Program-made: the position numbers and the translations under genes | Shown: positions 1 to 64,000 of the stretch, in pieces | Layout of the letters: each line of letters starts with the position of its first letter | How positions within the stretch are numbered: position 1 is the first letter of the stretch | From: Branchiostoma lanceolatum | Lineage: Eukaryota > Chordata > Leptocardii > Amphioxiformes > Branchiostomatidae | Direction: 5' to 3' | Assembly (NCBI RefSeq): GCF_035083965.1 | Contig: NC_089731.1 | Coordinates: 5,741,501 to 5,805,500 of the forward strand | DNA: 64,000 nt | The notes under the pieces: generated by a model | Databases searched by the model: none | Told to the model about the DNA's origin: nothing | What the model saw: the letters and a program-made list of their open reading frames with translations, nothing else

Positions 1-692
1 AAATAATGAAAATATGATACATGTGGCTCCTCTGATTTCAAATGGTAATGTGCTAAATCAAAACTTGTCAGCTTTGACTTCTTTTGAAAATCGTGGAAGA
101 CTTGGAGAAATTAGGATCCAATTTGGTGGGTTCTTCGAATAGTGACTTATATATCATTATCATACAGGAATAGTTAGAGGCGAAATGTTTTTTCATCTTT
201 CACTACTTTTGACGTGCAGTATTTGTAATTCATTTAGCAGAAGTCAATAAAATCAGCGAAAACTTCTATATTAGATTTATAGGCACCTAGTCAGTAAAGT
301 ACATACAACTCCGAAAGTCATTCCTCCAGTTGGGCAGTTTTACAGTATAAAGCATCATCGCAACTCCTTTGTCGCTCCCAGTTCGGCAAACCCTACCATA
401 CGTCATGTCCTAATCACAACCCACAAAACACGTCAACAAAGCTCCATCAACAATCTATCACACCTTCACTTCTGTCATCACCACATCCTCACAATCCTCT
501 CAGGCTACGTTTTAACATAAGGTGACCAAAGGCAAGCTGATAAACATACGCCCGCCAGAAGTAACTGAAGTGCATTCTGAGATATCGAATCCTGAAACGT
601 AGCCAAGCAGAATGTCTAAGATTACATGTCAAGAAGCGACGTATCGCAAGAAGTCAGATGTTGGTAGCTAGAAGGAACAGGAACGAGGAATC
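1..692. other. Upstream noncoding region of the Ig receptor gene
   Basis: I see no exon with domain content here. The segment precedes the candidate signal-peptide exon and would hold its promoter and 5' UTR. No clear TATA box or CpG-rich promoter stands out. Confidence 0.3.
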
Positions 693-723
693 ATGCGTGT
701 ATTTTGCTTCTTAGGAATGTTTG
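693..723 (+). CDS. Candidate signal-peptide exon of the Ig receptor
   Basis: The ATG at 693 opens ten codons (MRVFCFLGMF) and one extra base before a GTAACT donor. Joined to the next exon it gives a short hydrophobic leader ending near the small residues T-A-Q-G, a plausible signal cleavage site. Phase 1 fits the next exon. The leader is short and the donor is weak at +5, so a start further upstream or outside the window is possible. Confidence 0.4.
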
Positions 724-3700
724 GTAACTTTTAGAAAGACGCCAATTACAGGATCAATTTGCAACCGGTGCCTATCTTTAACGTACTAGTGTTTGAGGGA
801 AGGATCTGGGCTTCAATAGATTCTAATTTGTTACTCGGAGAAGTAATGAAAGAAACGTGTAATGCTCTCTTCAAGACGTGGGCGATGGTTTGTGACAATT
901 GTCGCACAACAGGAAAGGTTTCCGCAATTCACGAAGTTACTGTGAACCATGCGTCATTCCGCGTTCGCAAAACCACAAAATGAAAGATTATGACGCAGTT
1001 GCCGTGACCATGCATCCAGGAGTCCCACAGGACTTTTGATTAGTTGCCGTAACACTGTCAAAGATTAAAGCATTCATCACAAAATGGAAGCATTCATCAC
1101 AAAATGGGATATTTTGGGGCACTCGGGTTCCAGCTCTAGGTATTAATTCCCAGAAAAAAAGATTACATAGTCTTGCAGAAATAAAACCGATTCACGGCGT
1201 TTCTTTCAGAACTTGACCCTTAAAATTGACCCGACATCTATCCCCACCTGTCGGCTGCTAATAGTAGATGACCCCCATTTCCCACCTATAACAGGCTTAC
1301 TGCAGATCTGCCTGAAGTAGCAGGGATCCTCCATCAGCAGTCCGGCCGCAAACTGCAGCTGAACTAATCACTGTCATCCATTATGTTCCAGGGTTGACCG
1401 CACAGGGCAGCATCGGGCTGCACATGGCAGAGAACTTCCAGGCCATCTTAGGAGATCCCGTAACGTTGCCTGCAACGTATTCATCAGACTACACCGTAGT
1501 TGCAGTAACATGGTATAAAGTACAGGGCAATGATAGATCTAAACGGACGATGATCTTCAATTATGCCCCATTGGCGGGAGTAAGGGAAGCCTATGGTGCT
1601 TACATTAATCGGGCAGAAATTGTCGATGGTGCAGGTCTTAGGATCAACCCCACGAGGCTACACGATGAAGGGACATATGTGTTGGTAGTCATGGTGGCAG
1701 GGGTGCCCAGTGAAGAAGGCTTTGTGAAACTTTCTCTTTTGGGTAGGTATCTTTGCCAACGAGTGTGAAAGTACACTCAAGTCAAGAGGGCATTTCTGTC
1801 TTCTTCAGCTATAATATTTATCTTGCAGTTGCTATTGCTACAAATAAGTGGAATGAGGTGCACATAAAAGGTAAAATAACAAACTATACGTATTTCTTTT
1901 GACAAAACAAAACAAAAAACAAAGCAAAGCAAAGCAAAGCAAAGCAAAGCAAAACAAAACAAAACAAAACAAAACAAAACAAAACATACGAAAGATGTAG
2001 ATATACAGTGATTGCCGGTTTATAATAACTTCTAGTATACGACCTGTCAACCATGTACACAAAAAGTGGAACACATGATTGGTCTTGTCTATAAGCCACG
2101 CTTGGCATAAACCCTTGATATAAGGGTTGCAATGTTACAGAAATGAAATATTACCTCATTTATGTCCACATACGCATTTTATCGAGCGTTAAATGTCGGA
2201 CTGGCCAGGTAATTTGAAAACCTGGTAGGGTCGTTTCACCCCGCGATACAACGTGTTTAGGACCGTGATTGATCATGTTGGCTTTACAACTGAACGATGT
2301 TCTATAAATGTTTAGTGATCTAAACAAGGAGATATATGTTCAATGGACCTGGTTGTAAACGACATAGTTTAGTACGAGGCAAACCTGTGTTGGGCATGTA
2401 TGATCACGAATTTGGCTACGCAATATCTAGAAGGCGGAATAAACTGTACAGATATAAAACCTCAGATTGGTGAAACCACCTTCCGGCTAGTAGGCATAAA
2501 ATCAGTGCAATTAGTTGTAGATTTATAACCGTCTTTGTTACATGCATAACATAAACTGCTCTGCATCATATTCATTTCAGTTCCTCCTGTGGTGCAAGTT
2601 GGACCTACAAGTCCTTTCGTCGTGACGTCAGGTAAAACCGTGACTCTGACATGCGCAGTGAGAAACGCCAAGCCGAACGTGACGTCACTACACTGGAAGA
2701 AAGATGACTTCCCAATCGAGACCTACGGATTCGACACAAAGTACTCCGGCGGAAACGTCCGGACGCCATCTTTGAACATTCATCACGTGACCAGGACCGA
2801 CTCCGGCCGGTACAGCTGTGTGGTGGATCACGTGATTCAGTCGGCGAGTGATGAGATGCAGGTTGACGTCCAATGTAAGGATTTGGAAAATATCTGTCTC
2901 GTTTGATTTGTATTATTTCCGTTTATATAACCACTAACATTAATTGAATAAAGTAAATGATCGGCCAACCAGACACACTTCTAGGAATTATGAAATTTCA
3001 AATTTTTAATAATGTCAGTGTCAGTTTCAATTGGATATGTCAGAATAACGTCGATAATCCTATTTTGTAGATCCGGCGTCCATAATCAGCATGTCAGACA
3101 CCAGTGCCGCTACGGTATTCGATCACGTGACCCTCCAGTGCGTTGCTGATGGCAACCCCCCGCCTAACATCACGTGGACCAGAGACGGCATCCCATTGGC
3201 TGCTAGGTCCCACACACTGTCACGTGACGTGCGCGCCAGCTCCGTCATTCTGCGCGACGTCCAGGTGAACGACACGGGGACGTACCTGTGTGCGGCGATC
3301 AACTTCGTCGGGGAGAGTGATGTGAAGAAGTTACACCTGAAGGTACAAGGTGGGCTCAAACACGTTAACTTTTTTTCCGGTTGCTAGAGTCACGTGTTAA
3401 ATAGTCTTTTTTAGTATTTTCCAACAACGAAATCGATGTAGACATGCGTACATGATAAAAACCAGAAGGGCATAAAGATCCCCACTTAAACAGGTGTTTA
3501 TCAAGTTTTCCAGAATCTTGTGCAATTATGTATGCCACTTTGTGGCAATATTTTACATAGGCATTGTATCCATCTAGCGTGGCTAATCTTACATGTAAAA
3601 GACACGTGTTCATAAGTTGTGGGTCAGTTTTCCTGAGTAAGGTCAAATGCAACGTTTAACCAATCACATTGCTAGGAATGAGTCAGGTGTCCAAGAAGCT

Positions 3701-6700
3701 TTATAAGAAGCAATCAGAAGTTTCTGTAACTCCGTCATTAATCAATCAGTTTGTTGCAAATGACCCGGAGGTCTAACAGGTTTATGAATCACATCTGTCT
3801 ATCATACCGCTTGCCAGAAATCAGAAAAAAATTAGACTTTTTTTCTACCATTTGATGTCCAACAGCTCCGGGCGTCAGCATGTCATCCACCACGATTGCA
3901 ATCATCGTTGGATCCACCGCGGGAGGCCTCTGGCTGCTCATCTGCATAGCCATCTGTGTCTATGGAGTCAGGAGGAGGAAAAAGGCGAAGGAGAAGAAGA
4001 AGTTCGCGTTCTACTACAACATGGGTCGCCGTGATCCGCCCGTAGGAAAGAGTCCCAAACGAACAAAGGGAAGTGAACCGCCGCCCTATGTTGTGCTACC
4101 AGGTGGGTATTCCTTGGAATATTGTCATCGAGGATTGATAGCCTACTCTAAGAAAAGTTTTGCTCGGTTTAGCAAGTTAGGTTATGATTGTTTGTTTTAT
4201 TTCATTGTTCCACATCTCATCTGTAAACGTAGTGCAAAACCCTTTATATATTTAGGCACCCTTTTTTTGCCAGATTGAAAAATGTCTGTTAACAAGATGT
4301 TGAAGACGGTGATGACTGTTAAATCTGTACTTAAGAATCCTATTGGTACTTGTGATTATTTCTAAATCAGTCACCTGCCTTAGAGGTAAACGACCGTAAA
4401 CGCTGCGGGGAGGGGCTCTGTAAAGACTTGCAACGTGGTAGCCACACTGCTAGCAAGCGACGCATTATTCCAGCGAACAACCCCCTAGTTCCCATCCTCC
4501 CATGATGTCTGTTCCATTCTGGGGCGAGTTTTTGACTTCGTCATCTTCGAATGAACGATTATGGAAGCTTTTAGATAGTGTTATAGACACTGGAGTCTCT
4601 CGAGCTTGCACTTCTAGCGGCATTTCTGACTTTCCCTCAATATCCCAATTCACAAAGCAACGGATATTGGGTTACATAACAGATTTAAGCGACCTAGCGT
4701 TTCAGTAAGAGTTCGTGTTACTCATTAACTGAAGTTGGTACTATCTCTGCTTGTACTACAGCAAAGCCCGTGGGGTCCAAATCCACCTACGCCGGGATAA
4801 ACACCATGAGGAAGACAGCAGCTCTCAAAGGTACTCCATCAAAGAATCACATTTCGACATATTACTGCCTCGCGCAAATCCTATAATCCTATGGAGCCGC
4901 AAAGATTAGCGAAATCCGTTACTTGATATCTTCTCATCCAGGTACGCCAAGCTCGAGTTATTTCAAGAGGAGGAAAAATTGAAGATCTAAATGATTTAAC
5001 GGAAGACACAGACATTCTGTCGAGGCTTGGGATTTGGTAATGTCATTGGTTTATCGTGATGAAGGAAAGGGTAGAGGAATTGTGATTTGTCAAAGTTATC
5101 CTACACAAAGCTATCACATAATGTGCAAACCTAATTATCTCTTAAATGTGACAGGATGATGACTTTTCATTGAATTTTATTGTAAGGTAGCGTTCTGTCT
5201 TATGACTATTACTTGCGCGGAAAACAGTCAAAAGCATAGTGATACTGTTTTGAAGAATTTTAAAAGACAGTACTAAATTGCAAAATACGTCATCTAAGTT
5301 AATCCTCCCCGAACCGAAGGTGCATAAGGTGGCGCCATCTCCGTTTCGGCAGCCCTTGGGCCACACCTTTGTGCAAGTCACTACAGCAGGGGGCTAGTCT
5401 ACTGGCAGTTGTGTGTGTTTAACTGCCATACTCTTTCCCAAATGCTGAGTGATAAGCAGAGAAAGCAGTATGCACCATTTTTAGAGTCTTTGGTATGACC
5501 TGGCCGAGGTTCGAACTCACGACCTACCGTATGCAAGGCGAACACTACACACTAGGCCATTGCATCGGTGTCTAACCCTTACCTTAACTCACATTTTTGC
5601 CGGGTACCCTTATTACATGATGCATCATAAGGAATTTTCGAGGAATACACACCTCAGATATCCAGATGGTCAAGACATCCCTGAGAAGGCCTCGATAACA
5701 CCGTTTTCTGGGTGGCGGTCATAGAGTACCAACCGGAATCATTTTAGCAGACGCTATATCAGAATGAACCAATCTTTTACAAGTCAGCCCCTCCACAATT
5801 ACCATCCTACCAGTAGTGTAGCAAGCAATATTGTTATTTACAACTACTCCCCTTTCAGTCTATCGACCTATTTTGACATTTAGTGCCGGGCCCACATGGT
5901 CGAACCCTTCGGTAGAATATCAAACAAAATTGAAAACAACTTCACGGCACCATGGTGGCAGTTCTTAACGGTTATTACCCAGCCATAAAAGTGCACTTGG
6001 GGTTATTCTATCGATTCGGTACGAAACGGCAGAATGAATATACGCGGCATATCTCTGCTATTGCTATCACGGCAGACCAGACGGAATTGTTATTGCTGTA
6101 AGCCTTAAGAATTATGACATCAGTGGATTAGTTCACGGTAAAGCATGCCGGCTTCAGCTCGTTAAACTGTAAAGGAAGAGAACTTGGATATGAGACAATA
6201 AATCGTCATTTTGAAATTTCTTTCAGGCTCGCGGCGGTTTGCGAAGGCTCTGTATTCGTACGTGCCCCACGAGGAGAACGAGCTGCGTTTGGAGGTTGAT
6301 GACATCATCGAGGTGCTGGAGGGGGAAGATGGCGGCTGGTGTCTGGGTTACCTGAGGGGCAGGATAGGCCTGTTCCCATCCAACTATGTCAAGTTCATAC
6401 AGGATCGGAGAGGTTTGTACAGGAGTGAATGTAGAAAATGCACAATATCACACAATTCCCCCATGTTCTGTCATCCATTCTGTCTAAATGCGATTGAAAA
6501 TGAACGTCTTTTTTAAATTTATTAAACCATTTTTAACACTATTTCCACTTGCTCAAAAGAATTTTACATACTTGATTTTATATATGAACTCAAATATATT
6601 TTACAAGTAGACATTACGGTAATTGAACCCCATGGCATATGTATTGATTTTCTTGTTACTATTTCGAAACGATTTTATCTATAGTTGTAGAGTTGCCCGT

Positions 6701-7472
6701 AACTCCCTAGACTTGTGTTGTATTAATGATGCTCTCTCTATAATGTATAATTTTTCTCAATAACAAAGACGTTTAAGTTCCTATCAACAATTTCCTAATA
6801 AGAATAAACTTAATTAATTCATAATTCATTTTCAATCTACAGGCAAGGAAGAATCAATCATTCTGACCGAATATTGGGATCTCCTTTGAATGTCTTCTCT
6901 AGGTCACTTAATCAATATGTCCTTGTAATCTTGAGCAGCATAAATTTCAAGGTCATAAATTAATTTTCAGAAGGCATGAATTTGAAACTGACGGATTCTG
7001 TTTTATCGAGAAATGCCAAGACCCAAATGTGAATTCATCAATCTGATACGGCTATGGTCAAGCGTTAAAGGCAATGGCATTTGTTTTTCGGCTACTTGAA
7101 ACTGGTAGCTTTTGGATCACTTACACAAAGCGCAACCGGCAAAATACTTGACTTCATTGCCGTAGGTCCACCATAACGTTTTATAGAACGTCCAAACAGT
7201 TCTAGAATCGTCATTACGGTCCCACTCAAAGCCCGGGGGCAACTTAATTCTCATGATTAATATATGAGAAGGGCCCTGTGGTTGCTTCTGCAGTAAATCC
7301 TCCGTAAGAACACCCCAAATCCTCACGTGGGGACAAGTGACAGTGATGTATTAGTAAACGACGAGGGTTTAATTTGTGTCTGACACATTCCAATCGTCTG
7401 TTTGTCTCTCCAGTCGCCGCAGCTCGCCAGATTGTCGAAGCGGAGGAAATACAGATGAAGCGTAGTGTTTAA
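693..7472 (+). CDS. Ig-superfamily receptor: three Ig domains, TM, ITIM-like motif, cytoplasmic SH3
   Basis: Predicted coding exons are 693-723, 1392-1742, 2581-2874, 3071-3349, 3866-4102, 4762-4830, 6227-6412 and 7414-7472. They sum to 1506 nt, or 501 codons plus a stop. All junctions are phase 1 with GT-AG borders, so the reading frame stays open throughout. Residues 11-127 form a V-like Ig domain, about 128-225 and 226-318 are I/C2-type Ig domains, and 329-353 are transmembrane. A basic stretch (354-364) follows, then PPPY at 390-393 overlapping YVVL, the ITIM-like STYAGI at 405-410, and an SH3 domain at about 425-479. Seen: exons, motifs and frames. Known: ITIMs recruit SH2 phosphatases and SH3 binds proline-rich partners. 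Inferred: a cell-surface adhesion or inhibitory receptor with a built-in adaptor, in layout closest to CEACAM1-like receptors. The first exon is the least certain part, and the SH3 exon could be confined to one splice form. Confidence 0.75.
1392..1742 (+). CDS. Exon for N-terminal V-like Ig domain without disulfide cysteines
   Basis: The exon is 351 nt and phase 1-1, with acceptor TTCCAG and donor GTAGGT. The protein shows the B-strand pattern VTLPATY, the core tryptophan in VTWYK, and the F-strand pattern DEGTYVLVV. Both canonical cysteine positions are replaced, by Ala in the B strand and by Leu or Val after the F-strand Tyr. Known: the N domains of CEACAM family members likewise lack the disulfide and bind through their faces. 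The resemblance to that type is by pattern only. Confidence 0.75.
1903..1985. repeat. Pentanucleotide microsatellite (AAAAC/AAAGC)n
   Basis: A run of AAAAC units has a central block of AAAGC units. It lies in the intron between the first and second Ig exons. Confidence 0.95.
2581..2874 (+). CDS. Exon for second Ig domain (I/C2 type)
   Basis: The exon is 294 nt and phase 1-1, after a TTTCAG acceptor and before GTAAGG. It has the canonical cysteines in VTLTCAV and YSCVV, the core tryptophan in LHWKK and the DSGRYSC motif. One N-glycosylation sequon (NVT) is visible. This is a standard disulfide-bonded Ig domain. Confidence 0.88.
3071..3349 (+). CDS. Exon for third Ig domain (I/C2 type)
   Basis: The exon is 279 nt and phase 1-1, after TTGTAG and before GTGGGC. 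It has cysteines in VTLQCVA and YLCAA, tryptophan in ITWTRDG, and the NDTGTYLC motif typical of I-set domains. NIT and NDT sequons are present. The domain ends directly before the membrane exon, so it is the membrane-proximal one. Confidence 0.88.
3866..4102 (+). CDS. Transmembrane and juxtamembrane exon
   Basis: The exon is 237 nt and phase 1-1. It encodes a short stalk, about 25 hydrophobic residues (IAIIVGSTAGGLWLLICIAI and a few more) and then a strongly basic stop-transfer stretch of Arg and Lys. The cytoplasmic part has a YY pair, a Pro/Lys-rich linker and PPPYVVL near its end. PPPY fits the WW-domain ligand form PPxY, and YVVL fits YxxL. Orientation is type I, from the Ig domains upstream and the positive residues after the helix. 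Confidence 0.82.
4762..4830 (+). CDS. Small exon carrying an ITIM-like motif
   Basis: The exon is 69 nt and phase 1-1, after a TACTACAG acceptor and before GTACTC. Its 23 codons contain STYAGI, which fits the ITIM consensus (S/I/V/L)xYxx(I/V/L). The symmetric phase means it could be skipped without breaking the frame, giving forms with and without the tyrosine motif. Confidence 0.62.
4942..4982 (+). CDS. Alternative terminal exon (SH3-less form)
   Basis: An acceptor (TCATCCAG) and a phase-1 start give GTPSSSYFKRRKN followed by TGA. Joined to the 4762-4830 exon it would end the protein at 433 residues, before the SH3 exon. An AATAAA at 6197-6202, just ahead of the SH3 exon, could serve this form. 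It could equally be an unused cryptic exon. Confidence 0.4.
5305..5570 (-). mobile_element. tRNA-derived SINE, family A
   Basis: Read on the minus strand this begins with a tRNA-like head: box A near TGGCCTAGTGTG and box B GTGAGTTCGAACC. A body follows that matches the copies at 61,430 and 27,640, including CATACTGCTTTCTCTGC and TGTGGCCCAAGGGCT. It lies in the long intron before the SH3 exon. Decay of box A suggests it is inactive. Confidence 0.8.
6197..6202 (+). terminator. Candidate poly(A) signal for the SH3-less transcript
   Basis: AATAAA lies about 1.2 kb after the alternative stop and 25 bases before the SH3 exon. This is suggestive only; single AATAAA matches are common in AT-rich introns. 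Confidence 0.2.
6227..6412 (+). CDS. SH3-domain exon
   Basis: The exon is 186 nt and phase 1-1, after TTTCTTTCAG and before GTTTGT. It encodes one full SH3 domain. The ALYSY motif, the acidic RT loop (HEENEL), the conserved tryptophan in GGWCLGY and the terminal GLFPSNYV are all present, so the aromatic ligand groove looks intact. Its phase matches the end of the 4762-4830 exon exactly. The alternative is that it belongs to a separate gene with an unseen upstream exon, but no other start is apparent in the 1.4 kb before it. Confidence 0.85.
7414..7472 (+). CDS. Terminal exon of the SH3 form
   Basis: The exon follows a pyrimidine-rich CTCTCCAG acceptor and reads in phase 1 as VAAARQIVEAEEIQMKRSV, then TAA at 7470-7472. 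It is a short, probably helical tail after the SH3 domain. It is called because it is the next open exon in the right phase with a strong acceptor. Confidence 0.55.
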
Positions 7473-9459
7473 AGGCGACGTATTCGACGTCTGTGATTGA
7501 TCACAGTTGCAGTAGGAGACTCAGAAAGTTGTCTCTCGACTCAAGCTACTTCATCCGTACACTTCACTCACAGTTGGAAATGACGGGTTCGCGGTATCAA
7601 AGCATTTCATCAAAAGTCATAATTGCACCATTTGATATGGGTGTGTGTACAGAAGGCAGGCTAGGCACTGGATAGCTGATGATGCGGTTACATTTCTCGT
7701 ACGATCGCCGTACGGTTACAAAGTGAAATAGTCGTGGAAGCGTCGTACAAGTTGGGACGAAAAAGGCTATCTTATATCTTTTTGGTTTGTTGTTCCTATT
7801 ACACAGCCTTGACAATTTTACATGAAAATCGTGCAACAAATATAGCCGCGCCGTAACTAGTCCTCTCTATACGACAATGGTAAGACTTTACCAGATCCAG
7901 ACCTTTACTGTATGAGTAAGTAGACCTGTCAGTTTGTGTTTGAGTCACCAGTGTCATTTATTACCGATGAACAGACTACCGGCACCACGTTAGCTCAGCC
8001 TGTTACTGAACATGTATAAACACTGTACGTGTTAGACGGTATAATCGTGTTGATTATGAGCAGTCAGACAGATCAGTTTTCACGACGTAGAGTCTTGATT
8101 TTGCAGATCTATATAGGGACTGTGATTGATGTCATAGCCAGCACATAATCAACGATCTATCCCTTTGACAATATACTATTAGGTAGGGATAGGGAAGGAT
8201 CACACGAAGATCTCAACAAGCACGTCGTTGGCACGTTGACATTTTCTACTACAATCTGTATTGTAGCATTAGCATTCTTGACACACCATGTTAAATCGTG
8301 GAGGTAAAGCACAACTCGACTACTTTATGTGGGACTTCTATTTTAAAAGGATCGAAGATTGATACAGTTGATCTTTGTTTTCATATATTCTTCAAATCAA
8401 TTAAACATCTACATGTAGGTCAGGTTGTTAAACATTGATTAGTATTCCTAAAGCGAATGCAAGGAAATTAATGATTAATGTTTAATGTATTAATGCACAA
8501 TAAGCCTGTTCATGGTTCCAAATGCACTTGCGCGAGGTCGAAGGTGAAGTACCTAATTTGTAAACAGCTCTTATCTGGACCATACATAATACATATTCGG
8601 ACGTGTTTTAGCAGGCGTCAACTATGACATGTGTATATATGTCAAATTAGTCAAATGTTATAACATATATATGTTAATTAGTCAGTCTTTCACTTTGACA
8701 TATATATTACCCACAATACATCACACTGCTCATGTGCAGTGCAAACAATGTAGAAGCTTATTTTCGAGGTATAGATGAGCCTGATATGTGTCCAAGATAC
8801 TTGACAAGGTGCCCATCTGTCTGTATTTGGTTTTGTATTTGCTATTACATACAAATGCCAGATCTTGTACAAATAAACTTAAGGTGAAAGAAGAAACAGC
8901 TATTACATTTTGATACAGACTTGGAACCAACCCTCACCTGAATGATGTAAAATTGTAGGACCTAGCAAAATTAAAAAACTACATTATAATTAAGTCAACA
9001 GTATTTATCGTCTTTAATGCAACTGTTTCTTGTACCTTGTCAACTGTGCAACACTGTTTTCTTTATGATTGTAAGTCCACCTAGTGTTTCCTGCAAAATA
9101 AATCAAAGCCCTGCATTGTACATATTTGCCTCATTGGATGAAGCACAGGTCACAACTATATGCAAATTGTATGGACTTTACAAATAAAGGTTTTACAAAG
9201 ACGTGTATACACGTACGTGTGAATCGAGGCATTAGCTTAACTACCACACAAGCGACGGCAGTGATGGATATCCAAGGATTCGGTAAATTTCTCTCTAATT
9301 TTGTCGAAGTTTTTCTGTCCTCCCAACTTTGGACCTGGGCCAAGGAAAAGTTTCCATCCTGCCAGTCTCCGGTTGCACCATATTCCGCCTCACATATTGT
9401 CAGTCTGCAATATTCAAATAACTACGGACCCACACCAACACAGACAACCATTAAAAAAT
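7473..9459. other. 3' flank of the Ig receptor; no gene seen
   Basis: This holds the 3' UTR and then AT-rich intergenic DNA. Open frames here are short and have no domain pattern. AATAAA matches occur near 8872 and 9097 but cannot be tied to a transcript. Confidence 0.4.
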
Positions 9460-9545
9460 GAGACTGTATCTGTATCTATATAGCCGGTATAACCACCATT
9501 CGGCGTAACACACCAGCTTCGCAGGCACGCGGCGCGACAGTAGCA
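9460..9545. repeat. Dispersed repeat family B (copy 1)
   Basis: A (TATCTG)-like run leads into GCCGGTATAACCACCATTCG and a conserved block with ACACCAGCTTCGCAGGCACG. The same block occurs at 28,695-28,815, so it is an interspersed element, possibly a SINE or MITE end. Confidence 0.75.
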
Positions 9546-12500
9546 GGTTAAATTACACTGAACGGCCTGTAACACCTAGTCTTTGCACATCTGACTGCAA
9601 CCGTTCTTTAAAACTATTTAATGAGGATGCTCCTACAGTACTTGATGACTGAGTCGGATCCTTACATGTAATTGTATATCAAAGTAGTCCCCGCCACCTG
9701 CATAGTTGTCATGGTCGATGGCACACCGTAGCGGAACAGGCACTTATTAATTATCCGGGAGGAACTTAAAGGGCTTTCCTGTTAGCGGAGATGGAACATC
9801 AATGAGTACGTTTGGGATTCTGGTAATAATGACGAATTAGAGTAGTAATCCCCACGGGGCTTTTAGTGACATTAGGCACACCGAAAAACATGCCGCTCAG
9901 CTGTTTTGGAAACGACTTACGCTTGATTGTGTTTTAGAAGAGTAATAATTAGTAAGCGAAGTCTTGCCCGCGGGCTAATTACGAGTAACATAATGAATAA
10001 AACAATAAAAATGTTGGGCGTGTGACGTACTTCCAATACTAATTGTCTAATCTAAATTTGTTGGGTTTGACTTTTTTTACGTAAAGGAAGACCAACGATT
10101 TCTGTAATAAGTGTTTTTTGTTATTGCTACCATATCGGAAGGAGATATTTCGAAGCTATTCTATTTATTTTCAAGTTTTCAGCACTAGTCTTGTTTCGAG
10201 AATATTTTGCACTTTCGTTTTATTACGTGCAAGAATAGAAAATCCTTTGATCGCTGTGCAAAGTTCTGTGACTGTTCGCTAAGATGATTTAATTCATCTA
10301 TAGAATTGTGATGTCACGAAAGGAAGTGATCCGGTGTGTGTGAAGAGAAAGAAAAAGGGTGCAGCCAGTGTAAACGGTCTCTGCCAAGGTCTAATTTGAC
10401 GCCAATTATGGCTCAAAATACTAGGCGCTGGCGAAGAAAATTGGAGGAATATTGCGTGCAGGGTACCTGTTGGTAGTACACACTGCACAGACCTGCAAAC
10501 ATAGACGTTTTTAAATTCATTTTATTCATTAGTTAACGTTTAGCTGTTCCAAAGGGCAAGCCTCGCCGACAAAGACAATACAAATAGAATTTGACAGGAA
10601 CAGAATAATAATCAATAACAATATTCTAAGTACACAAAGATTATTACCTATAAATGGTCTATAATAGCTTCTACAGCGTCTATGATGGTATCTATAGCTA
10701 CTGCGAGAGGTCAGGGTCGGTGCGTTCTCTGTATAAGGGTCGCATATAGACTTTCTCAGAGTTTCCTTTTGAATAAGGCAGTGGTGATGGCGGGGTGAGT
10801 GTCAGTATCAGAGTTCCGGATTGACGTTGCTCGGTAGAATTAATTTTGCCTCGATATGGAATCGGCTCTTACGTTCTGTTTAGTAAATATGAATATCTTC
10901 TTAAAGTATATTATGCATGGCATAATTCATAGTAGATACCGATAATAACGGGTGGGTTAAGCCTACTACAACATTTTCTACTTTGCTCTTTTCCATTAGT
11001 CAGAACTTAGCCGCGGCGACGGATCGCTCGAGGCCAAGTTAAGTATTGAGTTCAGCGTACTCTGAAATCTCCCACCAGGCCCTCAGCAGTTTACATATCT
11101 TTATATTACCTCTCAGGTTTAACGCAGGAACCACTTAATACAGACCTCCGGGCTATTGTGGAGCAGACAGCGCGTGAGAATACGTGATGACACTTTAGGC
11201 CTAAGAGTGATTCGGGTTTAAACGTCGAAGCTATTTAGGGAATACCAAAGTAGCTGTGAGACAGAAAGACAACTGGTTGATGGTGATGTTTTCCAGTTAG
11301 AATTTTATTGACTAGAAAAATGGTAAGTCAAGTGTATAGCTAGGACAAAAAAAATGTGTGGTTTTAACGGTTAAACCAAAATAGCTTGATTTTGTGAGAC
11401 AGGATTAAATGTCGAAGTACCACAGTGAATACCAAAACATCCCCAAGAGGGACAGTATATGAGATAATGTACAACAGGAAAGGAGGCCTACGTGTCGAAC
11501 TGTCTGACACTTGGGGTGCCCGAATAACCCTAGGATAGAGAGATCATTTGTTGATGATGTTTTTGGAGGGTGAGGGGGGGGGGGGTAAAATCTTATCAAT
11601 CTGAAGAGGGTGACTTGTATTGATAAGTAAAGAAGTAACACGTCTGCGGTTTAAAACTTATCTGATGTGAACCATGCCAAAATAGTGTGGCCCTGTAGAC
11701 AAGCTACATGGGGAATACTAAAGCACCCACAAGATGCCAAAGTCGACGCGACGAGTTTTTCTTCACGTAGAACTTTATCGACTGTTGACAAGATAAGAGT
11801 GGATCGTTTAGATAAGAAGAGAGGTAACGGTAGTTCGCTTCTTAACCTGTCTTGATTGAGCTGGAATGGTTTGATCTTGTGTCAACACTTCTCTCCGTTG
11901 AGAACTGACGATAATTGCGATGGTAGAGAAAGATGTCTCGAGAGATGCCAGCTGAGGGGGGTCGATGGAAAACAGAGCAGGTTCCCCTAATTGGCGAAGA
12001 GATCGCGATGGTTCGGTTCGATTGCCGGTGGTTGGATCTGGTCTACCCTGATCACGCCCTATCCAGGATACGTCGCACTTAATACACAGAATGGATATCC
12101 AGGATAGTCTCTTCCGTTCAATGGTGATTGACAGGACTGCAAGCAATACTTATTCATGCGCAGGTTTCTGTATTCGGTTCGAGGCATGTTGCAGTATATT
12201 GTATGCTTCATAATGAGTAGACTGTGCATTTTTGGAAGGACGGTTCATCTAAATCTCTTCCATAGCTTCTGTATCTATAGCCATGTTACCACAAGTAGTT
12301 TACTGACGCCACCGACTGTACATATCCAATTCGCAACTCATTACTATTCCGCGTGAAAAGTAGGTCCTGTCGGTAACTTACCTTGTAATTTCTTCCACGG
12401 TCGACACAGTTCACTAAAGGTTACGTCGTGACAGCTCCGCGTCTCCAAATAATGTCTTTTATTGATCGCAGCAAACCTCTTCCGAGGCATTAGGTACAAG

Positions 12501-14760
12501 ATTAGCGTCCGAAAGTTATTGGCAGAAAGATTAGATGTTGATTTATAGATACAGTTACGGCGGAAACTTGAGAACATTGCATGTCGACAGGGTGTTAGGA
12601 GCGAATTTATGTCGCTAAAGTGTGTAAGTGATGTCTTCCCCAAGAGTGGTTTATACTTATTCCAATAAACATGCGTATCGTGGATGTTATCTACCAAATT
12701 GTTTCCTGAAAGAATCACTTCGAAGTAAAAAAAAACAACAACATGAGGGATTGCTAGCTTGATGACAGTAGTTTCAGTTTTGGAACTAAGGTATGAAGTA
12801 ATGTGTTTCTACACGTTGAGAACTAAAGTAAATGCCGACGACGAACGTTTAAACGTGAAATAACTGTTTTTGACTTGAAATGCAGTAATCATGCACGGTA
12901 ATCAGGAGGCTTCAGTCTCCTAAGTCGTAGATACATCGGTCTTCTTCCGTTAAAAACGGCGTCATTTAAGATAAAGCGAACATCAATCTCCAACTACCAG
13001 TTGATGGATAACGCTTATTGATAACGCCAGCGTCTGCAGAAAGGGACCATCATATGCTGTTAAGGTAAAACGTATATGACAAAGCAATTTAAGACGCAAG
13101 GCTTCATTGCTACCAAGACGCTAGCGGGAATTAACGGTGAACTTATAAAAGCATCCCCCGAAGCAGTTTGGATAATTCGCCGCTTGCGCTACAAAATTCC
13201 AATGAGGGATGGAGATACGGGGCTGTCCGATATCATTACCTTAGCTTTGCTGGAAAAAGTGCTCGAAATTGGAAACTTAAGCCGAAGTGAAGTAACAATT
13301 AACCATCAAAGGTTCTTGTGCGTTTAAACTTTTAAGGGCCGAGAGATGGGACCAAATTGGGCAAACCTGAGGTAAGTATGAAACATCAAAGAGGTCAATG
13401 GCTATTCTTATTTGTTCTAGAGAATATGTCCTGAAAGCGTCCATGTGTACATCAATTAATAATATCGACATACTGGATTCCTGCTTAAGTCATCCAACCC
13501 GTTTATCTCTGCACTGGACTGGGCAGAGAGAAACTGCGATAAGCTATGATGATGATGATCTTTCACTGTCAACAGAAATGAACTGAAATCATTTCGTACT
13601 TTAAGAAGAAATAATGGTTATAACGCCATTTGTACTTATTCATATATTTCAGTCCTCTCTCGCTTACAAATAGTTCCGTTGTATACCATTGTCTTGATGA
13701 GGATTCATGGATTTTCATTAAAGCTTGATATAAGTAGTTTATATAGAGTCCGTTTTATTTTTTCTTCATTATTTTTAGTAAAGGCCCATGTTCCCATCTT
13801 CAGGTTTCTCCATTTTGTCATTCCTTTCCTCATTCGCTAGCGATCGTTCACGGGTGTCTTCCTATTCGACTGACTGAATAATTTGTATTATTGTATCATT
13901 GTACCTTGCGCTCAGTGAGACTACCAGTCTGTCTTGTTTATAAGATATCATTCACATGTATACTGAGAACACATCCTTTTACTTTCGACCCGGGAGGTCA
14001 TTGAGTGGTTACTCTTAGAATAACGTTCCTACCCATTACTTCGTCTTTACGAGTCTGGCCTTTTATAATATCTTTACTGTATTCCCAATTGTCGGTATGT
14101 TAGAATCACACATGCCGACCTCGCAATGGTTCATACACTCTAGGGATACCGACCTAACAGCTAACAACAACTAATGCTTAGGTCCCAAATGGAAAAAGGG
14201 GACCCCGTCGGGTAATTCACGGGCTGTTTTTTTTTTGCACTTTCGGGCGTGACCCCTACGTGGCCCTGTGGGACACCTTGTGGCTACCGGGCTATTTTTG
14301 AACCCGGCCGTGACCCCGAATCATTTGAACTCGGACTTAACTTCAACGCGGGACCAGGCAACAAATAGACGCCGTGAGCTAATTGTGCGAGCACCGGGAG
14401 GTACTCCATCGGTAACCGGCAGTCCACCGGGACAAATTTGTGGCTTCGGGCCCAGCCTGGACTACACCCCCGACGGGCAACGGCTTAATTTGGACCCAAG
14501 CATAGGCAAGGCCCTCACATAACCTCTTTCAAGGCATGAAGACAGAGAGGCTGTTACAAAGAGAGAAAGGAAATGGTGTACCTTTTACAATGTCTCAATG
14601 CACATCACGTTTGCTGCTTACTTCTCCTACCCCTGACACAAAGAACATAGTCTTTACGGTAAAACAAAGGCATAAAGAAACAAGCACAAATAATGAGTCA
14701 ATGCACGTTGTAATGTGTAGAAGGCGTTCCGTGCCCTTGTACAAACTCAGTGACACATAA
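9546..14760. other. Intergenic region, no gene recognised
   Basis: Several open frames of 60-124 codons occur on both strands (the longest at 12,344-12,718 minus). None has a recognisable motif, a paired splice structure or compositional support. The stretch at 14,180-14,520 is more GC-rich than its surroundings and has repeated CGGG/ACCGGG words, but I could not assign it. Confidence 0.4.
11215..11740. repeat. Degenerate tandem repeat, three copies
   Basis: Related blocks near 11,215, 11,400 and 11,690 share words such as GTCGAAG and GGGAATAC, with AAAGYA following. Spacing is about 185-290 bases. The copies are strongly diverged. Confidence 0.35.
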
Positions 14761-14769
14761 GAGGTGAAT

Positions 14770-15330
14770 TATTAAAACAAGCGGCAGCCAACTACTGAAG
14801 ATCCCACAAGTGATAAGTTGACACTATCTGATCATTTTTGTCGTTATGTACGAAACAGCACGGATATGATTTGCTGAAGAGATGCCAACAAACTAAAATT
14901 TTGAAACTAAAATATCTAGTGCGACATTCACATAAAAACCACTTGTTCTTTGTTTAATACATGGTAATATAAGCGGCATAAACAAAGAAGCTGTGTATTC
15001 CATAATATATAAGGTGAAATCATTCGTAGCGCCTTAACAGATGTCACTATATAGACAAGTCAAAATCTTATCAAGATCCTTTTAGTGACATCTTGACAGT
15101 ATCTGATGGTACTGCCGTTGTGTGTATGTAACACCAATTTTATGACGTTCGCAGGAGGACTGTCATGAAGCTAGAAATAAAACAAAAGGACCGTAAGGTG
15201 TAGATTGTCGTAACCAAAGGCTACTTTAAAAATGCCACAAAACTAACCAAAGATATCCTTCTGAATATCTATTGGCAGTATATTTGATGATCCTATCGGT
15301 GTGTATGAAGTATCGATATCGCTTTAATTA
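14770..15330. repeat. Degenerate tandem repeat around 14.8-15.3 kb
   Basis: Related blocks near 14,830, 15,100 and 15,285 share a TGATGRTCCT-type word followed by GTGTGTATGTA-type sequence. The match is weak and seen by eye only. Confidence 0.25.
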
Positions 15331-15499
15331 TGTACGTGATGTGTGGAAATGTTTTCGTATCATCGTTTCAAGCGTCACATGCTGGTTATCAGAAAGTAAC
15401 TACTCAAATAAATAAATAACTTCAAGGCCAAGGTCAAGTATTCAAGCAAACTCAGGAACGTATCATATCAACATATATGTTGAAAGTATGTGATACTCA

Positions 15500-16080
15500 T
15501 ATTGCCATGTATGTTGTTGTTGTTGTTGTGCACCTTTATGTGCCTAGCTAAAAGCACATAGGGCAGTAAGTTTCTGTCTCTGTAGCAGGGTATATCTTTA
15601 CAAAGAGGGACTGCCAGTCCCTCTCCTTTAACGTACTCGAAGACCCTCATCGAACAGGGGACCCCCATTTTAAGTCCGTTCCAAAAGATATATGTGCAGA
15701 CCCAACCAGGATGCCCTTCTATGGGTATTGGGATCTGAACCGGGGTGGCTCAGTCACCATTTAATTTGAACCAGGAGCTCAACTGTGAGGCTGCTACTAG
15801 TTCAGCTACAGGGATATCACTTATCACCTTGTATGGAACACAATAAGTTAAAACTGATCGCGCCAGAAGTGCGGAGGCGTACTGTCACGACGCTAGAGCT
15901 GCAGATGAAGAGAATCGAGTTTAAAATTAGGCGCGGCCGAGTTAATGGACTCCGGCGTGTCCCATGTGTGAGAAGCGTAAATCAATCAGGGTCTTGATTA
16001 ACCTCGTTCACGACATCGATCCCACACTCACGTGTAATTGAACGGATCAGAAATCCATCAGCTCAAACATGGGATCTGCA
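15500..16080. other. Noncoding stretch with no assignment
   Basis: It contains a short GTT run near 15,510 and otherwise unremarkable sequence. Open frames are short and lack motifs. Confidence 0.3.
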
Positions 16081-16245
16081 AACAGGATGGTAGGAAATCA
16101 GGCCGGCCATGTTTATGGTGATGTTTAGTCAAACAAACAGGATGGTAGGAAATTAGGCTGGCCATTTTTATGGTAATGTTTAGTCAAACAAACAGGATGG
16201 TAGGAAATTAGGCTGGCCATTTTTATGGTAATGTTTAGTCAAACA
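16081..16245. repeat. 55-bp minisatellite, three copies
   Basis: Copies start at 16,081, 16,136 and 16,191, exactly 55 bases apart. Copies two and three are nearly identical; copy one differs at a few C/T and A/G sites. This suggests recent expansion. Confidence 0.93.
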
Positions 16246-17610
16246 AATATCATGTTTTATAGGAACGCTAGAGACGTTCGATACTTCAAGTTTTGTGTTC
16301 GAAACACAAAGATATTTATCCCCATATCATGCAACGATGTGTACATATCTACGATTGCTTTTGATGTACAGTACAATTTAAAAGTAATTCAAAAAGCATT
16401 TTCTCAAATATGATTAAAATAATACCCAAAACAATGTCGGAAACCATCTTACAAACAAACTTCGCTGTCTAAGGCAGGAACTCATTGAAACAACTAGCCA
16501 TTCTTCACGGAAAACTTAAGTTGAAACAGTTCAATTTGAGGATGGATCTTCGTCTTCATTCCGCTCGATTGTATTCTGCGCCTGAAATCTAGTTGAAGGC
16601 TCGCCAGCTTTATTGAGCTAAAACTTTGATAAACATAAAGCGCCCAACTAAAGGTCAGGCCGCGTACATGCGTCACGTCAGTACCCATTCCTTGGGTTAT
16701 AAAACAAGACGCATCTCAAGGAGCCTAATATTCAATCAGCATGCCGCATAAAACTTTTCCTGACTCCCATCTCTCCCATGATCCTAAAATATATATTTAC
16801 GGTGACAATTGATGGCAGCTCATCCCCTGTGCACATCACATTACCAGCCCGCCAGAGTCATTCCATTTGGGTGAATTGTAGCTTTTGTTATACGGGGCGG
16901 AGACAGGTGCGAAGGATCCTAATTACATCCCCCGTTTCTCAGCACTTTTGTCGTGACTGATATGTCGGAGAACACAGATTAAACGCACGGAGAGAGGGAA
17001 CGTCCCTCAAGTTTGTCAGTCCCCTGTAGACACCAGCAATTCGTTTGTGAATGCTGCTATCCTCTGAATTCTGTTGCATATAATCAAATATTCGAATAAG
17101 TCATGGAAAAGGTTTGACTATTTTCCAACACAAGGATTGGAATCAACAATAGGCTACCAGCCCTCCAGATGTGGTCTTCTTTAGGATAACTGAAAAACCG
17201 AGCGCCCATAACACTCTCTGGAAGTGTGGCGTGAGTACCGGGTCAAAGGTGATTGGAAGTCTGTACCGGACCCCGTCTCTGGCTATGATAAGCTTTGTCT
17301 GAAAATATTGAAGGAACCAGCAAACACAGCGCAAATTAAGTGTCCGCGGCCTGACATTTTAAAACCTTTCAGGTCGATAGGGGCGTAGTTAAAGGCCGGA
17401 AGAAAACGGTTTCCTTTCCAACAGGCTGCCAAACAACGAAAACGACTTTAAACTTGAGACGACAGCCTTTGAAAGGTCTGACATTTACCAAAATCCCACG
17501 AGCGATGGCTTCAGCAGCAAGCCTTGATGGGTCCTCAATCGCAGGGACTCAACGTTATCGCCCGATCGCCAGGGGCTTATAATTTCTTCATGGGGGTTTT
17601 GTTGTCAGTC

Positions 17611-17621
17611 TAATCCGATTA
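17611..17621. promoter_or_regulatory. K50 homeodomain palindrome TAATCCGATTA
   Basis: The 11-mer is the optimal dimer site known for paired-class K50 homeodomains (Otx, Goosecoid and Pitx type). It lies about 6.9 kb upstream of PM20D1. Further TAAT/ATTA words follow at 17,770-17,820. Function is inferred only. Confidence 0.3.
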
Positions 17622-17849
17622 AGTCCCACCATTCACATCTGCTAAGCCAGAGTAATATACTTACTCTGACAGAAGGGTACTGCGGAGGTTTCCTTTGGCA
17701 ACGGGCCAGTTAACCCTGCTTATCCGGCTGGAATTATTAAATAGGTCTTACTTGTTCCGTTTACCCCTTAATGAATAATGAATCATTTAATGTCTGCTTC
17801 AACAACCCGATTAGTGGCCTTGGTAACGGAGAACTTTTTTTAAACATCA

Positions 17850-18180
17850 GGGTTACCTATGGTCAAGTATATCACATTTTATCAACATGTCGTTAGATAT
17901 CGTTTGGTCTGAATGTAATGCTAGTATAATTGTAAAAATAGGTTTTGACTCTCCAATGATTTTCTTAATCGAATGCTGTACATGCAAGTCATTAGCATTG
18001 TAAAACTGTTTTCTAAAGTATTTGATTCGGAGCCCCCTTCTTCTATTGTCAATATCATATCAGACTTTCTTTAACATATTTATTTCTATCATTTGATATC
18101 GTTTGGGCTAAATCTAATAGTACTACGCTTATGAATATTGGATTTTGTAACTAGCAGTTGACAGTCCGCTGTCGAAATTG
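17850..18180. repeat. Diverged tandem duplication (about 203 bp)
   Basis: The word GATATCGTTTGG at about 17,896 and 18,098 is followed in both copies by similar AT-rich sequence ending near GGTTTTGAC and GGATTTTGTAAC. Two decayed copies are visible. Confidence 0.45.
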
Positions 18181-18689
18181 TATTGGGTCTAGGAGCGTTT
18201 TGTGTTTAGTTGATTTATTACGGACCACCTCTGTACTGTCAATGATACCGCATTTTGTATTAAGAGTCTGGTATATAACACAGTCCTAAGGGTGAAGAAC
18301 CCATTGACCCCGAATAAAGACCTTATTTTTCCAATGAATACTTCTGGTGTCATAATGTCTAAGCCAAGGATTTACGTGACCTTTATGGCATGTTCAATCT
18401 ATCGCGTAAATAAATATTTCAGCACGGTAATTTCCGGGAGGCGGCGTTATTTTCTAAAGGGGCTTCTCTGGACAGTCTGTGTGGCGTCGAGCTCTTTGAA
18501 ATAGTTATTGAAGAAGGCCACACACAATAGGAGAGTGAGTTGGTAAAGTCTGGACACTCGAAGATTCGGGAGTAATACCACATATGAATTCCCAAATGCA
18601 TGATCATCATTGCATGCAGTTGTAGTTACCACCGTGAAAAATAAAGGTAAAATTTTGGGCTCCGTTTATCTGTGTGTGCGTGTGTCATA

Positions 18690-18690
<1 letters not shown>

Positions 18691-18748
<58 letters not shown>
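18691..18748. repeat. (TG)n microsatellite
   Basis: An almost pure TG dinucleotide run of nearly 60 bases. It causes spurious His/Thr and Cys/Val open frames on the two strands. Confidence 0.97.
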
Positions 18749-18751
<3 letters not shown>

Positions 18752-20559
18752 GTTTATATGTATCCAGAGCAATAACTTAAGAGCTTCAAGATGGAATATG
18801 ATGATAGTTGGTATATGGGCAGCTGTTGTGAACGCAATGGTCAAAGTCAATTTTTGGCCCCCTGGTGGCTGACCCAGGCTGATCTTTTGCCCTAGATTTG
18901 CTGTGGTCATGATTATCCCACGGCAGAAAGTTTTTGATGTAAGGGAGAAGTGGTGTAAGTTTGGGCTCCCTAGTAGCTTGCTCTGGAACTGCAGGGCGTT
19001 TTTTTTCAAGGAATATAACTGTCCAAAGGGCCTATGGATATCGATGGTATTCGGCTTGCAGGTAGCTTACATAATAAGATGAAACTTGTCTTAAAATCTA
19101 CTCAGCAAAATTTTCTGTGACTCTGAGTTTGTAAGGACGATCTATTTCTCATGCACTCTTTGAGAAGCATGGATGAGTTCTTTAACCTGCTAAAACTGTA
19201 GTGTCTCTCAAACGAAAACCCTACGCTCGCATATTTACGTGTTAGACAGTCTCATTGAAAGGAATACAAACCATACAGGTAGGCTATACGGAGGATCAGG
19301 AACAGGATTCGAACCCGCAATCGGGTGGTCCAAATGCGAGACTGTCCACTGCATGCTATGTACCAGACCTACCAGACAGATGCGACATTTGCAGTTCCTA
19401 CCGGGCCCGGCAGTAAGTGATTGACAGGCTTACGGAACGACCATAATCCTTTAAGACCCTGACACCGGAGATAATGGGAAAGTTAGCATGTAGCCTACTC
19501 CAATTCCGAGCTTTATTAAAAGGTCCCGGAACATTCAGCCCCCACTCAATCAAACCTAATGCGCCCCACATATATATATAATCTATGCACTAGCTGGATG
19601 GACCAAGGATGTCTTATCGAAAAAAGATTTGACTCAGATGGTATCGCGATGAGAAATTGGAAAGTATTGATTGATAGTGAGAGATAGCGATAACAAATTG
19701 TCGTTTGAAACCAACAAATTGCTTGGTAGACGTTTGTCTATTGGTTTATGTGACTTTAATGGTTTTGGTTTCATGGTTGTTTTGGCATGCAAGGTTGATT
19801 CCATCTCTTGCGTACATTGATGTTAAAGATACACAGCTGAAGATAATTTGCATTGCGTTTATAATATTAATATCTGAAGTCAACTTTCATAAGTCGGCTG
19901 GGTACCCTAAAACCACCACTGTAGAGACAGAGGTGAATTTGAAGAGATCTACTAATGAAGCGTCAGTCATCCATGAAGTATGCACACTTCGAATGCCCAA
20001 GTGTTTAATACATTCTTGAGATGGTCTCAACGATTCTTTAACAACGTGATGGTCTTAGGGTACCCAGTGGAATTATTAGCGTTGATGTTACATGAATATC
20101 GGTCCATAATGCTACATTGCATGTTTATATAATGATAAGAGTTCCAGGTCCCTTCTACCTTCATTGTCCCTACTGTGGCCGAGACACACAAGACGGTGTT
20201 CACGGTCATGACACCAAGGTGCTACTATCACATCCCGGGACGGAAGGATACCTACTAAAACGAGGGTTAGAAAATAACGATTGATTCTCGGTCATTCTGC
20301 TCTTAAGGCAACAGAGTACTCTTAGCATGTGTCTGTCTATTAAATCTGCATAGCTGCAGAGAGAAATGACCTGAATACGGATATGGATGACCCATCATTT
20401 TGGTTATTACCTCCTTTAATCCTCTGCCCAGTACCCCAGGCTAAATGCAGTGCACCCACCACCTGTTTATTTCCCCATCTCACTGCATACACGGCGGGAT
20501 GTCAGTAGGGTGCTTGCGGGTTCAATGGCCGGGTATTGGAAGAGCTGATGATGCCAACT

Positions 20560-21290
20560 CACCGTGACAAATAGAATGAAGGAGAGCATGATGATTGAAT
20601 TGAAGGAAAAGAAAGGTTGGGTTGCTGATGATTTTTATGAAGCAGTGCTGGTATTACAAGAAATGACTTTGATGTAGTCTTCCCAGTTATACAACTGTTA
20701 ACAACACTTATATTCCAATCGTTATCAAAGCTGAACATGCTACATTGCCTTGACACACGGAATTACGGAAAACACAATTATCAAGCTGAAGACATATGGG
20801 ATGAGGTTCTTGATGACGTAGTCCGGGATTAAATAGTATGAACTCTAATTACTCTGCTATGTTATTAAAACCAAACGTCACTTCGATCACAGTCATTGTC
20901 AGGCATGATCAGGCCAAAAACGAATTAGACAAAGCATGATGATTAAATCGAAGACCAAGGAGACGGGTTGACGAACTTGTTTAACGTTTAATGAAGCAGC
21001 ATTGGAATCACAATAGCTGACTTTAATTGAAATGCGTAGCAACTCAAAGCATGCTCTGATCATACTCATTGTCAGGGTTGATCAAGCCAAATTGCCATGA
21101 CAAAATGAAGTCAGGAAAGCAGGATGATTAGACAGAAGAAAAGGGGAAGATTTGATGACGTCGTTTAACGAAGTATCATTGGGACCGGGAGAACTGGCTC
21201 TGATTAATGTCCCTTCCTAGTTAGTCACTACTATAAACCGACTCTTCGATTGCAATCATCATCAGAACCACGATCAATATAACCGTCAAC
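20560..21290. repeat. Degenerate tandem repeat, unit about 180 bp
   Basis: AGCATGATGATT-type anchors at about 20,585, 20,934 and 21,118 are each followed by GAAG-rich sequence, then TGAAGCAGYATTGG-type sequence. Spacing fits 175-185 bases with one copy strongly decayed at 20,760-20,830. Confidence 0.55.
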
Positions 21291-21299
21291 AGATCGTTA

Positions 21300-23298
21300 T
21301 CACATTGATACAAATTTATCTTTTTATAAGATTATCCTCATAGTTATTGCAATTACACTGTATTTTCCATTGTTGTTATTAGTATTAGGAATTTAATGGT
21401 GTAATCTGTATCCTTGTTATATTTTGTCTGACACTTTCCTCATGACCTCAATGACAAGCCCTCGGCATTCTAATCAATAACCAAACGTCTAAACAATCAA
21501 ACAAACAAAAACTCAACATGGATATACGCAACTTCGAAAGTCAATATAGCTTTGAACTTACTTCTGCTGTCCGTCATTATAGGAAAATGCACAGTTACAG
21601 TATTCAAGTTCCCCCTCATTCTGTTCTACATTAACTGCAAGCAAGATATTCGTTATTAGCATTACATGGAATACGTTTCTGTCATACACGACCTACATCG
21701 TTAGGGGGGAGACCTCCTTCCACTGGTTGGAGACAGTCGAGCAGCCAAAATTAGATTTCTATGACCTATGCCTTTATGAATTCTATATGATCCCTGATGT
21801 ACATGTATAATATGGAACACTACAAAATGCATATCTGCTTTGACAAGGGAACTCGTTTCAAATGCTAATGAGAGTTTTGGTCGCACAGTTTTGCTCAACG
21901 GTCGCCGCTTCTGTGGAAGGGGGGGATCTAACAACAATATATCATACACTGTGCCCAACATCAAAGGCATCTATATCAGAAACACGACTACGCCAACAAC
22001 CCTGCCTTTTGGACGACCCCTACAAATGCGCATAGTTTACTGACAAGACTAATAACTTCAGGCCAACCGATACCAAGCTTGGGTTAAAGTGCCCAAGTCA
22101 CATCTCATAGCTTTACGTTACACTTCATCAATATCTTCTGAACCAAGGTTAGGCAAGGTCATGATTAAGTCTAATTCACGTAATCCGAACTTGATGAACA
22201 GCTACTACACGGTTAGTTTGCCACATCACATCTATTTAGACTACTCATTGTCTAGTCGGTTCCAATTCCACTTGTAGTTTTAGTTGGCTGAACTTCCTAG
22301 TATTGCCGGATAACGAGCGAGTGACATCAATTAGATACAGGTCAGCTAGTATTTATGGAGAGATTTGGAAAGGGTTTAGCGACGGCAACATGCCGAAATG
22401 AACGATCGTATCTAATTGCAGTTTTATGATCAGAATGGTAGTTTGATAAGCTGGATTTGTGAACGGATTTCTCATCTGCCCTGGTCTAGAGTGAAGGACG
22501 TATACGAGTAAAACAGAAGGCGAGATATATCTACATTCTTGAATTCTTGCTTGTTTGCTTCGTAATATTTGTGTGTCAATCATTCTACGTTTCACTGGTC
22601 ATCTTTTTATTGATTTCGGCAGGCTACGATATAACGAAAAATTCCATGTTATATGTTGTTATGATTCATGGAGGAAATACATTCCTTGTGAATTCTACAA
22701 CTCTTTGATGTAATCAAGCATGTGTCTAAGAATGCACATGGACTAGCGTGCTAGAATAATGCTTTTTGATATGTTTCAGTGCGTGAGTTCTTGCTGATTT
22801 AGTTGAACTAAAATATTTCATTATCAATATTTCAATAATCAGGTATCTCTGTGACAGCGAGGTGTGCAGTTCTGTAGCATACCGATTGGGGGCGTTATTA
22901 ACTAAGCGTCCACCACACATCGAGGGGTGAGACACTATAAGGGAAACAAGAGTTCGAAGATCACATGACTCTGTGAAATGTGTATCTCATCTGTCTTATT
23001 CAATTTTAGGTCATTAAGTTTGTAAATAAAGTTTTGACTAACACATGTGTCTAATCATTACTCTACGTTGGCCGTGACTAGCATATGGAAATTACATGAA
23101 AACACAAATAGACAGACCCAAAAATTATTCCCGGTAACCGGTAGCTTTTTCCATGCCATGGACTGTCATGTATGATTAACTACTAGTTCTACCACCTCTG
23201 ACCTGTACTCTCTGTACTTCTCGACATTGAAGCAAGCTCCACTCTCAGGCAAATGCCATCCTAGCTTGGGTTTCTGACCGTTGGACATGTGCTAACGT
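21300..23298. other. Intergenic region, no gene recognised
   Basis: AT-rich sequence with short open frames only. No domain, repeat or RNA gene could be supported. Confidence 0.35.
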
Positions 23299-23915
<617 letters not shown>

Positions 23916-24498
23916 CACGTCCTGCCAGCTGTACTGTGCAGCCTGCCGAAGACATTTGTCACAGGTCAGCTCACCCTTCGCATCCCGCCAGTCTCCAGTA
24001 ACCACTCAGCCCGGGAACATACTTAGACCCGGGTCAGCCAGTGGTTATAAACATGAGCCCGCTTGAGTACGGCACCACTGTTTATTGTCTGTTTTGTATT
24101 TTGCAATAAAAAAAACAGCAAACAAACAAACCAGAGCACTTACCAATGCAGACAAAAAAAAAAAAAAACGGAAACAAGACCTTTGTAAAAGATATTCGTT
24201 CTGCATCTATGACATTCGTCGAGCGACCAAGCGTCGAGTTAAGCGTATTCCCCTAGTGGACAGGGGTGTAAAGAACACCGGTGGTACTGGATGGACTTTG
24301 CTCCCATAGGTCACCTGGCGCCCTTTGTGGTTTTCCATGACGTTTCATCATACGGACTTTGGTTTTTACAACCTTGAACCTACTAGACTCCGTTACCAGC
24401 AAGTGCATAGCCGGGGGCTCGCTTTGTATATGGAGCTATTTCTGCTGACTTATATTTAGTAGCGCTGTCTACTGCCAGGTCACGATCAAGTCTAAATC

Positions 24499-25813
24499 AT
24501 GTCTACTGCCCAAGGGCTGTTACAGTGGGTTGGCGTTCCCTTCATGTGTTTAGTTGTGATTGTGGTGGTCCGAACCGTCACGTTCCCGTCCTACCAGACC
24601 CGCCCACCGCCCTGTAACGCTACAGATCAGGACTTCATCCCCGCCACCAGAGACCGGCTGGACAGGCTCAGCCGGGCGGTAACCTTCCGCACGATCTCGT
24701 ACGAACCCGGACGAGGAACGCCCGAGGAACTGATCAAGTTCGTCGCTTTTATCAGTGACAGTTTCCCCGTTCTTCACTCCTCCCCGCTAGTGACGAGGGA
24801 GGTTGTTGGGAACTTTAGTCTCCTGTATCGTGTGGAGGGTTCGGATAGCTCTCTGAACCCTGGTCTGCTGGCAGCTCACCTGGATGTAGTTCCCGTTACA
24901 GAGGAACCTGGCTGGGAAGCTGAGCCGTTTTCTGGGCAGCAGAAGGACGGGTTTGTGTACGGCAGGGGGACCATAGACGACAAACATAACGTCATGGGAC
25001 AGTTGGAGGCGCTGGAGTTTCACCTGAAGAGGGGGCATCGACCGAGAAGGACTTTGTACCTCGCCTTTGGGCATGATGAGGAGGTCAGTGGTCACTACGG
25101 AGCGCAGAAAATCGGAGAACTGCTGGAGGATCGCGGAGTAAACGTGGAGTTTGTTCTAGACGAGGGCCTTACCGTAACCAAAGGCTTGGTCCCGGGGGTG
25201 GCCAAGAAAGTGGCCATGGTTGGCGTTGCAGAGAAAGGGTACTTAACGGTGAAGCTCAGTGTGCGAATGAAAGGAGGACACGGGTCTATGCCTGAGAAAG
25301 AGTCGGCTATAGGCGTTCTGTCTCAGGCTGTTGCCAGCTTAGAAAGGAACCCACAGCCGAACCTCTGGGGTTCCGGTCCTGAGCGGGACTTCGCCGAGCA
25401 CCTTGCTACCGAAATGAGCCTTCCCCATCGCGTGGTCACGTCCAACCTGTGGCTCTTTACTCCTGTCATGCGATGGGTTATGACCCAGAAGGCCGGCACT
25501 AACGCTTTAAGCCGAACCACTACAGCCGTCACACGTTTTAACGCCGGGATCAAGGACAACGTCATCGCTCCCGAAGCAGTCGCCATCGTGAACCACCGAG
25601 TTCATCCTAAACACACGATCCAGGAAGTTCTAGATCACGACGTCAAGGTCATCAACGATCCCAGGGTCAAGGTGGAAGTCGTGGAGTCTCTAGTTCCTGC
25701 GCCCGTCTCTCCGAGCGGCCCGGAGTCTCCAGCGTACTTGGCGATACAGGAAAGTATCCAGCAGATCTACCCGGACTCACTTGTGGCGCCCTCTGTGATG
25801 ATTGGTAATACAG
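24499..25813 (+). CDS. PM20D1: PM20D1 exon 1
   Basis: This exon carries the leader, the N-terminal half of the catalytic domain, the lid/dimerisation domain and the return into the catalytic domain as far as MIGNT. It ends at a GTGCGC donor in phase 1. It holds about 86 percent of the coding sequence. Confidence 0.93.
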
Positions 25814-26504
25814 GTGCGCAAAACTTAAGAAATGCCCATTTATTTGCACTAAAGTTTATCTGTTGTCGGTAGTTAATACAGCGCAGAGTTGAAACTTTTT
25901 TCCAACACAAAAAATATATCTGAAAAGCAAACAGACCAGAAACAATAACCTCTTTGAATAGATAGTCTCTTTCTTGACCCATGATCTGGACCGTCGATCA
26001 TATTTGATTAACGACTAGTTCCATCACATTTGAACTGTACTTTAAGTCTGAAATTTGCGTCCATCTTCCCACTCATTTACTTCCTGCCGCTCTACTGACA
26101 GTGTATTCAAATACACATACACAGTTACCAACCAACCCAAACAAACACACAGACCGTTCGAAGGCAAAGACTTTGTACATAAAGTCAATAATAGCGCATC
26201 GAATTTGTATCCGGATGTTATCTTTAACTTGATTAATAATGACACGTTTTTTCAAATCTTCCCCCAAATATGTTTAATTCATTTTGCAATTGTAGATACT
26301 CGCCACTACTGGAACCTCACGAGCGCCATCTACCGGTTTTCTCCGAACGTCATGGGTCCCGAAGATCTCGCGAGATTTCACGGCGTGAACGAGAGGATCT
26401 CCATCGAGGACTACGAGAGGACGATGAACTTTTATTTCCACCTGATGCTGAACGTTGACAGACCTTTAGTAGTGAGGAAGCACGAGCATGATGGGGACTT
26501 GTAA
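24499..26504 (+). CDS. PM20D1: PM20D1-type M20 peptidase (N-fatty-acyl amino acid synthase/hydrolase)
   Basis: Two exons (24,499-25,813 and 26,296-26,504, phase 1) encode 507 residues, close to the usual length of about 500. A hydrophobic N-terminus (residues about 7-28) is a signal peptide or anchor. M20 metal and catalytic motifs are in order: HLD at 127-129, IDD at 159-161, HDEE at 192-195, LDEG at 220-223, HG at 261-262 in the dimerisation domain, and DTRHY at 439-443, which spans the exon junction. Known: PM20D1 is a secreted enzyme that reversibly condenses fatty acids with amino acids, producing uncoupling N-acyl amino acids; the related yeast carboxypeptidase S shares the fold. The start is the first ATG, directly before the hydrophobic segment. 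All key residues are present, so the gene looks functional. Having a single intron is odd for a family with many exons in vertebrates. Confidence 0.95.
26296..26504 (+). CDS. PM20D1: PM20D1 exon 2
   Basis: After an AATTGTAG acceptor this exon completes the codon for Asp439 and supplies the last metal-ligand histidine in DTRHYWNLT. The conserved C-terminal segment with RFHGVNERIS follows, ending in TAA at 26,502-26,504. Confidence 0.93.
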
Positions 26505-26832
26505 CCTTTTCAGCTTCTTTTAAGTCACAGAAATAGAAGCTAGATAAGAGCCGTACTACCTAACAATTCGCACTAATCAGTTAGATAGGCAGGATCCAGC
26601 AATCGATCTTTCACCTTTTTATTGTCTTTTTTTGTGTTAAGAACTGCGGACACAACCCAACTTTCCCAGATAAAGGGACGAACATAACGCCAATTTCTTC
26701 TTAAAATCTTATAACCAACAAACTACAGAAAAGGTGGAGTTAATATAGGTGGGGCTTTGCGTCTTCCTCTGCGCCCAAAAAATAAGCCAAACCCATCTTG
26801 TCTAGATATACCCAACACTAGTATCTTGTTAC

Positions 26833-26838
26833 AATAAA
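26833..26838 (+). terminator. PM20D1: Poly(A) signal of PM20D1
   Basis: AATAAA about 330 bases after the PM20D1 stop, on the coding strand. It is the first canonical signal downstream. Confidence 0.5.
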
Positions 26839-27639
26839 GAAACTTTATACCTGTGTCATGTCCGTTTGTCACTAACTGTAGCCCATGACAAAAATTTGCA
26901 TTTCCACCATATGCTGCAAGGAGGCGCCGTTAACTTTGCCACAGAAAAACAGTTGTCAGTGTCACCTACACTCAGCTGTCTGAAGGTAAGATAGTTTTTA
27001 CGGTATCTTAGGTAGAAAGATAAATAGAGCGTGTCGGAACAAGGGATGCAATTTTCTTTTCAATACATACCGTATTTTCCAACCTCGATCTCGGCTTATA
27101 CGACGTGACTCGATTACTTCACCACAGATCAGACCGGATAATTAACCAAATCCATTATCTCCCGCCAAACATCCGTTCGGAGGAGGATTAAGTGGAAGTA
27201 ATTAATCAGCCAAATCATGTCAACATATTGATAGAATTAACACGGGACCTGAGGGGAATTATACATAGATGGGTTTTCTGTCAAATCTTATGTCAGCACG
27301 GTTTCACTGTAATTGTGAATTAAGCAAATTGGACACATGGTATATGGTCCGCATTAAGCAATGATGTGTTATTTATATAAAATGCTATATCAACATGAAA
27401 ATGAATAAAGATATAGATATATACATGTGAAAGATGTTTTTCACCACATTTCATTATCTCCTTTTTGTATTTTGCCATTTTGTTTATTAGACATGGTGCT
27501 TTATGTATACTAGTAAGAGAAGTGGGCACCATCGTGTATTGTATATAAATTCAAATACCGTAGGAGTTGATTATGTATATGGGAAAATTAGCTTCCGCTT
27601 TATTTACACAATATTGGGGAAGGTTGAAGAAAGGTTAAA

Positions 27640-27900
27640 GTTCTTCCCACAGATTTTGTCATATTGGACGTCGCCCTTCTCCATTTCTATTACCCTTGGA
27701 CCACACAGCCATGTAACCGCTGCAACAGGGGACCAGAAGGGGGCTTGTCAACTACCACACCTATTTCTCATAAGTACTAGGGAGAGAAAGCAGTATGTTT
27801 CATTTCAAAAACCTTTGGTATACCCGGCTGGGGTTTGAACCCACAACCTCCAGTATGCAAAAGTAATCACGCTACCCACTACGCCTTTGAACCGGAAGAG
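27640..27900 (-). mobile_element. tRNA-derived SINE, family A (decayed copy)
   Basis: The minus strand has a head with box B GTGGGTTCAAACCCC, then the family A body (CATACTGCTTTCTCTCCCTAG and GTGTGGTCCAAGGG). Box A is altered. It is more diverged than the copy at 61,430. Confidence 0.7.
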
Positions 27901-28694
27901 CCTAACTGTAATGGGGGTCAGAGAGGAGACGGCAGGTTGGTGGAAGACAACTTCTCCACAATTTAATTCCACTAATGTAAGGTGATTTTTGACAACAAAG
28001 TGTATAATACCAGCCCTATGATGGAAGAGGCCCTCCCACGCTATATGCAGATCTGTAATACCGGTTCACGCCTGCCCGTAATGAGGTATTGTATAGTCGA
28101 TTATGTCCGCTTGAATGGACGTAATGATTCCCGGCACAAAGGAGAGAAAGCAGTCGTCGGGAATTTTCATCAAAGTTTAAGATCAATCTCATCGTTCAAT
28201 ATATCTTACACATAAAGACAATGATGCATCCAGTGCCATTTTCCCTTCATTAAGAGAAAGTTAATGTCAAAATAAGAACCCACACATTATAGACCATGTA
28301 GGTATATTCATCTTTTGCTGCCTCCAAGTAAAAGGTCAAATCAAACACAACTCTAGGCAAGCGTATGTGTGTGACGTCAGGAAGAAGTTGTCGTTTCTAA
28401 AAAAAATGTGGTCAATGAAATAGTATTTAGTGTAGCTTTTCAGCAGCGGATTTTGTCTACACAGTTGTAATGTCAAACAGATTTAAGGTCAACTCCCATA
28501 ATTCCGTCGGGTGCCCTAGGACCACCATATTTCGATCAGATCTACATAAGTGTTATGCAGCATAACTAATCCGCAAGTTATGCACACTTCAGATATCCAG
28601 GTGTTCAAGACATCCATGAGAAGACATCGATAGCACATGCAGTTTTATATGGTGGTCTTAAAAAAAGAGTTGACGTGACGAAAAGGGACACACA

Positions 28695-28815
28695 ATATCT
28701 TTTGTATCTGTTTCTAAATCTATATCTATATCTATACCTGTATCTGTATCTGTATAGCCGGTATAACTGCCATTTGGCGTAACACACCAGCTTCGCAGGC
28801 ACGCGGCGTGGCAGC
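28695..28815. repeat. Dispersed repeat family B (copy 2)
   Basis: A TATCTG-type run joins GCCGGTATAACTGCCATTTG and the ACACCAGCTTCGCAGGCACG block seen at 9,460-9,545, in the same orientation. Confidence 0.75.
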
Positions 28816-31800
28816 TTCCGAAGCGTATGTCTATGGCGCTCAATTGCCTGGCCCGTGCATTAAGCCCACTGCAGTGATTTAAACGCTGTTCTGCATGACT
28901 AGAGTACCACAGTAGTCACGTAAGCGTCGACATTTGCTCATCCATTATGTTCACGTTATTACGCCTGCGGAATAAAGGCGCGGTCCATAATGGCCGTTTT
29001 CACCTTCTATATCATCGCGGGATGCCGGGAACATTGAGCGGAACTCTTTTGTATCTCCTGAGAGGGCTATGTTCACAACAGTTTCATCAACTAATGTCTG
29101 TGAACTATAGTCGAACTCTCTTTGTTACTCCTTTTCACAACTGATTGTTAGAATAAAGGCTGGTAGAAAACATATTGAACAGTTCTTGAAGTTAAGATCA
29201 AACACTAAGACCAATTTCCCTCACCATATGATGACCTTTTGACCATCACATCGTTCTTATTCAGGTAACTGATAGAAAGTGTTGTTTCACTATTTCGTTT
29301 CGAGTCATCTTATGATCTGGACATGCTATGACCATGATTTTTGGTATTTTGAAGAAGGTCCCCTGGAAGCGTCTTTGGAACTGCAGGGACCTTTTATGTT
29401 ACAGAGTTTTCAAAAAGGATGAGTTAAGAAGGAATGACTTTGTTTCATAATTTATGGCACGTTGAAGATGAAAATACGAAAATCATTATTCAAATCAGAT
29501 ACAATTGATTATGGAATTAAAATTAAGGTTTCATATGAAAATGAAGTACTTGCAACCTAGACCAGTTGCAGGAACGTTAGCAAAGTAAGAAAGTCAAGGA
29601 AGAATCTGATTCTCCAGTTTTGTGCTTCTGTCGACGAATAGTTAACAGCAGTTGCAGCAACTGGTACCATATTGCTCATGTGCTGTGACTTCGCCTCCCC
29701 ATATGTTACCAATGATGATGACATTGCTATGCAGCGGAGGAGGCTCACCATTATACGAGAACCCGGAAAATTGCTGAACATCAATTAGCATTGCTATACC
29801 GTGGGCTTGGGAATCCCTCCTCATTATATAGATGGAATAAACTATCGTCTGACTACTGTAACATACGCCCGCAGAATGGCAACTCTGACAATATTTCTGC
29901 TGGCACAGTCTAAAAGATTGATAGAGGGCTGAGAAAAAGAGAAAAAAATGTATTTCTCTCCACCACAATAATGGAAAAACATGCATGCTATAAATACACT
30001 TGACGTTTTGTTACTTCAATAAAGTTACTGTAGCATAAACTTTATTGTCCCTATAAATTGTTCTGATTAATAGTTTGTTTAAGAATTACATGACTGTACT
30101 TATATGTACTTTTTTTGTTTATCAACGTGTCTGCAAGCCAGAAACTGAATTTCTGAAGACGGTTGAAAATTTGGTGAATGTTTTTGATGTTGGATCAAAG
30201 TTAAACTTTTGAGTATGTACCTAGTTTTCAGTCTAAATGTAATTTTGCAATGTCCACAGGCAGCATCACGCCTACTGTAATAACAAGGACAATACTATAC
30301 ACATATTGATACGAAGCTTTGAAGGTCCTATGTATGGAAATAAGATTGCATATGACATGATCAATACTCTCTGTGATCCTTTCTGTCCGCAGGAGAGAAA
30401 GAGATGAGTTACATCTTTCAGAAAAGAGTGTGCTATCCAATTTTACTCTTGCTACATGTGACATGTGATCTGATAAAAGTTTGACGCTTGATATATACCA
30501 CAAGGCATTCTTGGGCCACGTCGTCAAGAAAATGGATATGTCCTGTATCAGGTAGCACTAGAGCACAATATGAAAACATATTCGAAAGCTTCGTACAGCC
30601 CGCGACGTTCTTACTACTGTTTCGAATATACACAACATTGCAAAAATATTGGAATCGTGTACACTGTTAGAAACAGCCCTGTTTATTGTATATTGCATTC
30701 GTTATCAAGATGTGACCGTCGTTATCAGTTTCTCTATATATTACACCCGACGGTGATGTATGTGCATCAAAGTGTAGGTAGCTGATGTTCAGTACAGTCG
30801 TATTTGGGTTTTCCCTACCTGAGAAAAGATCGTAGTATTTTCTTATTTTCCGGTATACCATCCTGCAATATCACCGGTCCTACATCGTTAAATATACCAT
30901 TGTTATTTTAAGTATCACATGTACGTAATGTACGTACCGCTAGCATACAAAATCACTGTGAATTAGGCCTTATGGTCAGCTTTTGACAGCTATTTCTTTT
31001 TTTCAAAAATCTTCCATCACATACACAATCCTTACCTTTTACTTAACGAGAAACAATAATCGGAAGTTCTGCTGCAGTACCCGCAAAAGCCGACAGGTGG
31101 CCCAAAATCCTACCCTGTCTTTAGTAGGTCAAAACCTAACCATATGCCAAATTTCATAGAAATAAAACCTTCTTAAGTTACTAAAACGTTACCAAAACAT
31201 AACCTCGACTTTCAGACTAAATTTTTGGCAAGAAACACATGCGCTGTTGATTTCCCAGTTCAACACGAAACAACATGATATACAACACGACAAAGATAAG
31301 CACGGTAACAAATGACTACATCCCCGTACAGGGCCTGCCGTTTTACAATTACATCTGCAGCGAGCTTCGGGGAAGGGGGCGTAGTGACGTAAATCCGACA
31401 ATATTGCTTACAGGGGAGAGAATGGTTTATCTTCTTGACTCAGACGTGAGGAATGCACTACGTAATACATCTTGTTCTGATCAACGCATAGCCAGCGGAG
31501 TGAATCCGGGCACGCACTGTTTTTAGAGCCTGTATAGCTTGTCCGAAGAATCCGTTCCACCCATGACCATGCACCCAGAGCGTGTCTCCTGATAGAGCGA
31601 ATGTGCACCATACTTTAAATGCCGCTACTGTAGAATTGTGGTGCCCAAACTGAAATCATTCTCCAAAATTAAAGTTTTGCCTAATGTTTCCATTTTTAAC
31701 AACTTTTTTTGTCATTCTATCGCATTTCATGTATTTATCTAGAGACGAACAGTGCTGAATTTCGATATTACATATCAAAACTTAGCCAACTTGTAGATTA

Positions 31801-33604
31801 ATCCCGGGTTTTTAACACGTTTTGGATTATTGCTAGGCAATGTGCTTAAAGGTAGATTCAACTCATTATGCAAAGAAATGAATAAAACAATGATATGACA
31901 CTTTTTATCGTTCCCATCCGAATGGGATTCTTGGTAAACCTTGGTTCTTCATTCATAAGAATACCACTAACTTGTTTGCTTCGCGATGAAAAATGGAATT
32001 ACATAGTCTAGCTGGGAGTATGTATCGCTTGTAGAGACTTCAGGGTAGCTTGCTTTCAATAAAGTTGATAAATATGCTTCAAGCCAGGCAGGAGTATTTT
32101 TGTACAATGATTGCTACTTTGCGCAGTCACCCATACAGACAGACGGACGACGGTTCGATCGAACCCGAACCTTGTTCGATCTGTTCCAAACATGTTCCAT
32201 TTAATGTTCTATCGATTGCCCGGATTTCCCTCCACAATATGAAATCTGCGAGGATTAATGATAGGGGTGCGTAATGTATGGGCTTGCTGCAAAGATTTAA
32301 TTTTCTTTTGAACTGGAAAGAGGGCTGTAAGGCATTCAAGAAAACACATCATATCGTGAGTCTAATAAAAGATTTCAGGGCCGTGTGCCGAAAATACCGC
32401 GCCTGCAAATGCCTTTAGAAATTAGCTTTTCTATCCTGCGCCGGCTAAAAAAAGGTATGCTTATATTCGTCAGAGATAAGACTGCTCAATTTTACGCTAC
32501 GCCATTGTACAAGATATGAAAGCTGGGGGATGTATGCGTTCAATTTGCGAAAGTGATCATATTTCTAAATCAGCGAACCAATTTTCACGTAGAATTAGCG
32601 TTTTATATATGGTTACTTTCTCTGTCATGTGAAGCTAGAATTGTAACATATGTCACGCTAACACTTAACGTTAGGTGTAATTGCAACTTCTATCATCATT
32701 CATAGCGCATGTGCCGGGCGCTTGATTACTGTAAGTTGTGCTGATTACAGAGCCTGCGTGCGTGGATGGAGCACATGTACTGGGCGTGGTGCAGAGGGTT
32801 TCCATCACAGGGAGTAACGACCATTATTGTTCGGCTACAGGTACATATCTCTCCCAACAGTTCCAGTGCTGAACATCAGCGCCTATCACTCACAAACTTC
32901 CCACTCCCCACAATTCGATGGAAACGGGTTGCCCAGCGGTGGCAGCGATGATCTTTATCAAAGACAAATGATGTTGACGTCTTATTCTTATCTCTAGATC
33001 TACCCGTCCATGTAGTTGATTTGCCAAAATACTATGGACTTCAGCTTAAATCTTAATTTTTTATGTTTTGCACTGTGCTGTATCATGTTTCATTGTGTTG
33101 TGTTGTATCTTATTGTACATGTATTGTGTTGTATTGTATTGTTTAGTATTATAATGTACTGCTTTTCACAGTATTACATATTGTATTACTTAAATGGAAA
33201 AAAATCATGTTTCTGCCTTTTTAGAAGGTCTTTTATGCAATGTTCCTCTGCTGATGAAGATACCTAAGAATATACTCATATTTGTGAACGCACTGACGAA
33301 GGCCTCAATCCATATTTCATAAAACATCAAAGCAAAGTCGGGGAACATGACTTAAACCACGAATGCATTTTCTTGCCTATCAGGGCATATACATGGAAAT
33401 CAACTATCGGATGTAGCTGATCCCTTCCGTATGGCCCCGACTAGACCCGCGCATCATCGTTTTCAAAGCCTCGGCTGTAGATGATGTGCAGAGATATACC
33501 GGTGGGAAGATAGCATCGTGTATGGCCGCAAGGGAACAGAACATCCTGAATATGGATTCATCATACAGATGCATTATTACTGTTACAGGCGCAGGTAATA
33601 CACG

Positions 33605-33800
33605 TTTTCATAGAGAGAGCGAGAGAGAGTGGGAGAGAGAAAGACAGAGAAAGAGGGGGAGAGAGAGGGAGAGAGAAGGGTGAAGGGAGGGGGGAAGTTG
33701 ACAGAGGAAGTCATAAACTTACTTGAGAAAGTAATGGAGGGAGAGAGAGAGAGAGAGGGAGAGAGAGAGAGAGAAAGAGAGGGAGAGATAGAGACGCATA
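33605..33800. repeat. GA-rich purine tract
   Basis: Long AGAG/GAGAGG runs with a short interruption at 33,690-33,735. It produces a spurious Arg/Glu-rich frame. Confidence 0.9.
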
Positions 33801-35297
33801 AATACTCACAATGACATTGTCTTTTTTCCTGTTTAGGTTTGTTTACATTTTGGCATCATTAAGCAACGTTACTTAAGCCATTCTTCTCTAGACAAAAAAG
33901 CCGCCCAATAAAACAAATACACATCACAGAGAACATTGTGTGTATCAAAGTCATTACATTTTATCCATTTCTTTAATTACGCCCACCTTGCTTCGCCATA
34001 CTTCATCGTATCATTCAGTGCCTTTCGAGTGATGTTTGTGTGCATGTTTCGAACTTAAAATACCTGACGTCACAATAGGCCACGGTTCCAACGCATTATA
34101 ACTGCACCTTACAGGCCATTGGTCAACCACATGTACTTTTCAAGCGGAGTTTAGATGGGCCTGATGTCAGAAATTGGGACAAGCTTCACTGCACAGAATC
34201 TTAAGGTATATTCAAAGCATGTCTAAGCGTTTCGTTTCGTCATTTTTAAGCGTCTCTAGCTTAGAGGAAGGCTACGAACTCTCCATCCAACCTCTCCCTG
34301 GAGAGTAAATGTCAGGAGCATCTTGTTCCACTCAAACACGATTTACAACGTCACAAAATGGGTCGTCGAAGACGGCTTTCTGTAAGACCAGCAGTAGAAC
34401 GAATCCCAGAAAATCGATTGACAGGAAAAAGGCTCCGCAACCTATAAAGGATGATCTGCCGCTGCAGTGCGAAACGGTCCACCTTTCTTTTGGTATTCCG
34501 TAGACGTTGTATCGTTTACATTGAAATGGTATTTGCAGAAGAAAATCTTTTGGAAGCAATCTCAAACCTGCTGTATTTGTTTTTATGAATACCGACGTGT
34601 GTTGTGTGATATATTAGCAAGAACAAACAAGATTGATATAGAATCTTATAGAAAATTGTATTATGTTCCATATTCTGTTAATTTTGATTGGATTACTTTG
34701 ATTAGAATTAATCAATTTGATTAATTTGTCTGTTAGTATGTGCTCTTCAGTATTTGTATTCGTCTGTTAGTATGTGTAGTCAGCCTTCGGGCATGGCGCT
34801 TGAAGTGGGTCTTATTATTTCAAGTTTGTAGACACCTTTATGACGTTTTCTACAGACTACGCATATGCTGTTATCTTTTTATTTCGTTAAGTTATGATTT
34901 GAAAATGATTTCTGCGTACTTCTTTTGGTGGCTAAATGCATTTTTGACACATGTGCCAAAAATAAGAAAGAAGTGAGCTACCCATTATGTTGACTTACAT
35001 ATAATGTTTCAAGAGCCTACGTGATTTGTAGTGAACAAACGTTACTCCGACTTCTGGAGCACCGCCAACTAATCACAAACACCGTCGCGTCGTTACGACT
35101 CCAACGTGACAGTTTGTGTGTCCCTCAGAACTGGCTGACATTTTCCCGTCATTGTTTCCGAGGCGTCCGCCGCGCAGTGAGACGAATTTTCTGAATGTCA
35201 GCCTCACCTCCGCTAAAGGCCGCTCGTGGCAGAAGAAGACGGAAGACGGGAAGTGGCAAATGGATGACCTACAAGTTTGTTTATAGTCTAAACTACG

Positions 35298-35655
35298 GTC
35301 TCACGATAGTTGCAAGTACGTGACTAATGGTCTCAACCAGACTTCATAATAGTGGCAAATACATAACTAGGCTTTCTGTTTGAAAGAAAGTGTATGTTTA
35401 TTTGCTTACCATATTAAATCTAGTGTAGACTGCAAAAAGTCTCAACCAAGATCCATAATTAAAGCAAATACGTGACTAGGGATTCTGTGAGGAGACAGTG
35501 CATGGTTATTCACTAACCGCATAAATTGCAGTAGAGACTGCACTAGTCTCAACCAGCCTTCATTATAGTGGCAAGTACGTGACTAGATTTTCTGTCAAAG
35601 GAAAGTGATAGATAACTCATTAGCCATGTAGTCTAGTAGAGACTGCTTTGCCAAA
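35298..35655. repeat. Tandem repeat, unit about 108 bp, three or more copies
   Basis: The anchor TCTCAACCA recurs at 35,331, 35,440 and 35,547, each followed by TAATTAAAG- or TATAGTGG-type sequence and a ACGTGACTAG-like word. A partial copy starts near 35,298. Confidence 0.7.
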
Positions 35656-38420
35656 TACTAGTTGATCCAAACATGATACAATATAACATTGAGGGGTATT
35701 TAGACGTCTGTAACTAATTTGCCATAAAAAGAGAAACAAATATCATCATAATTGGCAATACAGCGCCATCGTCGTAAAAATGAGCCGTGCGACAGAGTCC
35801 TAAAATCACTGTTTATCACTAAAACGAAGGTCAGACATATGAATTTTCGAGGAGATCTCAATGCATATAGTATGGCTTCTTCATAGGCGGTGTCGTAAAA
35901 CTGGGAGCCTTTTCCATCTTAGACATTATAGACTAATTAAAATAACATCGTACTAGCTCTAACCACCTTGTTGAACAAAGCCATTTTCAGTTTCAAAATG
36001 TACTTTGACTGTAGAATAAAGGTTTGGGCCCTCATTATTATTCCTAAATGGCTACGTGGTCATTTGCATAATGGCTCCAACAGGGCGCGCGTTCAGAAAC
36101 TACTCTTCAAAATTAGCGCTGACGTCGCTCCTTTAGGGCATGGCTATTTATTTGAGCATATGTTGAAACCGACGCCGCGGGGTCTCATTTGTAACACTTT
36201 ACTCAACATGCCGTAATGTGTGTTCATTTCCCCGGACGCCCGGGGGCCAAACTTCGGCGTCCTTTTATGAAACACTTCTGACAAACGTTTACCGCTAACA
36301 CCCTGTTTACGAGAAAACGGCTGCGTTTCTTGTAGCTCCATTTGGATGTAATGTTATCAGCAAAGTGCGTATGGAGGAACGTTTGGAACTCGTAAGAAAT
36401 ATTCACGCCACGTGGTCATAATTGGCTATAACAGTGCTGTTCGTCGACATTATTCTAGTCTGCATGCGTCCATATAGACACGGGAAAGACAGGCGTGTCT
36501 ATATATCTCATTCATTTGATTTAATCTATCTTGTGACATCTTTGTTGTTTATTAAGTCGTATATCTTAATATCCTATCGTCCTATTGTCATTTTGTAAAC
36601 CGGCATCGATATCTGATACGTTTTCTGACATCATATTTACAAAAGTATGTCCCTTTAATCTATTTTGTCTGCAAATAGTTACATGCGTTACAGACCTGGT
36701 AAGTATTGTGCTGTCATCAAGTAGTATGACATAAAAATGAATAGCTTATTAATCTATTTCTTCTTCTGAATTCATGACAATGTTCTCATATATTTACACT
36801 GTCTTCTTTTTTCATGGAATTCATAAGAATACATTAAGCAAAGAAGGAACATATATCAGTCGATCATATTTCGTACGTGACACAATCAGGCCAAACAATG
36901 ACCTTCTAAGTCACGGTTGATGCCAACAAGTTCACCCTCATATCAAATGCAAATTACAACAATTTCCAATAATAATCCTCACAATACATTCACGTACATT
37001 TATATGGATATCCCAGCTTCTCATTATATGCATTCAATCACAGCCATAAGCCGTCCACATACAAGATGGGATTTCCCCGCATAATCTTTACGAATTACCG
37101 GCTGATAGCTTTGCGAATTCATCCCTCACGCTGTGCTTAGGAGTCGGATCCTTCCGGGAGCATGTTTCAATCAGAATGATCTAACGCGTGGTTATATCCC
37201 TACACGTGAAAGCATCGCCGCTCCCATGGGGACGCCTTGGTATCGTTTGATGCACGTGTAGGTAATCTACCGGGCAGGAAGCTACCTATTTTTCTATAAA
37301 AAATAAGAAGAGCAGATACGAAAGAACCATTGTATATTTGAAATGTTTTCGACATCACTTGACGCATACCAGTAGTTCATTTACTAGCATTTCATTTTTT
37401 TTCGAACATGCCGCTGCTCTTCACTAATTCACAGTGCAATTACTAATGGTTTAAATCCTGTTTTTTATTCCTTTTATTTTTTCATTAATCAGATAAAACA
37501 ACGGCAGGGACATGGAAATAGTCCTCTTGTTGAGAGGAGAACACACCCCCAGCTAAGAATTAACGTCGCTTTTTGCACGTCAACCCTTGTTTCTGATGGA
37601 ATTCATGGTGAGAAAAAGAGCTTTCCTGTAGATGATAACATGGTACATTCGAACTAATGATAATGTCTCACACCCCAATCATACGCATTAATATCACGTT
37701 GCCTCCTTTCTTTCTGAAGCAAACTTTGTGTACTTTCATTTGCACATCACTTTCACATATATATATATATACAGAGCCTGGACACATGTCTATCTTTCTT
37801 TAACAAAAAAACAGGTGTTACATTTAAAATGTTGTATGGCTAAAGAATGCAACCTGCCTGGATATGAACTACAGTATGACATGTTGAGTGCACTGGTTAC
37901 AAATTATCCCCCAAAGCTGCGGATACGAACTTCGCTTAAATGAATGGCCGTGTCCTAAGAAAATGACACTGACTATAACTATGAGGTACAGAAACGTACA
38001 AGTATTACAAAAATCCAATACTGTCAAGTTTATTTCAAACCTGTGGCGAAAGGTAAAAGGAGTGGCAGAGCCCTTGTATCAGTTCTGTCACACTAGAATA
38101 TGGATTCTCTGTTTTACAAGGGCTTTAGTGAAATGGATGTTGGGTGTGAGGCGGGTACTTCAACCTCTTAGCCATCTGGAAATAATGGTGCTAAGTGTCA
38201 CCTCTAGACTTAACCTTTAGTGAATAAGCATACCATGGCCAGAAAGTGAACCTGTAAATCCTGCTACGCCACACAAAAAGCTTGGGAGAAGGAGATCGTG
38301 CTAGCTTTAGGCTTTTTACTTTGGCTGTAGACGCAGAGGAAGTTAAAAGAAGAAAGATTCATCCGTATGTCGTGGATGACAAGTGTGCTTTTCAGAGGTG
38401 GCCGCCTGATCTTGAAATCA

Positions 38421-38476
38421 ACCAATCAATAAAGCCTGTTCAAGTGACGTCATCGACGTGACCGCCGCCATCTTGG
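38421..38476. promoter_or_regulatory. Promoter-like cluster: CCAAT, CRE and YY1 motifs
   Basis: CCAAT at 38,422, the full CRE palindrome TGACGTCA at 38,445-38,452 and GCCGCCATCTTGG (YY1 type, reverse) at 38,464-38,476 fall within 56 bases. This combination is common at housekeeping promoters. No gene could be attached to it on either strand. Confidence 0.4.
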
Positions 38477-39067
38477 TGTCCCGAAAATGTGTATCTTAGT
38501 GAATCTTAGCTCAATCATTTGGGGACAGATAAAGATCTTCCAACCTAATCAAATAACCACGAACAAATGAATGTCTACATCTCAAAGAGGAGAATACCAG
38601 AAGAAATAATTCAGGAACAACTTGCATGGAAAAGTACAATAAAGTACAATCAATTCGATTGAAATTCAATTAGGGGCACCAACATGGCGGTCAGCACCTT
38701 CTTGCTTTATTGCTATGGAGAATGATCGAAAACGATCGTTTAAGGTCACTGGTGTTGCGTAATGTATATATTTGCAGTATTTACCATAGGCAGAAATCCA
38801 CTGTCATATTTGTAACCCTCCTATTATCAATTCTAAGCCTCTTCCTGTATCGTGCAACGGGTCTAGTATCGACTATATTCAATTGAGCTTGGTATCACTC
38901 CCGGTCGCTCATGTTTCTGCGCTCCCATCTTGCCAGCAGGCTTTACGTATGACAAAAGAGAATGATCCATACTCTACGCTTCCAAAAAGAAAAGAATAAG
39001 TTTCCCTGTACGCAGCTGTTGGTGATTTAATGTGATTAACTGTCCATTGTACCAGGAACAATACGGA

Positions 39068-39074
39068 CTCATTC
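39068..39074. repeat. Left target-site duplication CTCATTC
   Basis: This heptamer abuts the left terminal inverted repeat. The same heptamer in the same orientation abuts the right one at 55,769-55,775. Confidence 0.75.
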
Positions 39075-39422
39075 CACCCCATACAGACAGCGTTTACAGT
39101 AACTATGGGATAACGGTGTGCACCGTTAGTCAGTAGTAACGGGGCTGAGATGTCCTCCTTTCCTCCGGAGATGACAGCGTTAGTCGATAAAGTCGGGCCA
39201 GGAGTAACGGCGGATCGTATGGTGGCGGGCTAGTGGAGGCACGATGCATGTCGGGAATGACGGGAATGACCCCAGCTAGAGAAGTGACCTCAAGATGGCC
39301 GCTCTCGGATCGCAGCCCAGTCCTCGGCGCTTTGAGGAGCTAGCGTACTGGAACAAACGCCTGGATCTACCTTTCCAAACATATTCATTTCACTTAACCC
39401 CAACTGCAGGTAAGTTAGGTCT
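39075..39422 (+). repeat. Left terminal inverted repeat
   Basis: Its 348 bases are identical, without gaps, to the reverse complement of 55,421-55,768 in my base-by-base reading. A further 59 bases (39,423-39,481) align in register with about 10 mismatches, then similarity ends. Near the tip is the internal palindrome AACGGTG-TG-CACCGTT, with repeated GTAACGG words. Confidence 0.93.
39298..39409 (+). CDS. Putative first exon in the left terminal repeat
   Basis: CAAGATGGCCGC combines a good start context with a YY1-type core-promoter word. The frame starts MAALGSQPSPRRFEEL and stays open to PTAG at a perfect CAG|GTAAGT donor (phase 1). I do not recognise the protein. The donor and start sit inside the perfectly conserved inverted repeat, so an identical exon faces inward from the other end. 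Later exons are not established. Confidence 0.45.
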
Positions 39423-40146
39423 AACCACAGGGTCAGCTTTACTCGTTGATAACAATTACGCCTGGAACTATCCTTCCAAACATATCATTTTCACGTTTTC
39501 TACTGGTAACAAAACAAAACAAAACAAAACAAAACATGTAACGTTACCGGACTAATATATAACGTTATATACAAGCCCTGCAACATTCGCCACGGCTAGT
39601 ACATGTAGATCTTACCACAGGGTCTAGTTTTCTAATTGTCTTAAATTCAACTTAGTCGTGGAAGGAAATAGAAACAACAAGGTGATCAAGGTTGACCTAG
39701 AAATTATAGGAGGATTGGGAAGCAGTAAAACCAAGGACATCCTACAATGTATATAATGACCTTGAGTAAACTAAATCATGTCACAGATAGCCAGGGCCTT
39801 TTTAGCCATAAGTAATAATTACCTGGCGTCTAACCTAATCTCCAAGTAGATCTATCAGTAGCAAGGCAGTATCAGTAGGGCCTACTGAACCAGTATCCAA
39901 AACTGCAAAATAATCCAACATTCAAAACTGCACTCGGTGGCCTTTTCATACTAGTGATGAAAGGGCAAGGACAACAAAGCCTTGGTAGTATATTTTTCTA
40001 ATCTAATAGATTAAGAATTTGGGTTCATCACAATTTTCCTGAGCTCGAAACATTCTGCCTTTTTACCAAAATACACAGGAATACGCAAATATGTATAAAG
40101 GAGAGTGAAATCTACCGGAATATACTAGGCTTTGATCAGTAAATAT

Positions 40147-40590
40147 CACAGGCTGCTATATTTTGGCATTAAATAGTGTATTCATGGCCCAGGGAACAAG
40201 ACATCACTATGATCTTGAAACTACTGATGGTGATGGCGACCCGACCAGGCCTCCATGTTTTTATTGCGGATTACAATGTTGAGCCGCCCAGTTATTTATT
40301 ATAACATGTATAGTGATTTCCAGGGTCATATATATGTTATTCTAATTTCTATGCCAAAATATAGCAACCTGCGATGTTAACTTATTGAATAGTTCCGAAA
40401 TTTCCTTTTTTGTATTCCACACTGTGACCCCGCTAAACAAAGATTGTAATCCACAAATTATGAAAACAAACATGTCGCCTGGCCGGGTTGCCATTGCCAT
40501 CAGTAACTTCGTGATTCAATGATTTCTTGTTCCCTGGGCCATGAATACATTATTTCATGCCAAAATACAGCAGTCTGATGTTTACTCATT
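40147..40590. mobile_element. Palindromic MITE-like element
   Basis: The word GCTATATTTTGGCAT at about 40,153 recurs inverted at about 40,353 and again, slightly changed, at about 40,557. The arms share TTCATGGCCCAGGGAACAAG and GGCGACCCGACCAGG-like sequence in inverted order (40,180-40,270 with 40,460-40,545). This fits a MITE pair or a nested fold-back insertion. The 186-codon frame at 40,541-41,101 starts inside it. Confidence 0.7.
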
Positions 40591-42289
40591 CAAAGCATAT
40601 TCTGGTAGATTTCAGCCTCCTTTAAGGCTTTATCATTTATGGGTATTCTGGTGTATTCCGGTGTATTCTGGTGTATTCCGGGAAAAAGGCAGACCCGCTC
40701 GAAACTGTTTAAAGCACTGCTACTGTGCATGCCAACACCAAGTACCTCACACCAACTTCCAGATTCTGCCTGCAGCTCTGAACAAGAGCGATGGCATTCT
40801 ATTTAATCTAATGTTGTGCACCCAAAGATTTCTCTATGCACCTAAATTGTTAGGCTGGGTGCACCGGTGCTACACACCTATCCTCAAAATTGAATTTCAA
40901 GCCCTGCTAGCTAAGCTGGATGATATTTTGCATAGCTCTTTGGTCGAGGGATCTAGTACATTGTATACTTGTAAAGGCCTAGGAAAAACATGCTTTCTCA
41001 ATCCGGGTTCTCAACTGACCCTGGCAAAAAAACTGACAACCCTAGCTTTTTTGGCGGCCGCTGGCAAGGGACACAATAGTTTCAATCTGACATCTGAGTA
41101 ATGAATTTAAAAATAGACTTCTTGTATTTCAAACTCAAACTTTCAAACGTTTTATGTAGGAGTGTATTCCTTTTTTTGTTGTTAACTTTAAGTTAAGTTT
41201 ATTAATATACTTGTGCTTGTGCAAAGTACTAGTATATCTCTCTGAATAATATTATGTTGAAAATACCAGTGCTTCAAGTGAAATCTAAAAGAAAAAGAAA
41301 TAACAAACAGAATACCTAGCTACCAAAACTGGAAACAGCACTTTTTCCCTAGGCCTAAGGCTCATGTAATATCATAACATGGCTCTAATAAGTCTACCGG
41401 GACCAGTTACGGTACGGCACCATACAATATTTGTATTTTGCAGACCAGTTAACATGAAGGCGCTTAATTTAGATTAATTTGCTATAAAGATAGTTGTATG
41501 GCTCTTTGGTCCAGAGACAGGGATATATTCTCAATCTCAAATTGATACTTACTCTCCCCCCACCATCACTGAAAGGTACTGAACTGTATTTCAGCAGGTT
41601 TCCAGAAAAGGTGACTAGGCTAGGAATAGTGGGCTACCTTGGCAGGCTACCTCCCTCCACTTTTAGGGCCCTATTCACAACAATTCACATTTTTCACACT
41701 TTCCAATATTCAATGCCAGGGTGCCGCAAAATTGATTTTACAACAATTCTTCTTAGCGTGAGAAAAAAAACAACAGAAAACCCAAGTAGGAGGGTGGTAG
41801 AACACAGGAAGGTACATTTCTTTTGTGTTAATTCTCATCAAATACAATACTTTATATACTGGGGGAGAACAATGTTTTAAGGTTTTTAGCGGTGATTGTC
41901 TATACAAGCAAGGAGGTTTATCTTGATAAGTTGAACTGTTTCATTTCAAATCCGGCAATGCTTTCCTTCCAAAGACTTTTATTAATAATGAGCATTGCAT
42001 TGATTTCTAGGCGATTAGAAGTCATGAATAAACCGTGCTTACCAATTTGAAGCGTGCAGAGTCTATTCCTTACTTTCACGCTTAGAAGAATTGTTGTAAA
42101 ATCGATTTTGCGGCACCCTGGAAGTGCATCTTGGGAAGTGTGAAAAAGGTGAATATTAATCCAGGCTTGGTATTAAAGGGATCACTCCAACAATCCACCT
42201 GTAGACTGCTCCCTGTGATAATTCCTCCCCCTCCATACTCATCCTAGAGACATTTACACCCCAGTTTATGCTAGACTATATTTAGTGCA

Positions 42290-43880
42290 GATGAACCAGC
42301 GCATTATGGTAAGTGACTTTTAGTCTTGGGAGACGGCTGAATTTGTGTCTGATGACAGGTTGGCAGAAAGACCTGTCCAATCCGGACAGCGGAGAAATCT
42401 GTCTGGTCCGGTTAGACAGATGGAGCCCCCTGACCATCTGATGTATTGCCGTATATCCTAACATTAAGTGCACTGATTGGCTAAATGGGGTTCTGCATGC
42501 AAATCTCATTATTCATGCAGCATTCAGAAAGATTAGCGACAGTGTTGTCTTTTCAACTTCCTTGGCGACACAGCTTAGGCAGGCAGTAAATTTCTGGCGA
42601 GGTCTGATCATATGGCTGCTAGCAGGTCACTGAGTGTCACCACAATTAGCCAATGACAGACAAGGTTTTGTGGGTTATCATCATGCAAAATACTAAGAGG
42701 GAGACTGATTTGTGTTATCAGTGGTGTTTTAATCTTAGCAACAAAAAAACAACTTCTTCCCGCTGGCACGCGTTATTATACAAGCCTGCGTGGGGCAGCA
42801 CGCAGCACGTATCAACAATGCATGTTTCACACTAGGGGTGGGTACCGCTACAGAAACTTCCGGTCCAGGTCCAGTGGGTCTGTACCAGATTAAAGTAGTG
42901 CAGCAGTACATTATATTTTAGATAGTGAGACCTACAAATTATGTTCAAATTGTATGTCAGAATGAAATAGCTATTTTCAGTGCACACTATTAAATGTGCA
43001 GAAAGGAAACAAAGATGTAACAAAACATTTTATTCCAAGGTAACTTTTATCTCACAAAAGAGATTCAGAGGAAACTTGTCCTTCTTGGGGTACAATGTAA
43101 TTGACAACTAGACATCATGACCAACAAATGATCCTACTTTAGAGGCTTAACAGTTTTCAGCAGTTCTAAGAATTTGCTAGCTTATCATGATAAAGCTAAA
43201 ACAAAAAGTAATATGACTATGGGCACATGATATAATTTTTTAGGTTCACAATTTGTCTCTACATGTAACTAGACTCGCCTTGCCGTCTGTTGACTTATCC
43301 TTTAAGTGTTACTAGATATCATTCACAGCTAACGTCTTTGAAAGAGAGCAACCATGATTCGTTAAATCTGCTGTTATTATGTGACCACCTATTTCACACA
43401 ATGAAACTAGCGGGGCCATGTGAGCCACGCCCGGCACCCAAACTCTGATCCTCCTGCCTATGGGCTTGTATTTGTGCCACAGGACCCCTCTGTTCGATAT
43501 GACTCTTTCAAAAGTGTTCAAATTAAACGCACACGCAAGCGAAGAATTATTTTTAAGCTAATAAGTCATTTCAAGATGTATGCTTTGCAATGAGTTAGTT
43601 TAATATGTAGCTGTGTCACCAATAATGTTGAAAATACTACACTCTCGCTAATCTTTCAGAATCCAGTGTAAACAATGAGATTTGCATGCAGACCCCCAAC
43701 CATCCAATCAGTGCACTTCATGTTAGGATATACGGCATGCAACACGACGGACTGCTTGCAATTCTATCGCCTTCTTCCAGGAAGCTCAACCTGTCAAATG
43801 GGACCAAACAGGTTTTTTCTGCTGTCCAGACCGGACAGGTCTTTCCGCCAACCCGTCAGATAACTCACAGGACCTGATTA
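42290..43880. repeat. Inverted repeat pair, arms about 240 bp
   Basis: 42,345-42,545 and 43,645-43,870 are diverged inverted copies. Shared words include TGCATGCAAATCTCATT with its reverse GAGATTTGCATGCAGA, TATCCTAACAT, ACCTGTCC and CGGACAG. About 1.1 kb lies between the arms. It is possibly a fold-back element with unique interior. Confidence 0.7.
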
Positions 43881-44029
43881 TCTACATAACTATTACTAGT
43901 AATGTAGTTAATATGAGTGTACCACAGAAGATCATTGGAGTGCTGTTCTCAAACTTCCAAGTTATTGGTGGGATCTGAGTCACCTGACACTGTGAGGAAA
44001 TATTTGCATGGCTAATTAGTACATGTAAT

Positions 44030-44660
44030 ATTTGCATGACTCTTTCGTCTGGACACCGGGTAAGGGACTGTATGTGTAACACTTGTATGCATACATGACT
44101 CTTTGGTCTGGACACCAGCCAGTGCTGGAAATACTGGGTCATGTGCACTTTTGTACTACCAAAATTGAAGCTGTGCACCTAATGTTAGTCTGCATGAATG
44201 TTAGTCATGAATTGTAATAGCAGACAGTGAGTCATCCAGGCCCCCTGGGGGCATTTGTCCTAGAAAACTGGGACAGTCAGCCACAGGTGTCAGACAGATG
44301 TAGTAAGTTCAGTTGTATATAGCCAAAATTTCCACAATTGGTTGCTTTTCCTTGGTTTTGCAGAAAAAAAAACACATTTTATTCTAACATGGAAAGACAA
44401 AACATATGTTTGTACTGCAATGAAAAAAGAGGGACAGTCACATTCCAGAAAGACCACTGCAAGAAGTTGGTAACAAGAGCAAGAGGTAGACATCAATCAA
44501 GACATTCTAGCAGTTAATGCAGGTCAGCTGACAGTTCGTAGACATATAAAACTGCTATCTCTCTGGTCACACTCCTTAGGTAAGGTACTGCACAGATGAT
44601 ATTTGTATGGCTCTTTGGTCTGGACACCAGGTAAGGTATTGTTTAGGAAATATTTGCATA
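44030..44660. repeat. Diverged repeats around GGCTCTTTGGTCTGGACACC
   Basis: Versions occur at about 44,036, 44,098 and 44,610, preceded by TATTTGCATG-type sequence and followed by AGGTAAGG-type sequence. Weaker versions are near 40,935 and 41,497. They are direct repeats. Confidence 0.6.
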
Positions 44661-44777
44661 GTTTGTAGACCTGGGAACTGGATTAATATTCTTGACATTT
44701 GCACGGGTGACTGGGTGTTAGCTTAAGTGTGTTATTAGAAGTACATAACTCAGAACATTTCTCTTTTTTTTCTCCAG

Positions 44778-44951
44778 GGATTGATGTCTGAAAAGGTGAA
44801 ATGGGAGATGGAGCTCTTTATGCATCACTGTCATCTGTCTAGAATGGTCAAGGCACCAGCATTAATTAGTAACAACATTATTGGTCTGACTGAAGAGAAT
44901 ATTGAGAAGATGGAATCGACATGTGCAATGGTTAGAAATAGAGTGCCATAA
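44778..44951 (+). CDS. Possible exon inside the left arm
   Basis: A strong pyrimidine tract and CTCCAG acceptor precede 57 open codons (GLMSEKVKWEMELF at the start, a helical Asn/Glu/Met-rich end) and then TAA. Its mirror copy near 49,050-49,119 on the minus strand has an insertion and stops, so only this copy could code. It begins in phase 0 and so does not join the phase-1 exon at 39,298 directly. The product is not recognised. Confidence 0.3.
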   Translation, partial: GLMSEKVKWEMELFMHHCHLSRMVKAPALISNNIIGLTEENIEKMESTCAMVRNRVP

Positions 44952-45222
44952 TGAACTGTAAAATACCAAAAGTCTGTTGGTTTGATTTGGTCCCATTCAT
45001 GCCTAGTCCTCTGAGTGGCACATGTCTAGGAATAAGTCTCTAAAACTGTATAAAGCATATAGTGAATGTACTCTGTATCAGCTCAATATTTTGCATCCTG
45101 CTATACCATCAGTACTAAGTGTGATACTGTAAGTATGCTTCTCCAATAGGAGTAACAGTTGTTTTTAGAGCATTTATTAAAACTACCTCTATTCACGCTA
45201 TTGTTTCAAATGTCTTTTGTCG
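44838..45222 (+). repeat. Inner inverted repeat, left arm
   Basis: This pairs with the reverse complement of 48,512-49,119. Shared words include CATTGGTCTGACT, GAAGAGAATAT, CTAAAACTGTATAAAGCATA and TTGCTTCTCC-like sequence. The right arm has an insertion of about 250-290 bases. Confidence 0.8.
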
Positions 45223-45224
45223 AC

Positions 45225-46848
45225 AACGTTGCCCAACAATAGTGCAATTGAGTCTGTCCAGACATGCCGGTCACAGAAACGTACATTTTGACCAAAGAAA
45301 CTCAAGCGGGGCACCCCTGAACGAAAAATTAGATTTTTTTGAATTTCGATGACGATAACGGATTTAACCAACAAGGGTGTCATTGAGTCTGTCCAGACAT
45401 GCCGGTCACAGAAATATTCATTTCGATGTACTGAATTCTATGGGGGACCCCCCTGAATGGAAAATTAGATTTTTTTTAAATTTCGATGACGATAACGGAT
45501 TCAGCCAACAAGGGTGTCATTGAGTCTGTCCAGACATGCCGGTCACAGAAATATTCATTTTGATGTAATAAATTCTAGGGGGACCCCCCTGAACGAAAAA
45601 TTAGAATTTTTGGAATTTCGATGATGGTAACTGATTCAGTCAACAAGGGTGTCATTGAGTCTGTCCAGACATGCCGGTCACAGGAATATTCATTTTGATG
45701 TAATAAATTCTAGGGGGACCCCCCTGAATGGAAAATTAGAATTTTTGGAATTTCGATGACTGTAACGGATTTAGCCAACAAGGGTGTCATTGAGGCTGTC
45801 CAGACATGCCGGTCACAGAAATATTCATTTTGATGTAATAAATTCTAGGGGGACCCCCCTGAACGAAAAATTAGATTTAAAAAAAAATTTCGATGACGTT
45901 GCAGATTCAGCCAACAAGGGTGTCATTGAGTCTGTCCAGACATGCCGGTCACAGAAATATTCATTTTGATGCAATTAATTCAAAGGGGGGCCCCCTGAAT
46001 GGATAATTAGAATTTTTGGAATTTCGATGACGGTAACGGATTCAGTCAACAAGGGTGTCATTGAGTCTGTCCAGACATGCCGGTCACCGGAATATTCATT
46101 TTGATGTAATAAATTCTAGGGGGACCCCCCTGAATGGAAAATTAGAATTTTTGGAATTTCGATGACGGTAACGGATTCAGTCAACAAGGGTGTCATTGAG
46201 GCTGTCCAGACATGCCGGTCACAGAAATATTCATTTTGATGTAATAAATTCTAGGGGGACCCCCCTGAACGAAAAATTAGATTTTAAAAAAAATTTCGAT
46301 GACGTTGCAGATTCAGCCAACAAGGGTGTCATTGAGTCTGTCCAGACATGCCGGTCACAGAAATATTCATTTTGATGCAATTAATTCAAAGGGGGGCCCC
46401 CTGAATGGATAATTAGAATTTTTGGAATTTCGATGACGGTAACGGATTCAGTCAACAAGGGTGTCATTGAGTCTGTCCAGACATGCCGGTCACCGGAATA
46501 TTCATTTTGATGTAATAAATTCTAGGGGGACCCCCCTGAATGGAAAATTAGAATTTTTGGAATTTCGATGACGGTAACGGATTTAGCCAACAAGGGTGTC
46601 ATTGAGTCTGTCCAGACATGCCGGTCACAGAAATATTCATTTTGATGCAATTAATTCAAAGGGGGGCCCCCTGAACAAAAATTAGAATTTTTGGAATTTC
46701 GATGACGGTAACGGATTTAGCCAACAAGGGTGTCATTGAGTCTGTCCAGACATGCCGGTCACAGAAATATTCATTTTGATGTGACATATTCTAGGGGGAC
46801 CACCCTGAATGAAAAATTAGATTTTTTTTAAAATTCGATGACGTTAGC
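45225..46848. repeat. 135-bp satellite array, 12 units, with trimer higher-order repeat
   Basis: The word TGTCCAGACATGCCGGTCAC recurs at steps of 134-137 bases, with unit anchors at 45,251, 45,386, 45,523, 45,658, 45,793, 45,929, 46,064, 46,199, 46,335, 46,470, 46,605 and 46,739. Units 5-7 and 8-10 match as a 406-bp block, shown by the shared GAGGCT variant and the repeated 61-codon frame. Each unit has a G5-A-C6 near-palindrome and the inverted repeat GTCTG-TC-CAGAC. Confidence 0.95.
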
Positions 46849-46998
46849 GGAAATATAGACGGCAATAACACATGCTAACAGTGCCAATTCAGTTGATTCA
46901 TGCGCTTCAGTCAAAAGTCGCTTGGAAATATAGACGGCAATAACACATGCTAACAGCGCCACGTCAGTTGATTCATGCGCTTCAGTGAAAAGTCGCTA
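46849..46998. repeat. 75-bp tandem duplication beside the satellite
   Basis: GGAAATATAGACGGCAATAA starts copies at 46,849 and 46,924. The copies differ at only a few bases. Confidence 0.92.
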
Positions 46999-47219
46999 GG
47001 ATACCATAAACTGTTTTTTGGAAATATACTTTTTCAAACGTATCAAAAAGGATTTAGGAAGATCGAAAAATCAAATAACGATTTTTTACTAATTTTCTAC
47101 ATCATCATTGATGAAAAAAAGGTTTAAACTCGGCAATGAACGCAAGTAATGCAATGCGTTGTGCTGTACACGACTGTAGGTTAAAAATGAAGACAGATAA
47201 ATTGCGTATATTCTCAAGA

Positions 47220-48290
47220 AGAATGACGGGAGGCCAAAAGTATTGATATCGAAGATAGATCAACATATTAGCTTACTGCTGTGAAAGTTTCATCGAAAAT
47301 TAGCACTTCCTTCTCGTTTTACAAAGCAAAGTGGAGTTCCGTTAGGTGCGGCTCAAATCTACACAGAATTGTCTATGCGGAAGACAGCCGTTGTAAGGCG
47401 GCTTCGGTTTTCGCAAGACTGGGCGTCTTTGCTTTTCAAATCTCCCCTAGAAAACAACGGATTTCTCTCAAATTTGGTCGAAATGTTCATGGAAGCTTAC
47501 TGAGTCGTTGTATGAATTCCCATGCGTTTACCGCTACTGGTTATTGAGTTATTAACAGTTGATTTTCGTTCATTGAATTATTGCTTTCTGGCAACACTTT
47601 CCCTACGATAAAGTTTACATTTCTCCTTAAGTATTGAGTGCAAACACTCAGAAAGGAATGGTTGATACCACCGAAACGTTTTCAGCAGATTTGTATGAAA
47701 AATTGTGTCAATTTCACGATGTAAATCACTAAGTTGCATCATTCTTATGATGTCGGACTTTTCCGTTTGACCGTGCTGCAAAATAACGATATTTTGATAA
47801 TCTATATCCTCAAGCAGAAACGTGGAATAGCAAAACTGCTAAAAGCACAGACAGATGAGCATATTGACCTACTTTTGTAAAAGTTTCATCTACAAATATC
47901 ACCTCCTTCTTCTTTTATGAAGGAAAACGCAGTTCCGAAAATCGAGCTAGATAAGTCAATGTGAAAGATAGCGGCCTCGCTTTGCCCGAGACTGGGAACT
48001 CTTGGAATGCAAGGAATCTAGCTGACATATTCATGGCAGTCATTGTATGAATTCCCAAGCGATGAGTACAATTGGTAATGGAGTTACTAACAGTTGACTT
48101 TCCGATAATAAATCATACTTTATGGCACAACTTTTAAACGCAAGCTGAAGCATTGGGTGAAAACACTCAGAAAGACAGCAGTAATTACACTGAACTCACT
48201 CTAGATGAGCATATTACCCTACTTTTATGAAATTTTGATTGAAAAGTATCCATTTCTTCCTGATTTATGACGGAAAACGCACTTGACCAT
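47220..48290. repeat. Three diverged direct repeats, central region of the element
   Basis: Blocks near 47,260, 47,853 and 48,200 share ATCAACATATT/ATGAGCATATT, then GAAAGTTTCAT-type, TTCCTTCT-type and AAACGCA-type words. The first two extend to about 300 bases, including a shared ATTCATGG...GTATGAATTCCCA segment. Confidence 0.6.
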
Positions 48291-48511
48291 GACTCCAGAG
48301 GTTTTCAAAACACTGTGCCTATCACATGACACTCGACAGGTGTCAGATAGCTTTTCTGAATACCAAAAAATTTATTGTTACCTTCGCCAAGAGGCCATTT
48401 ATTCTAGAATTTTTATGTATGTATGTATGTTTGTACGTATGTATGTGGTTTCGCAGCATAACTCAAGAAGCTATGTGACGTTTTCGAAATAAAATATAGC
48501 TATGTACAATG

Positions 48512-49119
48512 CACACAAAAGCTATTGGAAGCAATAGAGTGAATAGGGCTAGTACAGTTTTAATAGCTGTTCTAAAACATAAGTGTTACTGGTACTCCTG
48601 TAATTCACTTTACCTTCACAGTAGCACAATTTGACAGTGTAAGGAAAATTGACATTTTCATTGAACCCAAACTTCACGGTGGCAGCAAGTGATCTACAGA
48701 AAGGATGTGTGAAGGACTCATAAATAATTACAACAGTTTTTTTTTAATGATAAGTTCATGGTACAGAGATAACCGTGAAAACAGTGAACATAAAGTTTCA
48801 GTGAAAGAAACAAGAATACTCCTATGGGAGAAGCAAACTTACAGTATTATCGGACCATTCAGTATTACACTTACCAACAGAATACAAAATATTGAGCCGA
48901 ATATACAGATACACTATATGCTTTATACAGTTTTAGCAACTTATTTCTACACATGTGTCACTCAAAGGACTAGGCATGAAAAAGGATCAAATCAAAGTTG
49001 AAAACAACACAGACATATATGGTACTATTTCTAACCATTCTATGTGTTGATTCCATCTTTTGATATATTCTCTTCAGTCAGAGTCAGACCAATGATGTTC
49101 TTAATAGGCTCAACCATGA
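48512..49119 (-). repeat. Inner inverted repeat, right arm
   Basis: Reverse complement partner of 44,838-45,222. It is interrupted near 48,570-48,840 by unrelated sequence. The exon-like stretch in the left arm is broken here. Confidence 0.8.
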
Positions 49120-50160
49120 TGACAGCTGTATTCATAGAACATATATACAAACATACACATATATATATATAACAGAGACTTTTGGCTTCCTTGTTGAATC
49201 AGTCATAACTGTGGTGCCACTGACATGCTTTTTCCACGTGCCTTTTCGGGGTCACCCTCACTCTCATTGACTTCTGTTATGATAACAGTCTAAAGGATAA
49301 CTAGTAGCTTAAACAACAATGCAATTGAAATTGGTTATGTACTGTGTTATTACATATAGAAATACATGCATGGGTACAAAGAAAGCTGTCAAATACTTGA
49401 ACAATTGCACTTACTGACAGGTTACTGTAATCCTGTAATGCATAATGACTGATACTTATAAGAGACACGCAAACTGGGTGCCCACAACTGTGCATTAATG
49501 ATACATCTTCAATCTAGTAAAGACCTATGAATTTTCAAAGCATCTGTATCAGAGTCATTGCCATTGTAATAACTACATACACATGTACAGTGCACAGGGA
49601 ATTTTTAAAATGTTTTTTTAATCAGTTTGTCAGCCTGATGTTGCCATCGATTCCACGAAGAAAGGGGGCTCGTACATCATCAACATACAAATCAAAAATA
49701 ACAATACACAAAAGAGAGTCACATCACAATCTTGCCTCGAATTTACATTTTGTCACCCGCTCTAACATTATCATCATCACATTTGTTTTCATATTGAAAT
49801 TAAATTGCAGGAAGGATTTCTACATGGGTAAACTTTTACTAGCTGTAATGTATTGTTTAAGCCTCAATGCATGATAAAAGATAGGACTTGGTTGGTGTTG
49901 ATACATGACTCCTCCATGCAGTTGAATAAGGTAATCCATTGTTGTCATCTCATGTGTACATATACATGATATAGGACATTGATGGGCTGCCTGGGTTGAA
50001 TATTGTCAGCAGCCTCAGCACCTATAGAAAGAAGAACAAATGTCTTATAATGTTATGACAACTATAAAGACAAATACACTACAGAGAATAGTCTTGGCAA
50101 GTTAAGCCTTTGACGCTTGTCCCTGTGACTGCTCACTCATCAAGAACTCTGATCTAGATT
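49120..50160. other. Right arm interior, no gene recognised
   Basis: AT-rich sequence inside the element. Open frames are short and have no motif. Confidence 0.3.
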
Positions 50161-50167
50161 TGTCAAC

Positions 50168-50218
50168 ACACACACAAAAATACTTGTGCTCATATTCACA
50201 CAAACATTTATATATATG

Positions 50219-50259
<41 letters not shown>

Positions 50260-50292
50260 TATAAACACACGCTCATTTTCACACACATATAC

Positions 50293-50336
<44 letters not shown>

Positions 50337-50482
50337 CTACACTCAAACACCCACAATTACACAAATTCACACAAACATGCACTCATTCACACACATATAT
50401 ATTCAAACACACACACATATATATATAAATATATAAAAAACACACACGCACACACACACACGCACACACACACACACAATTT
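50168..50482. repeat. (CA)n microsatellite cluster
   Basis: Several CA runs are separated by short AT-rich breaks. They create spurious His/Thr and Cys/Val frames. Confidence 0.96.
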
Positions 50483-50829
50483 TCAAACACACAAATACAG
50501 AAATTGATTTGTTTTGTACCACTGTGGTAAACGGCCTCAATTATCTGCATACTAATGTGTATGTATCACTATGTTATTTAAAAGGAAGGGTGAGTGACTC
50601 AGTGTATTTGGATTTATTTCAGCTTGTACAATAGACCGATAAAGTAGTAAGTGTATCATTGTCATTTTAACTACCAAGTCCTTCATTTCAGGACAGACTG
50701 AATTTACATGCATGCAGCTAGATATGCTCTTTCCTGTGTGAAAATTTGCTCTTTCCCACAATTTTACTTTACTATAAAATGGAATAAGATATTGTTGAGT
50801 ACCACTGTATGTATGAATACAGGGCAAGC

Positions 50830-51654
50830 TGGCTTATTGGCTATAGTACAACCAGCTGCCCCTGCATACTTGTAAAGGTAAAAGTTAATTTACACTGAAG
50901 GGCAAGTACATACTGTACATATAAGTAACAGATCATAGACTCTGTTCATACCAGGAGTTGTGAACCAGGGTTTACCCAGGCACTGAGTCAGAGATTGATT
51001 CCTATTCAGGATTCCTGGTATAGGGATGAATGGTCAGAATCAGGATTAATCCTGAGGTAAGCCCCCTTCCCCCACAGAGCTTGATACTAGTATTCGGACC
51101 ATTCAAATCCTGTTGAAAAATTGTATGATATGAAATATCACAGTACATGTTGTGTTACATGTAATTTAGGTGAAATTTGGAGCACAAAATCTGATCATAA
51201 TGAGTCTGAATATCTTTCACCATAGATAGTGATGGGATTCTTTTCCAAGGATGAAACAGTGCACATTGCTTTGTGGGTCACTAGGACAATTGCATCATAG
51301 ACTATATATATAGTCACTATACTGTGGGAATGGATCATGTTTAGCTTTCTGACAATACTACTGACTTTTAAACTAAAGGAAACTGTGTATGGATGGGAAT
51401 AATCCAATAAATACCAGGACAGGTATAACAGGAAACATCATCAGATCAGACTTAGGACGAGGCATGCTGCATTATGGTAACAGGGAACAGTTTGCAGGAT
51501 TATTAAAGAAATAAAGACCAACTGAGTTCAACACTAAGAAGATGTTTTCCACTTAAGCATATTTCAAAAAAATCTGAGAACCAACAAATTAAATTGCTGT
51601 GGCCCCAATGTCCCTCTCTTTCTCAGTTACATATGTCACATGTTGGGTTCCCGA
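50830..51654. other. Right arm interior, no gene recognised
   Basis: No exon, RNA gene or clear repeat could be supported. A short palindromic word, CTATATATATAG, occurs near 51,302. Confidence 0.3.
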
Positions 51655-52795
51655 AAAATGGCCCCAAGGCTATTCATGGGGGTTTGGCCTGTAATGGAAT
51701 TTCTTTTAGAAAAAGATGGAGCAATCTATGGGTAGGCTGGAGAAACTGATGATATTGATGGACCTATGATGGGCGTGGTGACATGCACACACACACACAC
51801 AGTATACATTCAACAAGCACACAAGCACACAACATATTATATACCAATACTCATAAAGACATGCACACTACCAGTATCACACATACTCACAAACACTAAA
51901 TTAAATACAGTCTGTATATCTGTATTCAAGGTGTGAGACAATTCTGTTATGTTTGTGTCATACAGTCTACAGAGCCTCACTCATTGCCTGGCCCATCAAA
52001 CTTCCAGCTTTCTTTACTTTCCCTTGTACCCCTCCCCTCCCATTCCATTCCATTCCATTCCATTGACTTAGAATTTTGTTTATAAAGAATCCAAAATTGG
52101 TGGCTTTTCTACCACTTAGTAGTATTGGTGGAGTTCTTCATATTGCTGCGACCAAGCTATAGCTGTGTACCTATTTTAGGTACAGGTACGGGTACACGGG
52201 TTTATATTAGGTACAGGTCCACACCTGAACCTGTACCTAAACTACTTGTTCGGAAAATGGTAGATTTTCAATAAGGACAAAAGCATGTTTGAACTGGTAA
52301 CAACATAATATTCATCTGTGCTAGGTACTATTTTTTACAAAAACAGAGATGAAAACTTGACTCCAGCCTTGCAAATGTGTTTTATGTGCTGGAGTATTGT
52401 ATGTAGATGTGGCTTTAGTTTAGTGCACTGCCAGAGTAATTTCATAGTAATTTCATCTGTCAAAGTGGCCATCCCCTGAGTCAGGCTTGACCTGATTAGT
52501 ACCTGTCCAGTACTGGTCCACCAGGGTTCAGGTATTTTGGACCTGTACCCTAATTGATTGTAACCGGTACTGTATCCATACAGTGTACTGGTACACAGCT
52601 TTAGATCAAGCACTATACTTAGTAATCTCCTTACCCCATCCCCCCCAGCAGTTGCCTTCCTTCCAGCCAAGGAGGTTAAATATCTAACCTCCTTACTCCA
52701 GCCTACCCGAGGCTTGACCCAGTTTCTCCTCAAGGTAAATTCCATAAGAGGCCAAACCCCCATGCATAGCCTTAAAGCCTAGAAAGGGTAGGCGC
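51655..52795. repeat. Inverted repeat pair, arms about 100 bp
   Basis: 51,655-51,755 pairs with the reverse complement of about 52,675-52,785. Both contain AAGGCTATNCATGGGGGTTT, GGCCT, TTATGGAATTT-like sequence and GGGTAGGCTGGAG. The arms are diverged and about 0.9 kb apart. Confidence 0.7.
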
Positions 52796-54257
52796 CCACC
52801 CCACTAGCTAAGCCCTGGGGTAGCCACTTTTTCCGAAATGCTGTCACGTGTTTGAATAGTCCTATAACAGAACACAGCATGTTTATAAAATCTCCTCACT
52901 ACTAATAATGCATATTGGGTAAAGCATGATGCTTTTTCAAGCAGCTAGTGGCATTGCAATGTGGCTTTGCTACAGCTATCGTTTTTGGACAATCACACCG
53001 GGTCACCCCCACTCTTCTCGATAAGTGTGTTGGGTCATTTCCTTAAGCTTTACATGCAGACGTTTGGCGCTTGAAGCTTATGCCTTAAGCTCCCTCATAC
53101 ACAGAGCTGCTGGACACCTGCCCACCATGCAAAATGACAAATGCAATATATAATCCCTTACAACGAATATATGAAGAGGGCAAAACAAGGAGCCCTGTAT
53201 GTTGGCAGTTGATTGTTTCAAAGTTTTTTCTTTTGTTGATTCCTAACAATGAAATAGTCTCTGCACAGTAGGGCAGAGTGGGTAAAGACAAGATGGTATG
53301 GCTGTAAGTTCTGAATCATAGTGGTTTGAACCATTGGAGTCTGGAGGGGGGAGGGGTCTTTCAATGAACAATAATCCAGGATGGTGGGCCATCCTTATAC
53401 AATACAATTGTCTAATTCAGTCCTATATATATGAAAAAAAGGGAAAAAATGGTTGTGAATCCTTTCTTAAGTAACATGTTCTTAATGGTGGAAAGTGTCT
53501 GTGTTACAGTACCGGTCATGATCACGAAACATGCATCAGAGATCTTGAGTAGGTTTAGCAGAAATTCGTGAAATTTTTGCAAAACCTCAGTTGCTTCCGA
53601 AGTACTGTTGGTTGCGTAATAAAAAATTGTCTGGACTCTCGGATTGCGGAAGTTCTTCCACAGAAGAAATCTAGATCTTCAGCAGGATTCTAGTTCTGAA
53701 ATTGCATGGTATGTGTTGGTCCATACACCGCTGGAAGAGTCCATTCTTGTATGAGGGGGACATTTTCAAAAATTCAATTTTGAGCTTGGTTGATTATTAA
53801 AAAGGTCCAGTTTGTTTTTTGAATGGTCCAGTATGAATGTGGGTGCCTGGAAGAGCCCATCCATGCATAGGGTTTCAGACTGGAGAGATCTGACTGGTCT
53901 TCAATTCAATTCTTTATTCAAATACCAACATTGCAGACATACAACAAACGTTAGCCTGGATGACGTTGATATGTTCTTACTTTATACTAGTTAAATGTTA
54001 TTTTGGAATGCTCCATTTTTGCATTAGAACAGTCGCTTTTTGCATGGGGAGGGAAATCTGCGATACATGATGTATTTGCTCGTGCAAATGTTGCCTTTCT
54101 AGTTATAAATATGAATTGTTTTTTTTCTTTCTTTTATTTGAGTTGACTGTGTGATAGCTGTGTGCCAATTTGTTATATCAAAAATAGAGAGAACGCTAGC
54201 GGCCCCAAAAAATGACCCCTTCCAATGAAATGGTATGGCTACCCTGCCACGTCACAA

Positions 54258-54275
54258 AATCAAGATGGCGGCCAC
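54258..54275 (+). promoter_or_regulatory. YY1-type word with ATG inside the element
   Basis: CAAGATGGCGGCC is a close match to the YY1 core-promoter motif. The ATG opens only about 20 codons. It is weak evidence for a start site. Confidence 0.25.
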
Positions 54276-54463
54276 CACACATGCCGACAAAACCAGCAAA
54301 GGTTTTGCTACCCAAACCTGTAACTAGAAAGGCTGATGTTTGCTACCGAAGAAATACAGCATATTTCACCCCCTCCTCATGCAATAATGGACGTTTTGCT
54401 CGTGTGTTCCTGCAACGTGACCTCTGGTAACCAGGTCAAATGGAACATGTGTTCCATTTGGCG

Positions 54464-54562
54464 GGTTCGTACCAAGTTTAAAGACCTGTGGGTCCGTACA
54501 AAGTTTAAAGACCCGCAGGTCCGTACAAAGTTTAAAGGCCCGCGGGTCCGTAAGAAGTTTAC
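54464..54562. repeat. 27-bp tandem repeat, about 3.5 copies
   Basis: GTCCGTACAAAGTTTAAAG-type units repeat every 27 bases. In one frame they read as a nine-residue VRTKFKDPx repeat, but the surrounding frame is short and unsupported. Confidence 0.85.
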
Positions 54563-55420
54563 AAAGCCACAGAAATGAAGATTACAGACCTGCAGATGGA
54601 GCCTTCTGATTGGTCAACAAAATCTAGCTATATGATAGTTTATAAACCTCAGTGTGCTGTATGAACTTGTAAGCACACAAAAATTGGTGCAGTTATCCGG
54701 CATAAGTGACAATGCGCCGCGCAGATATGCGGAGTCACTAACAATAGAGAGAATGGGACCCAGTTTGGGATTCGGTGCAATTTAATGTAGTGTGCTTTAA
54801 TCTGTTGCACAATTAAGTGGCATCTACTGTATTTGCATTTTTGAAACTGGTTGCAGCTAATGGGATACTGGTTGTCCCTGTTTATACTGCCTTGCCACTG
54901 ATAGATCTGCTGGGAGATTAGGTAAGGCAGGGTAGCCTCTGAAAGTGCTCATGCAACAGCGGCGTATACTTCTAGTATTTTTTTCGGGGGGGGGGGGGGG
55001 GTACACGATTTCTTACATGGGCCAAAGGTCCATACTAATGCTCACTTTAACTTTAAGGCAACATAAGTCCCTTGGCGGTGAAACACCCTAAGCCGGCATA
55101 AAAGAAATCACGTTACATCACCCCAAATATATCAAATGTATATGCTGACATTCCAGGAAGTCTACGATGGAGGCTAATTATAAGATCAAGATTATTAAAA
55201 TCTGAAGTAACCTCCTTGCTTGCTAAGACAGGGATGAATGCCAGGATATAATAACCAACATAGTAATGGTTAACCCATAGTAATAGTCTCCGGCTAGTTG
55301 GGTAACCCTGGCATGTACTGTACGTACATGCATGCTGAACCTATAGATGTAAACCTCCTTGGTTTGGAAGGATAGTTCCATGCGTAATTGTCATCAACGG
55401 GTTAAGTGGAACCTGGAGTA

Positions 55421-55768
55421 AGACCTAACTTACCTGCAGTTGGGGTTAAGTGAAATGAATATGTTTGGAAAGGTAGATCCAGGCGTTTGTTCCAGTACGC
55501 TAGCTCCTCAAAGCGCCGAGGACTGGGCTGCGATCCGAGAGCGGCCATCTTGAGGTCACTTCTCTAGCTGGGGTCATTCCCGTCATTCCCGACATGCATC
55601 GTGCCTCCACTAGCCCGCCACCATACGATCCGCCGTTACTCCTGGCCCGACTTTATCGACTAACGCTGTCATCTCCGGAGGAAAGGAGGACATCTCAGCC
55701 CCGTTACTACTGACTAACGGTGCACACCGTTATCCCATAGTTACTGTAAACGCTGTCTGTATGGGGTG
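55421..55768 (-). repeat. Right terminal inverted repeat
   Basis: Perfect reverse-complement copy of 39,075-39,422. Outward of it is CTCATTC; inward the match drops to about 83 percent over 59 bases and then disappears. Confidence 0.93.
55434..55545 (-). CDS. Putative first exon in the right terminal repeat
   Basis: Mirror copy of the exon at 39,298-39,409: same ATG, same frame and same GTAAGT donor, pointing into the element on the minus strand. No following exon was found. Confidence 0.4.
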
Positions 55769-55775
55769 CTCATTC
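55769..55775. repeat. Right target-site duplication CTCATTC
   Basis: Direct copy of the heptamer at 39,068-39,074, directly outside the right terminal repeat. Confidence 0.75.
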
Positions 55776-57064
55776 TCGATTGCATCGAATCCTGTAAAAG
55801 AACGGTTGAGCGGGACTTAGCCGGAATGGAGCAGCAACAACTAATCAGAAGCATGGAAAAAATACAGAGCAATGAAAAACTAAGAAGCAATGGTTACCTG
55901 CCTCAGTGACAACTGATAAGCGGTGAAAACGACAATGACGAAATTCTGATACTAAAGGCAAAAAAAGGTAAACAAAGTGTTTGACGGTCATCATAACAGT
56001 CTGTGTATGGTAAAGAAATATAACTAGGTCTCGAGAGACCTTGTATTTTGTGCTTTATAAGTCAAAATTCATAATGTTGAAGTTCAAATTGGAGTCCTGC
56101 GAGATCGTAAAGAGAATAGATCCTTTCTAATGGCGTATCAATTAAAAACCACGCCACACAAGGGGGCTTCTCTTTTACACTGCAACCGTAACGCTTTCAA
56201 AGTTCACTTTACGGCGAAACGTTTCTAACCAGACCTGTCATAAACACTCAAAGAGATCTGAGCCCTGTGAAGGAAACAAGACGTAATGAGGCCGCCACAG
56301 AGCTTTGAGAGTTACTACCCATCACGGAAAACGTAACAAGTTTGAAGGTCATGCATGTACGTGTGTTCATTTTATGACGGAATATTTACGGTCGCTGCCA
56401 GTATGACAGACGGAGGGAGTAATGACGAACAATCCAAGCGTCTCTTGAAATGAACGCTGTAATAGGGCCACCGGAGACAGCGCCCTTGTTGCTGGAAAGG
56501 TTACGGGTTTGCATCTCAATGTACATGTTTTTCACGGCGAAACATGCGACCATTAAGGAAAGCCATGATCATTTCACGGTAATTGCCTGTTTGCAGCGAG
56601 CATTTCAATGATGTATGCCGGGCGCTGCGTAGCAGACGGTAGCGCTAATTGTTCTACCCAATAACTCAGGCATTGAAACAGCCTCGTTTGCCTTCTCCCT
56701 ATAGGCTGGCACACCAACGTCTCCCTTTATCTCTAAAATTCGGCAAAGTATTGTCGCAATCCCTTGGATACCATAAACGCGTCGCAAACGACTCTATCAA
56801 ATGTAATTTTCGTCGCAGAAATGTTTCTCCCGTAGGGCGTGCATTCATAGTGATTGAATACTCTATTACCATTGCTGTTCTCCGCATGTTTATAATGATA
56901 TTCACGCATGTGATGGTAATCGCTCGCACGAAACGCGTACCTCTGTGCGCGGCGCCCAGTGTGCGTGGTGTGTCGGACTGGGAAGCATGCTGGCGTTTTG
57001 CGGAGGACGTTTCCTCAACTGTAGCGGTGGAACCTGCATAAGGATATACGCCTGAACATTGAAG
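55776..57064. other. Noncoding flank upstream of the signal-peptide exon
   Basis: No domain-bearing exon seen. The 130-codon frame at 56,649-57,041 has no motif. This interval would hold the promoter of the gene starting at 57,065; a segment near 56,940-57,000 is relatively GC-rich. Confidence 0.35.
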
Positions 57065-57119
57065 ATGCGGTTAAAGTTTTGGTGCGTCGTGTTTTTCATA
57101 ACTCTGGCATCGGACATAG
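57065..57119 (+). CDS. Signal-peptide first exon of an unidentified gene
   Basis: ATG at 57,065 opens MRLKFWCVVFFITLASDI and one further base, ending at a consensus GTGAGT donor (phase 1). Basic n-region, hydrophobic core and small residues before the likely cleavage point make a textbook signal peptide. The phase-1 end is typical of genes whose next exon encodes an extracellular module such as an Ig domain. I found no matching second exon in the remaining 6.9 kb, so it probably lies beyond the window or is too short to see. Confidence 0.55.
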
Positions 57120-57559
57120 GTGAGTGGATTTATTTGAGTATACTTACACGTATGTGTCTAGTCGATATTTGTAAGCAAATTTTCTGGATGAATATTCTTC
57201 TCAGAAACGATGGGTGGGTATGATGATCTTTTATGTCACTTTTGCACATACACTTGGCCAGTTTCTTTATCTTTAGTCTCTTTCTTAGTGTGTTGTTTGC
57301 ATGATTTAAAGATCGTTCGGCAGGGTGGTTTGAGCAAACTTAACAACCGGAAAATTGCCCATGGACGCGGCTCTGGCGTGTCAATACCCCGTATGAAAAA
57401 TGGCAGCACGACATGTTAATATGCTTTAATTCTCTCAAATCAAACCCCCACCATACGGTAAAGATCACCTCGCATATCGCTCGGGTATTTTTCCGCTCAT
57501 TCACAGATTTATCGGTCTCATCGCGCATCGGATTCTAAAGCATTCAATTTAGTTCATTT

Positions 57560-58345
57560 TTCACTGAGCGTGATCTAGCACGGCCATTACGGATTTGCAC
57601 CATATTACAGTAACTTCATGTGCAAGACAAAGACACCCTTTAACAAATATAACGAATACAAGATAAAGTTTCTTTCCTTAAATAGTGCTTCAAAGAGGCC
57701 ATCCAAGAATAACACATCTAACAGCACAAAAAATATCCTTCCATGAATAGAAAGCAATTTCTTTTCTCATTTGGACGGTCTTTGTGGAGTAACACCATTT
57801 AAACATTGCTGAAAAACATCCTTTGACAAATACAAGAGGGAACTATTGTCAGTGAGCTATAGAAGCCATTGCGGAATGGCACCATATATAACAGCAAATT
57901 ATAAATGCAAGAAAACGCATCCTTCAACAAATGTGAACCGAAGTCCCTCTACTCTAGCGCGCTCTTAAAAGCTCCTAACGGAATAGCACCACTTAGAATG
58001 TGCTGAAAAAAATCCTTTCACAAATTCAAGACGTATTTCTTTTCTATGAGAGTGGTCTATAGAGGCTATTGAAGTGCATCACATGATTGCAACAAAACAC
58101 ATCTTTTAACAAACGCAGGATGAAGCCATTTTTCTTGAGTGTGCTTTTGCAAGGCTATTATTATACTAAAAACGTCTTCCGAAAAACATGCTTTCACAAA
58201 TACAAAGCGAAGTCATTTTCCTCAAGAGATCTCCACAGAGGCCATTGCGAAAGCACGCCATATAACAGCTGCTTTTAAAGACCGGAAACACAGCCTTTTG
58301 CAAATAGAAAACGAGTAGTTTCTTCTCTTGCCGACACTCTTGATG
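57560..58345. repeat. Degenerate tandem repeat, unit about 94 bp, eight or more copies
   Basis: CATCCTTTGACAAATACAAG-like anchors occur at about 57,637, 57,736, 57,820, 57,921, 58,013, 58,103, 58,190 and 58,293. Between them the units share GAGGCCATTGCGGAATAGCA-like and TATAACAGC-like words. Confidence 0.8.
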
Positions 58346-58924
58346 CCTCCTTAGGGGCTTGTAGAGGAGTCTTGGAGTGGATGACTGGATACCGCCTGGT
58401 GCTATTAAGAGCACATCAGGCAAAGGGACATGTCAAGGGGCCATTTAAGTGGCAAAGGACGTATATTATTCACCACCGGCCTTGCAAAAAGGGAAGTGTT
58501 GGAAAGATTGCGTCTAGATTTAGCCAATGTCTTCAGAAAAAGGAACTGCGTTTTATGATATTGCGGCTGAGAAATACCACAAATAGATTTTAACTTTCGT
58601 TAACTGGTTATCAACAATATAAATGGACATTTTTCAAAGTGAAATACAGAAATCGCTCAATGTGTTGTTCTTAAATGAATTTCAATGGATGATGATATGT
58701 AGTTAAGGTCTTATTGATTTCTTAACTTTCCCAAATGTAATGAACGAATGAATGTATTTGCTACTCATATTTCAGCAAAAAGGAATGATCATTTGCAATC
58801 ACATCTCATCATTTGCAGTCATATATCATCACTATTCACAAGAGTACAGTATAAGCTGATGCGGACGAAAAAGGATAAAAAAACAGCAGATGATAGGCAG
58901 CTGCGTAATCTATGTGTACAGGTA

Positions 58925-59030
58925 TCGACGCCTTGACGTGTCGGATTACTTTCGCGCAGAGTTCCAATACCGTGGCTCCCCTCACGTCCATAGTTGGACT
59001 ATAATGCAGGTTGATGAGATATTGATTTCC
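58925..59030 (+). pseudogene. Helitron Rep (HUH) fragment
   Basis: One frame reads DYFRAEFQYRGSPHVHSWTI. This matches the Helitron-like Rep signature in which an EFQ-RG-PH-H core carries the metal-binding HUH pair of histidines. The similarity is confined to about 30 residues; no second Rep motif or helicase is seen nearby. It is a rolling-circle transposon remnant. Confidence 0.6.
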
Positions 59031-59227
59031 GCGGGAAACATACGCTTTCTATCGGGGACCCTCATACCTCTTCCCGTGACTCATGGCGCCAGATTTGTCA
59101 CGGAGGCTGTATCCCCAAGACGGCAGGACGTGCCAACGGAATTATATCATTCTTTACCGAGGAGGGACAACTGCTGCAATATGCTAGTGGGTGTAAAGTG
59201 TTCGCTGATGGGTAGACTTTGAAAATG

Positions 59228-59345
59228 AAGCAAACTGCTTTCTCTCCTTAGCACCCAGCACCAATGAGACAGAGTATGGTAGTTGAACACGTACTAGCGC
59301 TCTGTTGCATTGCTTGCTCATTTGTGAGGCCCAAGGACTAAAGAC
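59228..59345 (+). mobile_element. SINE family A fragment without tRNA head
   Basis: The body matches other family A copies (ACTGCTTTCTCTCC, AGAGTATGGTAGTTGAACAC, GTGAGGCCCAAGGAC), but the tRNA-like part is missing. It starts about 200 bases after the Helitron fragment. Confidence 0.6.
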
Positions 59346-59399
59346 ACGGAACACAGTGAAGGAAAATGAAAAGACCAATCCTTAATGTTTTAAGCCCGA

Positions 59400-61425
59400 C
59401 AAACAGCCTACAATGACGTTAACAAACAGTCGGAGCCTCTTCTTGGAGATTATATGTTTACATGGTTTTGACGTGTTATTGTTTCATTGTACGCTATGCT
59501 TCCTTAGGTTTTATTAATTTCCTCAAGGACAACAAACGTTGATTTGTATTTTCAACCGCGATGATATTTTTGACATGACAAAATGAGGAATTTCTGTCAC
59601 TTCTAAAAGTTAGTGCGGAGGTCTTTTTCTTGCAATTTTTTTATTGAGAAAAAATGTATTTGCAAGGAATGCCAAACTACTCTTCAAATGCAAAGTCAGA
59701 GCTTATGATGGATATTGTCAGGTTATGTCATTGTTTATAAATGGAAAAATATGCCCTTTCCCCTACGGTAGTGATTGTCTTCTTTCTCGCCGTTTATAAA
59801 GTAGATAAGGTCACTATGGCACTACATATCTGTGCCCAATTTCATAAGTGGGTTTAATATTTGCACCACCTTTTGTACAGAGTCTGCCATTGATCGATGT
59901 TAGGTTGGCAGCCCTCGCATAAATCTACAAAACTTGCTCATCTATGAAAATGCATCCATCCGGTACAGTATGTAAAGAACATAAATTACATGGATATCTT
60001 TGTGTTCTGCTTGTGTGTGTATGATATAGCTCCCAGTTGATCTCCAATGTGGCACAGGATAGTGGTTACAAACCCGTAATAAACATATTCAGTCCCCACA
60101 CACGATCTAGTGCGTCCCTTTTGAAAAGCCAGCGTATTGAGCTTGGATCTCTGTTGCCCGTACGGCACAACAACAAGGCAATTAGGCATCTGCCCCTTCT
60201 GAACCCATTGCTTCTGCCCCGTGCCCCAATCGTCTGGTGTGCTATATATCTTTGCTGACTTTAAACAAATGTCATATCCTATGGTCAGTGAACTGACTGT
60301 TCGACCACATTGCGTGACCCCTAACTCTGACATATGGGTGGACTGAATAAGTGCTCACGCCCAACCAAATCCATCAATTGTTTGAAGAGAAGTAATCGTG
60401 TCAGATTCAAAGGTCATTATTTTCTAGGATGTTTTTTTGTATACAAACATGTTATGTTTTGCTTTATAACATTCTGGTAGTCTATCAGCTACTCAACAAT
60501 AGCGACACATTTAAAACTATTTGCTGTCTTCAAAAATAATTCTATATCGCACAGTTTTCGAAATGACTAAGATCAGGTTCAGATCTACTAATCTATCTGG
60601 CTTTTTTTGGGAGTGACATATTTTGGATGGTTACACATCCCCCTGTTTAATGCATTGCCAAAACCTAACTAAAGGATCTATTCCGAATGATAAGTGAATG
60701 TGACATATACCACATGTTTGAATTTCGAATTGTGTTTTCCAGAAATTTTGAAATACATGTTATAGAAATGCAAGGATAACAAATTTGGAGAAAAAGAGAG
60801 GATTTAATCATACGGCATTCGTCTATCGTACGTCATTTCTTTTATGATTTGGAAGTACACTGCTGAACGACAATAGATCATACTTTCTCCTTATACACTC
60901 GGTCTACTTCAATTATACCTAACAGATATAATTCCCCGATATGCACACAATATTCTGGCGCTTTCCCCCGTATCAAACAATATATCAAATTAACATGGCA
61001 CCATCGCACGCAAGGGGAGCTATCAATTATGAATTATGATCGAGTTGATATGAACAAGAACGCACCAGAACAATAGCAATCAAGGCCATTTAAACACGAG
61101 GACCTGACTCACAAAGAAAGTGAAAGGTCTCCTATGATTGGATGTTCTGAGCAATCAGGTTAATGGATGTACACGACAGAGCACCATCGTGATGTACAAG
61201 AGGCGTAATCAGTATTCGTGTCCATCATGGACCTTTCACGTGAAACTAGGTCTGTGGAACAGACTGGTCACATCCATCGTACGATCGCAAACTGAGGGCA
61301 TTCTTGGATGTTTAGTCTTGTATGTGTCGCATACAATTCAGATGTCTTGTTCATGATGGAAAATGCTGTCTTTGGTCCTTGCAAGCGGTAGGTTCTGTCA
61401 CAGCCTGCTTGAAAATCTTACGACA
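59400..61425. other. Noncoding interval, no gene recognised
   Basis: AT-rich sequence. Open frames at 59,986-60,333 (minus) and elsewhere have no motif or splice support. Confidence 0.35.
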
Positions 61426-61429
61426 TTAA

Positions 61430-61690
61430 GGTGCAATGGCCTAGTTGGTAGAGTGTTCGCCTTGCACGCGGTAGGTCGTGAGTTCGATCCCCGGCCGGGT
61501 CATACCAAAGACTATAAAAATGGTACATACTGCTTTCTCTGCCTAGCATTCAGCATTTGGAAAAAGAGTATGGAAGTTAAACACACATCACTACTAGCGG
61601 ACCAGCCCCCTACTGTAGTGACTAGCACAATTGTGTGGCCCAAGGGCTACAAAAAATGGAGATGGGCGCCACCCCTATGCGTCTTATCAA
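61430..61690 (+). mobile_element. tRNA-derived SINE, family A (best-preserved copy)
   Basis: The head resembles a tRNA-Ala(UGC): box A TGGCCTAGTTGGTAGAG, anticodon loop with TGC, and box B GGTCGTGAGTTCGATCCC. The body matches the copies at 5.3 and 27.6 kb. The head joins the SINE body directly, so it is not a free tRNA gene. Confidence 0.85.
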
Positions 61691-62780
61691 CACGTCTTGG
61701 ATACTTAAAACCCTTAAGCTGCCAGTCCCGACTTAATTAGGGATACAGAAATATGCCTTGTGTGCTGGACCCGGTTATAACCGGGATAGGGTATTCCCCA
61801 GAACAAAACAGCTTTGCGTGCGTGTAGCGCGCGAAGCCGGGAAGTTAGGGGAGTTAGCGCCGCCGGGTGTTTCGCGGGTTTCGTGAGGGAGGTCAGGGGT
61901 CAAACATTTTTGATTTTTACTTGGCTAAAAAACCTGGCAGCTTAAGGGTTAAACTTTAACTAACTACGATGAATGTCACCACACCGTAAGTCCATCTGAT
62001 ACCCATTTCCACTAAGGCAGCAACCGTTGCGAGTCGCGACCCAAACTCTCAATAGTAGCTCAAGCCAATTCTACTGACAAAGAAGTAAATGTGTTAAAAA
62101 GGTTATCGTGTTTTGTTTTGTTGTATTTCAAATCAACATTTTACATCAGGAATCATATTCAATTCATATGTCATAAAATCCATTTTTGGTCGCTCAATGG
62201 TCTCCAAGCAGCGGAAAGGGGTCTGAATCTAAAGTCTACAGGTAAAAACTACATGAACGTTATGTGCCTTAAAATCGATGAGTCCTACCAATCCTTCTGA
62301 ATAGCAGTAAAACAATAAACATTTACAAATGCATAGAAATGTAAGAAGAAAAAACACAGTGACAGGCTAACCACCCACATTTCCGGATAGTACCGCCCGA
62401 ATCGCAGCGTTAACAATTTGTAATATGTATTTATTGAAATAGGACCCAGATCATACTGAAATCAATGGTACCCCTTAGAGCCCCAGATCTTATTGTTACC
62501 GTACATCTTATGGCAATATTGACACATTCCAAAAAGTCCAAAATCGATTACCAAACTACTCATTAACCTCTTTAAGCTGTAAATCCTTACTGTTTTTCAT
62601 CCAGCAGTTTATTGTACTTATCGGGTTTCTTGCATATGTTCTACCCGAATCCCTGGCTTAATACGTTTATCTGGTATTTGCATGCAGCAATTAGTTATAA
62701 GCTTAGGATTACCGTGTGTTCCTGATGTGCATGCTTTTACATATTTACATAGTTCTCTTGCAGGGGGTGTTGCATCTTTC
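61691..62780. other. Noncoding interval, no gene recognised
   Basis: A GC-rich patch at about 61,800-61,900 contains GCGTGCGTGTAGCGCGCG and GGGAGTTAGCGCCGCCGGG but no frame of interest. The rest is AT-rich. Confidence 0.3.
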
Positions 62781-62892
62781 TTATTTTCCTTCCTTCCCTC
62801 CTTCCTTCCTTATTCGTTCCTGACATTTGTTTCATCCTTCCTGCCTTCCATTCATTCATTCATCCATCCATTCATTCATCCAACCATCTAAG
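62780..62892. repeat. Pyrimidine-rich TTCC/ATTC simple repeat
   Basis: Irregular CTTCCTTC units are followed by CATTCATTCATC units. Confidence 0.9.
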
Positions 62893-64000
62893 CAACTTAT
62901 TCATAGAGATCCCTGCCATGCAAGAGACAAGCAAAATATATACATCCTGTCACAAGCATCCTCGGCCTCATAAAAAGCCACTCCATCGATCATTTTCCCC
63001 ACGAACATATTTCACATCGCAATCCCTTACCCTGGCTGCAGCTAAGACTTTAAGCCTTGCTTCTCAGATATAACACCGGTGTCTTCCGGGACTGCGACTG
63101 TAATATGTACGTTATTGTGCGCTTCTCTGGTCTGTTATGTGCGGATGTATTCTCTTGGGAGAAAGGCCAGGGGGCTGCTATGATTTATATCATGGGTTTA
63201 TATCATGACAAATATCAAAATCATAAGTGACGAAAACTCATTACATAGGCATTTGCTAGAAGGCAATACGGTAACAAATGTACAATACTCTCAAAACATT
63301 ATTTTGCAGAAATTTTGCCCTATCTTCATTCTTTTAGACCACGAATTTAAACATAACAAAATATTGTCAAGATTAAACCAACTGAGTTTACTTGAATTGG
63401 TGGTCTTCATTTTCTTTAAGATGGTCTCACGTACGTACAATTATGGTTTGTATTCGTTTTTATTCATTCGATGGGCTTCTGTAATAGTCAATCCTAGGTG
63501 CACGATAGAATGCCTTTTCAAATGTCTGATTAACTTTTAGTTTGCTCAACACAACACAGAATAAAAAAACTATGTGCTAATACCTGTATATGTATGATAT
63601 GAATTACTATTAGAATGTAAACTTATCCCATTCCACTTTCCTCAACAAACTATTTTCCATATCCACTGAAATTCATCTAAAATTCATAAGTCAAAAGCAC
63701 ACTTGTTTTCCTCCGGACGTAGATGCATAAGATCATGTTACTCGATACGTTTTATATATGCCCCCTGTATGGGGGATTTGACAATAAATTGACCGATGTC
63801 ATAACTTGAAAATGACTGCCATATTCGGAAGAAATGCATTAAACCGATTTAATGTACTTGTAGTCAGTTGGAGTATCCATCATTTTATTATTGTTTTATG
63901 AATAAGTCAGATGTCCATGAAGGGCACACTCAAATTCAACTGTCCGATTTTATTCACATAAAAATGATATTTCAGGAACAAATAAATGGTGAAATGCAGG
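62893..64000. other. Right end of the window, no gene recognised
   Basis: AT-rich sequence with short frames only (for example 63,205-63,540), none with a recognisable domain or signal peptide. Confidence 0.35.

Follow-up and report, generated by a model that had tools for sequence, protein, structure and literature searches.

A 16.7-kb element with identical inverted ends in a Branchiostoma genome, very probably a non-autonomous fold-back-like DNA transposon

Introduction

Galileo, a member of the P superfamily in Drosophila, is described with target-site duplications (TSDs) of 7 bp, some of 8 bp (PMC4168063, PMC3573991), and terminal inverted repeats (TIRs) of ~0.3-1.2 kb. Its TIRs vary in length, many of the copies described lack transposase, and an end sequence of about 40 bp is common to Galileo families. 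The longest D. willistoni copy reported (9,021 bp) contains tandem repeats of ~140 bp together with fragments of other elements, and is missing a transposase segment while keeping identical TSDs (PMC4168063, PMC3573991). P-type transposases comprise THAP, GTP-binding and RNase H-like domains, and in P-type (Galileo-like) elements the THAP binding site lies ~60-80 bp from the end. Zebrafish Pdre2 (P superfamily, THAP9) starts with CATACC and has a 13-bp TIR, an 8-bp TSD, a THAP9 transposase-like gene and subterminal inverted repeats; the non-Galileo P elements compared here have 8-bp TSDs. Tetris of D. virilis, which its authors place with Mutator, combines long TIRs, themselves containing tandem repeats, with the lack of a conserved ORF.

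Lancelet ProtoRAG encodes RAG1-like and RAG2-like proteins. Its full-length TIRs activate reporter transcription and carry a 9-bp YY1 element (GCCATCTTG), and lancelet YY1 represses such transcription. Dada elements are described with TSDs of 6-7 bp and insertion in small-RNA genes, Dada-U6 and Dada-U1 having no TIRs. Polintons are given as typically 15-25 kb, and the efficiency of cut-and-paste transposition is said to fall once the cargo exceeds ~6 kb, although artificial constructs of 100-200 kb have been moved (PMC6431247). Methylation in lancelet is reported almost wholly in gene bodies (PMC6292497). Here we analysed a stretch of 64,000 nucleotides of Branchiostoma lancelet DNA (the window), in which a large element with inverted ends had been predicted.

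Results and Discussion

Boundaries of the element

The original prediction spanned 39068-55775. That interval includes both 7-bp repeats, and the element proper lies within it (39075-55768; 16,694 bp). The perfect 348-bp inverted ends and the 7-bp target duplication that it proposed were both found: 39075-39422 is the reverse complement of 55421-55768 at 348/348 positions, the ends begin CACCCCATACAG, and CTCATTC abuts both outer ends (7/7). The matching positions further inward extend the TIR to 407 bp at 97.5% identity.

39068..39074: left TSD, CTCATTC (flank sequence)
39075..39422, forward strand: left TIR, 348 bp identical to the right end; GC 0.53, CpG observed/expected (o/e) 0.89 (end comparison, composition)
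39423..39481, forward strand: inverted-repeat continuation at 83% (49/59), partner 55362-55420
55362..55420, reverse strand: inverted-repeat continuation, partner 39423-39481
55421..55768, reverse strand: right TIR, identical to the left (end comparison)
55769..55775: right TSD, CTCATTC (flank sequence)

The perfect inverted repeat stops exactly at the start of the 7-bp repeat, and the flanking letters, read directly, fit neither a 5-bp nor an 8-bp duplication. Random pairs of window positions shared a 7-mer in only 18 of 200,000 draws, so the abutting repeat is not expected by chance. TIRs abutting a short TSD are the mark of a cut-and-paste TIR DNA transposon, and the 348/348 identity ending at the 7-bp repeats supports the transposon insertion originally proposed.

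Inner inverted blocks and the central array

The inverted homology runs on as colinear blocks as far as 45220/48515. Ungapped identity in four inner blocks was 83.1, 83.5, 85.0 and 82.9%, compared to 100% in the outer 348 bp, and 73-76% with gaps counted.

39830..39926, forward strand: second inverted block, 83.5% without gaps (76/91), 75% with gaps; partner 54832-54926
54832..54926, reverse strand: partner of the second inverted block (39830-39926)
44867..45220, forward strand: inner inverted blocks, 83-85% without gaps, 73-76% with gaps; partners of 48515-49106
48515..49106, reverse strand: partner of the inner inverted blocks at 44867-45220
40065..40662: imperfect palindrome in the left arm (self-comparison of the window by BLASTN), at a guess perhaps a fold-back MITE nested there
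41683..42154: second imperfect palindrome (same search), perhaps likewise a nested MITE, as a guess
45233..46851, forward strand: tandem array, 12 copies of a 135-bp unit (repeat detection)

Between 39075-46000 and 48000-55768 all matches at E<1e-3 were inverted and, except for one short TIR-end self-repeat, nested in order; no direct-orientation match reached E 0.05. The ~4.9 and 5.7 kb between the blocks have no homology to each other. The element thus has the long inverted arms around a middle that characterise fold-back elements, with unrelated DNA between the blocks, and the fold-back reading of the original prediction is extended by the deeper blocks. Coding repeats were considered for the tandem array, 135 being a multiple of 3, but spacings were off by 1-2 bp and the frames reached only 64-67 aa.

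At the adjacent rate of 10/59 differences, the probability of 0/348 is ~1e-28, indicating a distinct and more recent history for the outer 348 bp. By its sequence, the pattern is consistent with one inverted duplication of old date, its outer 348 bp having been made identical afterwards. Such a duplication, now ~83-85% identical where alignable, would have built the arms; the two halves would later have come to hold different DNA, and the outermost 348 bp may have been homogenised, perhaps via gene conversion or end-templated repair around a recent transposition. However, the 348-bp identity could arise by conversion in place instead of recent movement, and a separate element nested inside could account for the inner blocks as its TIRs. 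Moreover, the similar identity of the blocks is weak evidence of one age, as a local-alignment search returns only blocks above a floor.

An inverted duplication also yields inverted blocks of similar divergence, and a single copy was seen: in a self-comparison of the window (BLASTN, E up to 1e-3) the TIR end was matched only by the opposite end. That no transposon is involved, and that a chance 7-bp repeat adjoins an inverted segmental duplication or a misassembly, is nevertheless very improbable. The boundary of the perfect repeat coincides exactly with the 7-bp repeats, which is not expected by chance, and an assembly inversion alone would leave neither the 83% inner continuations nor the direct repeat outside.

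Coding content and mobilisation

No known transposase, polymerase, integrase or Rep had been recognised in the element; in agreement, six-frame searches against Pfam and PDB sequences gave no credible domain. The only two Pfam matches, WBP-1 (E 0.0042, 18.2 bits against a curated cut-off of 28.1) and PA_decarbox (E 0.026, 14.6 against 24.6), were taken as noise, as was the best PDB match to the six frames of 39423-54424 (E 0.27). None of the codon-usage scores in the element came near the host-exon level; these scores are weak, because the PM20D1 exon, which they place first, was itself part of the four host exon stretches used for training. The longest internal ORF has 192 aa, a length reached in 3 of 200 simulations. 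Searches of the TIR against plasmids and of its first 25 bases against viral contigs gave no match, and none was expected.

As the enzyme is missing from the element, we infer mobilisation in trans, the simplest reading and one that the original prediction had offered as a non-autonomous passenger. We consider it highly probable that this is a non-autonomous, long-TIR, fold-back-like cut-and-paste DNA transposon of the Branchiostoma genome, a reading that rests on one copy. A transposase made elsewhere would pair both identical ends and excise the 16.7-kb unit, which would be joined to a target cut in a staggered manner, with 7 bp between the cuts; filling of the gaps would then have left CTCATTC on each side.

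The size of the element is near the Polinton range, the host is a lancelet and the TIR carries a YY1 element, as in ProtoRAG. A Polinton/Maverick or RAG-like (ProtoRAG) element after gene loss is, however, exceedingly improbable. Polintons make 6-bp TSDs and RAG/Transib elements 5-bp TSDs, compared to 7 bp here, and ProtoRAG also has different ends. Neither the PolB and retroviral-type integrase genes of Polintons/Mavericks nor the RAG-like genes of ProtoRAG/Transib were found, and the element contains no PolB, integrase, ATPase or RAG domain. Dada membership was also rejected: the TSD length fits, but the TIRs are long and no Rfam match or tRNA was found in the window.

TIR motifs and CpG composition

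A putative YY1 element lies in both TIRs, together with a candidate first exon.

39291..39299, forward strand: CAAGATGGC, the reverse complement of GCCATCTTG, the 9-bp YY1/TR5 element of lancelet ProtoRAG TIRs (motif match)
55544-55552, reading inward: YY1 element in the right TIR (motif match)
39295..39409, forward strand: possible inward first exon (hypothetical), ATG, open as far as the donor CAG/GTAAGT (ORF and donor)
39407-39415, forward strand, reading inward: consensus splice donor CAGGTAAGT, left TIR
55428-55436, reading inward: consensus splice donor, right TIR (identical TIR)

The candidate exon (ATG, 38 codons and consensus donor) is present in both TIRs, and CAGGTAAGT was found in the window solely inside them. 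The ATG at 39295 sits in what we take to be a good Kozak context. Compared with proteins of ~231-735 aa, the candidate exon gave three word-sharing candidates, none at E up to 10, and with proteins of ~50-159 aa no candidate.

CpG content differed between the ends, arms and centre of the element.

39594..45195: left CpG-depleted arm, o/e 0.37, TpG/CpA raised (composition)
45196..48485: centre without CpG depletion, o/e 0.90 (composition)
48486..54193: right CpG-depleted arm, o/e 0.24, TpG/CpA raised (composition)

Flank CpG o/e was 0.71-0.99 on the left (24 overlapping 5.6-kb segments) and 0.85 on the right. The composition resembles that of a body methylated over a long time and flanked by promoter-like ends: the arms would have been methylated for long in the germ line and the TIRs not. 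A promoter in each TIR reading inward (YY1 element, ATG, donor), with the arms as transcribed body, would predict such a difference. Alternatively, the CpG-poor interior possibly came by capture from a genome with heavy methylation. The strand skew of the arms fell inside the left-flank range and so gave no support for strong one-way transcription.

A more elaborate picture, to which we give a low probability, is a giant fold-back element with YY1-controlled, unmethylated inward TIR promoters that transcribe the arms convergently. Gene-like host methylation would have erased the CpGs, and the partly self-complementary transcripts might serve a spliced, unrecognised transposase or small RNAs against the family. 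An autonomous element, with its own unrecognised transposase gene spliced from a first exon inside the TIR, is distinctly improbable. The candidate exon with its ATG context and donor, the CpG-depleted body, as in methylated lancelet genes, and the rarely simulated length of the 192-aa ORF would fit it; the lack of a Pfam/PDB domain, of a codon-usage signal and of an exon-sharing protein in the two length-limited searches argues against it.

Superfamily

For the non-autonomous transposon, P (Galileo-like) is the most likely superfamily, as a tentative assignment, with hAT or Mutator otherwise as versions of the same reading. Long TIRs with a 7-bp TSD match Galileo, making P the best fit among superfamilies, and the start CACCCC can be set beside the CATACC of Pdre2, a chordate P element with subterminal inverted repeats and an end also starting CA. 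Pdre2 differs in its short TIR, 8-bp TSD and transposase-like gene. Compared with Galileo, the host is a lancelet, the element is nearly twice as long as the 9,021-bp copy and its array is central instead of inside the TIRs. The P-type transposase is absent from this copy, so we do not file the element as a P element; a non-autonomous copy would be expected to lack it, and a P-type enzyme could still have mobilised the element. TAACGG occurs at TIR positions 37, 49 (reverse), 63 and 131, but an array of transposase sites was rejected: 192 of 2000 simulated TIRs and 56 of 135 flank blocks contained some 6-mer at least four times. The repeats are not significant and do not show a THAP-type site; the scan covered repeated 6-mers of the TIR.

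TSD length does not fix the superfamily. A 7-bp TSD is apparently shared with some hAT families, as implied by the example command of the Repbase paper, which extracts hAT families annotated with one; the Dada paper gives ~8 bp for both P and hAT. Mobilisation of the same kind of element by a hAT transposase, with 7 bp instead of the usual 8, is unlikely but worth keeping in view. Animal hAT ends often start with CA, but elements of this superfamily seldom have long TIRs or fold-back arms; this copy yielded no hAT or BED domain, although it yielded no P-type domain either. A Mutator type, like Foldback and Tetris, is rather unlikely: these share long TIRs, tandem repeats and no coding capacity found, but their TSDs are 8-10 bp, compared to exactly 7 here, and their repeats lie inside the TIRs.

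The proposal of a new class was not upheld, as long TIRs, 7-bp TSDs, nested insertions, tandem arrays and missing transposase are all described for Galileo copies (PMC4168063, PMC3573991). Should the element prove P-type, Galileo-like elements would seem not to be confined to flies. How large passengers get paired and moved is a question raised by a natural non-coding unit of 16.7 kb whose ends are identical, and the pattern of depleted arms beside undepleted ends and flanks offers an inexpensive, testable sign that methylation of the gene-body type can establish itself on a transposon.

Results

The element under study, a putative DNA transposon, spans 39075-55768 (16,694 bp). Its left terminal inverted repeat (TIR, 39075-39422, directly after 39074) is identical to the reverse complement of the right TIR (55421-55768, directly before 55769) at 348 of 348 positions. 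CTCATTC directly abuts the element on both outer sides; a 7-mer was common to two random window positions in 18 of 200,000 draws. Both the perfect 348-bp inverted ends and the 7-bp target duplication of the original prediction were borne out. The TIR pair was the sole one containing A, C and G among the 30 longest exact inverted matches (at least 16 bp). Inward of the perfect TIR, 49 of 59 positions match, and gap-free similarity then fades.

CpG observed/expected (o/e), computed with tandem repeats masked, was 0.86 in the left and 0.85 in the right flank (0.71 to 0.99 in 24 overlapping 5.6-kb segments of the left flank; 0.55 in the lowest single 1-kb flank bins). A two-state CpG segmentation of the window, with states preset by us at 0.85 and 0.25, delimited three parts of the element:

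Segments of the element in the two-state CpG segmentation
39594-45195, CpG-depleted left arm, o/e 0.37
45196-48485, undepleted centre, o/e 0.90
48486-54193, CpG-depleted right arm, o/e 0.24

Both depleted segments fall within the element, the remaining window being undepleted by segmentation. CpG o/e was 0.89 in the TIRs (GC 0.53) and intermediate (0.50) in the right subterminal DNA (54194-55420), though the segmentation groups the latter with the flank. The depleted arms show raised TpG and CpA, the pattern that deamination of methylated CpG would leave. The centre harbours a minisatellite (45233-46851, 12 copies of 135 bp) that, unlike the surrounding arms, is not CpG-depleted; it precedes 2 copies of a 75-bp unit (46849-47001). 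A diverged direct repeat (about 60%) also lies in the undepleted centre, at 47184-47655 and 47780-48174.

Comparison of the two halves of the element (39075-46000 against 48000-55768) gave the following matches at E < 1e-3:

Matches between the two halves of the element
39075-39481 with 55362-55768, inverted, block including the TIR
39451-39494 with 55450-55491, inverted, short repeat of the TIR end
39830-39926 with 54832-54926, inverted, second block
44867-45154 with 48817-49106, inverted, inner block
45151-45220 with 48515-48590, inverted, innermost block

All are inverted and, except for the short TIR-end repeat, nested in order; in direct orientation nothing between the halves reached E 0.05 (best 0.052). 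Ungapped identity inward of the perfect TIR was 83.1% (59 positions), 83.5% (91), 85.0% (267) and 82.9% (70), and with gaps counted the three inner blocks are 73-76% identical. Such similar identities are consistent with one inverted duplication, although a local search finds only blocks above a floor; alternatively, the inner blocks would belong to a separate nested element (44867-49106). If there was one inverted duplication, the outer 348 bp must have been homogenised later, because the neighbouring rate would give 0 differences in 348 positions with a probability of about 1e-28. The DNA separating the blocks, about 4.9 kb in one half and 5.7 kb in the other, differs between the halves; it includes two palindromes on the left-arm side and an (AC)n tract on the right-arm side. 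The left arm also contains an inverted 250-bp sequence (42353-42575 and 43609-43858, 73% identity), perhaps the ends of another nested element.

Pfam searches of the whole element in six frames (stops as X; E limit 0.1 in one search and 1 in the others) returned two matches (E 0.026 and 0.0042), each below its own cut-off, and no other. PDB sequences compared with the six frames of 39423-54424 gave a best match of only E 0.27. These searches agree with the earlier claim that the element shows no known transposase, polymerase, integrase or Rep. Among the 45 stretches listed, the best codon score in the element was 16.6 (TIR, outward-reading strand) versus 214 for PM20D1, itself one of the four host exon stretches used for training, and no element stretch came near real-exon scores. 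The longest stop-to-stop frame (192 aa) was equalled in 3 of 200 simulated interiors, overlaps a palindrome and matched no Pfam family. On these Pfam, PDB, codon-score and longest-frame results the interior is treated as non-coding, although they would miss a novel gene made up of small exons.

Each TIR contains CAAGATGGC. Its reverse complement, GCCATCTTG, is named in a lancelet study both as the sequence recognised by YY1 and as TR5, an element of the TIRs of ProtoRAG, a lancelet RAG-like transposon; full-length ProtoRAG TIRs reportedly activate reporter transcription, which lancelet YY1 represses (PMC7481187). Of the four occurrences of the 9-mer in the window, two are those in the TIRs; the others lie at 54261, still inside the element, and at 38467, in the left flank. 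Because two occurrences lie outside the TIRs, this putative YY1/TR5 motif is only suggestive as a promoter sign. It overlaps an ATG in a good Kozak context, and an open frame then runs to CAG/GTAAGT. No protein with the peptide between ATG and donor was found in two length-limited searches. Within the window, CAGGTAAGT is limited to the two TIRs.

The left flank harbours immunoglobulin-domain exons at 1.3-3.4 kb, with an SH3 exon beside them (6226-6396). The immunoglobulin-domain protein (exons in 1316-4278) has a V-set domain, two further Ig domains and a hydrophobic stretch, seen by eye, that is probably membrane-spanning. A PM20D1 gene lies at about 24.5-26.5 kb (best database match B. lanceolatum PM20D1, 95% over 97% of the query), downstream of an (ATA)n tract of 87 units (23300-23561). 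This match places the host in Branchiostoma, closest to B. lanceolatum. Four sites in the flanks (5317-5564, 27672-27893, 59214-59350 and 61432-61685) share, in both orientations and at 65-85% identity, a dispersed repeat about 150-250 bp long that may be a SINE or MITE.

Discussion

Methylation in B. lanceolatum is reportedly nearly all in gene bodies, increasing with expression and decreasing with CpG density (PMC6292497). Together with the CpG and TpG/CpA pattern, this suggests that the arms resemble a transcribed body under long-standing methylation, and the TIRs resemble promoters free of it; strand skew gave no support for the arms as a transcribed body.

Galileo, a Drosophila element of the P superfamily, is reported to resemble the element in its duplication of 7 bp and its long TIRs; many of its copies lack a transposase, its TIRs undergo restructuring, and one D. 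willistoni copy, its duplications intact, contains tandem repeats together with fragments of other elements (PMC4168063, PMC3573991, PMC2775673, PMC3688188). Duplications of 8 bp, versus 7 bp here, are described for zebrafish Pdre2, Anopheles P and Drosophila P elements. For Dada, duplications of 6-7 bp are described, but TIRs, which the element has, are lacking in the U6 and U1 families. An example command (PMC4455052) suggests that Repbase includes hAT families with 7-bp duplications. The P superfamily is our best guess, membership not being a finding. Among the titles and abstract openings that literature searches listed, none described this element; its family may already be catalogued.

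Of the suggestion of a new class of giant fold-back element, the fold-back part is supported by the nested inverted blocks; a new class is not supported, since the general kind is known. The element is best read as a real non-autonomous fold-back-like DNA transposon, perhaps recently active, and what is unusual in it is its size and its CpG pattern.
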